Of a DNA stretch of 64,000 bases, positions 1 to 64,000 are shown piece after piece. The DNA is from Gammaproteobacteria bacterium LSUCC0096 (GTDB lineage Bacteria; Pseudomonadota; Gammaproteobacteria; Pseudomonadales; Litorivicinaceae), in NCBI GenBank assembly GCA_008087055.1, contig VIEA01000002.1:1-64000 (forward strand). The letters run 5' to 3'. Numbering within the stretch: the first letter of the stretch is position 1; the number at the start of each line of letters is the position of its first letter. Made by a program: the position numbers and the translations under genes. The notes below the pieces were generated by a model. It saw only the letters and a program-made list of their open reading frames with translations, was not told the DNA's origin and did not search any database.

Positions 1-195
1 ATCATTGACTCAAGAATGGCGGAAGCTGATGAGACCATTGAGCAAGCACCGCATTTTGACTATTGGGTCATTAACGATGATTTTGAAATCGCACTCGAAC
101 AGTTGAAGTCGATCATCGTGAGCCACAGACAACGTCGCCCTCAAATCGAATCTAAACACCCGAATTTTCTAGAAAAACTTCTCGGCCAACAATAA
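1..195 (+). CDS. gmk: Guanylate kinase, C-terminal fragment (cut by window start)
   Basis: The first 64 codons read in frame to a TAA at 193-195. The motif DYWVINDDFEIAL matches the conserved C-terminal region of guanylate kinase, where E. coli has DYLIVNDDFDTAL. The enzyme phosphorylates GMP to GDP in the cytoplasm. The catalytic P-loop half lies outside the window. rpoZ and spoT follow directly, the usual gammaproteobacterial order, which supports the call. Confidence 0.9.
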   Translation: MIDSRMAEADETIEQAPHFDYWVINDDFEIALEQLKSIIVSHRQRRPQIESKHPNFLEKLLGQQ

Positions 196-207
196 ATTGC
201 ATATACT
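179..207 (+). promoter_or_regulatory. Candidate rpoZ promoter
   Basis: A TATACT hexamer at 202-207 resembles a sigma70 -10 box. The hexamer 17 bases upstream (TTCTCG, 179-184) is a poor -35. It would start transcription shortly upstream of rpoZ, with the -35 inside the end of gmk. This is pattern matching only, and readthrough from gmk is an alternative. Confidence 0.3.
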
Positions 208-241
208 GTTGGGCTTCCTAATTTTTAACTGAGGATTAACC

Positions 242-523
242 ATGGCTCGAGTGACTGTCGAAGACTGTCTCGAAAACGTCGAGAATCGTTTCGAACTCGT
301 AATGCTAGGCACGCGCCGCGCGCGTCAGCTGTCTACTGGCGGCAAAGACGCACTGGTAGCGGAAGAAAATGACAAGCCAACAGTTATCGCATTGCGCGAA
401 ATCGCTGAAGGCCTAATCAATCGTGAAGCGCTGGACGCTGAAGACGCGAAAACTGAAGCTGAGCTTGAAATGGCTCGCGCGCGTTTCGAACCACGCCAGC
501 CTGTATTCGATAACGATTTCTAA
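242..523 (+). CDS. rpoZ: DNA-directed RNA polymerase omega subunit
   Basis: A 93-residue protein, close to the 91 residues of E. coli omega. It begins [20 protein letters not shown] and contains the family core [28 protein letters not shown]. Omega binds the beta-prime subunit, helps RNA polymerase assemble, and in proteobacteria forms part of a ppGpp-binding site. It lies between gmk and spoT, as in many gammaproteobacteria. The ATG follows a GAGGATT ribosome-binding sequence. The C-terminal tail after about residue 75 is the usual variable part. Confidence 0.96.
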
Positions 524-526
524 GTC

Positions 527-2642
527 ATGAACGCCGCCGTCGAAACCATTGACGGCTTATGCAGCCGTCTGACCCGATACCTAGAGGATGATGAAATCCG
601 TCAGGTCAGACGCGCATATCTCTATTCAGAACAAGCACACGACGGTCAAAAACGTCGATCTGGCGACCCCTACATCATCCATCCGCTCCAAGTTGCTGAG
701 ATTCTCTCAGATATGCGCTCTCATGGCAGCGATGCTCCATGATGTCATTGAAGATACCGGGATCGCCAAAGATGCTCTGCATTCACAATTTGGAGAAGCT
801 GTTGCTGAGCTTGTAGACGGTGTAAGTAAGCTGACCCACATCAGCTTTGAAACCCGTGCCGAAGCTCAGGCAGAGAACTTCCAAAAAATGACCTTAGCGA
901 TGGCTCGTGACATTCGAGTCATTATCGTGAAACTCGCCGACCGACTTCACAACATGCGAACAATTGGGTCATTGAATCCCGAAAAACGTCGTCGTATTGC
1001 GAAAGAAACGCTCGACATTTACAGCCCAATCGCGAATCGACTCGGCATGTACGAATTACGAAGCGAACTCCACGAACTCGCTTATCGTGCGATGTATCCG
1101 ATGCGAATCGAACGCATCGAACGTGCCGTACAAAACGTCGCAGGTAATCGCAAAAAGATCGTGTCAGAGATTCTCGAATCACTTGAGGGTGCTCTCGACA
1201 AGAGTGGAATCAAGGCGCGCGTCGAAGGTCGTGAAAAAGCAGCCAATAGCATCTACCGGAAAATGCGTGATCAGAGAAAATCGTTCTCCGACATCATGGA
1301 TGTTTATGCTTTCAGGATCGTGACTGACTCGGTCGATGATTGCTACCGCACGCTCGGTATTGTGCATAATTTGTACAAACCGCGCCCTGGTCGGTTCAAA
1401 GATTACATCGCAATCCCAAAGGCAAACGGTTATCAAAGCCTACACACCACACTCTTTGGTATGCACGGCGTACCAATCGAAATCCAAATTCGTACATCGG
1501 AAATGGATGCCATGGCATCTGGTGGAATTGCAGCGCACTGGCTTTACAAAGCTGGATCTGACGATACCGCAGCAGTCCAACGGACCAATCGGTGGGTTAA
1601 GGGTCTTTTAGAGATTCAACAACGCGCCGGCAACTCGCTCGAATTCATCGAAAATGTGAAAATCGATTTGTTCCCGGATGATATCTATATCTTCACGCCA
1701 AAAGGCAAGATCATGGAATTGCCCACCGGAGCGACAGCTGTTGATTTTGCATACGCGGTACACACCGACGTTGGTAATCGTTGCGTTGCCTGTCGAATCG
1801 ATAAAGCACTCGCGCCACTCTCAACTGTCCTGCAATCAGGCCAAACCGTTGAGATCGTGACAGCCAAACACGCTAAACCGAATTTAGCTTGGCTCTCTTT
1901 CGTTGTGACCGGTAAGGCACGCTCAGCAATCCGTCACTTCTTGAAAAATCAGCAACGTTCAGAGTCCGTGAGTCTCGGACAGCGACTTTTGAGCCGAGCA
2001 CTCGCCAATCTTGGATCAAGTTTTGAACAAGTCACCGACGAACAGAAGCTCAATCTTGTCAGCGAAACTGAACTCACAGAGTTTGATGACTTCCTTGAGG
2101 ATATTGGTCTTGGTAATCGAGTCGCCTATTCGGTCGCCAGACGACTGATCCCTGATGCTGATGCTGAGCCTGCCAAACTATCACAGAGCGGCGATACGCG
2201 ACCTCTAGCGATCAAGGGCTCTGAAGGGCTTCTTACGAGCTATGCGAAATGTTGTCGACCAATTCCCGGCGATCCGATTGTTGGTCACATTTCCAAAGGC
2301 CGGGGGATGGTTATCCATCATGAGACCTGTAATAACGTCTCAGAGATTCGGGACAATCCAGAGAAATGTGTTTTCCTCACCTGGGATGATGATCTTAATG
2401 GTGAGTTCTACACCGCTTTAAAAATTCTTGTTGAAGCGGAAACCGGCATCATTGCCAACATCGCATCTGCAGTATCAGAAGCAGATGCAGCGATTGATCG
2501 CATCAACCGTGAAGAGCGTGATGCGAAAACCAGTGTGATCGTTCTTGAGGTTGGGGTACGCGATAGACAGCATCTCGCGAATGTTGTCCGTCAAATCCGC
2601 CGCATCAAGTCGGTTATGAAAATTTCACGTATACGAGCCTAA
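527..2642 (+). CDS. spoT: SpoT, bifunctional (p)ppGpp hydrolase/synthetase, broken by a frameshift near 716
   Basis: SpoT degrades and makes the alarmone (p)ppGpp. The reading frame from ATG 527 carries the start of the HD hydrolase domain ([17 protein letters not shown]) but stops at 742. The rest of the protein is in another frame and becomes SpoT-like at codon 717 ([15 protein letters not shown]). It continues through the synthetase domain ([20 protein letters not shown]), the TGS domain ([11 protein letters not shown], from about 1678) and a C-terminal ACT-like region to 2642. Joined, the product is about 705 residues, normal for SpoT. By family alignment about 14 bases are missing at the junction. 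The hydrolase metal ligands (His of PYIIHP; HD of LHDVIED) fall on opposite sides of the break. This could be a real indel or an assembly error. ridA follows after 2 bases. Confidence 0.85.
713..719 (+). other. Frameshift junction inside spoT
   Basis: In the first frame the codons ATG CGC (713-718) end the SpoT-like run ILSDM. In the second frame the SpoT-like run restarts at GCT 717. SpoT homologues have about five residues between these points (a KLDYE-type stretch in E. coli) that are absent here, so the break is a small deletion rather than one inserted base. No slippery heptamer or downstream structure that would suggest programmed frameshifting is apparent. Confidence 0.8.
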
Positions 2643-2644
2643 TC

Positions 2645-3025
2645 ATGAACAAAAGCTTTATCGCGACAGCACATGCTCCTGCCGCAATCGGAACCTATTC
2701 TCAAGCAGTCAAAGTTGGTCAAACCACCTATCTGTCAGGCCAAATCCCACTCGTTCCAGAGAGCATGGCGCTAGTTGAGGGGAATATTGAGGCGGAAGTC
2801 CGTCAGGCATTCACCAATTTGAAAGCGGTGTGTGAGGCAGCCGGCGGCAACCTCAATCAACTCGTCAAGGTGCATGTTTTTCTCACTGATCTCAGTCACT
2901 TCCCTGTTGTGAATCAGGTCATGGAAGAATTTTTTGAAGCACCATACCCAGCGCGTGCAGCCATTGGAGTCGCTGAACTTCCCAAAGGTGCGCGCGTGGA
3001 AGTCGATGGAATTATGGTGAGCTAA
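2645..3025 (+). CDS. ridA: RidA family 2-iminobutanoate/2-iminopropanoate deaminase
   Basis: A 126-residue protein of the YjgF/YER057c/UK114 family, the usual length. It shows the family landmarks [15 protein letters not shown] near the start, [11 protein letters not shown], and the C-terminal [20 protein letters not shown], which contains the arginine that binds the imine carboxylate. RidA hydrolyses reactive enamines and imines released by PLP enzymes and so protects them from damage. It starts 2 bases after the spoT stop, so the genes are probably co-transcribed. Its end overlaps the converging epimerase-like gene by 14 bases. Confidence 0.93.
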
Positions 3026-3827
3026 TCACTGCCTCGCAGGTCGGATACCGTAAAGCTGGCATCTGACCTCGATAGCGCGACTGAATGATTCGCCCGGTCA
3101 CTGCTGGCTTTATACGCGTCCCAGTCCCGTCCAGCAGGTCAAAAATCTGTTGGTAACGTACCGAACCCTCGTCGACCCCATGAATCAACCGAGGCGCATG
3201 CTTCCCATCCAAGTGATCGCTTGCGAGGGCCTGTAACCAGGACACCGCATCATCTCGATGTATTCGGTTTGAAACAGTCTCGGGATTCAATTGCTCTCTC
3301 ATTCCCGAATCTTTGAGTCGAATCAAGCTTTTCGCTGTATAAAGCCCCGTAAAACGGATAATAGTCGAGGGTGCTTTGATCTGTTCGATATTGAGTTCCG
3401 CCTCTCGAACACAACGGCCCCTCCAGTGATCTGGCTCAACTGCAACAGATTCATCTAACAATCCGGATTGATGCTGACCGAAAACTGCTGTCGAACTCAC
3501 CCAAATCACCGGATGCTGACGACCAGGCAAAGATGCAAATTGACGAAGTCTCTCCGAAACGCACACGTAACGCTCACGATAGGCGTCTTCAGTGCGCGCG
3601 TCTGGAGTTACGATAGCAATTATCACTGCATGCGGAGCGAGCGGCAGTTGTACCAATTGATCCCAGCTTTCAGAAGTATCTAGATCCAGACTAATCATTG
3701 TTGGGTCATTGGGCATCTTGGTTCTTCGAACGCCAGCAACACGAATTTTTTCTGCCTCAAGTGCCGTTTTCAGGTTGCCACCCAACTGACCACAGCCTAG
3801 GATGAGAATCTCCCAAGGATTAGACAA
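3012..3827 (-). CDS. NAD(P)-binding epimerase/reductase-like protein (YeeZ-type)
   Basis: About 271 residues with an N-terminal Rossmann motif ([13 protein letters not shown]) followed by an extended short-chain dehydrogenase-like body including [10 protein letters not shown] and [15 protein letters not shown]. This resembles the YeeZ group of putative nucleoside-diphosphate-sugar epimerases, whose substrate is not established. I chose the TTG at 3827 because GAGGG lies 8 bases upstream and the Rossmann fold begins immediately after; longer starts would run into oxyR. It diverges from oxyR with only 4 bases between the two start codons, so each ribosome-binding site lies inside the other gene. 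The YeeZ label is tentative. Confidence 0.7.
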
Positions 3828-3831
3828 AACA

Positions 3832-4761
3832 ATGACCCTCACAGAACTTCGATACATTATCGCCGTCGCCGACGAGAAACATTTTGGCCGCGCAGCTGCC
3901 AAGTGCTTTGTCAGTCAGCCTACCTTGTCTATCGGCGTGAAGCGACTGGAAGATGAACTTGGCGTCACGCTGTTTGAGCGCAGTAAAACAGGGGTCCATC
4001 TCACTGCTGTAGCCGAAAAGTTAGTCGAAAAGGCGCGCAACATTCTGCAGGAAGTCGATTCGTTTAAAGAACTTTCCGACCACGTTAAAGATCCGTTTTT
4101 GGCACCTCTACGTATCGGTGCTATCTATACTATTGGGCCTTATTTATTCCCAGCTCTGTTACCAGCTCTCAAAACTGCTGAGCCGCGTATGAAGTTATAT
4201 ATTGAAGAAAGCTTCACAGGCACACTCCGACAGATGCTCAAAAAAGGCCAGCTTGATGCCATCATCGTCGCATTACCCTTTACTGAACCTGACGTTGAAG
4301 TTCGGGAGTTATACACCGAGCCATTCGAAGTTTTAATGCCAGCAAACCATCCCTGGACCAATGAACCGCATATTCCACCGAAGCAATTACACACCGAAAA
4401 TGTATTGTTGTTAGGTGAAGGACATTGTTTCCGAGATCAGGTGATTAATGTCTGTCCAGCACTCTCACGATCTGCATACGACAGAAATAACGTGGTTGCT
4501 GAAGGAAGTTCTTTGGAAACATTGCGGCACATGGTCGCATCCGGCCTTGGAGTCACCGTACTGCCAGCCTCTGCTGCTGGTCTCGAAACCTATGCACCGG
4601 GCTATCTGACAACAAAACCCTTCGCGCAACCCGAACCGTCACGTACAGTGGCCATCGCTTGGAGAAAGCAATTTCCAAGAACTGAGGCAATCGATCTATT
4701 AATTGATGTCATCAGAAAACAGGTCGGCCCCCAGATCAATGCCAAACATCAGGCAGCCTAA
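3832..4761 (+). CDS. oxyR: OxyR, LysR-family hydrogen peroxide sensor and regulator
   Basis: A 309-residue LysR-type regulator starting at ATG 3832 (MTLTELRYIIAVADEKHFGRAA), with a winged helix-turn-helix in the first 60 residues and a periplasmic-binding-protein-like effector domain. The segment GEGHCFRDQVINVC puts cysteines at residues 199 and 208, the same numbers as the redox pair of E. coli OxyR that forms a disulfide with peroxide. This makes it OxyR rather than a generic LysR protein. It overlaps recG by 23 bases, an oxyR-recG order also seen in Pseudomonas. Known targets of the family are catalase, peroxiredoxin and iron-handling genes. Confidence 0.95.
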   Translation: MTLTELRYIIAVADEKHFGRAAAKCFVSQPTLSIGVKRLEDELGVTLFERSKTGVHLTAVAEKLVEKARNILQEVDSFKELSDHVKDPFLAPLRIGAIYTIGPYLFPALLPALKTAEPRMKLYIEESFTGTLRQMLKKGQLDAIIVALPFTEPDVEVRELYTEPFEVLMPANHPWTNEPHIPPKQLHTENVLLLGEGHCFRDQVINVCPALSRSAYDRNNVVAEGSSLETLRHMVASGLGVTVLPASAAGLETYAPGYLTTKPFAQPEPSRTVAIAWRKQFPRTEAIDLLIDVIRKQVGPQINAKHQAA

Positions 4762-6790
4762 CGAGTTACAAAGTCTTACAGGCGTTGGTCCAAAAGTTGA
4801 GCAAGCACTCAACCGGCTTGGACTGTATTCGTTTAGAGATCTTTTATTTCATCTGCCGACACGGTACGAAGATCGAACAACTCAAGTTGATATCGCGAGC
4901 CTAAAGCCTGGAATCCCTCAATTACTCGAGGGTGAAATTACTTCACAATCTGTAGTTCCGGGCCGGCGCATGCAGGCTGTGCTCACATTTGAAGATATCA
5001 CCGGTGCCGCCAGAATCCGCTTGTTTCACTTTTCCCGCGCGTATCTGACGACACTCAAAAATGCAGATGCCGTCAGGATTTTTGGAGAGCCTCGAATCAA
5101 TCAGGGCGTAACTGAATTCATTCATCCAGAAATCTCTGTATTTAAAGGTGAGCCACCTCCATTGGATGACACATTGACGCCCATTTACCCAACGACAGAT
5201 GGCTTATCGCAACCCAGGTTGCGAGACATCATCCGTCAAGCTCTCGCTAAAGGTCCTGACTTTTATGCACTCGAAGAACTTTTAGATGCAGCGCACACAA
5301 AAAATCGTCCAGCACTTTGGGATGCTCTGGTTGCTCTTCATCAGCCGGCTAAAGGACTTCCCGCAAGCCCGTTCGTTGAGCGATTGGCTTTTGAGGAACT
5401 TCTCGCCCATCGATTGCTCTTACTTACACGGCGAGATGACTATGTTCGCTTTCAAGCGCCAGAGCTCAAATCGAGAGCCACTGAAGCCCGACAGGCATTA
5501 TTAAGCCAGCTACCATTTGACTTAACAAATGCCCAGCAGCGGGTCTTAAGTGAGATCGATCAAGACCTGACACGCGGACACCCAATGTTACGACTTCTTC
5601 AAGGTGATGTTGGCTCAGGAAAGACCCTCGTTGCCGCTTTGGCTTCACTTCCTGTGATTGAAGCAGGATTCCAAGTCGCATTGATGGCCCCAACGGAGCT
5701 GCTGTCTGAACAGCATGCGGCTCAATTTTCAGAGTGGTTCCGCCCACTGGGCATCTCTGTTGGATGGCTTACTGGTTCGATGAAAGCTCAGCCACGACGG
5801 ACGATACTTGAGCAACTAAGCAACGGGGCATGCCAGATTGTCATTGGAACACATGCACTATTCCAAGATGAGATCGTATTTAAACGACTTGGTTTGGCCA
5901 TCATCGACGAGCAGCACCGATTTGGCGTCGCACAACGCCTCCTATTGCGCGAAAAAGGACAAGGGCTGACTCCGCACCAACTGATCATGACCGCAACACC
6001 AATCCCACGAACACTAGCGATGACCCATTTCGCTGATCTTGATGTCTCAACACTTGATGAGTTGCCACCAGGAAGAACACCAGTCGACACACGAATCTTA
6101 AGTCAAGCGAGAGCGTCCGAAATCACGGAGCGTCTAGATACGCAATTTAATGAGGGCGGGCAGGCCTATTGGGTATGCACACTGATTGAAGAAACAGAAC
6201 AGAGTGTTGCTGAAGCTGCTGAGAGTCGAACTGAGAAGCTCAGACTCCAGTTACCGCACAGACGAATTGGTCTCGTGCATGGTCGGATGAAAGCCGATGA
6301 CAAATCTCAAGTGATGATGGCCTTTGCAAACGGTCAACTTGATTTATTAGTGGCCACGACTGTTATTGAAGTTGGTGTGAATGTACCCAACGCAAATATT
6401 ATGGTGATTGAAAACCCAGAACGCTTAGGACTCGCGCAATTACATCAGCTCAGAGGTCGCGTCGGTCGAGGTGCGCGAGTCAGTTTTTGTATGTTGCTGG
6501 CTGGTGAAACGATCTCTCAGCAATCTCGCGATCGACTAAACCTGCTGAAAGAAACTAATGATGGTTTTGTTCTGGCAGAAGCGGATCTGAGACTCAGAGG
6601 TCCTGGTGATGTCACCGGTACACGACAAACAGGTGAACTCTCTTTTCGGGTTGCCGATCTTGCAGAACATGCAGATATGCTCGACGAGATCGCTGAACTC
6701 GCAGAAATGATTCGTTTAGAGCATACAGATATCCGCGAACAATTGATTGAAAGATGGATCGGACATGAGGAACACTTTGCGCATGTCTGA
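4739..6790 (+). CDS. recG: ATP-dependent DNA helicase RecG
   Basis: 683 residues from ATG 4739. This start places the LTGVG motif at residue 13, close to its position in E. coli RecG (693 residues). The N-terminal wedge domain (LPTRYEDRT) is followed by a superfamily 2 helicase core: Walker A GDVGSGKT, the DEQH-type Walker B IIDEQHRFGV, TATPIPRT, and motif VI QLRGRVGRG. RecG drives branch migration and replication-fork regression. It overlaps the end of oxyR and the start of ubiA, suggesting transcriptional coupling. An earlier start at 4703 is possible but has no better ribosome-binding site. Confidence 0.96.
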   Translation: MPNIRQPNELQSLTGVGPKVEQALNRLGLYSFRDLLFHLPTRYEDRTTQVDIASLKPGIPQLLEGEITSQSVVPGRRMQAVLTFEDITGAARIRLFHFSRAYLTTLKNADAVRIFGEPRINQGVTEFIHPEISVFKGEPPPLDDTLTPIYPTTDGLSQPRLRDIIRQALAKGPDFYALEELLDAAHTKNRPALWDALVALHQPAKGLPASPFVERLAFEELLAHRLLLLTRRDDYVRFQAPELKSRATEARQALLSQLPFDLTNAQQRVLSEIDQDLTRGHPMLRLLQGDVGSGKTLVAALASLPVIEAGFQVALMAPTELLSEQHAAQFSEWFRPLGISVGWLTGSMKAQPRRTILEQLSNGACQIVIGTHALFQDEIVFKRLGLAIIDEQHRFGVAQRLLLREKGQGLTPHQLIMTATPIPRTLAMTHFADLDVSTLDELPPGRTPVDTRILSQARASEITERLDTQFNEGGQAYWVCTLIEETEQSVAEAAESRTEKLRLQLPHRRIGLVHGRMKADDKSQVMMAFANGQLDLLVATTVIEVGVNVPNANIMVIENPERLGLAQLHQLRGRVGRGARVSFCMLLAGETISQQSRDRLNLLKETNDGFVLAEADLRLRGPGDVTGTRQTGELSFRVADLAEHADMLDEIAELAEMIRLEHTDIREQLIERWIGHEEHFAHV

Positions 6791-7658
6791 TATTCGTACC
6801 CTCGCGTCTCAAATCCCGTTTTGGATCCAAGTCACACGGCTTGATCGGCCAGTCGGATGGATTGTTCTCCTCTGGCCTACATGGATCGCACTGACGCTTG
6901 CTGGCTTTAGTGCTGGTGAGTTTCAGAGCGATACTTGGATCATATTCACACTCGGTGTCATCATCACACGAAGCGCTGGTTGCGTGATCAATGATCTGAC
7001 CGATCGAAAATTTGATAAGCACGTCAAACGAACCAAGACACGCCCCATTACCACTGGCAACCTTCCTGTCAAAGATGCTGTGGTTTTGGCTCTCGTCTTA
7101 TTGTTGATCGCTTTTGGACTAGTCCTTCAAACCAATCGCGAAACGGTCTACCTCTCATGCATTGCGCTCGCACTCGCCGTTCTCTACCCGTGGTTGAAAC
7201 GCATCACATTCTGGCCGCAAATTGGCTTAGGACTGGCTTTTTCGATGGCAATTCCGATGGCGTTTGCAGCCTACGATCAACCACTTGATCGCATCGTATG
7301 GCTCTTATTTGCCGGGAATGTCGCTTGGACTTTGGCCTATGACACCTTTTATGCGATGGTCGATCGCGACGATGATCTACTGATCGGAGTTAAATCCACC
7401 GCCATCGCTTTTGGACGGTTTGATCTGATCGCTATCGGATGTTGCCAAGCCATTGCACTTTCGGCCTTTGCCTATGCATTCTGGCTCGCCAATCTGAATC
7501 CTTTCGCCATCTTTGGTTTAATTGGAGCTGCCAGTTTCGCATTTCAACATCAATGGATTGCCAAATCACGTGCCCGAGATGCCTGTTTCCGAGCATTTTT
7601 GGAGAACCACCGGTTCGGAGCCGCACTGTTTGCTGGTGCGATCTTAGGTGTTTTATGA
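6783..7658 (+). CDS. ubiA: 4-hydroxybenzoate octaprenyltransferase
   Basis: 291 residues from ATG 6783, matching the 290 of E. coli UbiA. It is a polytopic membrane protein with about eight hydrophobic segments. It carries both prenyl-diphosphate/Mg-binding motifs: NDLTDRKFDKHVKRT near residue 70 and YDTFYAMVDRDDDLLIGVKST near residue 180. It joins the polyprenyl tail to 4-hydroxybenzoate in ubiquinone biosynthesis, which implies an aerobic quinone-based respiratory chain. It overlaps recG by 8 bases. No ubiC is next to it. Confidence 0.95.
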   Translation: MSDIRTLASQIPFWIQVTRLDRPVGWIVLLWPTWIALTLAGFSAGEFQSDTWIIFTLGVIITRSAGCVINDLTDRKFDKHVKRTKTRPITTGNLPVKDAVVLALVLLLIAFGLVLQTNRETVYLSCIALALAVLYPWLKRITFWPQIGLGLAFSMAIPMAFAAYDQPLDRIVWLLFAGNVAWTLAYDTFYAMVDRDDDLLIGVKSTAIAFGRFDLIAIGCCQAIALSAFAYAFWLANLNPFAIFGLIGAASFAFQHQWIAKSRARDACFRAFLENHRFGAALFAGAILGVL

Positions 7659-7683
7659 CAATTTTATTTCGGCCGTAACCTTT

Positions 7684-7700
7684 CTGTAATAAACCTGTGG
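7684..7700 (+). promoter_or_regulatory. Candidate Pho box upstream of phoB
   Basis: CTGTAATAAACCTGTGG contains two CTGT half-sites at 7684 and 7695, spaced by the 11 bases typical of PhoB direct repeats. CGTAA at 7673 could be a weaker third repeat one unit upstream, and CTGTCA also occurs at 7708. It lies 36-52 bases before the phoB start, consistent with the known autoregulation of phoB. Confidence 0.65.
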
Positions 7701-7735
7701 TTTTATCCTGTCAGTTAAAACTATCAGGAAAAGAT

Positions 7736-8446
7736 ATGAGCCATCAGCCTCTCCGTCGAGTGCTTATCGTCGATGATGAACCCGCGGTTCGTGAAATGTT
7801 AGCAGTTGCTCTCGAGATGGCCGGATTCGAAGTAATTGAGGCTGACAATGCATCCACGGCCCTCAATCAAGTTGCATCATCCTTGCCTGATTTAATGTTA
7901 ATTGACTGGATGATGCCGCAAGTGTCTGGACTTGAGCTCTGCAGAAGACTAAGACGAAATCCAGATACCGCGAATATCCCACTCATTCTTCTCACTGCTC
8001 GCGGCGAAGAGGATGCCAAAATAACAGGCCTTGAGGTCGCAGACGATTACATCACCAAGCCTTTTTCACCGCGTGAGCTGGTTGCTCGATTAAAAGCGAT
8101 CTTGCGACGCACTACGCCAAAGGGGGTCGAAGAGCCTGTTGAATTTGCAAACTTACGCCTAGACCCTGTCGGACAGCGAGTAACTGCTTTTGGACGACTG
8201 CTCACTTTGAGCCCTATTGAATATCGTTTACTGCAGTTATTTATGACGAATCCCGATCGCGCCTTTTCGAGAACTCAACTACTCGACCGAGTGTGGGGGG
8301 GAGATGTGTATGTAGAAGAGCGAACGGTCGACGTTCATATTCGGAGACTCCGTAAAGCACTAGGCTCAGCACATGAGGATCTCATTCAAACAGTTAGGGG
8401 AACCGGGTATCGCTTTACTACAACGGATTTAGAAGATTCTCACTGA
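7736..8446 (+). CDS. phoB: PhoB, phosphate regulon response regulator
   Basis: 236 residues (E. coli 229) from ATG 7736, preceded by AGGAAAAGAT. The N-terminal receiver domain has the acidic pair in VLIVDDEP, the phospho-acceptor D57 in LIDWMMPQ, and the conserved Thr and Lys (LLTARGEED, YITKPFSP). The C-terminal OmpR/PhoB winged helix (RAFSRTQLLDRVWGG, VDVHIRRLRKAL, GTGYRF) follows. It activates Pho-regulon genes when phosphorylated by PhoR in low phosphate. Unusually, phoR is not the next gene: ppx and ppk, on the other strand, lie between them. Its 3' end overlaps ppx by 7 bases. Confidence 0.96.
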   Translation: MSHQPLRRVLIVDDEPAVREMLAVALEMAGFEVIEADNASTALNQVASSLPDLMLIDWMMPQVSGLELCRRLRRNPDTANIPLILLTARGEEDAKITGLEVADDYITKPFSPRELVARLKAILRRTTPKGVEEPVEFANLRLDPVGQRVTAFGRLLTLSPIEYRLLQLFMTNPDRAFSRTQLLDRVWGGDVYVEERTVDVHIRRLRKALGSAHEDLIQTVRGTGYRFTTTDLEDSH

Positions 8447-9930
8447 ATAACCAACCGATAGCCTGCATCTCTCTGCCTGCGCATCTCTTCTTCAAGGTCC
8501 ATCAACATGACAGGGTGTGATTCGAACACTGTTGGATCAAAACTCAGAGCAATTGTTTCTTTTTCAACGGCCACTGTAAATTCGGGGATCTTTGATTCTC
8601 TACCAACGTGCATTGCGTAAGCGATTCGAATCAATCGAACCAGTCGAATAATCCGGTTGTCGGACCAATACCGAAGTCGTGGAATCAAATCACTACTCAA
8701 TTTTTTTCGATGCATACGAATAAGTGTGCCAAGCACTGCTTGCTGTTCTCGATTAAAACCTGGCATTGCCGTGTTCATCACAATATAAGCGCCGTGGCGG
8801 TGATAACCTGAGTAATTAATCTGTAGTCCTATTTCATGAAGCATCGCTGCCCACACAAGCATTTGTTTGTCATCGGCGTTCATGGCCCAAGAACGAGCTG
8901 CAACATCAAAGATCTGTTCAGCAGTTTCCCTAACTCTGGTCGCCTGCTCACGATCAATCCCATATTTTTTGGCCAAATCGAGCGCCGTCCTCTCTCGGAT
9001 ATCAGATGCTTTCAACCGATCATCCATGCCATAAAGCACACCCTCGCGAAGTGCTGCATCTGCAAAATGAATCTCTTTCAAACGGAGCTCATCCATCACA
9101 GCAGAGATGATTCCCATGCCTGCGGGAAGTACTTGCATGCGCTCAGGGCTCACATCTGGAATATCGGGAATCATGCGATTAATGTCTTTCATGACAAAGC
9201 GTTTACAAGCCTCTAGCGATTCCATCGTAATCACTGGGCCAAAACCTAGAAAATTTCCTAGTGCACTCACACCTTTGGCGGAACCCGATGACCCAAAACA
9301 TTTCTCGACATTAAATGCCCTGATCCTCGAGGCTATCGGCTCGATTGCTTTTCGAGTGGCTAGATCGACTTCAGCAAAAGCCTTCTTATTGACCTTCTGC
9401 ATGTATCGATGAGTAAAAGTGACACAGCCGAGAGTCCTCGACGAGAGAAACTCACTATCGTAATCGTGCCCAACGGCAAATTCAGTTGAACCGCCCCCGA
9501 CATCGAAAACCAGGAATCGACCATCAATTGACTGGGTATGCGCAACGGCTTGGAAGATTAGCCGCGCCTCTTCGGGGCCGGAGATGACTTCAATTGGCGC
9601 CCTAAAATGTTGGCTGGCACTATCGATGAACTCATCAGCGTTCCGCGCTTCGCGGAGCGTATGCGTTGCAACAACGCGGATATCATCGGTAGCGACACCG
9701 GATAGACGAGCATCAAACCTCGCAAGCGCCTCAACCCCCCGAGCAATTGAACGTTTATCCAACACATTCTTATGATTGAGCCCAGAAGCCAAACGCACCC
9801 GTTCTCGATCGCGAATCAGTATTTGCAAACCAGACGGGGTCAATTTAGCGACCGTCATATGAAAACTGTTGGACCCTAAGTCGACAGCTGCGACCAAACG
9901 CTCTTCTGCGGTGTTGTTTTTCTTAGGCAC
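8440..9930 (-). CDS. ppx: Exopolyphosphatase / guanosine pentaphosphatase (Ppx/GppA family)
   Basis: 496 residues. The N-terminus AAVDLGSNSFHMTVAK is the phosphate-1 motif of the ASKHA-fold Ppx/GppA family, followed by a second phosphate-binding motif (LVFDVGGGSTEFAVG) and a C-terminal HD-like helical domain (LHEIGLQINYSGYHRHGAYI), as in E. coli Ppx (513 residues). It removes terminal phosphates from polyphosphate, and family members may also convert pppGpp to ppGpp. It overlaps the upstream ppk by 8 bases, so the two form an operon. From sequence alone I cannot exclude GppA, but the ppk partner favours Ppx. Confidence 0.93.
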   Translation of the reverse strand: MPKKNNTAEERLVAAVDLGSNSFHMTVAKLTPSGLQILIRDRERVRLASGLNHKNVLDKRSIARGVEALARFDARLSGVATDDIRVVATHTLREARNADEFIDSASQHFRAPIEVISGPEEARLIFQAVAHTQSIDGRFLVFDVGGGSTEFAVGHDYDSEFLSSRTLGCVTFTHRYMQKVNKKAFAEVDLATRKAIEPIASRIRAFNVEKCFGSSGSAKGVSALGNFLGFGPVITMESLEACKRFVMKDINRMIPDIPDVSPERMQVLPAGMGIISAVMDELRLKEIHFADAALREGVLYGMDDRLKASDIRERTALDLAKKYGIDREQATRVRETAEQIFDVAARSWAMNADDKQMLVWAAMLHEIGLQINYSGYHRHGAYIVMNTAMPGFNREQQAVLGTLIRMHRKKLSSDLIPRLRYWSDNRIIRLVRLIRIAYAMHVGRESKIPEFTVAVEKETIALSFDPTVFESHPVMLMDLEEEMRRQRDAGYRLVIQ

Positions 9931-11977
9931 TTTCTATTTGCTTAATGTAGTTATAGGTGCTGATTTGCGCCCTCAGCTTACGTCGATTACCGCGAGTCAC
10001 GTAGTTGTTCAACTGATCTTCATCAATGATTCGCGCTTTGGTCGTGTCTTTAAACTGAAGATCCATCAAGTCAATAATCACGCGCTTAAGGTCTGGTTCA
10101 TAAATCGGTGTAGTCACTTCAACCCGATTGTCTAAATTTCGAGTCATCCAATCAGCAGAACTAATAAAGACCTCTGGCTCGCCATTATTATGGAAAATCA
10201 TGACGCGAGGATGTTCTAAAAAGCGATCGACAATACTAATCACGTCAATACGATCACTCATCCCTGGAATATTCGGAACAAGGGTACACATACCACGAAC
10301 ACAGGCTCTAATTTTGACACCAGCTCGACTGGCTTCATAAAGCTTTGTGACTAAATCATCATCGGCGAGATTATTTACTTTTAGGGTCAACTGCGCACGC
10401 TTGCCTGACTCTGCATTTTCAATCTCACGATCGATACGCCGGTAAACTTCTCCACGCTGTGTCGTCGGACTAATCCACAAATGTCGGAACGTATAGTTTC
10501 TATAGGGCGCTTTAATGAAAGAGAAGACCTGGCGGACTTCCGAAGTGATCTCAGGACGTGCGGTTAGAAGGCTAAAGTCGGTATAGATGCGCGCTGTCTT
10601 TTCATTGAAATTACCTGTGCCAATATGCGCATAGCGCACACGCTGATTACCCTCTTTTCTAGTAATCAAGCACAGTTTGGAATGCACTTTTAGGTTCATG
10701 ATTCCAAACGTCACGCGAACACCAGCATCTGTCAGCAACTTCGACCACCGAATATTTGCCTCCTCATCGAAACGAGCCTGCAATTCGACCACAACGAAGA
10801 CATCTTTGCCGTTAGCAGTCGCATCAAGTAACGCCTTGATAACCAATGAAGAGCTTGCAACCCGATATAGGCTAATTCGGATAGATTCAACTGCTGGATC
10901 GTGGGCAGCCTGACGTAGCCACTCGGTGAAATGATAAAAATCATGGTAGGGATAATGCAGTAGCACATCCTTCTCTTTTATTACTGAAAAATAGTTGCGC
11001 TGATTATCAAGAGCTTTAGAAGCAACCGGAGGCAACTCAGCATTTTGAAGAGATGATCTACCAATCGATGGGAAACTCAGAAAATCCTTCATATTGTGAT
11101 AACGACCACCAGGAATGATCGCATCGATGCGTGTAATACCGAGTTCTCTCTTCAGCATCTCAACGACGCGCTCTGGCATTTCTCTATCGTGGACTAGTCG
11201 TGTTGGCTCGGCGGTCAACCGTTGCTTCAGTCCCGAAGACAGACGGTCCATCAAACTATCGTCAATTTCACCTGCGAGATCGTACTCTGCGTCCCGTGTT
11301 AATTTCATCGACCAAGCCTGCACTTCTTGGAATTCAAAATATCCTTCGAAAACTTCGGTAAGACCGACTCGAATCGCATTATCCAAAAGCACCAGTGGCT
11401 TCTTTCGTCGGGAGGTTTCTGCTGGCAACTCGATGAATCGCGGATGATGATCCGTTGGGACTTCGATTAGCGCATAAGTGAACTCCTCGCCATTACGAAG
11501 TTCCGCCACTAGATACGTTGCGTCATCAGCAAGCACATCACCGAGATCGACACGACCCGATACAACAATTGGGCAAATAAACTTTCGTATTTTTGAGTGA
11601 AAGTAACGACGCAACCACTCCTTATGGCCATCACTGAGCTGATCTTCATTCTCAAGGAAAATATTGTGGCGAGCTAAAGTACGAATCACCTCTAGATGCG
11701 CAAGCTCAAACTCCGCGTTCAGCTCGACGGTCCGTTTCTGGATGAGACCAAGAAGTCTTCGAGCTTCTGGATCACCCCCAACTTCTTGATGTAGCAATAT
11801 TCGGCGTCGAACATCTGCTACCCTGACCCTGTAAAACTCATCAAGATTATTGGAATAAATCCCTAAAAACCGAGCCCGTTCAATGGGTGGATTACTCTTA
11901 TCCATCGCTTCTTGAAGTACGCGATGATTAAACGCTAGCCAACTCAGCTCCTTGTCATTCATTGGGTAATTTACCAA
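9923..11977 (-). CDS. ppk1: Polyphosphate kinase 1
   Basis: 684 residues (E. coli Ppk 688). The N-terminal domain begins KELSWLAFNHRVLQEAMDKS and IERARFLGIYSNNLDEFYRVR, near-identical to the family. The catalytic PLD-like domains include YAHIGTGNFNEKTA, whose histidine is the phosphorylated residue in E. coli. It makes polyphosphate reversibly from ATP at the membrane. I kept the TTG start at 11977 because AAGGA lies 7 bases upstream; an ATG at 11962 is the alternative. It is followed by ppx with an 8-base overlap and diverges from phoR across an 85-base gap holding a Pho-box-like palindrome. Confidence 0.95.
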   Translation of the reverse strand: MVNYPMNDKELSWLAFNHRVLQEAMDKSNPPIERARFLGIYSNNLDEFYRVRVADVRRRILLHQEVGGDPEARRLLGLIQKRTVELNAEFELAHLEVIRTLARHNIFLENEDQLSDGHKEWLRRYFHSKIRKFICPIVVSGRVDLGDVLADDATYLVAELRNGEEFTYALIEVPTDHHPRFIELPAETSRRKKPLVLLDNAIRVGLTEVFEGYFEFQEVQAWSMKLTRDAEYDLAGEIDDSLMDRLSSGLKQRLTAEPTRLVHDREMPERVVEMLKRELGITRIDAIIPGGRYHNMKDFLSFPSIGRSSLQNAELPPVASKALDNQRNYFSVIKEKDVLLHYPYHDFYHFTEWLRQAAHDPAVESIRISLYRVASSSLVIKALLDATANGKDVFVVVELQARFDEEANIRWSKLLTDAGVRVTFGIMNLKVHSKLCLITRKEGNQRVRYAHIGTGNFNEKTARIYTDFSLLTARPEITSEVRQVFSFIKAPYRNYTFRHLWISPTTQRGEVYRRIDREIENAESGKRAQLTLKVNNLADDDLVTKLYEASRAGVKIRACVRGMCTLVPNIPGMSDRIDVISIVDRFLEHPRVMIFHNNGEPEVFISSADWMTRNLDNRVEVTTPIYEPDLKRVIIDLMDLQFKDTTKARIIDEDQLNNYVTRGNRRKLRAQISTYNYIKQIESA

Positions 11978-12023
11978 CGTGTCATCCTTAAACCGCAGTC
12001 TTTCCTTGATGGTAAAGCATTTC

Positions 12024-12041
12024 GATTACAAACTTGTAACA
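12024..12041 (-). promoter_or_regulatory. Pho-box-like repeat and palindrome between ppk1 and phoR
   Basis: Read on the minus strand, TGTTACAAGTTTGTAATC has TGTTAC and TGTAAT half-sites 11 bases apart, the spacing of PhoB direct repeats. The same bases contain a perfect 14-base palindrome, TTACAAACTTGTAA (12026-12039). It sits in the only gap between the divergent ppk1 and phoR genes, so one site could serve both directions. This is inference from pattern only. Confidence 0.5.
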
Positions 12042-12062
12042 CAGATCACGTAAAAGATTCAT

Positions 12063-13367
12063 ATGAGAAATGCCGGTTCTACAACAGTTATAGAAATTAC
12101 TTCGCTACTGCTCCTGACGAGTGCTCTAGGCACCATCTCGGGTCACTTCACCGCATCAGCACTTATCGTCTCGATAACCTATCTCGGAGTAACCCTTTGG
12201 CGTCGCAATAGTCTCTACCGTTGGCTAGAGGGCCACCAAAAAAATGACGCACTACTCTCCTCTGATTTATGGCGCGATATCGTTAGGCGAATTGAGCTGG
12301 ATCGTGAGGACGCAAAGCAAAGCCAAATCAATCTGAGTGAGCAATTACAGAATCTGCGACACGCTCTCAGTAGCCTGAATATCGGCATTGTCCTAACCGA
12401 CGACACCTGGGCATTAAACTGGTGGAACGCCCGAGGCGGAGAGCTGCTAGGCTTAAGACATCCCGATGATTTGGATGGCTATTTGTTTGCCTTATTAAGG
12501 TCGCCGGCTCTCAAAAGTTATATTGCCTCAAGACAATTTGAGGACCCCTTGATCGTAGATAATTTCCGCAATGAGAAAAAGTCGATTGAATTTTTCTTTG
12601 GTCCAGTCTCTTCAAGTGGCTTCATCATCTTGGTAAGAGATGTCACGCGCTTCCAAAAGCTAAATGAAATGCGCTCAGACTTTATCGCGAATGTATCTCA
12701 TGAACTCAAAACGCCACTGACTGTCATCAATGGCTATCTCGAAACACTGATCGACAATGGTTTAGTCGATGGCGTTGCAGGCAAAGCCATTTCAAATGCG
12801 TGGTCTCAGGGCCAACGCATGAGTAACATCATTCAAGATCTGATGACTCTCTCTCAACTCGAGACCTCGCAAGGGCCAGACCAAGCAAATTTTAATCTCA
12901 ACGGGTTATTGGATCAGGTTGTACAACAAGCACAACTTCTCAAAGAGAATCTCGACAAAAAACAGACGCAGATCAACCTCTCAGTTGCAGACCGATGGGA
13001 CATGGTTGGTAGTACTAATGAGATCTACTCATTGCTCTCTAACTTACTTAGTAATGCCATCCGCTACTGCCCAGATGGATCATCAATCAATATCTCAATT
13101 GAGCAAACCGGAAGCGGACCGACAATCCAAGTCAGCGACAATGGGCCTGGAATCGCAGAATCACATCTCCAACGCCTGACAGAGCGATTCTATAGGGTAG
13201 ACACGAGTCATTCGTCATCCACCGGTGGCACAGGACTTGGTCTATCAATCGCCAAGCACATCGTGAATCGGCATGGAGGGGAGTTAATTATCGACTCTGA
13301 AATCGGCACAGGCACGCAGGTGAAATGCCGATTTCCGGCCAATAAATTAGTCCGAGGGACTACTTAA
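12063..13367 (+). CDS. phoR: PhoR, phosphate regulon sensor histidine kinase
   Basis: 434 residues. Two hydrophobic segments within the first 45 residues anchor it in the membrane with almost no periplasmic loop, as in PhoR. A PAS-like region (about 105-195) precedes the dimerisation domain, with the phospho-acceptor His213 in NVSHELKTPLT. The HATPase domain shows N (LSNLLSNAIRYC), G1 (VSDNGPGI) and G2 (GTGLGLSI) boxes. It phosphorylates PhoB under phosphate starvation. phoU and the pst genes converge on it and overlap its last 8 bases. Ordinary phoBR pairs are adjacent; here phoR is 3.6 kb from phoB. The ATG has no strong ribosome-binding site. Confidence 0.92.
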   Translation: MRNAGSTTVIEITSLLLLTSALGTISGHFTASALIVSITYLGVTLWRRNSLYRWLEGHQKNDALLSSDLWRDIVRRIELDREDAKQSQINLSEQLQNLRHALSSLNIGIVLTDDTWALNWWNARGGELLGLRHPDDLDGYLFALLRSPALKSYIASRQFEDPLIVDNFRNEKKSIEFFFGPVSSSGFIILVRDVTRFQKLNEMRSDFIANVSHELKTPLTVINGYLETLIDNGLVDGVAGKAISNAWSQGQRMSNIIQDLMTLSQLETSQGPDQANFNLNGLLDQVVQQAQLLKENLDKKQTQINLSVADRWDMVGSTNEIYSLLSNLLSNAIRYCPDGSSINISIEQTGSGPTIQVSDNGPGIAESHLQRLTERFYRVDTSHSSSTGGTGLGLSIAKHIVNRHGGELIIDSEIGTGTQVKCRFPANKLVRGTT

Positions 13368-14067
13368 GGCTATTTTGATTAATGCGCGGATGACGAACGT
13401 CAATTCCGTGCACGAGATAGATCACGTACTCGGCAATATTTGTCGCATGATCGCCGACACGCTCGAGTGCACGGACTATCCAAATCACATTCAGAACTCG
13501 ACCGATATTTCGCGGGTCTTCAATCATGAACGTAGCTAGCGACCGCAATGCCGACTGGTATGTTTTATCAACCTCTCTGTCGCGCGCAAAAATGTCTTGA
13601 GCAAGACTGACATCCAATCTTGCGAACGCAGTTAAGGCTTCTGAAAGCATCTTACCCACTTGATCACCAATCCGCTGAACTTCAGTCATACCAAATGTTT
13701 CAGACTGATCAAAAGATTCAATGCTCAACTTTGCTACTTTTTCCAACTCGTCGCCGGCACGCTCTAAATCACGAACAATCTTTGAAACAGCCAAAACAAG
13801 ACGTAAATCCGAAGCCTTTGGTTGACGTCTAATGATGAGTGACTCGACCTGATCATCCAAACTGATCTCAGCCGCATTTATCCGCTCTTCAACTTGTTCA
13901 ATCGAACCAAGTAACGCTGAATCATGTTGGGTACAGCAAGCCAAAGCAGAATTCATCTGATCTTCAACCAATCCCCCCATTTCGAGGAGTGAACGACGGA
14001 GGTTCTCGAGCTCCTCATTGAATTCACTTGAAATATGCCGAAAGAAATCGTCGTTGAGATCTGTCAT
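13360..14067 (-). CDS. phoU: PhoU, phosphate signalling regulator
   Basis: 235 residues (E. coli 241) composed of two PhoU helical repeats. It contains the family features LRRSLLEMGGLVEDQM near residue 25, metal-binding-type segments RDLERAGDELEKVA and, in the second repeat, VRALERVGDHATNIAEYVIYLV. PhoU links the Pst transporter to PhoR and keeps the regulon off when phosphate is plentiful. It is the last gene of the minus-strand pstC-pstA-pstB-phoU group, 4 bases after pstB. Confidence 0.96.
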   Translation of the reverse strand: MTDLNDDFFRHISSEFNEELENLRRSLLEMGGLVEDQMNSALACCTQHDSALLGSIEQVEERINAAEISLDDQVESLIIRRQPKASDLRLVLAVSKIVRDLERAGDELEKVAKLSIESFDQSETFGMTEVQRIGDQVGKMLSEALTAFARLDVSLAQDIFARDREVDKTYQSALRSLATFMIEDPRNIGRVLNVIWIVRALERVGDHATNIAEYVIYLVHGIDVRHPRINQNSLK

Positions 14068-14071
14068 AGCT

Positions 14072-14923
14072 TTATCCGAATCGCCCTGTAATGTAGTCCT
14101 GCGTCAGCTCATGCTGTGGATTAGTGAAGATTTGTTTGGTTTCTCCGACCTCAACCAACTTCCCAAGATGGAAATACGCAGTCCGATCCGAAACTCGCGC
14201 TGCCTGTTGCATCGAATGCGTCACGATGACAATTGTGTATTGCTCGCGCAGTTCGTGAATCAGTTCTTCGACCTTAGCCGTCGCAATTGGATCCAATGCT
14301 GAACACGGCTCATCCATCAAGATTACCTCTGGACTGACAGCAATTGCTCGCGCAATACACAGACGCTGTTGTTGACCACCTGACAAACCTGTCCCTGGCT
14401 GGTCTAGTCGATCCTTCACCTCTTCCCATAAACCAGCACGCTGAAGCGATGACTCAACAATCTGGTCCAGCTCGACTTTACTTGCAGCCAACCCATGAAT
14501 ACGGGGTCCATACGCAATATTGTCGAAAATTGACTTGGGGAACGGATTTGGCTTCTGAAACACCATGCCAACACGTGCACGCAATGAAACCACATCAATC
14601 GCGGGATCATAGATATTCTGCTGATCAATTTTAATTTCACCTTCGACCTGACAGATATCAATCGTGTCATTCATACGGTTAAGACAACGGAGGAACGTCG
14701 ATTTACCGCATCCAGATGGCCCAATGAATGAGATAACCTGACTCGCGCCGATATCCAAACTGATGTTATCAATGGCATGTTTGTCACCATAAAAAACATC
14801 CACATTCCGTGCGGTCATTCGTGGGTTATCGACGTGAATATTGCCAAGAGTTTTTTCAGGGACAGCTCGGCCCTCTACTTGGTTGGTGTTCTGAACCATT
14901 GAATCACTCACTACTATTTCCAT
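14072..14923 (-). CDS. pstB: Phosphate ABC transporter ATP-binding protein PstB
   Basis: 283 residues from ATG 14923, chosen because AGAGGA lies 8 bases upstream; the GTG directly before it is an alternative. It has Walker A (GPSGCGKST), the ABC signature ([14 protein letters not shown]), Walker B ([13 protein letters not shown]) and the switch histidine (IVTHSMQQA). An N-terminal extension of about 35 residues precedes the ABC core, longer than E. coli PstB (257). It powers high-affinity phosphate import through PstA and PstC. Confidence 0.96.
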
Positions 14924-14936
14924 CACTTTAATCCTC

Positions 14937-16244
14937 TTACCAACGTCGTTCTAGCTTTTTACGAAGCAAAATCGCCGCTGCATTCATACTGATAAGGAAG
15001 GCGAGCAGTACAATAATTGCTGCACTGGTTTTTTGAACAAACATCCGTTCTGCAAAATCCGCCCACATAAAAATCTGCACTGGAAGAACAGTACCCGGGT
15101 CGGTAACCCCTGCCGGCACATCAACAATAAAGGCAACCATTCCGATCATGAGAAGAGGCGCTGTTTCGCCCAAGGCTTGTGCCATGCCAATAATTGTTCC
15201 GGTCAACATACCAGGCATCGCGAGAGGTAGTACATGATGCATGATGGTTTGCATTTTTGACGCGCCAACACCAAGAGCAGCATCCCGGATACTAGGAGGC
15301 ACAGCGCGAATAGCGGCCCTCGATGAAATAATAATTGTTGGCAGAGTCATCAAAGCGAGGACGATACCTCCAACCAGGGGAATCGAACGAGGCATTCCGA
15401 AAGCAACAATGAAAATTGCTAGGCCCATGATGCCAAAAACCACAGAAGGCACGGCAGCGAGGTTATTAATGTTGATTTCAATAATCTCTGTCAGGCGATT
15501 TTTTGGAGCCATTTCCTCAAGATACACGGCCGTAGCAACGCCGAGTGGAAATGCTATGACGATACACACCAGAAGCGTAAAAATCGATCCGACTAACGCC
15601 CCTCGAATACCAGCCATTTCAGCATCACGAGACGCAGAGCCGAAAAATAGGTAATCACTGATTTCGTAGCTGATGCGGCCTTGAGCATTAAGCGCGTCTA
15701 TATAATTGATCAACTGGTCACTGATGCGACGGTCTGCTTCAGGTGTTTCGCGAGAAATCAGGCCTCGAAGGAAAGTATCAACATCATCATCAACCGCAAA
15801 TTGAATGGAGACCGTTGACCCTAATTGTTCTGGGTTATCGAGAACATAAGTCATCAGACGCTGGCTTGATCCGGAAGAAATCAAACGCCGAGCCTCACGT
15901 TTGGCCTTGCGGCCCTCTGGGTTACCTAAAGCTTCGTATAAGGACGCTCGAATCACTCCGTCGAAGTCACCGCCGGCAAGCGACTCGACGGTCATCTGAC
16001 CACTCGGATCCAACTGTTGTGCATCAAGCTGTAGATCGAGAGTCACGTAATACTGAAATAGCCCAGGAATTCCCTTGGTTAGGATTCCCGCGAATAACAA
16101 AACAAGAAAGCCTAGCGCTATTGCTACTGCGGTTTTTCCGAGCCATACAAATCGCGTCTCTTTACGTTTACGCAAATTGATAGACGCTGCGACCCGCTCG
16201 GCCGCTTGCTGAGGATCCAATCCTTGATACGTACGATCAGTCAT
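14937..16244 (-). CDS. pstA: Phosphate ABC transporter permease PstA (long form)
   Basis: 435 residues, about 140 longer than E. coli PstA. A first membrane segment (about residues 31-53) is followed by a roughly 160-residue hydrophilic region before the usual permease domain. That domain carries the inner-membrane coupling motif ([26 protein letters not shown]) and ends in KKLERRW. Long forms of this kind are known in Pseudomonas and relatives. It forms the phosphate channel with PstC, whose gene overlaps by 8 bases. The role of the extra loop is unknown. Confidence 0.93.
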
Positions 16245-17622
16245 ACTGCTCTCGATATTTCTTAACGATTTGTAACGCGAAATAATTCAATGCCAGCGTT
16301 GTTACGATCAGCATTAGTGCCAACGCAAACGCAGACAGTGTTTTAGCTGACTCAAACTCTTGGTCGCCCACCAAGATCGTCACAATTTGGGATGTCACTG
16401 TGGTCACAGCATCCAATGGATTAAATGACAGATTAGCTGCCAATCCAGCAGCCATGACAACGATCATGGTTTCACCCACCGCACGCGATACTGCGAGGAT
16501 AACTGCAGCAACGATACCCGGGAGTGCAGCTGGTAATACAACCTGACGAACAGCTTCACTGCGAGTTGAGCCGAGTCCATAAGCAGCATCTCGCAACGAT
16601 TGAGGGACCGCATTAATCACGTCATCTGATAAGGATGAGATAAACGGAATAATCATTACACCCATAACCAAGCCCGCGGCTAAAGCAGACTCTGAAGCGA
16701 CTTCAAGTCCCATGGACTCACCAACTGATTTGACAAATGGAGCCACCGTTAAGGCTGCAAAAAATCCGTAAACCACGGTCGGAACACCTGCCAAAATCTC
16801 GAGCAGCGGTTTCACCACACCTCGAATGCGTGGAGTAGCATATTCAGCAAGATAAATTGCACTAAATAATCCGATAGGTACCGCAACGGTCAACGCGATG
16901 GCCGAGATTAAGAATGTTCCAACAAACATCGGAACCATTCCGTAAGTCGCTGTTCCACCACCTGAGCCAGCGCGCTCTGCGCCTTCAAACTGCGGATTCC
17001 ATTCAAGACCAAATAAGAAATCCTGCGGTGGAATTAACTTAAAGAATCGAATTGATTCGAAAAGAACGGACAACACAATACCGACGGTTGTCAAAATGGC
17101 GACTAAGGAGCTTCCAATTAACATCCAGGTCAAAATCCGTTCCACGTTGTTGCGTGAACGAAACGTTGGATTGATTCGGCGATACCCCAATAAACCACCG
17201 ACCAGCGAGACCGCCAACACGAGCGAGTTTGCAACGACAACTGCGTTAGCTTCCCATCGAATCCAGGCATCTCCGGCTGATTGAACCCACGGTTCGACTT
17301 GCCCGAAATCGATGCCGTTAACAACATTCGATACCTTTGCCAGAGCAATGGCTCTATCGACAGCATCGCCATTCAAAATGTCCTGTGGAAAATAGTCTCT
17401 AGCCCAAAATTGGAACAAGAGGTCCTTACCTATCACGATCGTCAACAACACAATTAAAGCTGGAAGTGCGGAGGTAATTGCCGCCCACAAACCATGATAG
17501 TGAGGCAACGAATGCAGTTTTCCTGCGTTACCTGATCTCAGTGCCAAAGCCACTCGCTGACCAGCGATGAAATACAAAGCGCCAATCACAAGTACTGCCA
17601 GCATCAAATTCGTAAAAGACAC
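16237..17622 (-). CDS. pstC: Phosphate ABC transporter permease PstC (long form)
   Basis: 461 residues against 319 in E. coli. Extra N-terminal membrane segments and a loop (about residues 1-165) precede the conserved permease core with PLLEILAGVPTVVYGFFAA and the coupling segment VPQSLRDAAYGLGSTRSEAV. It starts at GTG 17622, with GAGGG 9 bases upstream. It pairs with PstA for high-affinity phosphate uptake. Two hairpins separate it from pstS, which would let pstS be expressed in excess of the membrane genes. Confidence 0.93.
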   Translation of the reverse strand: MSFTNLMLAVLVIGALYFIAGQRVALALRSGNAGKLHSLPHYHGLWAAITSALPALIVLLTIVIGKDLLFQFWARDYFPQDILNGDAVDRAIALAKVSNVVNGIDFGQVEPWVQSAGDAWIRWEANAVVVANSLVLAVSLVGGLLGYRRINPTFRSRNNVERILTWMLIGSSLVAILTTVGIVLSVLFESIRFFKLIPPQDFLFGLEWNPQFEGAERAGSGGGTATYGMVPMFVGTFLISAIALTVAVPIGLFSAIYLAEYATPRIRGVVKPLLEILAGVPTVVYGFFAALTVAPFVKSVGESMGLEVASESALAAGLVMGVMIIPFISSLSDDVINAVPQSLRDAAYGLGSTRSEAVRQVVLPAALPGIVAAVILAVSRAVGETMIVVMAAGLAANLSFNPLDAVTTVTSQIVTILVGDQEFESAKTLSAFALALMLIVTTLALNYFALQIVKKYREQYD

Positions 17623-17647
17623 GCGAATTTTCCCTCAGACATGAAAA

Positions 17648-17673
17648 GACCGAACGGATTGTCCCGTTCGGTC
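17648..17673 (-). terminator. Hairpin between pstS and pstC, probable partial terminator
   Basis: The minus strand forms GACCGAACGG / CCGTTCGGTC, a 10-base-pair perfect stem with a 6-base loop, followed by only TTTT. The short T run suggests incomplete termination or protection of the pstS mRNA 3' end rather than a full stop. pstC starts about 25 bases further on. Confidence 0.7.
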
Positions 17674-17681
17674 ATAGGATT

Positions 17682-17700
17682 ATCAACAAGCGATGTTGAT
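17682..17700 (-). repeat. Small inverted repeat at the pstS stop codon
   Basis: ATCAACA and TGTTGAT flank a 5-base loop, giving a 7-base-pair hairpin overlapping the pstS stop codon. Together with the stronger hairpin just downstream it could help stabilise the pstS message. It is AT-rich and weak. Confidence 0.4.
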
Positions 17701-18728
17701 TACTTCAGATCCGCCGCAACCAAAACTGGAAGGTTTTTCATGCGAGAAGCCATTTCGTCACGCTCTGACTGTGGCATAGGAATCATACCAGCGTCAGCAA
17801 GAATGCCGTCGTCGCCCCAATGCTTCGTCCACTCAGTCATGTACGCTTCGATACCCGGTACAACGCCAATGTGCTGATGCTTCACATAGAAGAACAGTGC
17901 ACGAGAGGCTTTGTACTTACCAGCAGCGATCGCGTCGAATGTTGGCACAACACCTGACAATTCAGCACCCTGTAATGTGTCAGAGTTCTGGTCAAGGTAA
18001 GAGAAACCGAAGATACCAAATGCACCTGTATCTTCTTGCAGCTTCTGCACAATCAGGTTGTCCTGTTCACCCGCTTCGACATAGGCGCCGTCAGTACGCA
18101 TTGCACGGCATGTTTTAGCTTTCTTGCCAGCAGCCTTCAAAGCAGCTTTCGCTTCAGCATCCTTACCGCAATATGCTTTTTCATTCACAATTTCAGCGAA
18201 TGATGCACGCGTTCCAGATGTTGTTGGTGGACCGTAAACGCGAATCTCCATTGCTGGAAGTGCCGGATTGACATCTGACCACTTCTTATATGGGTTAGCG
18301 ACCATTTTGCCATCAACTGGTACTTCCGCTGTCAATGCTTTACCCAAGTCGGCAAGAGAGATCTTTAAACGATCTGCTTTCTTTGAGTTGGCAACAACGA
18401 TCCCGTCATAACCGACCTTGATTTCGGTGATTTTTACGCCGTTCTTGTCACAGTACTCAAGTTCCGCTGTCTTCATGCGCGAAGACGCGTTACCAATATC
18501 GATAAACTCTGTACCGATTCCATCACAAACACCTTTTTTACCAACAGACGAACCGCCGGATTCTACGACTGGTGTTTTCTGGTTCACATTGCGTCCAAGA
18601 CGCTCTGCAACAATGGTTGCAAATGGAAGAACTGTTGATGATCCAGCGATGCTAATGTAATCACGCGCTACCGCTGTTGAGCTGATTACTGCGGCAATTG
18701 CAGCAGCTGTTGTAATACGAGCAAACAT
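17700..18728 (-). CDS. pstS: Phosphate ABC transporter substrate-binding protein PstS
   Basis: 342 residues from ATG 18728, chosen because AGGAG sits 5 bases upstream; the GTG two codons earlier overlaps that site. A signal peptide (FARITTAAAIAAVISSTAVA) precedes the mature start, RDYISIAGSSTVLPF. Phosphate-binding loops of the family are visible: GSSTV, ESGGSSVGKKGVCDG and TSGTRASFAEI. It captures phosphate in the periplasm for PstCAB. It is the first gene of the pst-phoU operon and has a Pho box about 80 bases upstream. Cysteines suggest periplasmic disulfides. Confidence 0.95.
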   Translation of the reverse strand: MFARITTAAAIAAVISSTAVARDYISIAGSSTVLPFATIVAERLGRNVNQKTPVVESGGSSVGKKGVCDGIGTEFIDIGNASSRMKTAELEYCDKNGVKITEIKVGYDGIVVANSKKADRLKISLADLGKALTAEVPVDGKMVANPYKKWSDVNPALPAMEIRVYGPPTTSGTRASFAEIVNEKAYCGKDAEAKAALKAAGKKAKTCRAMRTDGAYVEAGEQDNLIVQKLQEDTGAFGIFGFSYLDQNSDTLQGAELSGVVPTFDAIAAGKYKASRALFFYVKHQHIGVVPGIEAYMTEWTKHWGDDGILADAGMIPMPQSERDEMASRMKNLPVLVAADLK

Positions 18729-18761
18729 GGACACTCCTAGTTGTTTAACGATTCACTCAAA

Positions 18762-18785
18762 AGTTGCGGGTTCTCACCCGACTTC
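18762..18785. repeat. Inverted repeat in the pstS leader
   Basis: CGGGT TCTC ACCCG forms a 5-base-pair hairpin with a tetraloop, extended by AAGT/ACTT across a small bulge. It lies in the predicted 5' leader of pstS, between the Pho box and the start codon. A role in mRNA stability or regulation is possible but not shown. Confidence 0.35.
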
Positions 18786-18805
18786 GAGGCGCATTTTGAC
18801 CCACC

Positions 18806-18827
18806 TTTTGTTACAGTCTGATTACAA
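18806..18827 (-). promoter_or_regulatory. Pho box upstream of pstS
   Basis: On the minus strand, TTGTAATCAGACTGTAACA carries two TGTAA half-sites exactly 11 bases apart. A CAAAAT hexamer about 10 bases downstream could be the -10 element, the usual layout of PhoB-activated promoters that lack a -35. It lies between divergent pstS and the PiT carrier gene, 26 bases before the latter's start. Confidence 0.65.
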
Positions 18828-18853
18828 CGAAAAAAAGTTATGGGAGCACATGC

Positions 18854-20368
18854 ATGCCACCGGTCGATCCAAGTAACGAAAATCAAAGCCGTTCAGGTGG
18901 CAACCGCTACATTAATGATCTCAAACAAGCACAAAAAGCATCAATTAATCAGTCACATAGTAGTTTTCCTATGTACACATTCGGGCTTGCGCTCGCATTC
19001 CTTTTACTTGTCGCATTTGTGATCAGCCAAACTGTTTCAGCACCTGAAGGCCAGCTGAGCTTATTGATTATTGCCGCCGTAATCGGCGGGTATATGGCCT
19101 TAAACATTGGTGCAAATGATGTTGCAAATAACATGGGGCCAGCTGTTGGAGGTGGCGTCATTTCCGTGGGTACGGCGATATTAATTGCTGTCGTGTGTGA
19201 AAGTGCTGGAGCGTTACTCGCTGGCGGCGACGTTGTCAAAACAGTTGCTAAAGGTATCATCTCGCCTGACGAGTCGCTGTCTGTTGAATCATTCAGAACA
19301 TTAATGGTGTGTGCACTTTTGGCCGCTGCACTCTGGATCAATCTCGCAACTGCCTTAAATGCTCCTGTCTCGACAACACATTCAATTGTCGGTGGAGTAC
19401 TCGGCGGAGGTATTGCGGCTGCTGGGATGGCGGTCGTCAATTGGCCTACAATGGGGAAAATTGCTGCGAGTTGGGTGATATCACCAGTCATCGGTGGTTT
19501 GATCGCAGCAAGTCTGCTCTTCTTAATCAAAAACCGTATTTTATATCGCTACAACCGAGTAGAAAGCGCCAAGACCTGGGTTCCAATTTTGATCGGTCTA
19601 ATGATGGGGGCCTTGGCAGCCTATATGGCAACCAAAGGTCTTAAGAAAATCTGGAAGGCAGATGGTCATGCGATCATCTGGGTTGCATGTATAGCAGCCG
19701 TAGTCAGTTGGGTCGCATCACGTCCGTACATCGCCAAAAAGGCAGAGGGACTAACAAATAGAAAACGAGATATCTACTCGCTTTTCCATCTCCCTCTGAT
19801 CATTGGTGTTGCTTTACTCAGTTTTGCGCATGGGGCAAATGACGTTGCAAATGCTGTTGGTCCTCTAGCAGCCATCGTATCAACACTCAACGACACAGGA
19901 GCAATCCAATCCAAGGTCGGAATCCCATTTTGGGTAATGGTAGTGGGAGCCGTTGGTATCGCTTTGGGTCTTGCCTTGTTTGGTCCGAAACTCATCAAAA
20001 CAGTAGGCGAAAAAATCACTAAATTAAATGCGGCTCGTGCGTATTGTGTCGCGCTCTCATCAGCTGTCACGGTGCTAATTGCAACCACGCTAGGACTTCC
20101 CGTCAGTTCCACTCATATCGCAATCGGTGCAATTTTCGGCGTAGGATTTTTAAGAGAATTTCTAGAGAGTCCTGCGCGGTCTGGTCGGCTCTTAGAGCGC
20201 GCACCAAACCAAACCAAAGCGCTTCAGAGCAATCAAAATAATGGTCGCTCGAAACGCAAGCTAGTTAGGCGACGCTTCATTGTCTCGATAGCCAGTGCCT
20301 GGATTATTACTGTCCCTGCTTCGGCAGGCCTCGCAGCCTCACTCTTCTGGCTCGCGAATCAGTTCTAA
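18854..20368 (+). CDS. PiT-family inorganic phosphate transporter
   Basis: 504 residues with about ten to eleven membrane segments. It carries the two signature repeats of the PiT (SLC20-like) family, GANDVANNMGP near residue 89 and GANDVANAVGP near residue 330, plus VSTTHSIVGG and VSSTHIAIGA in the inverted halves. It is a low-affinity, ion-coupled phosphate or metal-phosphate symporter. ATG 18854 follows GGGAG by 7 bases. A hydrophilic N-terminal tail of about 38 residues precedes the first segment. It diverges from pstS, so low- and high-affinity uptake share one promoter region. Whether it is H+ or Na+ coupled cannot be read from sequence. Confidence 0.93.
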   Translation: MPPVDPSNENQSRSGGNRYINDLKQAQKASINQSHSSFPMYTFGLALAFLLLVAFVISQTVSAPEGQLSLLIIAAVIGGYMALNIGANDVANNMGPAVGGGVISVGTAILIAVVCESAGALLAGGDVVKTVAKGIISPDESLSVESFRTLMVCALLAAALWINLATALNAPVSTTHSIVGGVLGGGIAAAGMAVVNWPTMGKIAASWVISPVIGGLIAASLLFLIKNRILYRYNRVESAKTWVPILIGLMMGALAAYMATKGLKKIWKADGHAIIWVACIAAVVSWVASRPYIAKKAEGLTNRKRDIYSLFHLPLIIGVALLSFAHGANDVANAVGPLAAIVSTLNDTGAIQSKVGIPFWVMVVGAVGIALGLALFGPKLIKTVGEKITKLNAARAYCVALSSAVTVLIATTLGLPVSSTHIAIGAIFGVGFLREFLESPARSGRLLERAPNQTKALQSNQNNGRSKRKLVRRRFIVSIASAWIITVPASAGLAASLFWLANQF

Positions 20369-21411
20369 CCCTTCGCTAGCTCTGCAAGGAGTTGTTCGGT
20401 CTCATCCCAACCGATGCATGCATCGGTTACCGATTGCCCATATGTGAGTTCTGAAAGATTCGGTTTCAACGGTTGATTACCGGCCACTAAATGACTCTCG
20501 ATCATCACGCCAAAAATACCGTGATCAGACTCTCTTCGTTGCTCGATCACACTCTCGACAACCAAATGTTGCTTCGTATGATCCTTCAGTGAATTCCCGT
20601 GGCTACAATCCACCATTAAATACGGCGGCAATGATTTCGCATGCAATGCTTCAAGTACAGGGGCTACATCATGACGCTCATAATTCGGGCCAGTCTGACC
20701 GCCCCTTAAGATCACATGGCAATCTGGATTGCCTGATGTTCCAAAGATTGCAGCAACGCCTTGTTTGGTAACAGAGAGGAAATGATGCGGATGACTGGCC
20801 GCCTGCACGGCATCGGTCGCGATCGTAATCGTACCGTCCGTTCCATTTTTGAAACCAACTGGCATCGACAAACCTGATGCCAGCTCGCGATGCACCTGAC
20901 TCTCAGTAGTCCGAGCACCAATTGCCCCCCAGCTCACTAAATCAGCGATGAATTGTGGACTGATAGTATCCAGGAATTCACAACCAACAGGAATGCCCTG
21001 CTCGACTAGATAGCACAAAAGACTTCTCGCCTTATGCAAACCCTTATTCACTTGGAAGCTCTGATCCAAATTTGGATCGTTAATCAATCCTTTCCAACCG
21101 ACAATCGTGCGTGGTTTTTCAAAATACACGCGCATCACGATCTTTAAGGTGTCTCTGTATTTTTCGATCAGTGGTTTTAAACGTGCGGCATAGTCTTTAG
21201 CAGCGTCAGGATCATGGATCGAACACGGCCCTACCACCACTACCAAGCGCTGATCGCGACCATGCATGATGTCAGAAATTTCAGCGCGGTCTTTAGCAAC
21301 AGCTGTAACCATTGCTTCAGACATCGGCAGTTCTTCCAACAAAATAGCCGGTGTAATTAAAGGTTTCATTTGCGCGATTCGGGTGTCATCAACGACTAAT
21401 GGGTTTTGCAC
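20365..21411 (-). CDS. 3-deoxy-7-phosphoheptulonate synthase (class I DAHP synthase)
   Basis: 348 residues from GTG 21411, which has AGGAG 8 bases upstream; E. coli AroG has 350. Landmarks are RLVVVVGPCSIHD, RVYFEKPRTIVGWKGLINDP and GARTTESQVHRELASGLSMPVGFKNGTDG, all typical of the AroF/G/H type. It condenses phosphoenolpyruvate and erythrose 4-phosphate as the first step of aromatic amino acid synthesis. Which end product inhibits it is not safely readable from sequence. Its 3' end overlaps the PiT gene by 4 bases, and it diverges from recC. Confidence 0.95.
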   Translation of the reverse strand: MQNPLVVDDTRIAQMKPLITPAILLEELPMSEAMVTAVAKDRAEISDIMHGRDQRLVVVVGPCSIHDPDAAKDYAARLKPLIEKYRDTLKIVMRVYFEKPRTIVGWKGLINDPNLDQSFQVNKGLHKARSLLCYLVEQGIPVGCEFLDTISPQFIADLVSWGAIGARTTESQVHRELASGLSMPVGFKNGTDGTITIATDAVQAASHPHHFLSVTKQGVAAIFGTSGNPDCHVILRGGQTGPNYERHDVAPVLEALHAKSLPPYLMVDCSHGNSLKDHTKQHLVVESVIEQRRESDHGIFGVMIESHLVAGNQPLKPNLSELTYGQSVTDACIGWDETEQLLAELAKG

Positions 21412-21491
21412 GATATATTCTCCTATTAAGCGCACAGTGTGACTTGTCACCAGTGGTTGCGTAAAGAGCGCGAACGTGCGGAAATCAAATC

Positions 21492-24326
21492 ATGCAATGT
21501 GTCTTTTCCAACGACCTCAATACTCTCGTCGAAACTGTGGCAGGTGTTCTTTCAGCCGAGAGTTTTAAATCACCGCTCGCACCTGATTGGTTAATCGTTC
21601 CTAACCAAGATACGGGCCGGTGGTTACAAATTAAGCTGACTGATCGTTTAGGGAGTTTGGCGAATACCAAGGTAACGACGCTGGCTGACTTCGTATGGAC
21701 GATGTCTGAGGCACAACCAGACACACAATTTGAGACTGATTTGTATTGGGCTCTCGCCACAGTCTGGCGGAACACATATCCGAAACTCGCCGAACCTGAG
21801 TATCTACAGCAGGTCCGTCACTTATTCGAGATATTCCAACAGTACGTGACCGAACGACCCGACTGGTTGGTCAACCCTGAAAAAACTACTTTGCCCATCC
21901 AGCAGTCTGACTCGTGGCAAATCAATCTCTGGAGAGAAATCGAAGCTCAACTGTCAACAGCTCCGCATCAAAAGCTCATTGAAGCACTGAAACAGCTCAA
22001 TTCAGAACGCCTCGACTCAATTGCACGGATCATCATCTTTAATCCAGACCGCCTATCGATCCTCGCACTGAATGCCTTGAAATCGTGGACAGATAACATT
22101 CCATGCTTTCTCTGTATTCAATCTCCATCACCAGAGCCGTGGTTCACACAAGGGGCGCTCGAACTACCCGAAACACATCCTGTCCTTGCTGACCTGTGCC
22201 GGGAAAAAGCCAAAGTCTTTTCAATGCTCGGCGATGACAACCCGATCGACGGGTATGTCCAAAAGGCACCGAAGAGTGCGCTTGACCAGCTCAAGGCTCA
22301 AATATTCAACAATAAAAATGCACCCATAACGATCGATCAGTCGGTGTTCTTGGTCGGTGCAACAAGTCCGACTCAAGAAGTCACCGAGTTGAAATGGTGG
22401 CTGATCGATTGGTTGAATGCCGCTCCAAACCGAAACCTTGACCAAGTTCATATCGTCACCCCAAATCCAGCACTGTATGGACCCATCGTGCAGCGAGTTT
22501 TCCACGCATCCGATCTGTTACAGCGACTCCCAACCTCGCCAGACCCCATCATTGTTCAGCCTGTTGCAGTCACCGCGGTTAAGCTCTTAGCTGAAATGTG
22601 TCGAACAGGCTTCAAAGCTGGAGCTGTCTACACGTTTCTATCAGACACCACTGTACGCGAGACGCTCAAACTGAGTGATCAACAGTTGAGGCATATCCGA
22701 GACTGGATTATCGAATCAGGTGCACGGCGTGGCTTGTCAGGCCATCGCCATACACTACAAGCTGCCAAAAAACGGTTGCTCAAAGGACTCATGGCAGATC
22801 CCGATTCTGCTTTTTTAGCTGATAGCACCCCGACTGAGTCAATCGAACAAACTGAAGGACTTGATCGGCTGATTGGCGTCCTATCAGCCATCGAACAGAT
22901 TCTGTTCGCTCCAGACATCATGCAATTGCAACAAGCCATTGAAATCGTTGAGCGTGCAGTCAATCGGCTCACACTAGGTCAAGTTCAAAGCCTCAACCTC
23001 ACTCCTTTCATTACTCAATTTGCAGATGCCGAGGTTAGTAAAACATCCGTGTTGCAGTGGATTGAATTACGCCAACACACAGGGCTCTCTCGGCCGCTTG
23101 CACTAAATGACCAGTTGTCTGTTACAGCACCGCAAACGATCCGCAGTATTCCAAATCAAGTGGTCGCCATACTCGGAGCAAACCATGATACGTTTCCTCA
23201 GGAGACCAATGAACACCCTTGGGATTTAATTGCAAAGAATCCTCGGCCTGGCGATCTAATCGAATCTGAAAAAGAGCGCCAAGTGCTTGCTGACATTGTG
23301 CTAAATACAGAGGATCAATTGTGGATAAGCTGGATTGGAAAGCACCCCATCCACCAAACTGAAGAACTCCCTGGTCCTGGAATCGTCTCGTTAATCGACT
23401 GTTTCAAAGGTGCTGATACAGCATCGCCAATTTTCAAATTACCGTCGGGCATCAACCTTGATAGCGAGCCACTTCGGGAACCCGACACCAATAGTGCTGA
23501 ACATAGGATCCAACACCTATGGACGATCCATGACTTCCTTTCCGTTGCCGCAGAGCCCGCAATCGCGTTCCTAAAAGAAAAAGGTGGCCGTATGCGTTCA
23601 CCCGAATTTCCAGAGTTGAATATCGAGCCTTTGAGTATCGATACATTGAATGCTTTCAAAATGAAGCAAGGTTTCGTTGAACAAGCGTTAACTCGAGACA
23701 TGCTCATCGAATTTCTGACACATTACCCTGAACTCCCAGATGAAATCGATTTGAACGAAGCGTTGCAAAACTATGCCCCTTCTCTCGTTGCTGAAGCCTC
23801 TACATTAAGAGCAGATCTGGTCGAGCCATCTGAATTAATCCTTGGTGAATTCACACTGCAAATTGATGGAATCAAGGCGATCGAAACACCCAGAATTGTG
23901 ATCAAATCTTCGATTGACGGCGTCCGCGGTCTCCGCACACTTCTTGAAGGGCTCGTACTGTTCGCAATGAAACCAACAGAAGAATGTTTTCGTTTGGTGA
24001 CCTTTAATAATCGCGTCACACCATTCGGGCCGATTCCCGTCGATGAGGCGAGACAGCTTTTAAAAAACTGGTTAGAGGCCATCTGCGATCGACACGCTCC
24101 TTGCCCACTGATCGCACCACTTGCTCTCAAGACAGCGAAAGCTCTCGCCAAAGATGACACAACACACCCCTGGATTCATTGGAGTGACGAGGCGCTCGTG
24201 CATCAACCTGAATACCAGCGCGTATTTCAGGGTGATCCAAATATTTCAGAAAAACACTCGGATCTCTCAAAGCGTTTAGTCAAACCACTCCTTCAATACA
24301 TTGGAAAGTCTCGTGGAACGCTTTAA
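21492..24326 (+). CDS. recC: Exodeoxyribonuclease V subunit RecC
   Basis: 944 residues, shorter than E. coli RecC (1122). The N-terminal region has a helicase-like fold without Walker motifs (WLIVPNQDTGRWLQIKL near residue 35; DQVHIVTPNPALYGPIV near 315). The later landmarks VVAILGANHDTFPQE and DLIESEKERQVLADIVLNTEDQLWISW match RecC. RecC recognises Chi and splits the duplex within RecBCD, which repairs double-strand breaks. It is the first gene of recC-recB-recD and overlaps recB by 26 bases. Identification rests on these motifs plus gene order. Confidence 0.9.
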   Translation: MQCVFSNDLNTLVETVAGVLSAESFKSPLAPDWLIVPNQDTGRWLQIKLTDRLGSLANTKVTTLADFVWTMSEAQPDTQFETDLYWALATVWRNTYPKLAEPEYLQQVRHLFEIFQQYVTERPDWLVNPEKTTLPIQQSDSWQINLWREIEAQLSTAPHQKLIEALKQLNSERLDSIARIIIFNPDRLSILALNALKSWTDNIPCFLCIQSPSPEPWFTQGALELPETHPVLADLCREKAKVFSMLGDDNPIDGYVQKAPKSALDQLKAQIFNNKNAPITIDQSVFLVGATSPTQEVTELKWWLIDWLNAAPNRNLDQVHIVTPNPALYGPIVQRVFHASDLLQRLPTSPDPIIVQPVAVTAVKLLAEMCRTGFKAGAVYTFLSDTTVRETLKLSDQQLRHIRDWIIESGARRGLSGHRHTLQAAKKRLLKGLMADPDSAFLADSTPTESIEQTEGLDRLIGVLSAIEQILFAPDIMQLQQAIEIVERAVNRLTLGQVQSLNLTPFITQFADAEVSKTSVLQWIELRQHTGLSRPLALNDQLSVTAPQTIRSIPNQVVAILGANHDTFPQETNEHPWDLIAKNPRPGDLIESEKERQVLADIVLNTEDQLWISWIGKHPIHQTEELPGPGIVSLIDCFKGADTASPIFKLPSGINLDSEPLREPDTNSAEHRIQHLWTIHDFLSVAAEPAIAFLKEKGGRMRSPEFPELNIEPLSIDTLNAFKMKQGFVEQALTRDMLIEFLTHYPELPDEIDLNEALQNYAPSLVAEASTLRADLVEPSELILGEFTLQIDGIKAIETPRIVIKSSIDGVRGLRTLLEGLVLFAMKPTEECFRLVTFNNRVTPFGPIPVDEARQLLKNWLEAICDRHAPCPLIAPLALKTAKALAKDDTTHPWIHWSDEALVHQPEYQRVFQGDPNISEKHSDLSKRLVKPLLQYIGKSRGTL

Positions 24327-27300
24327 ACCAGAATTACTCCCAGGATCTGGGCGACATCTGATCGAGGCAAGTGCCGGAACGGGCAAGACGTACGCTCTGA
24401 TGTCACTCATGATCCGCGCTATCGCGGTCGATGGTCATCAGCCCGAACACTGCCTGTTGATGACATTTACCCGGGCATCAACTCGAGAACTCAGAGCCCG
24501 CGTCCGGGAACGACTGATTGAAGAAGTTGATCTTCTCAGACGCGGCCAATCAGAACTCACGTCAACCTATCCTGAATTTTCAGAGGGCATCGGTATCGAG
24601 CGACTCAGTCGCGCACTTCGACGCATTGATGCCGTCGAAATACAAACCATTCACGGATTTGCAATTCGCTTGATCAATGACTTTGGACCAAGCATCGGTA
24701 TTCCCAGTTTTCCTGTGGAAACAGAGGTCGGAAGTATCCGTCAAGAAGTTGCTATCGATTGTTACCGACAACTCATCAAAGACCAGGGTATACAGATTGT
24801 GAGGTCTCTCACGGGTGGACTCAAAGCATTTATAGGCCATGCTGAGCTTGCATGGAAACCGATCGATGACATCAGGCCTGCCCAAACAGTCTGCCCTGAT
24901 CTCAGTGGAATCGGGTCCGAATTCACTGAGCGAAAGGATGCTTTGCTATCAGATATTGACTCTCTCTTCGCTCTCAAAGGGATGACTCGTCAATCACTCG
25001 AAACACATTGCGCCAACATCGAAACAGCGACAACCCGTCAGGATATCCCTGAGAAAAGTGCCAAGTATTTTCTCGAGCGGGAAGATAAGTTCACTGGCAC
25101 CGTCTTCGATCAATGGGTCGAACTTGTCAAACCGTCAGACACCGAAATCAAATTTCGGGCGTATTGTCTTCATCAGTTACGGAAGCAATTTCGGTACCGA
25201 CTCAATGAACTCGGAATTACAGACAATGATCAGGTGATTCGTGATGCGGCTGAAGTCGCAAACCGTCTCAACAACGAAAGTCCCATACATACGCTCATCT
25301 TGGTCGACGAATTCCAAGATACAGATCGTCACCAATGGTCCATGCTCGATCAGTTGTATCCGGATGAGCCTGATCGTTTGATGGTCATGGTGGGTGACCC
25401 AAAACAGGCCATCTATCGATTCCGCGGAGCAGATACTGCGTTCTATCATCAAATCCGCAAAACTCTTCCACAGCAAAGTCTCTGGTATCTCGACACGGTC
25501 TATCGTTCTTCACAGACTGTGGTTGACGGTCTCAATGCACTATTTGATGGCGATTACCCTGTGGGTAGGGATTTACAATACCACCCACTCAAAGCTGGAC
25601 GGCCTCAAGACATTCCACCGTTAACCTTGAATCACCGCGAAGTCTCCGGATTTCAATGGATTGACTCATTGTCACCTGAATCCGTCGTTGGGCTCACACA
25701 ATATCTCATAGCGAGTGGCCTACAGGGTTCCTGCAAAATCGGCTCACAACCCATCACTGAAAAGGATATTTGCATCTTAGTTCAGAGCCGTGGGACGGCA
25801 CAGAAGATCAAACACACTGGTGAACGATTTGGTCTTGCGTTTCATTACCAAAACAAGGCCAGTATTTTTAGTCGGCGTATCGCCAAAGAGATGGTGTTTA
25901 TCCTCGACGCGATTGCCAACCCCGATGATCTCTCGACCGTTACATCGGCCGCCTCAACGACACTCATGGGATTTGATCTTAAAGCACCTGGACAATTAAG
26001 TGAGCAACCTCGATTTGTTGAATTACAAACTGAGCTATTCAATGCACGAGATCTTTGGAAATCGGATGGACCAGCTGCCGCAATCACACGTTTGTTTGAG
26101 GCCTGCTTAACAGCTCAACGCATCCCACATACTCTCAATGGCATTGAAGATTGGAATGTCTTGACTCACTGCTTAGAAATATTTGGTGAAGATGCAAAAG
26201 GTTTGTCACCGCTCGAAGCTGCCCTGTGGTGGTCGCAACAAGCAGCCTCAAAAAAAGATGCTGATGATCGGACGAGTCAAAGACCACCTGTTGAGTCGGG
26301 AGTCGTAAACATCAACACCATCCACGGCTCAAAAGGACTCGAATATCCTGTGGTCATTTTGGCTGACGAGATCAAGGGGAAACCGATTCCCAAAAACACG
26401 TGGGGCCTTGATTACTGTGATCACAATGGCTCGGTCGTCGATCTCACCGACCGAGCCTTTGAGCCCGCGCTTCACGATCAAGAGCAAGATCTCAACCGCC
26501 TGCTTTATGTTGCACTCACCCGTGCAAAACACGCGATCTTTTTAGGATTTTCAGACACTGGAAGTGCGCTCCATCGTCTGCTTTACGATCGCAATATCCA
26601 AAGTCTCGGAACTGATCACCAAAGCATTGAGATTCCCTCGATCGATGGCGCTATTCCTCCGTTTAAAGTGCCAACTGCTACCCATCCATATCTAAAAAGA
26701 CCACACATCCCATCATGGTTTTTCAGAAGCTTCTCAGGATTGATCAAACATGATGGTGGCCATGAAATCGCATCCAGAGCGGCCGATGAAAATCATGAAG
26801 TGGTTGAGACAAACTTCAACGAGAAATGGCATATGGTTCCCGGTGGTACTGAAACCGGTAACTTTATCCATGCCATTCTCGAATGGCATGCTAGTGAACA
26901 AAGAGAATCTCTTGCGATTGAGCAGTTTATCAAGAGCAATTGGCCACTCCATCTCGATCCGAATCACCAACCGGTTGTGCATGATTGGATTCGACAGATC
27001 CTTTCAACAGAATTAGCCCCACAAATAACACTTGGGACGTTGTGTTCGAATAAGAAAAGACCAGAGCCTCAGTTCGAACTGCCGTTAAAGACAGGATTAC
27101 ATTTGCAGGAATTGTTTAAAGCGTGTGAAGGCTTTTCATGGTGGAATCCCCTCGCTCCACCAATCGATCAAACCATTAATGGCCATTTAATTGGCTTCAT
27201 TGACCTCGTTTTTGAAGCGGATGGCCGATTCCATATTGTGGATTACAAAACCAATCATCTTGGGCCGAATGATCACGCATATTCAGATGCGCGCATTGAA

Positions 27301-27528
27301 CTTGCAATGGAACAGGCGTTTTATCCGATTCAAGCAGCTATTTACTCGCTCGCATTGCACCGATGGCTTAAAAGCCGTCTGACAAACTACGATCCAAATA
27401 AGCATTTGGGTGACGTGATTTATCTCTTTTGTCGTGGCATTAACGCGCCCAATCGCGGCATCTGGAGACGGCCGATTGAAGCACAGGGAGTGTTAGCTAT
27501 AGAGGAATGTTGCCTATGCACCCAATGA
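24301..27528 (+). CDS. recB: Exodeoxyribonuclease V subunit RecB
   Basis: About 1075 residues (E. coli 1180). Superfamily 1A helicase motifs are present: Walker A EASAGTGKTYAL near residue 22, LILVDEFQDTDRHQW, GDPKQAIYRFRGAD, NTIHGSKGLEYPVV and LLYVALTRAK. The C-terminal nuclease domain has Asp968 in GFIDLVF and Asp981/Lys983 in VDYKTN, matching the catalytic residues of E. coli RecB. It is the 3'-5' helicase and nuclease of RecBCD. The start is TTG 24301 or GTG 24313, both inside recC; I cannot decide between them. recD overlaps the end. Confidence 0.95.
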   Translation: MESLVERFKPELLPGSGRHLIEASAGTGKTYALMSLMIRAIAVDGHQPEHCLLMTFTRASTRELRARVRERLIEEVDLLRRGQSELTSTYPEFSEGIGIERLSRALRRIDAVEIQTIHGFAIRLINDFGPSIGIPSFPVETEVGSIRQEVAIDCYRQLIKDQGIQIVRSLTGGLKAFIGHAELAWKPIDDIRPAQTVCPDLSGIGSEFTERKDALLSDIDSLFALKGMTRQSLETHCANIETATTRQDIPEKSAKYFLEREDKFTGTVFDQWVELVKPSDTEIKFRAYCLHQLRKQFRYRLNELGITDNDQVIRDAAEVANRLNNESPIHTLILVDEFQDTDRHQWSMLDQLYPDEPDRLMVMVGDPKQAIYRFRGADTAFYHQIRKTLPQQSLWYLDTVYRSSQTVVDGLNALFDGDYPVGRDLQYHPLKAGRPQDIPPLTLNHREVSGFQWIDSLSPESVVGLTQYLIASGLQGSCKIGSQPITEKDICILVQSRGTAQKIKHTGERFGLAFHYQNKASIFSRRIAKEMVFILDAIANPDDLSTVTSAASTTLMGFDLKAPGQLSEQPRFVELQTELFNARDLWKSDGPAAAITRLFEACLTAQRIPHTLNGIEDWNVLTHCLEIFGEDAKGLSPLEAALWWSQQAASKKDADDRTSQRPPVESGVVNINTIHGSKGLEYPVVILADEIKGKPIPKNTWGLDYCDHNGSVVDLTDRAFEPALHDQEQDLNRLLYVALTRAKHAIFLGFSDTGSALHRLLYDRNIQSLGTDHQSIEIPSIDGAIPPFKVPTATHPYLKRPHIPSWFFRSFSGLIKHDGGHEIASRAADENHEVVETNFNEKWHMVPGGTETGNFIHAILEWHASEQRESLAIEQFIKSNWPLHLDPNHQPVVHDWIRQILSTELAPQITLGTLCSNKKRPEPQFELPLKTGLHLQELFKACEGFSWWNPLAPPIDQTINGHLIGFIDLVFEADGRFHIVDYKTNHLGPNDHAYSDARIELAMEQAFYPIQAAIYSLALHRWLKSRLTNYDPNKHLGDVIYLFCRGINAPNRGIWRRPIEAQGVLAIEECCLCTQ

Positions 27529-29027
27529 CATCGGCAGACGTTTTAAAACTTCTTGAATCAGAGGGACTTCCAGAGGGCTTAAAGGCATCGGTTATACAGC
27601 TATTTGAAGCGATTCAACAAGGACATACCGCACAGCAGTTATCCAATGAAGACACTGATTTATGGATACAGACTCTTGCTAAATCAGATCTCTCTACGCT
27701 ATTCGCTATCAACCATAGTGCTTTGCAAATTCGCCGTCACTTCGCACAAGAATCGCGAGTTGCTGAGGCGCTTAAGAAGCTATCGAGTCATCCTGCGCTC
27801 AACATCAGTATCGACCCGATGCAACTGATGCCACATGCCGATGCATCACAACAAAAAGCAATTACCGGTGCGGCAAGTCAACGCTTAGCCATTGTTACGG
27901 GTGGTCCAGGCACAGGGAAAACAACGACCGCAGCCGCCATTGTGGCTGCTAAGCGAACCCTATTCCAGAGACTGCCAAGGATATCGCTGGTCGCGCCAAC
28001 AGGAAAAGCGGCCGCCCGATTGACGGAGTCATTTCAAGCCGCTACGGCAAAAATGCCTCTGATTGAACTCGAACCTTTAGTGGCGACTACTATTCATCGA
28101 CAACTGAAAGAACTCAATTCAGCTGACATCGTGCTGGTCGATGAAGCATCGATGGTGTCGCTCGATTTGTTTGATCAATTACTGAAATCGCTGGCTGAGG
28201 ACGCACATCTGATCCTGATGGGGGACCCCAATCAATTAGCCAGTGTTGAAGCCGGCAGTATTCTCAAAGTCATCACCGAATCGAGTACGTTGTCCGGCCA
28301 TTGGTTCCAATTGACTCAACGCCATCGAATTCAAGGCCAGGAGGCTCTGGCACAACTGCAAGATCTTTGCTTATTGGGCGACTCCGATCGCTTTATTCAA
28401 GGTTTAAAGGATCTGGGTATATTTTGGGAATCTAAGCAACGGGTAGACCACCTGGAGCAAACGCTTCTCGCAGGATATCGAAAATACTTCGATGACATAC
28501 AACGGACTGTGGTCCCTGCGTCGCCCGACTTTCAATGCCTCACGGCGATTAGTGAAGGCACCGGGGGTCGGCGGATGATCAATCATCTCGCGCAAGCAGA
28601 AACTCAGCGTCTCGGCCTCAATGGTTTTGGGGAGCGGTTGTTAGTTACAGAAAACCAACCCGGGATCGGCGTGTTCAACGGGGACATTGGCGTGGTCATC
28701 GATGCCTTTGATTCAGGAAATCCGCGCGTTCAGTTCGACAACATCGATCAACCGCTTCGCAAAAATCAATTGGGTTCTGTTGAATCGGCCTGGGCTATTA
28801 GCATCCATCGATCCCAAGGATCTGAATATGAATCGGTATTGATTTGCTTACCTGAACCAGCGTCGATGAGTTCACGATTTAAACCCAGTCGTGAGCTTCT
28901 TTACACAGCGCTCACGAGAGCCAAGAAATCTGTGCAACTTTTTGCAACCGAAGCCATGATTGATCAAGCAATTTCTCGGAAAACTCAACGGGTGACTTGT
29001 TTAGACCACTTCTTGAATGTCTCTTGA
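27516..29027 (+). CDS. recD: Exodeoxyribonuclease V subunit RecD
   Basis: 503 residues, about 100 shorter than E. coli RecD. ATG 27516 is preferred because AGAGGA lies 9 bases upstream. It has Walker A (TGGPGTGKTTT, near residue 130), PTGKAAARLTESF, Walker B (VLVDEASMVSLDLF), GDPNQLASVEAG and the C-terminal SIHRSQGSEYESV and LLYTALTRAK motifs of superfamily 1B helicases. It is the fast 5'-3' motor of RecBCD. The start overlaps recB by 13 bases, indicating translational coupling. The shorter length appears to lie in the N-terminal domain and in spacer regions; all helicase motifs are retained. Confidence 0.94.
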   Translation: MHPMTSADVLKLLESEGLPEGLKASVIQLFEAIQQGHTAQQLSNEDTDLWIQTLAKSDLSTLFAINHSALQIRRHFAQESRVAEALKKLSSHPALNISIDPMQLMPHADASQQKAITGAASQRLAIVTGGPGTGKTTTAAAIVAAKRTLFQRLPRISLVAPTGKAAARLTESFQAATAKMPLIELEPLVATTIHRQLKELNSADIVLVDEASMVSLDLFDQLLKSLAEDAHLILMGDPNQLASVEAGSILKVITESSTLSGHWFQLTQRHRIQGQEALAQLQDLCLLGDSDRFIQGLKDLGIFWESKQRVDHLEQTLLAGYRKYFDDIQRTVVPASPDFQCLTAISEGTGGRRMINHLAQAETQRLGLNGFGERLLVTENQPGIGVFNGDIGVVIDAFDSGNPRVQFDNIDQPLRKNQLGSVESAWAISIHRSQGSEYESVLICLPEPASMSSRFKPSRELLYTALTRAKKSVQLFATEAMIDQAISRKTQRVTCLDHFLNVS

Positions 29028-29069
29028 CCATGTAGACTCAAAATCACAGATTAACAATAAGGAAGTGTT

Positions 29070-29462
29070 GTGGAGCTTGATGAACAGGATCCCAATCCGG
29101 AAGGCGAATTGATTCTTCGAGTCATTGCGCACCCACGGTTCACAAATGCACTAGGTGATATCTATGCAGGTTGGCTGTTAGACCAAATGGATCAAGCAGC
29201 TGCTCAGATTGCGATGAAAGCCAGTGGTGGTCGGTGCGCAACAGTATCACTTGATAACGTGGATTTTATTGCGCCTGTTCCAGTTGGATCTGAAGTCTCT
29301 ATTTACGGTGAGCTCGAGGATATCGGACGTTCATCGATGCAAATTCGAATCGAAGTCTGGATTACAGAACAAGGTGCTGAAAGCTACAAATCGACAGAGA
29401 CACGATTTGTATTCGTAGCAATTGATGCCAATGGACGAATTCGCCACGTTCCGGGTTCGTAG
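29070..29462 (+). CDS. Acyl-CoA thioesterase, YciA-like hotdog family
   Basis: 130 residues with a single hotdog domain. NALGDIYAGWLLDQMDQAAA corresponds to NANGDIFGGWLMSQMD of E. coli YciA, including the catalytic-type Asp. VDFIAPVPVGSEVSIYG, MQIRIEVW and KSTETRFVFVAID also match. It hydrolyses acyl-CoA esters in the cytoplasm, with substrate preference unknown here. GTG 29070 follows AAGGAAG. It may be read through from recD, 42 bases upstream, and its stop abuts convergent uvrD. Confidence 0.9.
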   Translation: MELDEQDPNPEGELILRVIAHPRFTNALGDIYAGWLLDQMDQAAAQIAMKASGGRCATVSLDNVDFIAPVPVGSEVSIYGELEDIGRSSMQIRIEVWITEQGAESYKSTETRFVFVAIDANGRIRHVPGS

Positions 29463-31649
29463 TTATCCGAGCGGGACAAGTTTCGCGTATTGAAGCACAA
29501 GCCACTTTTTCGAACCGTCATCAAAACGAACATGAACTTTCATTTGCGGTCCCGAGCCTTCAAAAGCCAAAATTGTGCCCTCTCCGAAAAGACCATGATC
29601 AACACGAGAGCCAATTCCTAAGCCCGTATCTTCTCCAAACGCATCATCATAATCCTGGAATCTGGGATGCCGATGCGGACGATCTACCGGGCGGGCGCCA
29701 AATGATGACGACACAAAAGGCCGACTGATTTGTGATTCAAGTCGAACTTCTTCGATACAGTCTTGAGGGATCTCTCGCACGAATCGACTGAGCAGACCAA
29801 AGTGATCACGACCATTCAATCGACGCGTCTCGGCATAAGTCACAACCAGATGCTGCATTGCTCGGGTGATGCCTACGTAGGCAAGCCGCCGCTCTTCCTC
29901 GAGACCACCGGCTGAATCGAGACTCATCACATGCGGAAACAGCTCCTCTTCAGCGCCCACTAAAAACACCCGAGGAAATTCTAGGCCCTTTGCGGAATGA
30001 AGCGTCATAAGCTGAACTGCATCGGCATCAGGATCTGCTTGAGTTTCACCTGCATCGAGACTTGCTTGAGACAAAAATTGGAGTAATACCGATGATTCTT
30101 CATCTTCGGGCTCAAACGCTCGGCATGCACTGACAAGTTCGTTTAAGTTATCGACACGCGCTTGGCCTCGCTCACCTTTCTCCGATCCGTGGTATGCAAG
30201 AAGACCTGTGGCATCGATCACATCACGCGCGAGATCAGATAATTCAAGATCAGTTGCTTTGCCATCGAGGTCATTAATTAAATCGATAAATGCGACAACA
30301 GCGGTTTTCGCTCGACCACTTAATCCGTCACCGCGCGTTAACTGAAGGGCTGCATCCCATAATCCTTTGCCTTCATCTCGCGCAGTTTCCCGAATCTGCT
30401 CAACGGTTCGCTCACCAATGCCTCGAGGCGGGACATTGATGATGCGCTCGAAAGCAGTGTCATCGAATCGGTTTTGAATCAGCCGCAGATACATCAACGC
30501 ATTTTTGATTTCGAGCCGCTCATAGAAACGTTGGCCACCATAGATCCGATATGGAATGCCTGCGCGCAGCAAAGCATCTTCAAGAACTCGCGACTGGGCA
30601 TTACTGCGATAAAGAATGGCCTGCTCTCCATATAAGCCACCTTGATCAACATGCTGGCTGATGCGATTGGCAACAAATCGCGCTTCATCTTGCTCATTGA
30701 AAGCGGCATAGAGCTGGATCGGAGTCCCTGCACCTTGGTCGGTCCACAACTCTTTTCCAAGGCGGCCTGAATTGTTCGCAATTACCGCGTTGGCTGCCTT
30801 TAAGATAACGTCTGTGGATCGATAGTTTTGTTCTAATCGAATCGTGGTAACCGGTGCGAAGTCAGATTCATACCGATGAATATTCTCAATCCGTGCTCCA
30901 CGCCAAGCATAGATAGACTGATCATCATCTCCAACGGCCATCACATGGGTATTCGAGCCGGCCAATAACCGGATCCAGGCATACTGAATCGTATTGGTAT
31001 CTTGAAACTCGTCGATAAGTAAATGACGGAAACGGTCCTGATAATGTCTTAAAAGCTCTGATTTGTTTTGAAGTGTCTCGAATGTACGCAATAAGAGCTC
31101 TCCAAAATCAACGAGATTTTGTGCATTACACCGTGCGTCATACTCCGCATACAAACGGATCAGCATGTCGTTGTAATAATCACGACCTGTTTGCAAGTGA
31201 TGCGGCCGCTGCCCCTCATCTTTGCAACTATTAATGAATCCAGCTACGGCGCGCGGCTTGAACTTCGCATCATCCAACTGAAGATCTGCGATAATGCGTT
31301 TAAGCATTCGCTGCTGATCATCAGAATCAAGAATCAGGAATTGCTCAATCAAACCCGCATCTCGCCAATGCGCTCTTAGGAATCGGTGAGCTAATCCATG
31401 AAATGTCCCAACCCACATCGTGTGAAGCGATCGGCCAAGCGTTCCCTCAAGCCGCTCGCGCATCTCGCGCGCTGCCTTATTCGTGAACGTTACTGCCATC
31501 AGTGCGTGGGGAGACAGCCCTTGGTCGCGCATCAAGAACGCCATACGCTCAACAAGCACACGCGTCTTTCCAGATCCTGCACCAGCAATGACCAGTAGAT
31601 TGGATTCAGGTGCCGTGACCGCCTGATGCTGAGGAGAATTTAATTGCAT
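29463..31649 (-). CDS. uvrD: DNA helicase II, UvrD
   Basis: 728 residues (E. coli 720) from ATG 31649; this start places QLNSPQHQAVTAPESNLLV where E. coli has the equivalent N-terminal Q-motif. Superfamily 1A motifs include AGAGSGKT, TFTNKAAREMRERL, LLIDEFQDTNTIQY, GDDDQSIYAWRGA, QNYRST, LMTLHSAKGLEFP and YVGITRAM. The C-terminal Tudor-like segment (GIGSRVDHGLFGEGTILAFEGSG) is the UvrD/PcrA type. It unwinds DNA in mismatch and nucleotide excision repair. A longer in-frame start exists at 31715 but is not conserved. The chosen ATG lacks a clear ribosome-binding site. Confidence 0.95.
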   Translation of the reverse strand: MQLNSPQHQAVTAPESNLLVIAGAGSGKTRVLVERMAFLMRDQGLSPHALMAVTFTNKAAREMRERLEGTLGRSLHTMWVGTFHGLAHRFLRAHWRDAGLIEQFLILDSDDQQRMLKRIIADLQLDDAKFKPRAVAGFINSCKDEGQRPHHLQTGRDYYNDMLIRLYAEYDARCNAQNLVDFGELLLRTFETLQNKSELLRHYQDRFRHLLIDEFQDTNTIQYAWIRLLAGSNTHVMAVGDDDQSIYAWRGARIENIHRYESDFAPVTTIRLEQNYRSTDVILKAANAVIANNSGRLGKELWTDQGAGTPIQLYAAFNEQDEARFVANRISQHVDQGGLYGEQAILYRSNAQSRVLEDALLRAGIPYRIYGGQRFYERLEIKNALMYLRLIQNRFDDTAFERIINVPPRGIGERTVEQIRETARDEGKGLWDAALQLTRGDGLSGRAKTAVVAFIDLINDLDGKATDLELSDLARDVIDATGLLAYHGSEKGERGQARVDNLNELVSACRAFEPEDEESSVLLQFLSQASLDAGETQADPDADAVQLMTLHSAKGLEFPRVFLVGAEEELFPHVMSLDSAGGLEEERRLAYVGITRAMQHLVVTYAETRRLNGRDHFGLLSRFVREIPQDCIEEVRLESQISRPFVSSSFGARPVDRPHRHPRFQDYDDAFGEDTGLGIGSRVDHGLFGEGTILAFEGSGPQMKVHVRFDDGSKKWLVLQYAKLVPLG

Positions 31650-31878
31650 GCCAAGAGTGTAACGGGTTTTAGCATCTGGGCGAACGCTGTTTATACGCGA
31701 ATGGTTCTTATTCAAATAAGTAAATGAATTATCGAAACTTTTATAGAGAAAATTTATCGAACTTATTTATAAATACACTTGGAATTAAATTACACCCGTC
31801 CCCATACTCATCATCGACACCGGTAATTCGGTGCCACATTAATGTGAAAAACGCATGACTCTTTAAAGGAGAAATCAC

Positions 31879-32310
31879 ATGCAATTGAAGGGTACAAAAA
31901 CTGAAGAAAGCTTGAAGGCTGCCTTCGCTGGCGAGTCTAAAGCAAACCGTCGTTACCTCTACTTCGCAAACATGGCGGACATCGAAGGCGCTCCAGAAGT
32001 TGCTAACGTATTCCGTAACACTGCAGAAGGTGAGACTGGTCACGCACACGGCCACATGGAATACCTCATCCAGGGTGGGTCAGGTGATCCTGAAACTGGT
32101 CTGGCTGCTGGAAACGTTGCTGAAGCTCTTGAGTCTGCAATCGCAGGTGAAACTCACGAGTACACAGATATGTATCCAGGCATGGCTAAAGCTGCACGTG
32201 AAGAAGGCTTCGACGAAATCGCTGATTGGTTCGAAACTCTTGCGAAAGCAGAGCGTAGCCACGCGAATAAGTTCCAGAAGACGCTGGATGCGTACAAAGC
32301 AGAAGCTTAA
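31879..32310 (+). CDS. Rubrerythrin (erythrin-type, without rubredoxin domain)
   Basis: 143 residues forming only the four-helix di-iron domain. Ligand motifs are visible: [42 protein letters not shown] and [12 protein letters not shown], giving the expected Glu and ExxH ligands. There is no C-terminal rubredoxin CxxC pair, so an external electron donor would be needed. Family members reduce peroxide. It has a strong AAAGGAG site, codon use looks adapted to high expression, and a strong terminator follows. It is the first of three genes with a CCG-domain Fe-S protein and a DUF3501 protein, a grouping I recall from other proteobacteria. Confidence 0.93.
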
Positions 32311-32322
32311 ATCGCTCGAAGA

Positions 32323-32344
32323 CCAGGGGTTCGCCCCTGGTTTT
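32323..32344 (+). terminator. Intrinsic terminator after rubrerythrin
   Basis: CCAGGGG TTCG CCCCTGG forms a 7-base-pair GC-rich stem closed by a stable TTCG tetraloop and followed by TTTT. The next gene starts about 20 bases later, so some readthrough or a cap on downstream expression is likely. Confidence 0.85.
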
Positions 32345-32364
32345 CATCCCCCACGGAGAAAATG

Positions 32365-33720
32365 ATGGCGACAGAAACAAAACGCGAAGGCAATCTCGAA
32401 GCCCCAACGCGTCACCCAATTGATTGGAAGAACCCCGAGTATTACGACGAAGAGAAACTCAACGCCGAGCTCGAGCGCGTGTTTGATATCTGTCATGGAT
32501 GTCGCCGCTGTTTGAGTTTGTGTAACTCATTCCCAACGCTGTTTGACTTGATCGACGACAGCGAAACAATGGAAGTGGATGGCGTTGCTAAAGAAGACTA
32601 CGTCAAAGTCATCGACGAATGCTATCTCTGTGACATGTGTTACATGGCCAAATGTCCATACGTGCCACCACACTCATTTAATGTCGATTTCCCACATTTG
32701 ATGCTCCAAGCAAAAGCAGTTAAGCATCAAAAAGAAGGTATGCCTGCTCGAGACAAAATTCTGTCAGACACAGACGGACTTGGAAAACTCGCCGGCATCC
32801 CAGTTGTCACTGAAACAGTCAATGCTGTGAACCAGTGGAAACCTGTTCGCAAAGCAGTACAAAGCATATTAGGCGTTCACGAAAACGCATGGTTACCTGA
32901 GTTTGCGCCGAAAAAGCTACGTCAAATGATCAAGCAGTCCAAAGCTGTTGAGATCAAAGACGGTGAGCGTACCCCAGGTAAAGTAGCGATCTTTGCGACC
33001 TGCTACATCAACTACAACGAGCCTGGTATCGGCACGGATATGATTAAGGTTCTAGAGCACAACCATATTCCATGGGTTGTTGCCGAGAAAGAAGTTTGTT
33101 GCGGTATGCCAAAGCTTGAACAAGGTGATCTTGAGGCGGTTGATCGCCTGAAGCGAGTCAATATTCCACACCTCGCGAAGCTTGCTCGTGAAGGCTACGC
33201 AATTATGGCGGGCGTCCCATCGTGTACTTTGATGTTTAAGCAAGAAATCCCGCTGATGTATCCGGACGACCCAGATGTACAGGCTGTTAAAGAGGCTTTC
33301 TGGGATCCGTTCGATTACTTCATCGCACGTGTTAAAGACGGCTTAATGAGTACTGATTTTAAAACAGGTCTGGGTACTGTCTCGTATCAGGCTCCATGTC
33401 ATGGACGCGTCCAGAACATCGGTAAGAAAACAGAAGAATTCTTGAAGATGATTCCTGACACAGAAGTCAAAACGACTGAACGCTGTTCAGGTCATGCAGG
33501 CACCTATGGCGTAAAGAAAGAGTTCCATGAGACATCGATGAAAATCGGTAAGCCAGTATTCCGGACCATGAATGATCAGAACCCTGATTACATTTCGAGT
33601 GACTGTCCACTTGGTGGACACCACATCGCCCAAGGTATCCGTGAAAACCACGGAAATGAACCCTCTTTAGCGCACCCACTGTCACTGGTCGCTAAAGCTT
33701 ACGGACTGAACGAGGAGTAA
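32365..33720 (+). CDS. Heterodisulfide reductase-like Fe-S protein (CCG domain)
   Basis: 451 residues from the second of two adjacent ATGs (GGAG lies 6 bases upstream). Two 4Fe-4S motifs stand near the N-terminus: CHGCRRCLSLC and CYLCDMCYMAKCP. Two cysteine-rich CCG-type domains follow, marked by VCCGMPK and, in altered form, RCSGHAGTYG, with ATCYINYNEPGIG and APCHGR as their leading parts. The architecture matches GlpC/HdrD-like electron-transfer proteins. It has no FAD partner here. The neighbours rubrerythrin and DUF3501 suggest it passes electrons in a peroxide-detoxifying or redox-sensing system. That role is inferred; the true substrate is unknown. Confidence 0.85.
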   Translation: MATETKREGNLEAPTRHPIDWKNPEYYDEEKLNAELERVFDICHGCRRCLSLCNSFPTLFDLIDDSETMEVDGVAKEDYVKVIDECYLCDMCYMAKCPYVPPHSFNVDFPHLMLQAKAVKHQKEGMPARDKILSDTDGLGKLAGIPVVTETVNAVNQWKPVRKAVQSILGVHENAWLPEFAPKKLRQMIKQSKAVEIKDGERTPGKVAIFATCYINYNEPGIGTDMIKVLEHNHIPWVVAEKEVCCGMPKLEQGDLEAVDRLKRVNIPHLAKLAREGYAIMAGVPSCTLMFKQEIPLMYPDDPDVQAVKEAFWDPFDYFIARVKDGLMSTDFKTGLGTVSYQAPCHGRVQNIGKKTEEFLKMIPDTEVKTTERCSGHAGTYGVKKEFHETSMKIGKPVFRTMNDQNPDYISSDCPLGGHHIAQGIRENHGNEPSLAHPLSLVAKAYGLNEE

Positions 33721-33722
33721 TT

Positions 33723-34307
33723 ATGACTAAGATTGCACGTAACTCCCTGCTGTCTTTGGAAGAGTACGCCAAGCAGCGCCCTGAAATCCGCTCTGAAGCG
33801 ATGCGCTTAAAGCGCATCCGCAGCGTTTTCATCGGCCCAAATATGACGTTGCAGTTCGAAAACGAAGCAACGATTCGGTATCAAGTACAAGAAATGCTCC
33901 GCATTGAGAAGACGTTTGAAGAAGACGGCATCATGGACGAGCTTGAGGCTTACAACCCGCTCATTCCAGATGGCACTAACCTCAAATGCACTCAGATGAT
34001 TGAGTTCCCTGACGAAGAAGAGCGCAAGGTGAAACTTGCTGAATTGGTTGACGTTGAAAATAGAACGTACATTCAGGTGCAAGGCTTTGACCGCGTTTAC
34101 GCGATTGCAGATGAAGATCTCGAACGCGCCAATTCAGAAAAGACGAGCTCAGTCCATTTCTCACGCTTTGAGTTCACGACTGACATGATCGCAGCAATCA
34201 AAAACGGTGCTGCTATTGCAATGGGATCAGACCACCCCAACTACAACTACCGTGTTGATGAGATCGATCCTGAGACTCAAGGTTCTCTCATCGAAGACTT
34301 TGCATAA
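33723..34307 (+). CDS. DUF3501 family protein
   Basis: 194 residues, no signal peptide or membrane segment. It begins with RNSLLSLEEYAKQRPEIRSEAMRLKR and contains RSVFIGPNMTLQFENEATIRYQVQEMLR and FELTTD-type segments, which I recognise as the DUF3501 family. The family has no established function and regularly lies beside rubrerythrin and a CCG-domain Fe-S protein, exactly as here. It starts 2 bases after the Fe-S gene, so the two are co-translated. A terminator follows. No cysteine pair or known catalytic motif is visible. Confidence 0.85.
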   Translation: MTKIARNSLLSLEEYAKQRPEIRSEAMRLKRIRSVFIGPNMTLQFENEATIRYQVQEMLRIEKTFEEDGIMDELEAYNPLIPDGTNLKCTQMIEFPDEEERKVKLAELVDVENRTYIQVQGFDRVYAIADEDLERANSEKTSSVHFSRFEFTTDMIAAIKNGAAIAMGSDHPNYNYRVDEIDPETQGSLIEDFA

Positions 34308-34327
34308 TCGAGTACTCCTAGTGAATG

Positions 34328-34354
34328 GCCCGGCCTATGGTCGGGCTTTTTTTT
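34328..34354 (+). terminator. Intrinsic terminator after the DUF3501 gene
   Basis: GCCCGGCC TAT GGTCGGGC forms an 8-base-pair stem with one G-T wobble pair, followed by eight T residues. It is a convincing strong terminator that separates the rubrerythrin cluster from the ABC importer. Confidence 0.9.
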
Positions 34355-34447
34355 GCCCTAATGACACGGCGTGACTCGAAAAATGGAGCAAAAACCCATA
34401 CAGTCTGTTAGCAGCCTTCTGAAGATAAGGTCCCTACGGAGAAAATT

Positions 34448-35644
34448 ATGAAAAAAACTGCACTCGCTATGGCAACTGCTGCCATTCTCGGTTCTTCTCT
34501 CGCGTTGGCCGGCGGTCACGCGAAATCTGTCAAACTCGGTGTTGTACTCGGCTTTACTGGCCCTGCTGAATCACTTGCTGAATCCATGGCGCGTGGCGCT
34601 GAACTCGCAATGAAAGAAGTTTCTGCATCCAAGCTTTTACTTGACGGCGCAACGGTCAGCCATGTCCGCGCAGACTCAACGTGTGTCGATGCTTCAGCGG
34701 CTGCGGCTGCGGCAGAACGGGTGATTGCATCAGATAAAGTTGATGCGATTATTGGCGCTCTTTGCTCTGGTGCGACGATCTCGATCCTCCAAAACGTTGC
34801 AATGCCAAAAGGGGTTTTGCTGTTCTCGCCATCAGCGACATCGCCAGCACTCTCGACACTTGAAGATAACGATCTCTTCTTCCGCGCATCACCATCTGAT
34901 GCCCGTCAAGGTCAAGTAATTTCAGAAGTACTCCAGGAAAAGGGTATTAAATCGATCGCCATGACCTATACCAATAACGACTACGGAAAGGGTTTGGCTG
35001 ATTCGATCCAATCAAACTTTGAAGCTTTAGGCGGTAAGGTTACAATCAATACACCTCACGAAGATGGTAAAGGTGATTACGGCGCTGAAGTCGGTGCATT
35101 AGCCCAAGCAGGTGGCGACATTTTAGTGGTTGTTGGCTACCTTGACCAAGGCGGCAAGGGAATCATTCAATCATCATTAGACGCTGGTGCGTTTGATCAG
35201 TTCTTCCTTCCTGATGCCATGATTGGCGATAGCCTCGTGCAAGCAATTGGCCCTGATTTGAATGGTTCAATTGGTACGGTTCCTGGAACTGATTCAAATG
35301 GTGCTCAAATCTATGCTGATCTTGCGAAAAAAGATGGCTTTGAAGCAGGTCCATATTCGCCTGAAGCATACGATGCAGCTGCATTGACTCTTCTTGCGAT
35401 GCAAGCAGCGAACTCAAAAGACAGCAATGCTGTCAAAGCAAAAATCTTTGATGTTGCAAACGCTCCTGGCACAAAAATTCTTCCCGGTGAGCTTGCTAAA
35501 GGTCTTCAGATCTTGAAAGACGGCGGTCAAATCGACTATGTCGGTGCAACAGCTGTTGAGTTAATCGGGGCAGGCGAATCAGCCGGTAGCTACCGTGAAA
35601 TTCTCGTCAAAGACGGTAAAAACACAACGGTTCGCTACCGCTAA
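34448..35644 (+). CDS. Branched-chain amino acid-type ABC transporter substrate-binding protein
   Basis: 398 residues with a signal peptide (KKTALAMATAAILGSSLALA). The mature part is a type I periplasmic binding protein of the LivJ/LivK family: KLGVVLGFTGP, MARGAELAMKE, and the cysteine pair STCVD / ALCSGA equivalent to the disulfide of E. coli LivJ. It binds a polar small molecule, probably an amino acid or amide, for import by the four genes downstream. The ligand cannot be assigned; amide and urea binders share this fold. It has a GGAG site and is followed by a terminator-like hairpin that should favour its expression over the membrane parts. Confidence 0.88.
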   Translation: MKKTALAMATAAILGSSLALAGGHAKSVKLGVVLGFTGPAESLAESMARGAELAMKEVSASKLLLDGATVSHVRADSTCVDASAAAAAAERVIASDKVDAIIGALCSGATISILQNVAMPKGVLLFSPSATSPALSTLEDNDLFFRASPSDARQGQVISEVLQEKGIKSIAMTYTNNDYGKGLADSIQSNFEALGGKVTINTPHEDGKGDYGAEVGALAQAGGDILVVVGYLDQGGKGIIQSSLDAGAFDQFFLPDAMIGDSLVQAIGPDLNGSIGTVPGTDSNGAQIYADLAKKDGFEAGPYSPEAYDAAALTLLAMQAANSKDSNAVKAKIFDVANAPGTKILPGELAKGLQILKDGGQIDYVGATAVELIGAGESAGSYREILVKDGKNTTVRYR

Positions 35645-35654
35645 TCGTTGATTC

Positions 35655-35691
35655 AAAAGCGGCGTAGGGGCACCCTCTGCGCCGCTTTTTT
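35655..35691 (+). terminator. Hairpin/terminator between the binding-protein and ATPase genes
   Basis: AAAAGCGGCG...CGCCGCTTTTTT flanks TAGGGG CAC CCTCTG, giving a long stem with one imperfection and a run of six T. It looks like a strong terminator, yet the remaining transporter genes follow 14 bases later on the same strand. It probably acts as a partial terminator giving excess binding protein. Confidence 0.85.
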
Positions 35692-35704
35692 GTGATGTAA
35701 GCTC

Positions 35705-36475
35705 ATGATTGTTGTAGAAAATTTGCACAAACGCTTCGGCGGTGTTCATGCCGTTAATGGAGCAAGCCTCTCGATTCAGCCAGGGTCTATCACTGGCCTG
35801 ATCGGGCCAAATGGTGCTGGTAAGACAACCTTATTCAACGTCATTGCAGGTTTATATCAACCGACCTCTGGGAAGGTTCTCCTTGATGGAGAAGACATCA
35901 CGGGATTAAAGCCGCACGAACTATTCCACAAAGGTGTGCTACGTACTTTCCAACTTGCCCATGAATTTTCAACACTGACTGTCCGTGACAACCTGATGAT
36001 GGTTCCACCGAACCAGGCAGGTGAAAGTCTATTAAATACTTGGTTTAAACCAGGCCTTGTTAAAGGACACGAAGAAGAAGTTCGAGCGAAGGCTGATGAA
36101 GTTATCCGCTTCCTCGAAATTGAACATGTTGCCAACGAATTCGCTGGCAATCTCTCCGGTGGTCAGAAAAAGTTGCTAGAGCTTGGCCGAACCATGATGG
36201 TCGATGCAAAAATCGTATTTCTTGATGAAGTTGGCGCAGGTGTGAACCGAACGCTACTGCATAAAATTGGCGATGCCATTATCAAGCTAAATGAGGAACG
36301 TAATTACACGTTTTGCCTCATCGAACACGATATGGAATTTGTTGCTCGTCTATGTGATCCAGTGATCTGTATGGCTGAAGGAGCTGTCCTCGCTGAAGGT
36401 ACGATCGATGAGGTCAAAAATAATGAGCAGGTCATTGAGGCCTATCTCGGTACTGGATTGAAACACAAAAAATAA
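35705..36475 (+). CDS. ABC transporter ATP-binding protein, LivG-like
   Basis: 256 residues. Walker A is GLIGPNGAGKTTLF, the signature LSGGQKKLLELGR, the Q-loop and ARTFQ-type segment LRTFQLAHEF, and the switch region LIEHDMEFV. Length and the loop GESLLNTWFKPG fit the LivG type. The Walker B end reads FLDEVGAGVNRTL where family members normally have a Pro and AGLN; the DE pair needed for ATP hydrolysis is kept. It works with the LivF-like ATPase encoded next door. Confidence 0.9.
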   Translation: MIVVENLHKRFGGVHAVNGASLSIQPGSITGLIGPNGAGKTTLFNVIAGLYQPTSGKVLLDGEDITGLKPHELFHKGVLRTFQLAHEFSTLTVRDNLMMVPPNQAGESLLNTWFKPGLVKGHEEEVRAKADEVIRFLEIEHVANEFAGNLSGGQKKLLELGRTMMVDAKIVFLDEVGAGVNRTLLHKIGDAIIKLNEERNYTFCLIEHDMEFVARLCDPVICMAEGAVLAEGTIDEVKNNEQVIEAYLGTGLKHKK

Positions 36476-36476
36476 G

Positions 36477-37181
36477 ATGAGCTTTTTACTTGGTGAACAG
36501 ATGACAGGCGGCTACGGAGCAGCAGATATTTTGCACGATTGCTCTATTGGCGTAGAAAAAGGTGAAATCGCGGTCATTGTTGGACCAAATGGCGCAGGCA
36601 AATCAACTGCAATGAAAGCCGTGTTTGGCATGTTGCCGCTGAGAAAAGGTCGGGTTCTATTTGACGGCGACGACGTGACACAGTTAAAGCCTGAAGAGCG
36701 CGTCGTCAAAGGCATGGGTTTTGTACCGCAAACCCATAACGTTTTTACATCGATGACTGTTGAAGAAAACCTAGAAATGGGGGCGTTCATTCGGACCGAT
36801 TCAATCAGTGATTCGATTGCACAAGTCTATGATCTGTTCCCTATTCTAAAAGAAAAAAGAAAGCAGCCTGCGGGCGAACTTTCAGGCGGCCAGCGCCAGC
36901 AGGTTGCAGTCGGTCGAGCGTTAATGACTCATCCAAAGGTTCTCATGCTTGATGAGCCAACAGCTGGGGTTTCCCCGATTGTGATGGATGAGTTATTCGA
37001 CCGAATCATTGAGATTGCCCGTCTCGATGTCGCCATCTTGATGGTCGAACAAAATGCAAAACAAGCGCTCGAAATCGCAGATAAAGGTTATGTTCTAGTC
37101 CAAGGGCACAACCGATTTACTGATACTGGAGAAGCGCTCTTAGCCAACCCAGAAGTTCGTAAGGCGTTTTTGGGAGGGTAG
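36477..37181 (+). CDS. ABC transporter ATP-binding protein, LivF-like
   Basis: 234 residues, the normal length for LivF. It shows Walker A (IVGPNGAGKSTAM), VPQTHNVFTSMTVEENLEMGAF, signature LSGGQRQQVAVGRALM, Walker B (VLMLDEPTAGVSP) and LMVEQNAKQALEIAD. It forms the heterodimeric ATPase with the LivG-like protein. One base separates it from the upstream stop, and the downstream permease begins directly after its stop, so the four transporter genes form one translational unit. Confidence 0.93.
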   Translation: MSFLLGEQMTGGYGAADILHDCSIGVEKGEIAVIVGPNGAGKSTAMKAVFGMLPLRKGRVLFDGDDVTQLKPEERVVKGMGFVPQTHNVFTSMTVEENLEMGAFIRTDSISDSIAQVYDLFPILKEKRKQPAGELSGGQRQQVAVGRALMTHPKVLMLDEPTAGVSPIVMDELFDRIIEIARLDVAILMVEQNAKQALEIADKGYVLVQGHNRFTDTGEALLANPEVRKAFLGG

Positions 37182-38195
37182 ATGACTGATTTCTTAAACG
37201 CACTCACGCTACTTGGCAATTTCTTAATCATTCCAGGTCTCACCTATGGCTCGCAGCTAGCACTTGGTGCCTTGGGCGTCACATTAGTCTATGGGGTGCT
37301 TCGCTTCTCAAATTTTGGCCACGGCGAGACCATGGCATTTGGAGCAATGGTAACCATCCTAGTCACTTGGGGGCTTCAGTCCGTCGGAATCTCAATCCAA
37401 CCCCTTCCAACCGCTCTATTAGCGATCCCAGTAGGGATCGCGGTCACGGTACTGCTTACGCTACTTCTCGATCGATTTGTGTATCGCTATCATCGGGAGC
37501 GCAAAGCAAATCCTGTGATTTTCTTGATTGTCTCCATTGGCGTGATGTTCTTTTTAGGCGGTCTGATCCGTTTCATTATCGGGCCTGGGGATCAAATTTT
37601 CTTTGATGGCACTCGGTTCATATTGAAGGCGCGAGAGTTCAAACAACTTACCGGGCTCGACGAAGGCCTATCTCTCAAAATGACACAAGCAGTCACCATC
37701 GTTACTGCCGTCATGATTGTTGCTGCCATGTTTTGGTTCTTGAACCATACTCGTACCGGGAAATCGATGCGTGCCTATTCAGATAATGAAAACCTAGCAC
37801 TGCTATCAGGCATCAACCCAGATCGTGTCGTCATGATCACGTGGATCTTAGTTGCGGCGCTGGCAACCATTGCAGGAACACTGTATGGCCTTGATAAGTC
37901 GTTCAAACCGTTTGTATACATGCAACTGCTACTTCCAATCTTTGCATCCGCAATCGTTGGCGGTGTGGGCAATCCTATCGGAGCAATTGCCGGTGGCTAT
38001 GTGATTGCGTTCAGTGAGTTGATCTTGACCTTTGCCTATAAAAAAGTAGTCCTATATTTGGGTCCTGAATCGATGGAAGTCGAATCGCTTGTTCAATTTT
38101 TGGGTACAGACTACAAGATCGCTGTGTCCTTTATCATTTTGGTGATTGTGTTAATTATCAAACCAACCGGTTTATTTAGCGGGAAAACGATCTGA
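37182..38195 (+). CDS. Branched-chain amino acid-type ABC permease, LivH-like
   Basis: 337 residues with about eight membrane segments. YGSQLALGALGVTLVYGVLRFSNFGHG near the start and the coupling region MRAYSDNENLALLSGINPDRVV are typical of LivH/UrtB permeases. It starts directly after the livF-like stop, preceded by GGGAGGG. It ends at the first base of the LivM-like start. It forms half of the membrane channel. Confidence 0.92.
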   Translation: MTDFLNALTLLGNFLIIPGLTYGSQLALGALGVTLVYGVLRFSNFGHGETMAFGAMVTILVTWGLQSVGISIQPLPTALLAIPVGIAVTVLLTLLLDRFVYRYHRERKANPVIFLIVSIGVMFFLGGLIRFIIGPGDQIFFDGTRFILKAREFKQLTGLDEGLSLKMTQAVTIVTAVMIVAAMFWFLNHTRTGKSMRAYSDNENLALLSGINPDRVVMITWILVAALATIAGTLYGLDKSFKPFVYMQLLLPIFASAIVGGVGNPIGAIAGGYVIAFSELILTFAYKKVVLYLGPESMEVESLVQFLGTDYKIAVSFIILVIVLIIKPTGLFSGKTI

Positions 38196-39520
38196 TGCCA
38201 GCGTTCTACCAGCAATACCGTAACCAAATTTTGTTCAGCGTGATGGCTGGGCTGTTGATACTCGTTGCAGTAATCCAAAGCCTATCCGTGTCATTAACGA
38301 TCCTCAATCTCTGTTTAATCAGCGCCATCATGGCGCTAGGCGTGAATATTCAATGGGGATATGCGGGACTATTTAATGTCGGTGTGATGGGGTTTGCCGC
38401 GCTTGGTGGTCTTGCTGGCGTTCTCATCTCAATGCCACCCGTATCTGAAGCATGGCAAGCGGGTGGTTTGGGGATTTTACTTGGGCTTCTTATTACAGTC
38501 GGTACAGTCATCGCTTGTTTGTTCGCTTGGGCTCGCATTTCGCATTTGAAAAAACAGCGCTACTGGGTCATCGCTGCCATCATTATTTCTGGATATGCTC
38601 TGCTCCGCATTTTCTTTGATCCTGGCGTCGATGCGATTGAAGCGATTGATCCTTCTGTCACCGGTTATCTCGGCGGGCTTGGTCTGCCCATTTTAGTTGC
38701 TTGGCCTGTAGGCGCGCTATTTGCCGCAGGGGTCGCATTCGTAATCGGTAAAGTTGCGCTCGGTCTTCGCTCTGACTACTTGGCCATCGCCACCCTTGGG
38801 ATCAGTGAAATCATTATTTTCTTCATCAAAAACGAAGAGTGGCTAACCCGCGGTGTCAAAAACGTGAATGGTTTACCACGGCCTGTCCCATACGAAATCG
38901 ACCTGCAGCAAGCGCAATGGTTTCAAGATTGGGCCATAACCTTCGGTATGCCAGTTGATGACGCTTCTGCTGTATTCGTTAAGATATGTTACGCACTGCT
39001 TTTTATCGCCGTCATAGCGCTTTTGTTGTGGCTGTCCGAAACAGCCCTAAAATCGCCGTGGGGTCGTATGATGCGTGCGATTCGCGACAACGAAACAGCC
39101 GCAGCCGCAATGGGTAAAGATGTCACTTGGCAGCATCTTCGCGTATTTGTTTTGGGGTCTGCCGTCATTGGTCTTGCCGGAGCGATGTTGACCACTCTCG
39201 ATGGTCAGTTCACGCCTGTGGGGTACAACCCGCTGCGCTTTACGTTCTTGATTTGGGTTATGGTGATCATTGGTGGATCAGGTAACAACTGGGGCGCTGT
39301 TCTCGGTGGGTTCTTTATTTGGTTCTTTTGGATCGAGGCAGAACCGATTGGGCTATGGTTAATCGAAACTCTCACCTCAGGAATGGACCCTCAAAGCGCA
39401 GTAAGAGCGCATCTACTCGAGGGTGCAGCGCACATGCGGTTAATGACGGTAGGGATTATCCTGCTACTAACTCTCCGCTATGCACCGGAAGGACTCATCC
39501 CAGAGAAAAAGCGTCTTTAG
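38195..39520 (+). CDS. Branched-chain amino acid-type ABC permease, LivM-like
   Basis: 441 residues with about ten membrane segments. NLCLISAIMALGVNIQWGYAGLFNVGVMGFAALGG and SPWGRMMRAIRDNETAAAAMGKD are LivM landmarks, the latter being the ATPase-coupling loop; APEGLIPEK near the end is also usual. An insertion between the early segments (about residues 100-160) makes it longer than many homologues. It overlaps the livH-like gene by one base and convergently overlaps a small exported-protein gene by 4 bases. Confidence 0.92.
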   Translation: MPAFYQQYRNQILFSVMAGLLILVAVIQSLSVSLTILNLCLISAIMALGVNIQWGYAGLFNVGVMGFAALGGLAGVLISMPPVSEAWQAGGLGILLGLLITVGTVIACLFAWARISHLKKQRYWVIAAIIISGYALLRIFFDPGVDAIEAIDPSVTGYLGGLGLPILVAWPVGALFAAGVAFVIGKVALGLRSDYLAIATLGISEIIIFFIKNEEWLTRGVKNVNGLPRPVPYEIDLQQAQWFQDWAITFGMPVDDASAVFVKICYALLFIAVIALLLWLSETALKSPWGRMMRAIRDNETAAAAMGKDVTWQHLRVFVLGSAVIGLAGAMLTTLDGQFTPVGYNPLRFTFLIWVMVIIGGSGNNWGAVLGGFFIWFFWIEAEPIGLWLIETLTSGMDPQSAVRAHLLEGAAHMRLMTVGIILLLTLRYAPEGLIPEKKRL

Positions 39521-39996
39521 TTGAGAGTGAACCAATCACCAGGTTCACCTCGCCGCTCACGCTGACCGGAAACTACAGCACCATGCTTGATAAGCACCAT
39601 ACCCGGGCCTGATACACGACCAACTGTTCCCTCAATCTTAGTTTCACCAGACAACGCCTGAATTCGGTCAACCATCCCACGTACTTCGACTAAACCACCT
39701 TGGTTCACCACTTCCTGTGCCATACCGCGGACAGTAAGCTTTGAGGAATCATCAACTGTGACAGTCCAACGAACGGTCCCCGTGAGGATTAACTCGGTTG
39801 ACGGCTCAAGGGTCACATGATCAAAAATACCAACAGCCAATGTTGGCTCTCGGACGATTAAATCCTGAGTCCAATCTGTGCGAGGTATTACCTCAGTTGT
39901 TGTGCATCCAGACTGAGATGTCTGGCCATTCACTTCACAAGCTAAAACAGGTTGTGATAGCCCTAGACATAAAACGGGTAGACATAGCGAACGCAT
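39517..39996 (-). CDS. Small exported beta-rich protein of unknown function
   Basis: 159 residues. A signal peptide (RSLCLPVLCLGLSQPVLA) ends before CEVNGQ, which could also be a lipobox-like site, although LACE lacks the usual LxxC spacing certainty. The mature part alternates short hydrophobic strands and turns (LTVRGMAQEVVNQGGLVEVRGMVDRIQALSGETKIEGTV is spread over 39660-39780), suggesting a small beta-helix or bactofilin-like surface. I do not recognise a family. It is the last gene of the aminotransferase/TRAP operon, 10 bases after the CoA-transferase, so it may be co-expressed. Confidence 0.6.
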   Translation of the reverse strand: MRSLCLPVLCLGLSQPVLACEVNGQTSQSGCTTTEVIPRTDWTQDLIVREPTLAVGIFDHVTLEPSTELILTGTVRWTVTVDDSSKLTVRGMAQEVVNQGGLVEVRGMVDRIQALSGETKIEGTVGRVSGPGMVLIKHGAVVSGQRERRGEPGDWFTLN

Positions 39997-40006
39997 CGAT
40001 TGGCCT

Positions 40007-41215
40007 CTACGCGGAATGAATCACTCCACGAGTATACAGTGCTTCGATCTCGATATCTGAATACCCGAGATCTTTAAGCACTTGATGGGAATGCTGACCA
40101 TGTGTTGGGGGCGGCCTCGAAGAGACCGGCTCTGCACCATGAAATTTAACAGCCATACCAAGCCCTTTCACAGAACCCACCCGGTCATGTTCGGTTTGAA
40201 CCACCATCTCCCGGGCAATGGCCTGAGGATGCTCAAGCATCTCTCCTATCGATAAAATTGGGCCTGCAGGAACCCCGGCTTGATCGAGCTGTTCAAGCCA
40301 CTCCTCAGATGGATGCTTTTGAAAATATCCATTCAATACGGCGACGAGTTCAGGGAGGTTCGCCATCCGGTCCGCATTGGATGAAAAGCGCGAATCATCA
40401 TTGAGTTCGGGTGCACCAATCACATCCAAGAGCCGTAACCAATTTCTCTGATTTGCAGCGCCTATATTGATATAGCCATCAGCTGTCTGGAAAGCTTGAT
40501 AAGGCGCATTCAGCGGATGTGCTGAACCAAGTGCTTGAGGCGAGACACCGGTCGCTAGAGCGATAGCACTTTGCCAATAGGTATGCGTAATCCCTGCCTC
40601 AAATAGTGAGGTATCAACACGTGTACCAAGACCAGTTTTTTGCTTGCCCGCATACGCTGCGGCCGCACCCATCGCTGCAAGGATGCCCGCTGTGATATCA
40701 GTCACTGGTGCGCCGACTTTCACAGGTCCATCATCTTGGCCAGGCCCTGTAATACTCATCAAACCAGAGGCACCCTGCGCAACAAGATCAAAGCCCGCAC
40801 GTTCACGGTAAGGACCTGTTCGCCCATATCCTGAGATTTCGACGTAAATAAGACCTGGGTTAATCGCTTTTAACGCGTCATACGACAAGCCTAGACGTTC
40901 CATCGTATCGTGGCGAAAGTTCTCAATGACGCAGTCAGCATCTTTCAAAAGTTCGGTGAGAATTTTTTTACCCTCATCCGATTTTAAGTCGAGGGCCATT
41001 CCGCGTTTGTTGCGATTCATCATTAAAAACGCGGCAGACTCGCCTTGAATCTGCGGAGGAACCATGCGCCGCGAGTCATCACCACCCTCGATTTTTTCCA
41101 CCTTGATGACATCAGCACCCATATCAGCCAACATCATTCCACACAATGGACCCGCCATGATGTGGGCGAGCTCAATCACGCGCATGCCCTCGAGTGGTCT
41201 TGGCTGCTGACTCAT
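40007..41215 (-). CDS. Class III CoA-transferase (CaiB/BaiF family)
   Basis: 402 residues from ATG 41215, with GGAG 6 bases upstream and an ATGA overlap with the previous stop. MRVIELAHIMAGPLCGMMLADMGADVIKVE is the classic N-terminus. RNKRGMALDLKSDEGK and VIENFRHDTMERLGLSYD carry the family Asp/Arg region. INPGLIYVEISGYGRTGPY is also typical. Such enzymes move CoA between carboxylic acids. The substrate is unknown; with the neighbouring hydratase it may activate an acid imported by the TRAP system. Confidence 0.92.
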   Translation of the reverse strand: MSQQPRPLEGMRVIELAHIMAGPLCGMMLADMGADVIKVEKIEGGDDSRRMVPPQIQGESAAFLMMNRNKRGMALDLKSDEGKKILTELLKDADCVIENFRHDTMERLGLSYDALKAINPGLIYVEISGYGRTGPYRERAGFDLVAQGASGLMSITGPGQDDGPVKVGAPVTDITAGILAAMGAAAAYAGKQKTGLGTRVDTSLFEAGITHTYWQSAIALATGVSPQALGSAHPLNAPYQAFQTADGYINIGAANQRNWLRLLDVIGAPELNDDSRFSSNADRMANLPELVAVLNGYFQKHPSEEWLEQLDQAGVPAGPILSIGEMLEHPQAIAREMVVQTEHDRVGSVKGLGMAVKFHGAEPVSSRPPPTHGQHSHQVLKDLGYSDIEIEALYTRGVIHSA

Positions 41216-41976
41216 CGACCACTCCAATTAGCCTTACGTTTCGCGAAAAAAGCATCGATACCTTCAGCAAAATCATCACTCAAATAACAACGCTGAATGA
41301 GATCTGTATCTTCAGGCGTTGCACGTTGAGCCAATCGATTTAACCCATCACGCGTTGCTGAGACCGTTAGTGGAGCAAGCGTTAACAAATGAGCTGATAG
41401 CTCTCGAGCACGCCGATCGCACAAATCAGCTGTGTCTAACACTTCACTGATAAAGCCCGACTCAACCAACGGTGATATCGGCAGAAATTCTGCTGTTAGC
41501 AACAGGTAGCGTGTTCGTGATTCGCCCAATAAGTGAACTAGCCTATTGAGATTCGCTATCGATAAGCAGTTCCCTAACGTCCGTGCGATTGGCATCCCAA
41601 ACTTCGTATCGTGGGTTCCCAATCGAATATCGGCAGCCGCAGCAATGGCAGCTCCGCCACCGGCAACAATCCCATGCAATGATGCGATGACTGGAACAGA
41701 AGCTGTTTGAACGGCATCAATCACTCGACCAATCATTGCTTCGTAATCGATCGCGTCTTGAGCCGAATGAAAATCTTTGAAATTAGAAATGTCAGTACCA
41801 GAAGCGAAAGCTTTCTCGCCCTCTGCGGTTAACACGATGACACGCGCATCACCAGGGTCACGACACAGATTCTCTAGTGCTTGATACATCTCAAAGGTCA
41901 GAGAATTCCGTGACTCTGGTCGCGTCAGGCGATATTCAGCGATACCGCCTTCATGGGTAATCGTGTAATCGCCCAC
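41212..41976 (-). CDS. Enoyl-CoA hydratase/isomerase family protein
   Basis: 254 residues of the crotonase fold: AFASGTDISNFKDF and the oxyanion-hole loop SLHGIVAGGGAAIAAAADIRLGT, followed by KFGMPIARTLGNCLS. It probably hydrates or isomerises a CoA thioester. The usual catalytic Glu positions of classic hydratases (E in the PE..LG region) are not clear here: the segment reads FGMPIARTLG, so a different crotonase reaction is possible. It is translationally coupled to the CoA-transferase (ATGA) and starts 1 base after dctM's stop. Confidence 0.88.
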   Translation of the reverse strand: MGDYTITHEGGIAEYRLTRPESRNSLTFEMYQALENLCRDPGDARVIVLTAEGEKAFASGTDISNFKDFHSAQDAIDYEAMIGRVIDAVQTASVPVIASLHGIVAGGGAAIAAAADIRLGTHDTKFGMPIARTLGNCLSIANLNRLVHLLGESRTRYLLLTAEFLPISPLVESGFISEVLDTADLCDRRARELSAHLLTLAPLTVSATRDGLNRLAQRATPEDTDLIQRCYLSDDFAEGIDAFFAKRKANWSGR

Positions 41977-41977
41977 G

Positions 41978-43261
41978 TTATGACCTGTAAATCACATCGA
42001 CCAGATACATCGGTACATCGGGTACATAAGTGCAGAGCATCAGTACCGCGAACAATACCGCGATAAAGTAGATATTGATCTTAGACACATCCCAAATATT
42101 CGCGCGAGCGACCGCACAAGACGTGATCAATACACTCGCAACCGGCGGCGTCTGCTGACCTAAAGCTAAGTTTAACGTCACGACTAAACCAAAATGGATT
42201 GGATCAATACCGGCAGCTTGGATGAGTGGGATCACGATCGGAACAACCAAAATGATAGCTGCTGCCGAATGCAGGAAGAACCCGATAACCAAGAAGAAGA
42301 CGTTCAGGATTGCGAGAATAACCCACTGATTGTTGGTGATATCGAGAATCCAGCGAGCAAAATCCTGAGGGATTTGAGCTCGTGTTAGAAAGCCACCCAT
42401 CACCACCGATGCTGCGACCAACAGCATCACAACAGCTGTCTGCACACCACCATCAATCATTGCGCGCTTCAGATGCCCGAAATCCATTTTCGAATACCAT
42501 GCACTCACAACAAGTGCTGCAACAACAGCAAGGCCAGCTGCTTCTGTCGCGGTAACAAATCCACCAAAGATGCCGCCTAAGATCACCACTGGCAGCGTAA
42601 ATGCAGGCAACGCATCGACTAATGTTTTCCACAAGCGCCGAAATTCAAAAGCTTCTTCAGTTGGCAGGTTGTATTTGCGTGCGAAGTAATACGCCATGCC
42701 CATCAATCCAAATGCACCCAATAAGCCTGGGATGATCCCTGCAACGAACAATTGCTCGACCGAAGTCCCTGCAGATGTCGCATACAAAATCATCGGAATA
42801 GAGGGCGGGATAATGATTGCAAGGGACGCTGATGATGAAGTCACCGCAGCCGCAAGCGGCCCTGAATAACCCCGCTTTTTCATCTGGGGGATCAATACGG
42901 AGCCAAGTGCAGCAACATCAGCCACGGCAGAGCCCGAAATTTCAGCAAAGAACAAGCTGACACCGATATTGACCATCGCAAGACCGCCACGCACAAAACC
43001 GATAATGGCATTTACAAAGTTGATCAACTTATCTGTGATGCCGCCGGCGTTCATGATGGCGCCAGCCAAAACAAACATCGGAATGGCAATCAAAGAAAAC
43101 TTTGTCGATCCATCGTACATATCGAGAGCAAGTGTCACGATGCTATCGAGCCCTTCACTAACAGCTAGGCCAAAAATCGCTGAGACGGCGAGTCCAACCG
43201 CGATCGGGACGTTCAAACAAATCAGCGCGAGCAAGATCAAGAACATAATAAAAACGATCAT
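41978..43261 (-). CDS. TRAP transporter large permease (DctM family)
   Basis: 427 residues with about twelve hydrophobic segments, the normal size of a DctM subunit. Landmarks are LDMYDGSTKFSLIAIPMFVLAG, FAEISGSAVADVAALGSVLIPQM, TSSSASLAIIIPPSIPMILYA and LNLALGQQTPPVASVL. It is the Na+-coupled transport subunit, working with the small permease and binding protein encoded upstream. It overlaps dctQ by 4 bases. Confidence 0.95.
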   Translation of the reverse strand: MIVFIMFLILLALICLNVPIAVGLAVSAIFGLAVSEGLDSIVTLALDMYDGSTKFSLIAIPMFVLAGAIMNAGGITDKLINFVNAIIGFVRGGLAMVNIGVSLFFAEISGSAVADVAALGSVLIPQMKKRGYSGPLAAAVTSSSASLAIIIPPSIPMILYATSAGTSVEQLFVAGIIPGLLGAFGLMGMAYYFARKYNLPTEEAFEFRRLWKTLVDALPAFTLPVVILGGIFGGFVTATEAAGLAVVAALVVSAWYSKMDFGHLKRAMIDGGVQTAVVMLLVAASVVMGGFLTRAQIPQDFARWILDITNNQWVILAILNVFFLVIGFFLHSAAAIILVVPIVIPLIQAAGIDPIHFGLVVTLNLALGQQTPPVASVLITSCAVARANIWDVSKINIYFIAVLFAVLMLCTYVPDVPMYLVDVIYRS

Positions 43262-43800
43262 GATTTGCCTCCTGCTTTCGCGAGTTCTGTTTCGACTTCT
43301 TCCTCGATTTCGGCGTGCTCAAGTGAGATTCCAGCACAAGTTTTCTTGTAGTAATCGGGGAAACTCAGCAGTTCGCAAATGACAAACAGAGTCGCGCCAA
43401 TGGGTATCACCGATTGTGTTAGTTGAATCGGAATCCAAGTTAAAGACACCAAGTATTCGCCTTCGAGGATCACAAGAACTTCATACCCTGTATATGCGAG
43501 TAGTGCGAAAAAACCGACAACCACTGCCTCAGCAAAAATCACCGAATACGCTCTGAAAGGCATTGGGATTGCCAGAAGAACCGTATCAAATCCAATGTGG
43601 CGACGATGCAATGCTGCATACGCACCACCATAGTAAGTTAGCCAGGCCAGCTGAATCGCTGCGATCTCGTCATACCATGAGACCGAATTTCCTGTGATGC
43701 GGGCAAGCACCGCGAAGATAACCACACCGGTGAGCGCGATCATCTGAAATAAAATGAACCACACAAGTAGCTGATCGACAGCTTTAGTGAACCGATTCAC
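43258..43800 (-). CDS. TRAP transporter small permease (DctQ family)
   Basis: 180 residues with four predicted membrane segments, as usual for DctQ. It contains VSWYDEIAAIQLAWLTYYGGAYAALHRRHIGFD, matching the family's WxxE...GxxxAxxxxxHI pattern. A charged cytoplasmic C-terminal tail rich in Glu follows. It bridges the large permease to the binding protein. It is separated from dctP by a hairpin. Confidence 0.93.
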   Translation of the reverse strand: MNRFTKAVDQLLVWFILFQMIALTGVVIFAVLARITGNSVSWYDEIAAIQLAWLTYYGGAYAALHRRHIGFDTVLLAIPMPFRAYSVIFAEAVVVGFFALLAYTGYEVLVILEGEYLVSLTWIPIQLTQSVIPIGATLFVICELLSFPDYYKKTCAGISLEHAEIEEEVETELAKAGGKS

Positions 43801-43825
43801 ACCGTACTCCTGACTCGTTTAAGTA

Positions 43826-43845
43826 AGCGGCCCGATTGGGCCGCT
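43826..43845 (-). terminator. GC-rich hairpin between dctP and dctQ
   Basis: AGCGGCCC GATT GGGCCGCT is a perfect 8-base-pair stem with a tetraloop. On the minus strand it is followed by TACTTAAAC, not a T run, so it is more likely an mRNA-stabilising or attenuating hairpin that raises the amount of binding protein. Confidence 0.6.
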
Positions 43846-43866
43846 ATTTGTGTTTTAAGCGCTCGA

Positions 43867-44847
43867 TTAGTTGGCGAGGCTTTGGACTGTTTTAATCAAT
43901 TCAGCGCCGCCCTCGACTGAGGCTGCAAACTCGTCATAAATTGGCTTCGATGCTTTGATGAACGCTGCGTTATCAGCTGTATTCACCTGGACACCTGCTG
44001 CTTTGATCACATCCAAAAGCTCTGTTTCAAGTGCTGCGGCCTTTCGATATACAAAGGTTTGCGTTGACGCTGCACAATCCGACAAAACTTTACGAACATC
44101 GGCTGGGTGCTTCTCGAAGTGCTTCTTCGAAGACAAGATGTAGGCTGGTGTATACACATGGCCTGTGATCGATAAGTACTTTTGCACCTCTTGGAATTTC
44201 GCTGAGGCGATCTGAGCATATGGATTTTCTTGACCATCCATCACGCCCGTTTTCAATGCAGTGAATACATCTGAGAACGCCATTGGCGTTGGATTCGCGC
44301 CATACAGCTTGAACATTTTCACACGCCAAGCGCCGTTCGGTGTTCTCAACTTAACTCCTTGCAAATCTGCAGGGACGTTAATCGGACGCGTGTTATTGGT
44401 AATATGACGGAAGCCGTTTTCGAAATATCCGAGAATGTGATATCCCTTTGCTTGAGCAGCCGCCTGGAACGTGCCACCGAGCTTCTCTTGAACACGCTTC
44501 ATGTGGTCACGATCCTTGATGATGTATGGCATCTCAAACACGCCAAACTCATCAGAAACTGAAGACATCACCGACGATGGCAACGCAAAGTCAACCTGAC
44601 CAAGCTTCAGTTTTTGCAGTAACTCTTTGTCCTTACCCAACTGCGAGGATCCGAACGTTTGAACTTCGATCTTTCCATTGGATTCATCATTAACACACTG
44701 TGCGTACGCATTCACGCTTGCCTCAAAGAGAGACCCAGGTGCCCCCACGTGTCCGAATTTCAAAGTGACATCTGCTGCCTGAACCTGCGCCGTAACCGCC
44801 GCCGATAGAACAGCTGCTGATGCTGCTAGTGAACGTAAGACTTTCAT
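43867..44847 (-). CDS. TRAP transporter substrate-binding protein (DctP family)
   Basis: 326 residues with a signal peptide (VLRSLAASAAVLSAAVTAQVQA). The mature protein begins ADVTLKFGHVGAPGS. It contains GYFENGFRHITNNTRPI and GVKLRTPNGAWRVKMFKLYGANPTPM, which includes the conserved Arg that binds the substrate carboxylate. It binds an organic acid in the periplasm. A strong GGAGG site precedes the ATG. The exact acid cannot be read from sequence; the aminotransferase and dehydrogenase neighbours point to a 2-hydroxy or 2-oxo acid. Confidence 0.92.
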   Translation of the reverse strand: MKVLRSLAASAAVLSAAVTAQVQAADVTLKFGHVGAPGSLFEASVNAYAQCVNDESNGKIEVQTFGSSQLGKDKELLQKLKLGQVDFALPSSVMSSVSDEFGVFEMPYIIKDRDHMKRVQEKLGGTFQAAAQAKGYHILGYFENGFRHITNNTRPINVPADLQGVKLRTPNGAWRVKMFKLYGANPTPMAFSDVFTALKTGVMDGQENPYAQIASAKFQEVQKYLSITGHVYTPAYILSSKKHFEKHPADVRKVLSDCAASTQTFVYRKAAALETELLDVIKAAGVQVNTADNAAFIKASKPIYDEFAASVEGGAELIKTVQSLAN

Positions 44848-44888
44848 AGTTTCCTCCGATTTATTTTTATCCTTGGAGTGAGTTTTAA

Positions 44889-46052
44889 TTACCGCATCAG
44901 AACCTGCATTGCAGCCTCTACTCCCCCTGCCTTGTGCGGCACACCGGCAAGGCCCAAACCCATTTCAACACCGCTTAGTGTTCCCATGAGTGTGAGTTCG
45001 TTGAAGTCACCCAGGTGGCCGATTCGGAAAGCTTTACCTTTTAACTTCCCAAGACCTGTGCCAAGTGACATATCAAATCGCTCCAAAATTATTTTACGAA
45101 CAGCGTCCGCATCATGCCCTTCTGGTATCATGATTCCAGTCAACACATTCGAATGCTCTTTTGGATTCTGACAAACCGTCTCTAGCCCCCAGACCGAAAC
45201 CGCTTCGCGGCAAGCATCTGCAAGACGCTGATGTCGGGCAAAAACGTTATCTAGCCCCTCTTCTTCAAGCATTGCGATTGCTTCTTTGAGGCCATAGAGC
45301 AATGTTGTAGCCGGGGTGTAAGGGAAATACCCAGTCGCATTCGAAGCAAGCATCTCCTGCCAGTCCCAATACGATCGTTTGGATCCACCTTTCTTGGCGG
45401 CTTCGATTGCTCTGTCTGACAGTGCATTGAAGCCCAATCCAGGCGGCATCATTAAGCCTTTCTGCGACCCTGACACAGTCACATCGGCACCCCATTTATC
45501 ATGCTCGTAATCGACCGACGCTAAACCCGAAATGCTATCCACTAGGAGCAGTGCAGGATGGCCAGTGACATCAATTGCTTTTCTTACAGACGCTATATCC
45601 GATGTGATTCCGCAACTCGTCTCGTGATGAACACAGCATACTGCTTTGATTAAGTGGTTTGAGTCTTGGCGCAACCGCTCTTCGATTCGATTGGCATCGA
45701 CACCGTTTCTCCAATCGCCCGCTAAAAACTCAGTTTCAATACCCAGACGATCTGCCATTTGTTTCCAAAGGGTGGCGAATTGTCCTGTTTCGTAGAATAA
45801 AACTTGGTCACCGGCCTCTAATACATTCGATAGACAGGCCTCCCAAGCCCCTGTGCCAGAGCTCGGATAAATCACAACAGGCGATTTGGTTTTGAAGATG
45901 CGCTGCATCCCCGACAGAACCGACAGACCAAGGTCTGCAAAATCTGGCCCGCGATGGTCGATCACGGCCGCATCAATAGCGCGAGAGATTCTGTCAGGTA
46001 CCGGGCTCGGTCCTGGGATTTGTAGAAAGTGTCGTCCTGCCCTGTATGCCAT
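44889..46052 (-). CDS. Class V aminotransferase, serine--glyoxylate aminotransferase-like
   Basis: 387 residues from ATG 46052 (AAGGA 8 bases upstream). QIPGPSPVPDRI, YPSSGTGAWEACLSN and the PLP lysine in VSGSQKGLMMPPG match SgaA-type serine-glyoxylate aminotransferases, as do GYFPYTPATTLLYGL and RIGHLGDFNE. The family also includes aspartate-glyoxylate and related enzymes, so the amino donor is uncertain; glyoxylate is the likely acceptor. It is the first gene of the minus-strand operon, 41 bases before dctP, and diverges from the YdiJ-like dehydrogenase. Confidence 0.9.
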   Translation of the reverse strand: MAYRAGRHFLQIPGPSPVPDRISRAIDAAVIDHRGPDFADLGLSVLSGMQRIFKTKSPVVIYPSSGTGAWEACLSNVLEAGDQVLFYETGQFATLWKQMADRLGIETEFLAGDWRNGVDANRIEERLRQDSNHLIKAVCCVHHETSCGITSDIASVRKAIDVTGHPALLLVDSISGLASVDYEHDKWGADVTVSGSQKGLMMPPGLGFNALSDRAIEAAKKGGSKRSYWDWQEMLASNATGYFPYTPATTLLYGLKEAIAMLEEEGLDNVFARHQRLADACREAVSVWGLETVCQNPKEHSNVLTGIMIPEGHDADAVRKIILERFDMSLGTGLGKLKGKAFRIGHLGDFNELTLMGTLSGVEMGLGLAGVPHKAGGVEAAMQVLMR

Positions 46053-46126
46053 GGGTGGAATCCTTATTGTTATCTCGTTGTTCGAAACCACAGGCTTATG
46101 TTGCAAGCCTATCTCAAAACCGAATA

Positions 46127-46136
46127 ATATGCATAT
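46127..46136. promoter_or_regulatory. Palindrome in the divergent promoter region
   Basis: ATATGCATAT is a perfect 10-base palindrome 3 bases upstream of a second, longer palindrome. It may be a low-affinity half of a regulator-binding region or simply an AT-rich promoter element. Confidence 0.35.
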
Positions 46137-46138
46137 CG

Positions 46139-46156
46139 TATTTTGTATGCAAAATA
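46139..46156. promoter_or_regulatory. Probable GntR/FCD operator
   Basis: TATTTTGTATGCAAAATA is an 18-base palindrome with one central mismatch pair, with the core TTGTATGCAA. FCD-type GntR regulators commonly bind TTGTATACAA-like sites. It is 20 bases upstream of the dehydrogenase start in the 123-base gap shared with the aminotransferase operon, and a FCD-type GntR gene lies just downstream. Autoregulation of the whole locus is the simplest reading. Confidence 0.6.
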
Positions 46157-46175
46157 AAAACTAAAAAGAAAAGCG

Positions 46176-49175
46176 ATGAACACACTCTCAATCCCGTCGG
46201 TGAATATGAACAGCTATCGATCACAACCACGACAGTTAGATGCTGGCGAGTCGCGCAAGCTTAAGCAGCGCATCGAAAGTGACACGCAATGCGAAGTCCT
46301 GTTTTCGCGGTTTGATCGTGGCCGTTATGCAACAGATGCAAGCCATTACCAGATTTTTCCTCTTGGAGTTGTCATTCCTAAAACAAGGAACGACTTACGC
46401 GTGCTTATTGAGATCGCAAGAGAATTTGGCATTTGTCTCACAGGCCGCGGCGGTGGAACAAGCCAAAACGGTCAAACCATTAATCAGTCCCTAGTCATCG
46501 ACTACTCAAAGTATCTGAATAATCTTGTTCATATCGACAAGGACAATCGTATTTGTCGCGTTGAGCCCGGAATCGTACTCGATCATCTCAATGCGAAACT
46601 AAAATCAACCGGCCTTTGGTATCCGGTCGATGTGTCCACTTCAAGTCGAGCAACCCTCGGTGGAATGACTGGGAACAATAGTTGTGGATCCCGAAGCATC
46701 CGATATGGAACGATGCGGGATAATGTGCAAAGCGTCCGCGCGCTTCTAGCCGACGGCTCTATCGCCCATTGGCACGAATTGTCAGCCGAGGATCAAAAAC
46801 TATCTGCAACCGATTTGGCAGCGCGGTCTGATTTGTTAAGTCGCCTTCTGTGCCTTGGCGCTACTCATAAAGATTTAATTGAATCGCGGCTTCCGCAACT
46901 CATGCGTCGTGTTGGCGGCTACAACATCGATGCTTTGATCCCAGACGGCAACGGTGGATCAGGGTGTTGGCCGGGTACAAGAAGTAATCCAGCGCATCTA
47001 TTCGTGGGTAGCGAAGGAACACTGGGACTGTTCGAAGAACTCGAACTTAAACTGTCGCCAACTCCAAAAAATAAAACCTTGGGGGTTTGTCACTTCCAAA
47101 CCTTCTATGCAGCCATGGATGCCGCGCAACACCTTGTGACATTAGGCCCATCGGCAGTCGAACTAGTTGACCGTACAATGATTGACCTGTCACGCGACAT
47201 CCCAATGTTTGCAAAGACTGTGAATCTGTTCGTGAAAGGAGAGCCTGACGCTCTTCTGCTAGTCGAATTTTCAGAAGAAGACCAACACGAAAACATCCGA
47301 CGTCTTGATCAGCTCGAACAGATGATGGCAGATCTTGGGCAACCAGATTCCGTTATCAGAGCGGAAGATCTGGCATTCCAAAAACAAATTTGGGAAGTCA
47401 GAAAACAAGGTCTTAACATCATGATGTCGATGCGCGGCGATGCCAAACCGATATCGATCGTTGAGGACTGCGCTGTAGAACTCAAAGACCTTGCCGAATA
47501 TACAAGACGCTTAACAGAAGTGTTTGAAAAGCATGGGACCAGCGGTTGCTGGTATGCACACGCATCTGTCGGAACATTGCATGTTCGCCCTGTTCTCAAC
47601 TTAAAACAGAAACTTGGTGCCGAAGCATTGCGGGCGGTAGCCGAAGAAGCATTTGAAATGGTCCGTGAATACAAAGGATCACATTCGGGCGAACACGGCG
47701 ATGGGATTGCTCGATCTGAGTTCCATAAAGACATGTTTGGCCAGGATATGGTGCATCTTTTTGAGCAGGTCAAACAGATGCTCGATCCCCAAGGAATCTT
47801 TAATCCTAACAAAATCGTCAATCCGCCAAAACATGATGACCGAACACTATTCCGCTTTGCCCCGGAGTATGAAGAGCGAGTTGCAATTCACGGCTCATTC
47901 AAGACTGGGTTCGACTGGTCTGGTTGGGGAAGTTTTAGTAGCGCAGTTGAGATGTGTAACAACAATGGCGCGTGTAGAAAAACTGATCCTGGAGTCATGT
48001 GCCCATCCTATCGAGTGACCAAAAATGAGAAAGATTTAGTCCGGGGTCGCGCAAATACGCTTCGCCTGGCCTTATCAGGCCAATTAGGACCCAATGCTGT
48101 GACATCTGAAGAGATGATGGAGACCATGAAACTCTGCGTAGGCTGTAAAGCCTGCCAGAACGAATGTCCGACCAGCGTGGATATGGCCAAGATGAAAACT
48201 GAGGTCCTTTATCAACGCAGTAAACGTTTTGGTATTGGTCTCCGCGAGAAACTTATCGCTTACATGCCCCACTACTCGCCATGGCTGAAACAAGTGCCTT
48301 GGCTAGCCAATCTCAGAGATCAAATTCCAGGCCTTCCTTGGCTCACAGAGAAGGCTTTGGGTTTAGCAAAGGATCGACAACTCCCGGTATGGGATAAAGC
48401 CTATCGAGCGCCCGCTATCGAGCCCCAAACTGACAAGCCCCCAGTCATTTTATTCGGCGATACCTTCAACAGGTCCTTCGAAACTAAGAACCTTTACGCA
48501 GCCCGCGAAGTACTCGAATCGATGGGATATGAGGTCATCGAACCTAAACCTGATAATCGATCTGTTTGTTGTGGCCGAACGTTTCTTGCTGCTGGTCTTG
48601 TTGACCAAGCAAAAAAAGAAGCTGCACGCTTTGTGGAAACAGTTATGCCTTGGGTTCGACAAGGCATCCCTGTGGTCGGACTTGAACCCTCTTGTCTTTT
48701 AACTTTGCGTGACGAGTTTCAGGTCTTGCTCCCAGGTGACGATGCGAAGCAACTTGCAGAGCATGCATTTTTATTTGAGGAATTTATTGAAAAAGAGCTC
48801 AGTGCTGAAAGGTCGCACTTAGATCTTATCGAAGCCCAGTGCTCAGAAGTTTTGGTGCATGGACATTGTCACCAAAAAGCTGCACGCGCAATGGGGCCGG
48901 TGGAAGCGCTTCTCAAGCGTATTCCAAACCTCAAAGTCTCGATCATTGAGACCTCTTGCTGCGGGATGGCTGGACACTTCGGTTATCAAAAGGAAACTCT
49001 GAAAGAGTCATTAGCGATGGCGGAACTTAATTTACTACCTGCCGTTCGCGAGGCCAGTCCAACAGCACGGATTGTTGCTGATGGTACAAGCTGTCGACAT
49101 CAGATTGCTGACAACACATCTCGTCAGGCAGAGCATGTCGCGGTACTCTTAGCGGACCATCTAAGGAAGGATTAG
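46176..49175 (+). CDS. FAD-linked oxidase / Fe-S dehydrogenase fusion (YdiJ-like)
   Basis: 999 residues. The N-terminal half is a PCMH-type FAD domain (CLTGRGGGTSQNGQTIN, DVSTSSRATLGGMTGNNSCGSRSIRYG) plus a FAD-oxidase C-terminal domain (HSGEHGDGIARSEFH). The second half holds Fe-S motifs (NNNGACRKTDPGVMCPSYR; CVGCKACQNECP) and CCG-type motifs (VCCGRTF; SCCGMAGHFGY). The arrangement and length match E. coli YdiJ (1018 residues), a D-2-hydroxyglutarate dehydrogenase; relatives oxidise D-lactate or glycolate. It likely feeds electrons to the respiratory chain. The gntR gene starts 4 bases after its stop. Substrate here is an inference. Confidence 0.88.
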   Translation: MNTLSIPSVNMNSYRSQPRQLDAGESRKLKQRIESDTQCEVLFSRFDRGRYATDASHYQIFPLGVVIPKTRNDLRVLIEIAREFGICLTGRGGGTSQNGQTINQSLVIDYSKYLNNLVHIDKDNRICRVEPGIVLDHLNAKLKSTGLWYPVDVSTSSRATLGGMTGNNSCGSRSIRYGTMRDNVQSVRALLADGSIAHWHELSAEDQKLSATDLAARSDLLSRLLCLGATHKDLIESRLPQLMRRVGGYNIDALIPDGNGGSGCWPGTRSNPAHLFVGSEGTLGLFEELELKLSPTPKNKTLGVCHFQTFYAAMDAAQHLVTLGPSAVELVDRTMIDLSRDIPMFAKTVNLFVKGEPDALLLVEFSEEDQHENIRRLDQLEQMMADLGQPDSVIRAEDLAFQKQIWEVRKQGLNIMMSMRGDAKPISIVEDCAVELKDLAEYTRRLTEVFEKHGTSGCWYAHASVGTLHVRPVLNLKQKLGAEALRAVAEEAFEMVREYKGSHSGEHGDGIARSEFHKDMFGQDMVHLFEQVKQMLDPQGIFNPNKIVNPPKHDDRTLFRFAPEYEERVAIHGSFKTGFDWSGWGSFSSAVEMCNNNGACRKTDPGVMCPSYRVTKNEKDLVRGRANTLRLALSGQLGPNAVTSEEMMETMKLCVGCKACQNECPTSVDMAKMKTEVLYQRSKRFGIGLREKLIAYMPHYSPWLKQVPWLANLRDQIPGLPWLTEKALGLAKDRQLPVWDKAYRAPAIEPQTDKPPVILFGDTFNRSFETKNLYAAREVLESMGYEVIEPKPDNRSVCCGRTFLAAGLVDQAKKEAARFVETVMPWVRQGIPVVGLEPSCLLTLRDEFQVLLPGDDAKQLAEHAFLFEEFIEKELSAERSHLDLIEAQCSEVLVHGHCHQKAARAMGPVEALLKRIPNLKVSIIETSCCGMAGHFGYQKETLKESLAMAELNLLPAVREASPTARIVADGTSCRHQIADNTSRQAEHVAVLLADHLRKD

Positions 49176-49179
49176 TCCG

Positions 49180-49842
49180 TTGAATTCGAGTGTCATTGTC
49201 AGAGCACCCTTACACGTTCAAGTCGCAGAGCGGCTTCGCTTATTAATAGACTCAGGTGAATTAGCACCCGGTACTCGCCTCAATGAAATCGAGCTCTGCA
49301 ATACGATGGGTGTAAGCCGCACACCGCTGCGTGAAGCAATCCGCTCACTAGCCACCGAGGGACTCATTGAGCTCCAACCAAACCGCGGAGCTATCGTGAG
49401 CATCGTCAGCCAAGAAGATGTCACTGAGATCCTTCCAATCATGGCATCACTCGAAGGCTTAGGTGGTCGATTGGCTGCAATGCACATGGATCAAAGCAAG
49501 ATCGCGCAAGTTCGAAAAATCCATAACCAAATGATCTCTCATTACAAAAATAATGAGGTAGCCGAATATTTTGAAACAAATCGCCTCATCCACGAATTAA
49601 TTACCGAAGGAAGTGGTAACCAAACGCTTGTGGAGACGATTAACAGCCTATCTGCAAAAGTGCGGCGCGCTCGATTTACAGCGCAAATGACAAAAGAAAG
49701 CTGGGCTACGGCTGTCTCTGAGCATGAGGAAATGATTGCAGCGCTTGAAGCCCAAGACCCAGATCGCCTCGAGGCCATTCTTGTTCAACACGTTGAGACG
49801 AAACGAGCCACAATTCTCGGGTCGATAGAACAAAACCAATAA
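49180..49842 (+). CDS. GntR-family transcriptional regulator (FCD subfamily)
   Basis: 220 residues from TTG 49180, preceded by AAGGA. The N-terminal winged helix (LHVQVAERLRLLIDSGELAPGTRLNEIELCNTMGVSRTPLREAIRSL over about residues 11-57) and PNRGAIVSIVSQEDV are typical of GntR. The C-terminal helical FCD domain contains the Asp/His-type ligand region (NRLIHELITEGSGNQTL, SEHEEMIAAL). It probably senses an organic acid. It forms an operon with the YdiJ-like gene, and its likely operator is at 46139-46156. It converges on yjbQ. Confidence 0.93.
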   Translation: MNSSVIVRAPLHVQVAERLRLLIDSGELAPGTRLNEIELCNTMGVSRTPLREAIRSLATEGLIELQPNRGAIVSIVSQEDVTEILPIMASLEGLGGRLAAMHMDQSKIAQVRKIHNQMISHYKNNEVAEYFETNRLIHELITEGSGNQTLVETINSLSAKVRRARFTAQMTKESWATAVSEHEEMIAALEAQDPDRLEAILVQHVETKRATILGSIEQNQ

Positions 49843-49845
49843 ATG

Positions 49846-50262
49846 TTATCCAACTAAATGAACTTGCACATTACGACTTGCACCTCGAGTTCGGTGCTCC
49901 AACAAGAAAATGCCCTGCCATGTTCCAAGCACCAACCGAGAATTGCGAACACTTAATGTCAAGTGAGTTTGAGTCAACGCCGTCTTTAGATGTGCAGGCA
50001 TGTCATCAAGTCCCTCGAGGTCATGCTCATATCGGCCAACCTCCATTGGTGCGATAGCGTCCAAAAATCGAACGATGTCGCGCTGCACGTCCGGAGATGC
50101 ATTTTCCTGTATGAGTAATGAAGCCGATGTATGCAAAACCGAAAGCTGGCACAACCCATTAGATAACCCACAGTCCGCTACAAATTGTTCAACTTCTCGA
50201 GTAATTGAATGCACTGCAACTCCATCTGTTTGAACAATCAAATCTTGAAAATATTGTTTCAC
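49846..50262 (-). CDS. yjbQ: YjbQ family protein
   Basis: 138 residues, the same length as E. coli YjbQ. LSVLHTSASLLIQENASPDVQRDIVRFLDAIAP is spread over 50035-50135 and, with GTWQGIFLLEHR near the end, is diagnostic for UPF0047. Members show weak thiamine-phosphate synthase activity, but the physiological role is unsettled. A conserved His/Glu/Asp cluster in HTSAS and ENASPD may form the active site. It is a single gene, probably not functionally linked to the catabolic locus it converges on. Confidence 0.92.
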   Translation of the reverse strand: MKQYFQDLIVQTDGVAVHSITREVEQFVADCGLSNGLCQLSVLHTSASLLIQENASPDVQRDIVRFLDAIAPMEVGRYEHDLEGLDDMPAHLKTALTQTHLTLSVRNSRLVLGTWQGIFLLEHRTRGASRNVQVHLVG

Positions 50263-50295
50263 CAGAAACCCTTATCAATGTTGCTTCACTAGATG

Positions 50296-50323
50296 TAGTA
50301 GTTGAATATCACTCAAACTACTA
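50296..50323. repeat. Inverted repeat upstream of a small membrane-protein gene
   Basis: TAGTAGTTGA and TCAAACTACTA form a near-perfect inverted repeat with a 7-base spacer and one unpaired base. It sits between yjbQ and the gene at 50362, near an AT-rich stretch, and could be an operator or a small hairpin. Beyond this I see only AT-rich sequence in the 99-base gap. Confidence 0.45.
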
Positions 50324-50361
50324 TATATTGTTACTAGTTGTGTCAGTAATGGGAGAGGGGA

Positions 50362-50691
50362 ATGGTTGTTATTTCATCACTACTCGCTCTAGCCTTCGGA
50401 CTCAGTCTAGGACTCTTATTTGACAGCGTTCTGGTGTTAGTCGCGATCTCTTTACTTATCCCCTGCCTTTTTTGGGCATTCAAAGTTTTCAACCAGTCCA
50501 ATCACCACTCAGAAGCAATACACACCTCGAGCTTGCCCATGTCGATTTTTAAAAGTGAATTTGATGCCATGGAATTCACAGATGATCGTGAACGCTCTAG
50601 CAGAAAAAGAACAGTATCCACTGCCATGAGTTACATTGTGGGAGTATTCATAGGCGGAATCATCGCGCCCATCGTTTCAGCCAATTTATAA
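50362..50691 (+). CDS. Small membrane protein of unknown function
   Basis: 109 residues. Two hydrophobic segments occur: residues about 3-42 (long enough for one hairpin or two short helices) and about 88-106 at the C-terminus (MSYIVGVFIGGIIAPIVSA). A charged soluble loop with Asp/Glu and Arg/Lys clusters (SEFDAMEFTDDRERSSRKR) lies between them. AGAGGGG precedes the ATG. I do not recognise the family. It is flanked by convergent accessory genes and lies at the left edge of the accessory block. Confidence 0.65.
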   Translation: MVVISSLLALAFGLSLGLLFDSVLVLVAISLLIPCLFWAFKVFNQSNHHSEAIHTSSLPMSIFKSEFDAMEFTDDRERSSRKRTVSTAMSYIVGVFIGGIIAPIVSANL

Positions 50692-51162
50692 CGTAACCGA
50701 GGGAACCGGGAAACTACCGACCTCTGTTACTGCGCAACAATGATCAATTGATACTTCTTCAAACGTAACCCACCATTTGAACGGGTCATCTCCGACACTC
50801 ATCCCGTATTCACTCACTTCTTTCATCGCAGCAAAACGCTTTTTATCAGATACGGCCATTTCCATTATGGATGGCCAACTGAAAGCGCGTATTTCTTTTG
50901 GATCAAAGCTATATCGGACTTTCGACACCTCCGGATTACCGATCGAATAACAAAATTCCTGCTCCGTAAACCAAACATAACGCCCGCGCGCTTTGTATTC
51001 CTTCTTTGTCGACCGCCATTGAAAACTTAACTCGGACGCTCGTGGCTGGTTTAAGTGGAGCCCGGCTTCTATGAAATATTCGAGACGACACCCCTCCAGC
51101 CCTATAAAACCAGAGGAGTCGATCTCTTTTCGAATCGGGCTGTGAGTGAAGTGGTAGATCAT
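50686..51162 (-). CDS. Unknown protein with possible ADP-ribosyltransferase-like N-terminus
   Basis: 158 residues, no signal peptide. It opens MIYHFTHSPIRKEIDSSGFIGLEG and later has GRYVWFTEQEF, then VRYSFDPKEIRAFSW and FKWWVTFEEVSI. The order YHFT...G, VWFT and WWVTFEE resembles small bacterial proteins whose start looks like DarT-type ADP-ribosyltransferases (an IYHFTH-like start). No catalytic residue can be proved by eye, so function is open. Its ATG overlaps the stop of the upstream regulator (TAATG), which strongly suggests translational coupling and a functional pair. Confidence 0.6.
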   Translation of the reverse strand: MIYHFTHSPIRKEIDSSGFIGLEGCRLEYFIEAGLHLNQPRASELSFQWRSTKKEYKARGRYVWFTEQEFCYSIGNPEVSKVRYSFDPKEIRAFSWPSIMEMAVSDKKRFAAMKEVSEYGMSVGDDPFKWWVTFEEVSIDHCCAVTEVGSFPVPSVTL

Positions 51163-51479
51163 TAAATTTCTTGTTTAAGCGTATCGATTTCGCTCTTAAG
51201 GCTCTGTATGTCCTGCTCACACTCTTCAATACGGAGTTTCGCTAGCTGCTTACGCTGCTCTTTACCTGTCGAGGTTAAATGATAAGTCTGACCGCGCTTG
51301 CCTTTGGATGTCGTAACAACATTGGTTTCAAGGATGCCAGCTCCAACAAGTGCGCGAATTGTTTGGTTTGCTGTTCCCAAACTCACGTCAACTTGCTCTG
51401 CTAACTCACGCTGCGAGATCTCTTCTGCTTTTTCAATGACTCGCAAAAGATTCAATGCGCGTTCAGTCGATAAACCCAT
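51162..51479 (-). CDS. Small winged-helix regulator (MarR/EPS-associated type)
   Basis: 105 residues from ATG 51479 (AGAGG 7 bases upstream; a longer frame to 51551 lacks a good site). LLRVIEKAEEISQRELAEQVDVSLGTANQTIRALV forms a helix-turn-helix over about residues 10-45, followed by a wing (TTSKGKRGQTYHLTSTGKEQ). The C-terminal 30 residues (LRIEECEQDIQSLKSEIDTLKQEI) look like a coiled coil for dimerisation. It resembles the small MarR-like regulators often annotated as EPS-associated, although no polysaccharide genes are nearby. It is coupled to the unknown gene downstream and diverges from a membrane-protein gene. Confidence 0.75.
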   Translation of the reverse strand: MGLSTERALNLLRVIEKAEEISQRELAEQVDVSLGTANQTIRALVGAGILETNVVTTSKGKRGQTYHLTSTGKEQRKQLAKLRIEECEQDIQSLKSEIDTLKQEI

Positions 51480-51502
51480 TTCGATGCCTCTTAGAAAAAC
51501 AA

Positions 51503-51527
51503 TGTATACAAAATATTGGTTGCAACC
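51503..51527. promoter_or_regulatory. Two palindromes in the regulator's divergent promoter
   Basis: TGTATACA (51503-51510) and GGTTGCAACC (51518-51527) are both perfect palindromes in the 100-base gap between the winged-helix gene and the membrane-protein gene. Either could be the regulator's operator. An alternative ATG for the membrane protein overlaps the first one. Confidence 0.45.
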
Positions 51528-51579
51528 CGCGATTTTAAAGGGCACTTTCAAAAAACAAAACGCGCCCGCTTTTCACTGG

Positions 51580-52185
51580 ATGAACATTGTGCTTCTTAGA
51601 ATACTCGATAACCGTAAAAAACTCACTTTTACGCTATTAATCAGCCTTTTATTGGCGTTTGAGGTACAAAGGCACGTTATTTTCCCTATTGAGAGCTTGC
51701 TGAATTTTGAGATCACTAAGCATGCAAGCATGGTGTATTTGCCAGCAGGCGTGATCTTTTTATCGTTTTATCTTTTGCGTTGGTGGTTTTTGCCGGTGAT
51801 ATTAATCGGTCGGACATGGATTTCAGTACAGCTGACCGGCACTGAACTTTTGTTCGATGCGATAGTATTTAGTTTCATCGTGTCATTGCTCTATCCGCTA
51901 TGGTTGCACCTTCTCAACAGAGCAAAATGGGATGTTTTCGGGGACGTCGACCAAAATCAACTAACTGTTACTGGAGCCATGATATTCGCACTGCTTATTT
52001 CGTTCACAACTGGCATTTTCTCGGCCATTCAACAAACCCTTTCCGGGGCTGTACCAGCTGATCAAGCGCTTCATTACACCGTGCACTTCGTTATCGGAGA
52101 TACGCTTGGAACAGGAGTTGTAATTTTCATCTTCTACAGGCTGCTTCAGTGGAATATCCGTTTACGCAATTCTCGAACGAGCTGA
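51580..52185 (+). CDS. Integral membrane protein, MASE1-like
   Basis: 201 residues from ATG 51580; an in-frame ATG at 51502 would add 26 residues. Neither has a strong ribosome-binding site. Six or so hydrophobic segments span nearly the whole protein. The segments HASMVYLPAGVIFLSFYLLRWW and HFVIGDTLGTGVVIFIFYRL recall the MASE1 sensor domain (P.G......R.W and W.GD.LG). There is no attached GGDEF, EAL or kinase domain, so it may be an orphan sensor or a transporter-like protein. Assignment is tentative. Confidence 0.55.
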   Translation: MNIVLLRILDNRKKLTFTLLISLLLAFEVQRHVIFPIESLLNFEITKHASMVYLPAGVIFLSFYLLRWWFLPVILIGRTWISVQLTGTELLFDAIVFSFIVSLLYPLWLHLLNRAKWDVFGDVDQNQLTVTGAMIFALLISFTTGIFSAIQQTLSGAVPADQALHYTVHFVIGDTLGTGVVIFIFYRLLQWNIRLRNSRTS

Positions 52186-52204
52186 ATTCCAGAAGAATCA
52201 AAGG

Positions 52205-52603
52205 CTAATCTTGGCAAAATAGTTGTCTAATCTTTTTCAAATCCCCGCCCATACTGTGAAACAGATCAGCTAATTTTGCCGATTGGGTATACCCGCCCTC
52301 TGGATTGATTTGGAACCATCCAAATACAGTGCTGTTTTCATCCATTATGATCGGACCCTGGGTCGATCCAGACCATGGGCTTTTTGGTGATTCAGGATTT
52401 CCGTAATCGCCCGACTGATTCCAAATACTTTTGGAGGCTTTCAGGCTTCCATAGTGGCCTTCAAAATTGCAAACGGAATCCGGAGCCGTCGATACACAAT
52501 CTAAACATCCGAGAAAAACATCGTCTGAATATATTAAAAGTCGTCCAGATGCGGGAGTTGATAGCAACACCGTAACAATTGAGAGTAATGCAGTTAACTT
52601 CAT
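52205..52603 (-). CDS. Small secreted protein with SxSxW-type repeats
   Basis: 132 residues from ATG 52603 (GGGAGG 8 bases upstream; an ATG two codons earlier is too close to it). A signal peptide (KLTALLSIVTVLLSTPASG) precedes RLLIYSDDVFLGCLDCV. Short repeated segments SIWNQSGDYGNPESPKSPW follow, then GPIIMDENSTVFGWFQINPEGG. The pattern of FLGCLxC plus IWNxxGxYG and SPW repeats occurs in small exported proteins of many bacteria, function unknown. Two close cysteines may form a disulfide. It converges on the MASE1-like gene. Confidence 0.7.
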   Translation of the reverse strand: MKLTALLSIVTVLLSTPASGRLLIYSDDVFLGCLDCVSTAPDSVCNFEGHYGSLKASKSIWNQSGDYGNPESPKSPWSGSTQGPIIMDENSTVFGWFQINPEGGYTQSAKLADLFHSMGGDLKKIRQLFCQD

Positions 52604-52713
52604 GTTCATGGCCTCCCCTCGCGATCAAACCTCAAACATCGATGGTCATTCAGTCGTCAAAATCTATTCTACTGTCACTCGATCGTCGAAGTTCCCAGGG
52701 TGAACTATCTGTC

Positions 52714-53148
52714 TTACTTGACTTCGTAGGTGACAAACGAACTTACACTTCCGTATTGATCGTATAGTGATCTTGCTGTCGTATTATCTTCTGCAGTCAT
52801 CCAACGAAGACACTCAAACCCATTGTTCTTACAAATAGAGATCAACGTTTCAATCATTATTCGACCGTAACCTTGATTTCGAAATTGGTTGGGAACAAAC
52901 AAGTCGTTTAAATACATCCTATGACTTGCTCGTAAAGGATTAGGATGAACTTGATAGTTCGCTAGTCCAACTAACTTGTCGTCGACCTCTACGACGAATC
53001 CATATTGAGGGTGTTCATCGTTCAGTATCCAACCGAAGGTCGTTTGTAGATCTGCTTCCGACACCTCGACACCGTAGAATTGCTTATATCCGGAGTAGAG
53101 AACTTTCCACTGATCATAGTCTGTCGGTTCAACTGGTCTGATATCCAA
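52714..53148 (-). CDS. GNAT-family N-acetyltransferase
   Basis: 144 residues. The acetyl-CoA-binding motif A is LNDLFVPNQFRNQGYGRIMIETL (53 to 70% through the protein), containing the QxxGxG pattern, followed by motif B-like NGFECLRWMTAEDNTTARSLYDQYG. It probably acetylates an amine or protein, substrate unknown. It starts at TTG 53148 with AAGGA 9 bases upstream and comes 2 bases after the small gene upstream, so the two are likely one transcript. Confidence 0.85.
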   Translation of the reverse strand: MDIRPVEPTDYDQWKVLYSGYKQFYGVEVSEADLQTTFGWILNDEHPQYGFVVEVDDKLVGLANYQVHPNPLRASHRMYLNDLFVPNQFRNQGYGRIMIETLISICKNNGFECLRWMTAEDNTTARSLYDQYGSVSSFVTYEVK

Positions 53149-53150
53149 AA

Positions 53151-53429
53151 CTAAGGTTCCTTGAGTGAATATACGACTACCGTTACTTTGGAGATTTTTC
53201 TCACAAAAGTCTCTCGGTATTTTTTCCGTTCTTTAAGTTTCTTTAAAGTCGTCCAAACCAACTTTGTACTAAACAAGTCCGTTCTAGAGGGTCGTATTCG
53301 ATTTGTATTCAAAAAGTCTCGTATTTGAACAGTCGAATAACCCCTTCGATCTAACTCTAAAATTAGATCAAATCGACTGTTGTATTCTTCACTAAATTGT
53401 TTCGAAGTGAAAAGTGGTGAATTGATCAT
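53151..53429 (-). CDS. Small basic protein with recombinase-like helix-turn-helix
   Basis: 92 residues from ATG 53429, rich in Lys and Arg. LILELDRRGYSTVQIRDFLNTNRI, then FSTKLVWTTLKKLKER, resembles the short DNA-binding region of serine recombinases (L...G.s...Ia..LN..gi...w....V...lk.r), but no catalytic domain is present. It may be a small DNA-binding protein or a remnant. The surrounding DNA (53150-53480) is visibly more AT-rich than the glmS gene, consistent with acquisition. The start has a weak ribosome-binding site. Confidence 0.5.
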   Translation of the reverse strand: MINSPLFTSKQFSEEYNSRFDLILELDRRGYSTVQIRDFLNTNRIRPSRTDLFSTKLVWTTLKKLKERKKYRETFVRKISKVTVVVYSLKEP

Positions 53430-53478
53430 CACCGTAAATTGAAAACAGTAGATGGTAGTGAAATTATTTTTTTTAAAT

Positions 53479-55299
53479 CTACTCCACCGTGACTGATTTA
53501 GCCAAGTTCCTTGGCTGATCAACATCTGTACCTCGAAGCACTGCCACATGGTAGGAAAGAAGTTGTAGCGGCAATGTAAAAACGATTGGCGCGATCAGAG
53601 GATCAGTCGCCGGTATCACGCACTGAGTAATCTCATCGGCAGCCTCACTTGCAATTGCAAAATCGGCGAAAACGATCAATTGACCACCACGTGCTTTAAC
53701 CTCAGAAAGATTGGAACGAAGTTTTTCAACCAACTCATCATTTGGGGCAACCGCAACCACCGGCATGGTTTCATCAACAAGCGCTAACGGCCCATGTTTC
53801 AGTTCGCCCGCTGGATAGGCCTCTGCGTGAATGTATGACAACTCTTTTAGCTTCAGAGCACCTTCCATCGCAATAGGATTCATCGTCGAACGGCCTAAAA
53901 ATAATGTGTGCTGCTTGTCGATAAACTGTTCAGACATACGTTTGATTTGAGGCTCAATAGCGAGGGCAGCCTCAAGGAGCGAGGGGAGTTGCTGCAGCGT
54001 GGTAACAAATACACCCTCATTAAAGCCATCAGCCCCGCGGCTCTTGGCCATCAATCCTGATAGAAGCAACAAAACCGTGAGCTGAGTGGTAAACGCTTTT
54101 GTGCTTGCAACACCAATTTCCGGACCTGCCTCTGTGAGTAACGCAAGCTCAGTTTCACGAACGAGGCTCGAGGTCGCAACGTTACAAATTGCAAGCGTCG
54201 CCAACACGTGGGTCCGATCCATGTGACGCAGCGCAGACAACACATCTGCAGTCTCACCAGATTGAGAAATCGCAATCCACAAGGTGTTGGGCAGTGTAAC
54301 TACCTTTCGATATCGATATTCGCTGGCTATCTCGACTTGGCACGGCACGCCGACAAGATTCTCTATCCAATATTTAGCAACAAGGCCCGCGTGATAACTC
54401 GTTCCACAGGCAACGATTTGTACCGCCTGTGCTCGTGCCAAAAGGGAATCACCATTTGGCCCCAATATGCCTTTTAGTATCCGATCTTTTCCTAACCGTC
54501 CTTGTAGGGTCGCAGAGACGGCTTCTGGCTGTTCATGAATCTCTTTTGCCATGAAATGGCGATACTGCCCCTTCGATGCCTGTTCACTTGAAGCGGTTGC
54601 GCGCACGATTGGTCGACTTACAGACAGATGATTCTCATCAAAAATCTCGAGTGTCTGTGAGGTGAGCTTGGCTGAATCACCTTCGTCCAAAAAGATAAAA
54701 CGATCGGTCACATGAAGCAGTGCAAGTTGGTCAGATCCAACAAAGTACTCACCATGCCCAACACCAATGACGAGAGGACTTCCCTGACGTGCGACCCATA
54801 GCACGCCCGGCGACTGCTCATCGATAATGGCAAGTGCGAAAGCGCCCTCTAAACGTTCAAGAGACGCGGTAACAGTCGTGTCGAAATCCCGGTGCGTCTG
54901 ACTTAAATGATGAAGTAAGTGCGCGATCGTCTCTGTATCGGTATCAGAATCAAAGGTATAGCCGGCATCAGACAATTCACGCTTTAAGTCCTCGTAATTT
55001 TCGATAATACCGTTATGAACCACGGCAAAGCGACCCGACTGGTGCGGATGAGCGTTTCTAACGCTCGGAACACCGTGAGTAGCCCATCGGGTATGTGCGA
55101 TGCCTTGAATTGCCCGAGAATCAGTGAGCAGTGCCTCAAGTTCAGCAACCTTTCCTTGCGCACGCGTTCGTTCGATATGGCCATTGACCAAGGTTGCGAC
55201 ACCCGCTGAATCATAACCGCGATATTCGAGTCGTTTGAGACCCTCGACCAGGATTGATTGAACTGGGCGCTCAGCGATTGCTCCAACAATGCCACACAT
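53479..55299 (-). CDS. glmS: Glutamine--fructose-6-phosphate aminotransferase (isomerising)
   Basis: 606 residues (E. coli 609). The N-terminal glutaminase starts CGIVGAIAERPVQSILVEGL with the nucleophilic Cys directly after Met and has RLEYRGYDSAGVA. Two SIS isomerase domains follow (ACGTSYHAGLVAKYWIE, SQSGETADVLSALR). The end LRGTDVDQPRNLAKSVTVE is fully conserved. It makes glucosamine-6-phosphate for peptidoglycan and LPS. It starts 3 bases after glmU, downstream of the atp operon. No glmS ribozyme is present. Confidence 0.97.
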   Translation of the reverse strand: MCGIVGAIAERPVQSILVEGLKRLEYRGYDSAGVATLVNGHIERTRAQGKVAELEALLTDSRAIQGIAHTRWATHGVPSVRNAHPHQSGRFAVVHNGIIENYEDLKRELSDAGYTFDSDTDTETIAHLLHHLSQTHRDFDTTVTASLERLEGAFALAIIDEQSPGVLWVARQGSPLVIGVGHGEYFVGSDQLALLHVTDRFIFLDEGDSAKLTSQTLEIFDENHLSVSRPIVRATASSEQASKGQYRHFMAKEIHEQPEAVSATLQGRLGKDRILKGILGPNGDSLLARAQAVQIVACGTSYHAGLVAKYWIENLVGVPCQVEIASEYRYRKVVTLPNTLWIAISQSGETADVLSALRHMDRTHVLATLAICNVATSSLVRETELALLTEAGPEIGVASTKAFTTQLTVLLLLSGLMAKSRGADGFNEGVFVTTLQQLPSLLEAALAIEPQIKRMSEQFIDKQHTLFLGRSTMNPIAMEGALKLKELSYIHAEAYPAGELKHGPLALVDETMPVVAVAPNDELVEKLRSNLSEVKARGGQLIVFADFAIASEAADEITQCVIPATDPLIAPIVFTLPLQLLSYHVAVLRGTDVDQPRNLAKSVTVE

Positions 55300-55302
55300 G
55301 CA

Positions 55303-56673
55303 TTAATCCTTGGGTTTCTTCGGCCTTTGATAGGCTGGGATGTTAATTTGTTTGCTTCTTGCAAGGGCTAAGTGTTGCTGCTCAACATCTGTTGTGATGA
55401 CCGATCCGGCTCCCGTTGTCACACCATCGCCGAGTGTAACAGGAGCGATCAAACTGGTGTTTGAGCCAACAAAGACATCATCGCCAAGTGTCGTTTGATG
55501 CTTATAAGCTCCATCATAATTACAAGTGATTGTGCCTGCGCCTACGTTAACGCGTTTGCCAATAACAGCGTCACCAACATAGGATAAATGGTTAATCTTG
55601 GATCCTTCGCCGACTTTGGCGTTCTTAGTTTCGCAGAAATTGCCAACATGAGTAGCATCTGAAAGTTCAGTGCCAGGTCTCAAACGAGTGAATGGACCGA
55701 CTTGAGCATTTGCTCCAACCGATGCCGATTCAGCAACTGTATAGGGCTTGATCACCGAACCGTCGCCGATGACAACATTTGTTAGGTGCGAGCCAAATCC
55801 AATCTGCACATTGGAACCAATCGAAACAGGCGAATTCAAAGTGACGTTTGGCTCAATAATCGTATCCGGTTGAATGTGAATATCGGACCCATTGAGATAC
55901 ACCGTTTCAGGAGCTACCAATGTCACTCCTGCAGACATCAGTGCATTTCGACGTTCCTGCTGGAGAAGTTGATTCAGTTCGGCCAGTTGCAAGCGATCAT
56001 TGACACCCATCGTCGCTGTGACGGCACCTTCTACGCCGTATACCTCTCGACCTGAATTAACACTTAATTGAACGCAATCAGTCAGGTAATACTCATTTTG
56101 AGCGTTACCATTCGTTAACAGTGGCAATAGTTCTTGGAAGAGTGACGTAGGTGCCGCATAGATTCCACTGTTGATCTCAGAAATCGCACGCTCACTTTCC
56201 GAGGCATCACGGTGTTCAACAATCGACACCACATTACCTGTTGTATCACGGATGATGCGACCGTAACCGGTAGGATCGCCGACAACAGCGGTTAAGACAG
56301 CCAAACCGGATTCACCTGCAGCAATTAGCGGATCAATATCTTCTTCTGAAATTAAAGGGACATCGCCATACAACACGAGAGTTTGACCCTCAGACGCCAA
56401 CCCATCCATTGCGATTTGAAGCGCATGACCAGTGCCAAGTTGCTGACGTTGATGAACAATTTCCGCCCCCTGTTCTAAAACAAAGGGGTCAACTTGATCA
56501 GATCCATGACCTGTGACAACACGGATTCGGCCACCACGTTTCTGAACCAACGACTTTGCGACTGAAATTACATGGCCAAGAAGTGGCTCGCCTGCAAGCT
56601 CGTGGAGGACTTTCGGAAGAGAGGAGTGCATCCGGCTGCCTTTACCGGCAGCCAGAATGACAATATTAAGCAC
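55303..56673 (-). CDS. glmU: Bifunctional GlmU (GlcN-1-P acetyltransferase / UDP-GlcNAc pyrophosphorylase)
   Basis: 456 residues, exactly the E. coli length. The uridyltransferase domain starts NIVILAAGKGSRMHSSLPKVLHEL. GTGHALQIA and LYGDVPLI follow. The C-terminal left-handed beta-helix acetyltransferase is made of hexapeptide repeats and includes NFCETKNAKVGEGSKINHLSY and the ITCNYDGAYKHQT acetyl-CoA site. It produces UDP-GlcNAc. It overlaps atpC by 8 bases, so it is tied to the ATP synthase transcript. Confidence 0.97.
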   Translation of the reverse strand: MLNIVILAAGKGSRMHSSLPKVLHELAGEPLLGHVISVAKSLVQKRGGRIRVVTGHGSDQVDPFVLEQGAEIVHQRQQLGTGHALQIAMDGLASEGQTLVLYGDVPLISEEDIDPLIAAGESGLAVLTAVVGDPTGYGRIIRDTTGNVVSIVEHRDASESERAISEINSGIYAAPTSLFQELLPLLTNGNAQNEYYLTDCVQLSVNSGREVYGVEGAVTATMGVNDRLQLAELNQLLQQERRNALMSAGVTLVAPETVYLNGSDIHIQPDTIIEPNVTLNSPVSIGSNVQIGFGSHLTNVVIGDGSVIKPYTVAESASVGANAQVGPFTRLRPGTELSDATHVGNFCETKNAKVGEGSKINHLSYVGDAVIGKRVNVGAGTITCNYDGAYKHQTTLGDDVFVGSNTSLIAPVTLGDGVTTGAGSVITTDVEQQHLALARSKQINIPAYQRPKKPKD

Positions 56674-57088
56674 GGCGTTGACGCAACTGCTCGATTACAC
56701 GTAAACGTGCAACTGCTTCAGCCAGCTCAACAGCAGCACGTGAATATTCAAATTCAGACTGCTGTTCATCAAGAAGTCGCTTCGCTTCTTCTTGCGCGTG
56801 AATCGCCGCCGCTTCATCCAAATTTTCTGCACGCTCAGCTGTATCGGCCAAAATTGTGATTTGTGATGGAATCACTTCAAGGAATCCACCAGAAACAAAG
56901 AACAATTCATCCTCGCCGCTTTCAAATACAAGACGAACTGGGCCTGGTCTTAGCGAGGTGATTAAAGGGGCGTGTCCCGGCGTAATACCGAGATCACCCA
57001 AATCACCTGAAGCGATGACCATCTGAACTTCTCCCTCAAAAAGAGCTTGCTCAGCTGATACAACTTTACACTTCATGGTATGTGCCAT
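56666..57088 (-). CDS. atpC: F1Fo ATP synthase epsilon subunit
   Basis: 140 residues (E. coli 139). The beta-sandwich domain has KVVSAEQALFEGEVQMV, GDLGDLGITPGHAPLIT and FVSGGFLEVIPSQITILADTAERAE; a C-terminal two-helix domain follows. It is part of the central stalk and inhibits ATP hydrolysis. It follows atpD after 9 bases and overlaps glmU. Confidence 0.97.
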   Translation of the reverse strand: MAHTMKCKVVSAEQALFEGEVQMVIASGDLGDLGITPGHAPLITSLRPGPVRLVFESGEDELFFVSGGFLEVIPSQITILADTAERAENLDEAAAIHAQEEAKRLLDEQQSEFEYSRAAVELAEAVARLRVIEQLRQRRA

Positions 57089-57097
57089 GAGAACCCC

Positions 57098-59373
<2,276 letters not shown>

Positions 59374-59400
59374 TCTGTGCCCCTTTCTTGTTACCCGGCC

Positions 59401-60945
59401 TTAATAGGTCCGCGATGATTTGAAAGATTCGACACAAGCTTTGAGCTTCGCCGCGATATCGTCGTTGTAGTTGCCCGACTCATTGATTTCGTCACGCAGT
59501 GCCGCGTGCTCGGAATTAAAGTAGTCAAGCAGCGCTGCTTCAAACGCGACAACCTTTGTCACATCAACATCATCTAGGAAGCCTTCGTTCGCAACGAACA
59601 AGACAAGACCCATTTCCGCAACTGATTGAGGGCTGTATTGCTTCTGCTTCATCAACTCGGTTACCCGCTGACCGTGCTCAAGTTGCTTCCGCGTGGCATC
59701 ATCAAGATCCGATGCGAACTGAGCAAATGCTGCTAATTCACGATACTGAGCAAGTGCGAGACGAATACCGCCGCCAAGCTTCTTAACGATCTTAGTCTGG
59801 GCCGCACCACCCACTCGAGAAACCGAGATACCTGCATTCATCGCTGGACGAATACCAGAGTTAAATAGGTTGGTCTCAAGGAAGATCTGACCGTCGGTAA
59901 TCGAAATTACGTTGGTTGGTACGAATGCAGAAACGTCCCCGGCTTGCGTTTCAATGATTGGAAGTGCGGTCAATGAACCTGTCTTTCCCTTCACTTTGCC
60001 ACCAGTGAATTGCTCAACATAATCAGGATTCACTCGCGCCGCACGCTCAAGCAGACGCGAATGCAAATAGAAAACGTCACCTGGATATGCTTCTCGTCCT
60101 GGCGGACGACGTAGCAATAGTGAAATTTGACGATACGCAACCGCTTGTTTTGACAGATCATCATAAACGATCAATGCGTCTTCACCACGATCACGGAAAT
60201 ATTCACCCATGGTGCAACCTGAGAAGGGTGCCAAGAACTGCATTGCCGCAGGATCGGCAGCACCCGCCGCAACGATGATGGTGTGATCCATTGCACCGTG
60301 TTCTTCAAGCTTACGTACGACTGATGCAATCGATGACTGCTTTTGACCGATCGCAACATAGATACATTTTACGCCGGTACCTTTTTGGTTGATGATTGCG
60401 TCAATCGCGACGGCAGTTTTACCAGTTTGACGGTCGCCAATAATCAACTCGCGCTGACCGCGACCGATTGGAACCATGGCATCAATTGCCTTCAGGCCTG
60501 TTTGAACCGGCTGGTCAACTGATTGACGCGCGATAACGCCGGGAGCAACTTTCTCAATCGCATCCGTACCGTCAGACTCAACGTCACCTTTACCGTCGAC
60601 TGGAGTGCCGAGTGCATCAACAACGCGGCCCAGGAGGCCATTTCCTACCGGCACTTCCAAAATGCGACCGGTACAACGAGCGGTCTGCCCTTCAGCAAGC
60701 TTTTGGTAGTCGCCGAGTACGACGGCGCCCACAGAGTCGCGCTCGAGGTTAAGTGCCATACCATAGACACCACCGTCAAATTCAATCATCTCACCGTACA
60801 TCACGTCGGCAAGGCCATAGATACGAACGATACCGTCTGAAACGGATACGATCGTTCCTTCATTTTTTGCTGATACAGCGATATCTGCTTTCGCAATTCG
60901 CTGTTTGATCAGTTCGCTGATCTCAGAAGGATTCAATTGATCCAT
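59401..60945 (-). CDS. atpA: F1Fo ATP synthase alpha subunit
   Basis: 514 residues (E. coli 513). [16 protein letters not shown] opens the protein. The P-loop is [11 protein letters not shown] (about residue 170), and [17 protein letters not shown] and the arginine finger region [20 protein letters not shown] are present. It binds nucleotide at non-catalytic sites and contacts the peripheral stalk. Confidence 0.98.
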
Positions 60946-60972
60946 GAAACTTTCCTTTCAAATTCTCTTTGC

Positions 60973-61512
60973 TTAAGCGGTCAGGGATTCGGCTATTTTT
61001 GATAGCCGTCCGCGCACCGTTGCGTCAATTACAGTGTCACTCGATCGAATTTCGAAACCGCCAATCAACGATTGATCTACGGCAGTCTCAACACGAATAG
61101 ATTTGCCCGCATGTCGCGCTTGCAACTTAGATTCCAGAAGTTGAACCTCATCAGCAGCCAGCGGAAATGCGCTAGTAATCGTCACTTCCAAAGCTTGTTG
61201 GCCTTGTGCTAACAGGGTTTCAAATTCTTTCGAAATTACAGGTAGCGCCAGAAGACGTCCGTAATACGCCAACGCCTCCATGAGTGCGTCTGCACCATCT
61301 ACTGTTACGTCTTTGGTCAAGTCAGCAAGAATCGCGCATTTTGCATCGCCTTTTACGGCTGGATTCTTGAGAACTTGAACCATCGCTTCATCAGCGGCGA
61401 TCACAGCGGCTTTTTGCAAAAACGCACTCCAAGCAGCTTCGGCTTTAGCCGCTGCCGCATGAGCAAATATCGCCTTCGCGTAAGGTCGGGCGATCGTGGT
61501 GAGTTCTGCCAT
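60973..61512 (-). CDS. atpH: F1Fo ATP synthase delta subunit
   Basis: 179 residues (E. coli 177). Starts AELTTIARPYAKAIFAHA, and ends with the conserved LIGGFEIRSSDTVIDATVRG and RLSKIAESL. It connects the b-dimer stalk to the top of F1. It lies between atpF and atpA, with short gaps. Confidence 0.96.
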   Translation of the reverse strand: MAELTTIARPYAKAIFAHAAAAKAEAAWSAFLQKAAVIAADEAMVQVLKNPAVKGDAKCAILADLTKDVTVDGADALMEALAYYGRLLALPVISKEFETLLAQGQQALEVTITSAFPLAADEVQLLESKLQARHAGKSIRVETAVDQSLIGGFEIRSSDTVIDATVRGRLSKIAESLTA

Positions 61513-61523
61513 CAGTCGCCTCC

Positions 61524-61994
61524 TTAGAGCTCGTCAGCCAGCTCGGCTAACAACTTCTTATGCGCAGCCTGATCGACAGTCGCTCCTAACACTCGCTCTG
61601 CACCGACAACTGCCAGTTTTGCGACATCAGCACGCAATGCCTCACGGGCTTGGGCTGCATCTTGAGCGATTTGGGCTTGAGCGGACGCCATTATTTTTTC
61701 AGCTTCTGCTCTAGCCTTATCTTGTGCTTCTTCAACGATCTGTGACGATCTCTTGTTTGCCTGCTCTAACAGCTCTGTAACTTGCGTACGCGCTTGCTTC
61801 AGTTCATCTTCGATCTGAGACTTTGCGTTTTCAAGTTCACGAGCCGCTTTGTCAGCAGCATCAAGGCCTTCTGCGATCTTCTTCTGGCGTTCAGCCAGGG
61901 CCCCAGAAATTGGAGGCCAAACATACTTCATACAGAAGATGACAAAGATCGTAAATGCGATGAGCTGCCCTATAAGGGTCAGGTTTAAATTCAC
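61524..61994 (-). CDS. atpF: F1Fo ATP synthase b subunit
   Basis: 156 residues, the same as E. coli. One N-terminal membrane helix ([21 protein letters not shown]) and [19 protein letters not shown] are followed by a long charged, Ala-rich helix that dimerises as the peripheral stalk. It starts with GTG, preceded by GAGG. Confidence 0.97.
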
Positions 61995-62040
61995 AATTAC
62001 ACCTCGCGGTCGGTTAAATCATCCAAAGGATCGGGACGTC

Positions 62041-62313
<273 letters not shown>

Positions 62314-62332
62314 TTAAAATTAAATCGTTATA

Positions 62333-63166
<834 letters not shown>

Positions 63167-63556
63167 TTAATGTGTTCGTGTCCCACCCAAAATCAGGGGG
63201 AGACTCAATTGTCCAACCAGGACCGTCATAACGAACCCGGCAAGTACTGCAGAGGCTTCTAAAGGATCGGAGTTTATCCAAACCAAAGCAAACAAAGCTG
63301 CAGTCGTACTTAATTTAAGCCCTTCACCTACAAACAGGTTCTTGGCTATTACGCGCGCATTGCGCGCTCCGCGTTGCCTAAATACCCAAAACCCAAAAAG
63401 GCTCTGCGGAACAATCGCAACGCTTCCTCCCACTATCACGCTTAATGCATGCAACGGGCTTAAAACTATGTATCCGATGACCGAGGCTCCAACCGTTATG
63501 GCGGCTTGAATCAAAAAAACAATGACCGCCGGATGATTCGTTGGAAAAACAGTCAT
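63167..63556 (-). CDS. atpI: ATP synthase assembly protein I
   Basis: 129 residues with four hydrophobic segments, as in E. coli AtpI (126). The sequence is weakly conserved, as is usual. PQSLFGFWVFRQRGARNARVIAKNLFVGEGLKL fits AtpI landmarks for this position. It assists c-ring assembly or Mg handling in some bacteria. It is the first gene of the atp operon and has a good promoter immediately upstream that implies a very short leader. Confidence 0.9.
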   Translation of the reverse strand: MTVFPTNHPAVIVFLIQAAITVGASVIGYIVLSPLHALSVIVGGSVAIVPQSLFGFWVFRQRGARNARVIAKNLFVGEGLKLSTTAALFALVWINSDPLEASAVLAGFVMTVLVGQLSLPLILGGTRTH

Positions 63557-63570
63557 CCGTTAACCGCGGG

Positions 63571-63599
63571 AGTATATGCAGTCAAATGTGTCGGATCAA
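63571..63599 (-). promoter_or_regulatory. Probable atp operon promoter
   Basis: On the minus strand, TTGATC (63599-63594) and TATACT (63576-63571) are separated by exactly 17 bases, a good sigma70 pattern (4/6 and 5/6 matches). The start site would fall around 63563, only about 7-9 bases before the atpI ATG, giving a nearly leaderless atpI message. It lies in the 79-base gap after parB. Confidence 0.65.
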
Positions 63600-63635
63600 T
63601 GACAATCATAAAAACTAAGGCGAAGGTCTTGTGTT

Positions 63636-64000
63636 CTAGTCTTTCGCTTTTAAGCGAGCGACGATGCCATCAAGAATATCAAGCGACCCATATTCAATAA
63701 CGATATGACCTTTCCCACCACTTTTGGTTTTAATCTGAACCGTGGCCCCGAGGCGGTCCGACAGTTTCGCCTCTAGCCGACTCACATCTGGATCTTTGCC
63801 CTCCGATTTCTCGGGAGACGTATCGTCAGCCAATAAACGCTTAACTAGCGTTTCTGTCTGCCTAACCGACAACTGAGACTTTAAAACATCCTCAGCTGTT
63901 TTCTGCTGCATATTTTCGGGCAACGGTAACAGCGCACGTGCATGACCCATTTCTATACGGCCATCTTCTAGCATCGTTTGTACGCTCTGAGTAAGATTTA
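63636..64000 (-). CDS. parB: Chromosome partitioning protein ParB, C-terminal part (cut by window end)
   Basis: The frame is open to the window edge and encodes at least 120 C-terminal residues. GRIEMGHARALLPLPENMQQKTAEDVLKSQLSVRQTETLVKRL, spread over 63840-63960, is the end of the ParB DNA-binding core. An acidic linker (DDTSPEKSEGKDPD) and the dimerisation domain (RLEAKLSDRLGATVQIKTKSGGKGHIVIEYGSLDILDGIV) follow. ParB binds parS, spreads and loads SMC during chromosome segregation. The CTP-binding N-terminal part lies outside the window. parB before atpI is standard in gammaproteobacteria and often marks the origin-proximal region. Confidence 0.94.
   Translation of the reverse strand, partial: NLTQSVQTMLEDGRIEMGHARALLPLPENMQQKTAEDVLKSQLSVRQTETLVKRLLADDTSPEKSEGKDPDVSRLEAKLSDRLGATVQIKTKSGGKGHIVIEYGSLDILDGIVARLKAKD

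Follow-up and report, generated by a model that had tools for sequence, protein, structure and literature searches.

A TRAP importer, a flavoenzyme and an aminotransferase in a conserved gene neighborhood, a candidate module for catabolism of a small D-2-hydroxy acid

Positions 40007-49842 of the window (the whole stretch of DNA analyzed here, 64 kb in length) carry two divergent operons that we tentatively read, giving this reading slightly less than an even chance, as a catabolic module under common regulation, serving a small D-(2R)-2-hydroxy acid, probably neither glycolate nor D-2-hydroxyglutarate. In agreement with the original prediction, which had listed these genes in two divergent operons, all named genes are present in the list of open reading frames of the 64-kb window, and a profile search of these frames matched them to their families above the Pfam cut-offs:

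40007-41227, minus strand: class III (CaiB/BaiF) CoA-transferase; CoA_transf_3 426 bits, 36.5% identity to E. coli YfdE, D177 kept
41212-41976, minus strand: crotonase-fold protein of subfamily PRK06144; ECH_1 111 bits
41978-43261, minus strand: TRAP large permease DctM; Pfam DctM 383 bits
43258-43800, minus strand: TRAP small permease DctQ; Pfam DctQ 69 bits
43867-44847, minus strand: TRAP solute-binding protein DctP; Pfam DctP 289 bits
44889-46052, minus strand: class V aminotransferase (AT), relative of BhcA; Aminotran_5 84 bits, 39.5% identity to BhcA
46139-46156, no strand: palindrome TATTTTGTATGCAAAATA in the gap separating the two operons; presumed GntR operator
46176-49175, plus strand: YdiJ-like FAD and 4Fe-4S D-2-hydroxy acid dehydrogenase; FAD-oxidase_C 171 bits, FAD_binding_4 126 bits
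49180-49842, plus strand: GntR/FCD regulator; GntR 68 bits, FCD 90 bits

The minus-strand operon comprises the genes for CoA-transferase, crotonase, DctM, DctQ, DctP and AT, the plus-strand operon the YdiJ-like gene and the GntR gene, which starts 4 bases past it. With its TTG start at 46106, the listed AT reading frame has 18 codons more than its counterparts in six distinct close relatives (L020, L025, L026 and L107-L110, where L110 and L026 are one contig); because these relatives start there, the AT start was placed at the ATG at about 46052. From the originally proposed span, 39517-49842, the part from 40007 onward is retained, while the left end adds a small open reading frame (39517-39996) that was left out of the cluster because it matched no Pfam or NCBIfam model at the limits applied and a homologue was found in just a single relative (its three entries, L014, L026 and L110, are one contig).

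Among 80 dehydrogenase-centered loci kept from a scan, with neighborhoods assigned by tblastn, 22 contain all eight genes (CoA-transferase, crotonase, DctP, DctQ, DctM, AT, dehydrogenase and GntR), and 21 of these share the gene order of the window, the exception being L091 with GntR before the dehydrogenase. AT is present in 70 of the 80 loci and in 43 of the 46 that extend over at least 20 kb, and DctP in 25, three of which (L019, L022 and L032) lack CoA-transferase and crotonase; in all three, the contig ends within the TRAP genes. AT matches at an E-value of 1e-120 or better occur in 49 of 398 Pseudomonadota genomes, and AT reaches at least 58% identity in 45 of the 398 sampled, the genome studied here included. 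For an AT-centered sample 48 stretches were examined, four were dropped (below 57% identity) and 44 counted; the dehydrogenase lies within 7 kb of AT in 37 and is lacking in seven, and GntR is found in 33, crotonase in 17, a GlcG-like gene in 16, CoA-transferase in 10 and a TRAP system of the window type in five. Joint occurrence of the genes extends over records named as Gamma-, Alpha- and Betaproteobacteria, and all genes but GntR are kept in a single-contig genome of 1.2 Mb. Given the complete loci of the first sample and the nearby dehydrogenase in most loci of the second, the neighborhood is more than chance.

The palindrome between the two operons occurs once in the genome, recurs in relatives and is enriched where a GntR gene is present. 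Since it is both unique and recurring, the two operons are likely co-regulated; at the sequence level, this speaks against the independent regulation that had been named beforehand as evidence against a common system. The original reading of the locus as a single import-and-oxidation system is supported. An accidental adjacency of two unrelated operons, with which the many loci combining AT and dehydrogenase without CoA-transferase and crotonase would agree, is highly improbable in view of the complete loci, their common gene order and the single operator.

By sequence, the window dehydrogenase forms a third clade beside GlcD and YdiJ of the same genome. It scores 517.6 bits against NF049975 (YdiJ D-2-hydroxyglutarate dehydrogenase), below the equivalog cut-off of 1350, and 195.7 bits against TIGR00387 (GlcD), below the cut-off of 567.9, and it is 23-27% identical to the genome's own GlcD and YdiJ. 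This YdiJ, encoded elsewhere, reaches 1396 bits, above the 1350 cut-off, and GlcDEF, likewise encoded elsewhere, are 64%, 44% and 57% identical to E. coli GlcD, GlcE and GlcF, respectively; no separate GlcE or GlcF was detected in the 64-kb window at 1e-4 besides the dehydrogenase's own FeS part. The label 'D-2-hydroxyglutarate dehydrogenase' is likely a misannotation for the window flavoenzyme, and D-2-hydroxyglutarate turnover was rejected as a YdiJ above the cut-off exists elsewhere in the genome. Of the other compounds originally listed for growth tests besides glycolate, D-lactate and D-malate stay candidates. According to excerpts of two papers (PMC10589216, PMC7801405), FAD-dependent D-2-hydroxy acid dehydrogenases of this fold feature a catalytic Arg, two metal His and a Glu-His pair. 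Alignment with the GlcD/LDHD/D2HGDH fold shows this set to be kept in the window enzyme (R409, H462, H469, E506 and H507), placing it in this enzyme group. In the alignments from which the pocket was read, all at 23-27% identity, L413 occupies the position of GlcD Phe341, S427 aligns with GlcD Tyr351 in one case and with LDHD Ser365 in another, and the position of K424 would allow it to correspond to human Lys401; R471 and Y460 could favor a second carboxylate.

Glycolate, the original example of a substrate, has lost ground and is doubtful because GlcDEF and a true YdiJ are encoded at other sites of the genome and the window enzyme falls into neither clade. If glycolate were nevertheless imported by the TRAP system, the YdiJ-like protein would be a second glycolate dehydrogenase, AT would form glycine and, in loci that have it, the CoA branch would dispose of a by-product such as oxalate. 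We consider this unlikely, though it deserves serious attention. RuBisCO in the genome could supply glycolate; a role confined to photorespiratory salvage of glycolate was rejected, as GlcDEF is present too. GlcG-like genes, found near AT in 16 of 44 loci and beside DctM in L121 and L208, both without CoA genes, would be in keeping with glycolate, while the exchange of GlcD Phe341 for Leu in the window enzyme speaks against it.

AT is closest to BhcA among the NCBIfam models, scoring 429.5 bits with NF045640, below the cut-off of 650; the annotated BhcA of L121 reaches 729. K216 and R361 align with BhcA, and a PLP lysine and a carboxylate-binding Arg are marks of class V glyoxylate-linked aminotransferases; use of glyoxylate by AT is a prediction. 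GlcC, GlcD and GlcE adjoin the cluster in L105, L106 and the Halomonas plasmid L122, the latter also featuring GlcF and GlcG; this association points toward glycolate but also away from it, with GlcD/E and the YdiJ-like gene sharing one neighborhood. The bhcRABCD genes are located on the Tateyamaria plasmid L121 alongside the same TRAP system (DctP 70%), and bhcR/A/B near the cluster in L084; these genes of the beta-hydroxyaspartate cycle are likewise compatible with glycolate. Because AT is nearest to BhcA and genes for glycolate oxidase or the beta-hydroxyaspartate cycle adjoin several clusters, the AT cluster is likely linked to glyoxylate/glycine, which bears out the glyoxylate connection originally proposed. 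On three plasmids AT sits in hydantoin/purine-type loci (L131-L133); a role in purine or ureidoglycolate metabolism was rejected, with chains of PucG and ureidoglycine-glyoxylate aminotransferase matching AT at 9e-36 and 1e-32 as opposed to 5e-104 for 6pk1.

A C4 dicarboxylic 2-hydroxy acid of the tartrate or D-malate type appears improbable, albeit worth weighing; transamination of its 2-oxo product would give 3-hydroxyaspartate or aspartate, and aldolases of the BhcC type would release glycine and glyoxylate. R471 and Y460 in the distal pocket of the dehydrogenase, the similarity of AT to the aspartate:glyoxylate enzyme BhcA and a gene of the DSD1 family, annotated as such in the Caballeronia clusters L119 and L130 and represented by a homologue in L129, are consistent with such a route, but no second carboxylate site was identified in DctP. 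The genome's single BhcC homologue (56%, 603 bits) also fits, but it lies on another contig and below the BhcC cut-off of 690 bits. No match to bhcB, bhcC or bhcD was obtained in the 64-kb window at 1e-4, and the 20 kb surrounding this homologue gave none to bhcB or bhcD, so that within these regions the BhcC-like gene is the only beta-hydroxyaspartate cycle gene found. Of 398 genomes, 11 have matches to both AT and BhcC-like proteins (hypergeometric 1.4e-4); without the genome studied here the figures are 10 of 397 (4.6e-4), and neither value is corrected for relatedness; the BhcC-like proteins are at 50% identity or less in six of the 11, and AT of one of them (G250) had been dropped from the AT-centered count for low identity.

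The importer has P, Q and M subunits with the conserved residues of TRAP DctPQM systems, and R147, R168 and N208 of DctP are invariant in 11 aligned rows; two conserved Arg and an Asn are assigned a role in TRAP binding proteins in an excerpt of PMC11668362. The top solved chains for DctP by profile are 4nq8 and 4p9k/4pak, and sialic acid-binding proteins score like 4p9k in the importer search (216 vs. 217 bits). The ligands of 4nq8 and 4p9k/4pak are acids larger than glycolate, a point against glycolate, and by sequence the importer seems nearest, if weakly, to proteins for larger hydroxy acids. Among its next relatives on plasmids is an erythronate-type locus, L135, which carries denD, otnK and pdxA, and from this sequence neighborhood we infer a position near D-erythronate/pantoate importers.

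D177 of the CoA-transferase stands where Frc, YfdE and CaiB have an Asp, presumably the catalytic Asp of class III CoA-transferases (Asp169 in Frc), and the Pfam match covers 366 of 366 positions, placing the protein in class III. YfdE, an oxalate CoA-transferase, is the closest of three E. coli proteins compared, which would suit oxalate disposal during glycolate use. The crotonase passes the cut-off of NCBI subfamily PRK06144 (292.7 vs. 272 bits). Enoyl-CoA hydratase uses two catalytic glutamates; in the window protein both positions are replaced (A110 and I130, with the motif PIARTLGNC at 129-137), as they are in the other nine window-type crotonases aligned, so 'enoyl-CoA hydratase' is probably an incorrect label. 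Loci with the TRAP genes usually have the CoA-transferase/crotonase branch as well (both of its genes are present in four of the five TRAP loci of the AT-centered sample). The assignment of this branch to the system, as originally made, holds for most loci but not for L121 and L208, where TRAP, AT and dehydrogenase occur without it, so that it is not indispensable. As originally noted, such a CoA branch is not known from glycolate pathways.

A sulfonate route from sulfolactate via sulfopyruvate to cysteate was rejected as very improbable, the genome containing neither an Xsc above the cut-off (307 vs. 676 bits) nor a match to PF04295, the family of SuyB. TauE genes flank the AT/dehydrogenase pair in seven Rhodobacterales-type loci, several of which (L083, L084, L090 and L098) also feature SauS/SauT-like and TTT genes, with SauS of L083 scoring 655 bits against a cut-off of 600, but neighbors of the TauE/SauS type were seen only in loci without a window-type TRAP system.

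In our preferred reading, a module for a small D-2-hydroxy acid, the TRAP system would import a C3-C4, erythronate- or glycerate-like acid, and the FAD/FeS enzyme, with its catalytic residues in place, would oxidize it to the 2-oxo acid and pass electrons to the respiratory chain. AT, judged by its homology and neighbors, would exchange the amino group between the 2-oxo acid and the glyoxylate/glycine pair. In most versions with TRAP genes, the CoA-transferase may attach CoA to a carboxylate of substrate or product, and the crotonase may perform a non-hydratase step, e.g., decarboxylation, isomerization or cleavage. GntR would control both operons from the one palindrome, with relief by the substrate or its 2-oxo product. 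It is conceivable, although rather unlikely, that the locus represents a new 2-hydroxy acid pathway, common in Pseudomonadota and extending to a 1.2-Mb genome. In it, the CoA-transferase would act with the non-hydratase crotonase, or with an unrelated second crotonase replacing it, in a novel CoA-dependent reaction of a C3-C4 hydroxy or oxo acid feeding glyoxylate and glycine; the lack of these two genes in L121 and L208 makes this less probable.

Many TRAP importers of marine bacteria have no known substrate. The importer described here is linked to an enzyme set, one regulator and one operator, and its substrate could be found with a few binding and enzyme tests; the occurrence of AT in the sampled genomes and the persistence of the cluster in a 1.2-Mb genome suggest that the compound is a common one. 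Two labels, those of the crotonase and of the flavoenzyme, are likely misannotations. The cluster is named in none of the titles or abstract beginnings found by literature search, and the terms TRAP, dicarboxylate and CoA-transferase are absent from the main text of PMC8269220.

Among known systems, the E. coli glc operon (glcCDEFGBA) shares D-2-hydroxy acid oxidation by a GlcD-fold flavoenzyme, a GntR/FCD-type regulator and, with many relatives of the cluster, a GlcG-like neighbor. The locus differs by one fused FAD/FeS chain of another clade, by TRAP in place of GlcA, by AT and usually CoA-transferase and crotonase, and by the lack of a malate synthase gene in the cluster. E. coli YdiJ has the same domain order (FAD_binding_4, FAD-oxidase_C, 4Fe-4S, CCG), but the window enzyme is 26.6% identical to it and far below the 1350-bit cut-off. 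With the beta-hydroxyaspartate cycle the locus has in common an AT closest to BhcA and adjoining clusters in L121 and L084, whereas AT is 39.5% identical to BhcA and the window gave no match to bhcB, bhcC or bhcD at 1e-4. A class III CoA-transferase beside a crotonase is also found in CaiB/CaiD; CaiD and PaaF, however, keep the glutamates that the window crotonase lacks, the latter being 29% identical to CaiD and the CoA-transferase 25% to CaiB and 36.5% to YfdE. The D-erythronate-type TRAP locus L135 differs in its other catabolic enzymes and in DctP residues 33-35 (HVG vs. ISA), while its DctP, at 47% identity by alignment and 49.5% by tblastn, has the WRV motif and the carboxylate-binding residues in common with that of the window.

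All genes named by the original prediction are present as stated, as open frames with family matches: on the minus strand those for a class III CoA-transferase (CoAT), a crotonase, the TRAP proteins DctM, DctQ and DctP and a class V aminotransferase (AT), divergent from genes for a YdiJ-like dehydrogenase and a GntR regulator. Their spacing is operon-like, with the CoAT and crotonase genes as well as dctM and dctQ overlapping, a gap of 1 base between the crotonase gene and dctM, and the GntR gene starting 4 bases past the dehydrogenase gene. Named relatives of the latter stem from an Oceanospirillales MAG (97%), isolate HIMB30 (88%) and Litoricola single-cell genomes (87%), and the host is a Litorivicinus/Litoricola-type gammaproteobacterium, whose 1.94-Mb genome comprises 4 contigs at 99.4% completeness. 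Features located in and beside the cluster are:

35705-39520: ABC importer genes; two ATPases resemble the Liv and Urt families, below both cut-offs, and NCBIfam at 1e-40 gave nothing for the two permeases
39517-39996: small ORF whose start resembles a signal sequence; it matches no family, has a homologue in a single relative and shares its last 4 bases with the end of the ABC permease gene that converges on it
46052, minus strand: AT start, the best placement on comparison with relatives
46139-46156: palindrome TATTTTGTATGCAAAATA, between the two operons

With regard to conservation, 135 pattern-matching stretches yielded 101 encoding relatives of the dehydrogenase, of which the best 80 were kept as loci. 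As these were chosen by likeness to the window enzyme, an AT-centred sample was drawn as well. Under identity limits set by us (e.g., AT 57%, CoAT 43%, DctP 45%, the two crotonase types 38% and 45%), the best 80 of 101 loci contain AT in 70 cases, GntR in 43, CoAT in 26 and DctP in 25. All eight genes occur together in 22 of the 80, 21 of them in the window's order, the exception being L091 with GntR before the dehydrogenase; in the three DctP loci without CoAT and crotonase the contig ends inside the TRAP genes. One Litorivicinus relative carries a decaying copy (L028) with DctM down to 99 codons and a degenerate operator, in which DctP, DctQ, CoAT and GntR were searched for and not found.

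In an even draw of 398 Pseudomonadota genomes, 49, among them that of the window, have an AT match at E 1e-120 or better. Omitting the window's genome and two already covered (G073 = L106, G155 = L105) gave 48 stretches from 46 genomes, and 44 after exclusion of L220-L223 with AT below 57% identity. Among these 44, the dehydrogenase lies within 7 kb in 37, and GntR accompanies 33, TTT-type genes 20, crotonase 17, GlcG-like genes 16, CoAT 10, MFS genes 7 and a window-type TRAP importer 5, four of the five with CoAT and crotonase. The remaining TRAP locus, L208, encodes a DctP 80% identical to that of the window and lacks CoAT and crotonase. Judging from these counts, from L208 and from L121, likewise devoid of both genes, the core consists of AT and dehydrogenase, to which different transporters can be joined; CoAT and crotonase often accompany the TRAP version but can be dispensed with.

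Several variants were observed. L208 (5.9-13.6 kb) combines TRAP, AT, dehydrogenase, GntR and a GlcG-like gene, without CoAT and crotonase, like the Tateyamaria plasmid L121. L211 (5629-14627), from a 1.21-Mb genome that consists of one contig (stretch GC 32%), has all cluster genes except GntR, and its crotonase is of the other type. The module is not always contiguous: in genome G130 (L103, L224), about 40 kb of one contig separate the AT/dehydrogenase pair from TRAP, crotonase, CoAT and GntR. Tandem AT duplicates near the dehydrogenase occur in one genus with large genomes (L187, L189, L192). Two TauE genes flank AT and dehydrogenase in L083, L084, L090 and L098, together with SauS/SauT-like and TTT genes, SauS of L083 being above its NCBI cut-off. 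In Comamonadaceae or beta-proteobacterial MAGs (L076, L077, L080) the pair is accompanied by genes for a GloB-like hydrolase and a type II haloacid dehalogenase. The same AT family also appears in hydantoin/purine-type loci (L131, L132, L133) with amidase, FAA-hydrolase or 2-keto-4-pentenoate hydratase genes, racemase genes in L131 and L132, and a urate hydroxylase gene in L133.

The palindrome TATTTTGTATGCAAAATA, allowing up to 2 mismatches, occurs once in the whole genome. Within the window, a degenerate pattern gave 1 match vs. 0.16 expected, a weak test alone since 16 of 100 shuffles also gave one. Scanning of 17 Litorivicinus-type loci, 14 of them distinct (L107, L109 and L110 are contigs of L028, L023 and L026), revealed the extended palindrome in 12 of the 14; in L030 the site has 3 mismatches and lies beside inserted sequence between the operons, and L028 retains a degenerate site only. 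Outside this group, of the 23 loci with GntR, 13 have TGNATNCA in the region between AT and dehydrogenase (shuffles 1.03, largest 7), vs. 1 of 14 without GntR, and the sequence of that lone locus (L034) ends before the GntR position of its near relative L033. The site is absent from 10 of the 23 regions, some of which may be shortened by the chosen start codons. The cluster is real, conserved and probably co-regulated.

The genome encodes three FAD-oxidase_C proteins: GlcD, YdiJ and the window enzyme. The first is adjoined by GlcE and GlcF (L112; 64%, 44% and 57% to E. coli for GlcD, GlcE and GlcF), and the second (L111) is 46% identical to E. coli YdiJ, with 1396 bits vs. a cut-off of 1350. 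A RuBisCO large subunit gene lies about 4 kb from this true YdiJ gene (L111/L099, contig C1, 862-870 kb). The window enzyme shares 26.6% with E. coli YdiJ, which is strict for D-2-hydroxyglutarate according to PMC9504171, and 22.6% with GlcD. It retains in alignment (R409, H462, H469, E506, H507) the catalytic Arg, two His, Glu and His common to mouse LDHD and human D-2-HGDH according to PMC10589216 and PMC7801405, where Tyr351 and Phe341 are also said to restrict GlcD to glycolate. At the side pocket, four residues past the catalytic Arg, the window enzyme has L413 where Phe341 stands in GlcD, Trp351 in LDHD and Thr390 in D-2-HGDH. S427 falls opposite GlcD Tyr351 in one alignment and LDHD Ser365 in another, and the counterpart of human Lys401 is not fixable by alignment, with K424 near. 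Counted from the two His, Y460 takes the place of D-2-HGDH Tyr432 and R471 that of Asn443, an Arg also found there in E. coli YdiJ. The predicted pocket thus leans against a GlcD-like one and may have a polar or acidic far end. That glycolate itself is the substrate is the first rival reading, which we consider unlikely.

As to the importer, sialic-acid TRAP proteins presumably bind the sugar part by a Glu and an Arg, positions at which DctP aligns Ser and Met. Its best solved profile matches are 4nq8 (246 bits) and 4p9k/4pak (217), whose presumed ligands are pantoate for 4nq8 and 4pak and D-erythronate for 4p9k; the ligand hint is weak, as sialic-acid binding chains (216) score close behind 4p9k/4pak. 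The next, plasmid-borne DctP relatives (46-50%) neighbour denD, otnK and pdxA (L135) or pdxA (L136, Pasteurella L137), and L134 has no telling neighbour gene. The Arg-Arg-Asn set is invariant in alignment (R147, R168, N208); according to PMC11668362 this set holds the carboxylate, and related structures carry pantoate or erythronate, most ligands having co-purified.

The AT is best matched by the BhcA model (429.5 bits vs. a cut-off of 650; identity 39.5%), with the PLP lysine K216 and R361 aligning with BhcA. Among 10 of 11 class V matches in the genome, BhcA hits the window AT at 1e-94, L143 next at 4e-14 (25% over 281 residues) and the remaining loci at 0.01 or worse. A link to glyoxylate is drawn from neighbour genes in other genomes, as GlcC, GlcD and GlcE adjoin the cluster in L105, L106 and L122, the latter with GlcF and GlcG too, bhcRABCD in L121, and bhcR, bhcA and bhcB in L084. 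Elsewhere on C1, L152 holds a lone BhcC-like 3-hydroxyaspartate aldolase gene (12379-13518; 603 bits vs. a cut-off of 690; 56% identical to the Tateyamaria protein); the 20 kb examined around it contain no further bhc genes.

CoAT has the full domain and keeps its Asp, while the crotonase, above the PRK06144 cut-off, has neither hydratase glutamate and shares PIARTLGNC with all window-type sequences aligned (10 of 10). A different crotonase stands beside the same kind of CoAT in L031, L040, L119, L129, L178, L190 and L211, those aligned (L031, L033, L119) keeping one of the two glutamates, and L121, which lacks both CoA genes, has an annotated malonyl-CoA synthase. We read this as a putative CoA step on an acid, startable by several enzymes. 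A new step by CoAT and a non-hydratase crotonase, in an undescribed 2-hydroxy acid pathway feeding glyoxylate/glycine, appears doubtful. A second TRAP operon in the genome (L152, 529-6323; C1, about 975.5-981.3 kb), which includes a class III CoA-transferase gene and adjoins a GntR-like gene, has the same design and a different lyase, of the HMG-CoA-lyase family (323 bits vs. a cut-off of 246).

We tentatively favour, at close to an even chance, a co-regulated module for a small D-2-hydroxy acid, probably not glycolate. The lack of CoA genes in L121 and L208, and of a firm counterpart of Lys401, slightly weakens this reading and that of a new CoA step, and slightly strengthens glycolate. Our literature searches found no paper describing the cluster. 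By the sequence tests made, its proteins are not members of the GlcD, YdiJ, BhcA or enoyl-CoA hydratase families, and the cluster as a whole would work like a glycolate-type 2-hydroxy acid operon.
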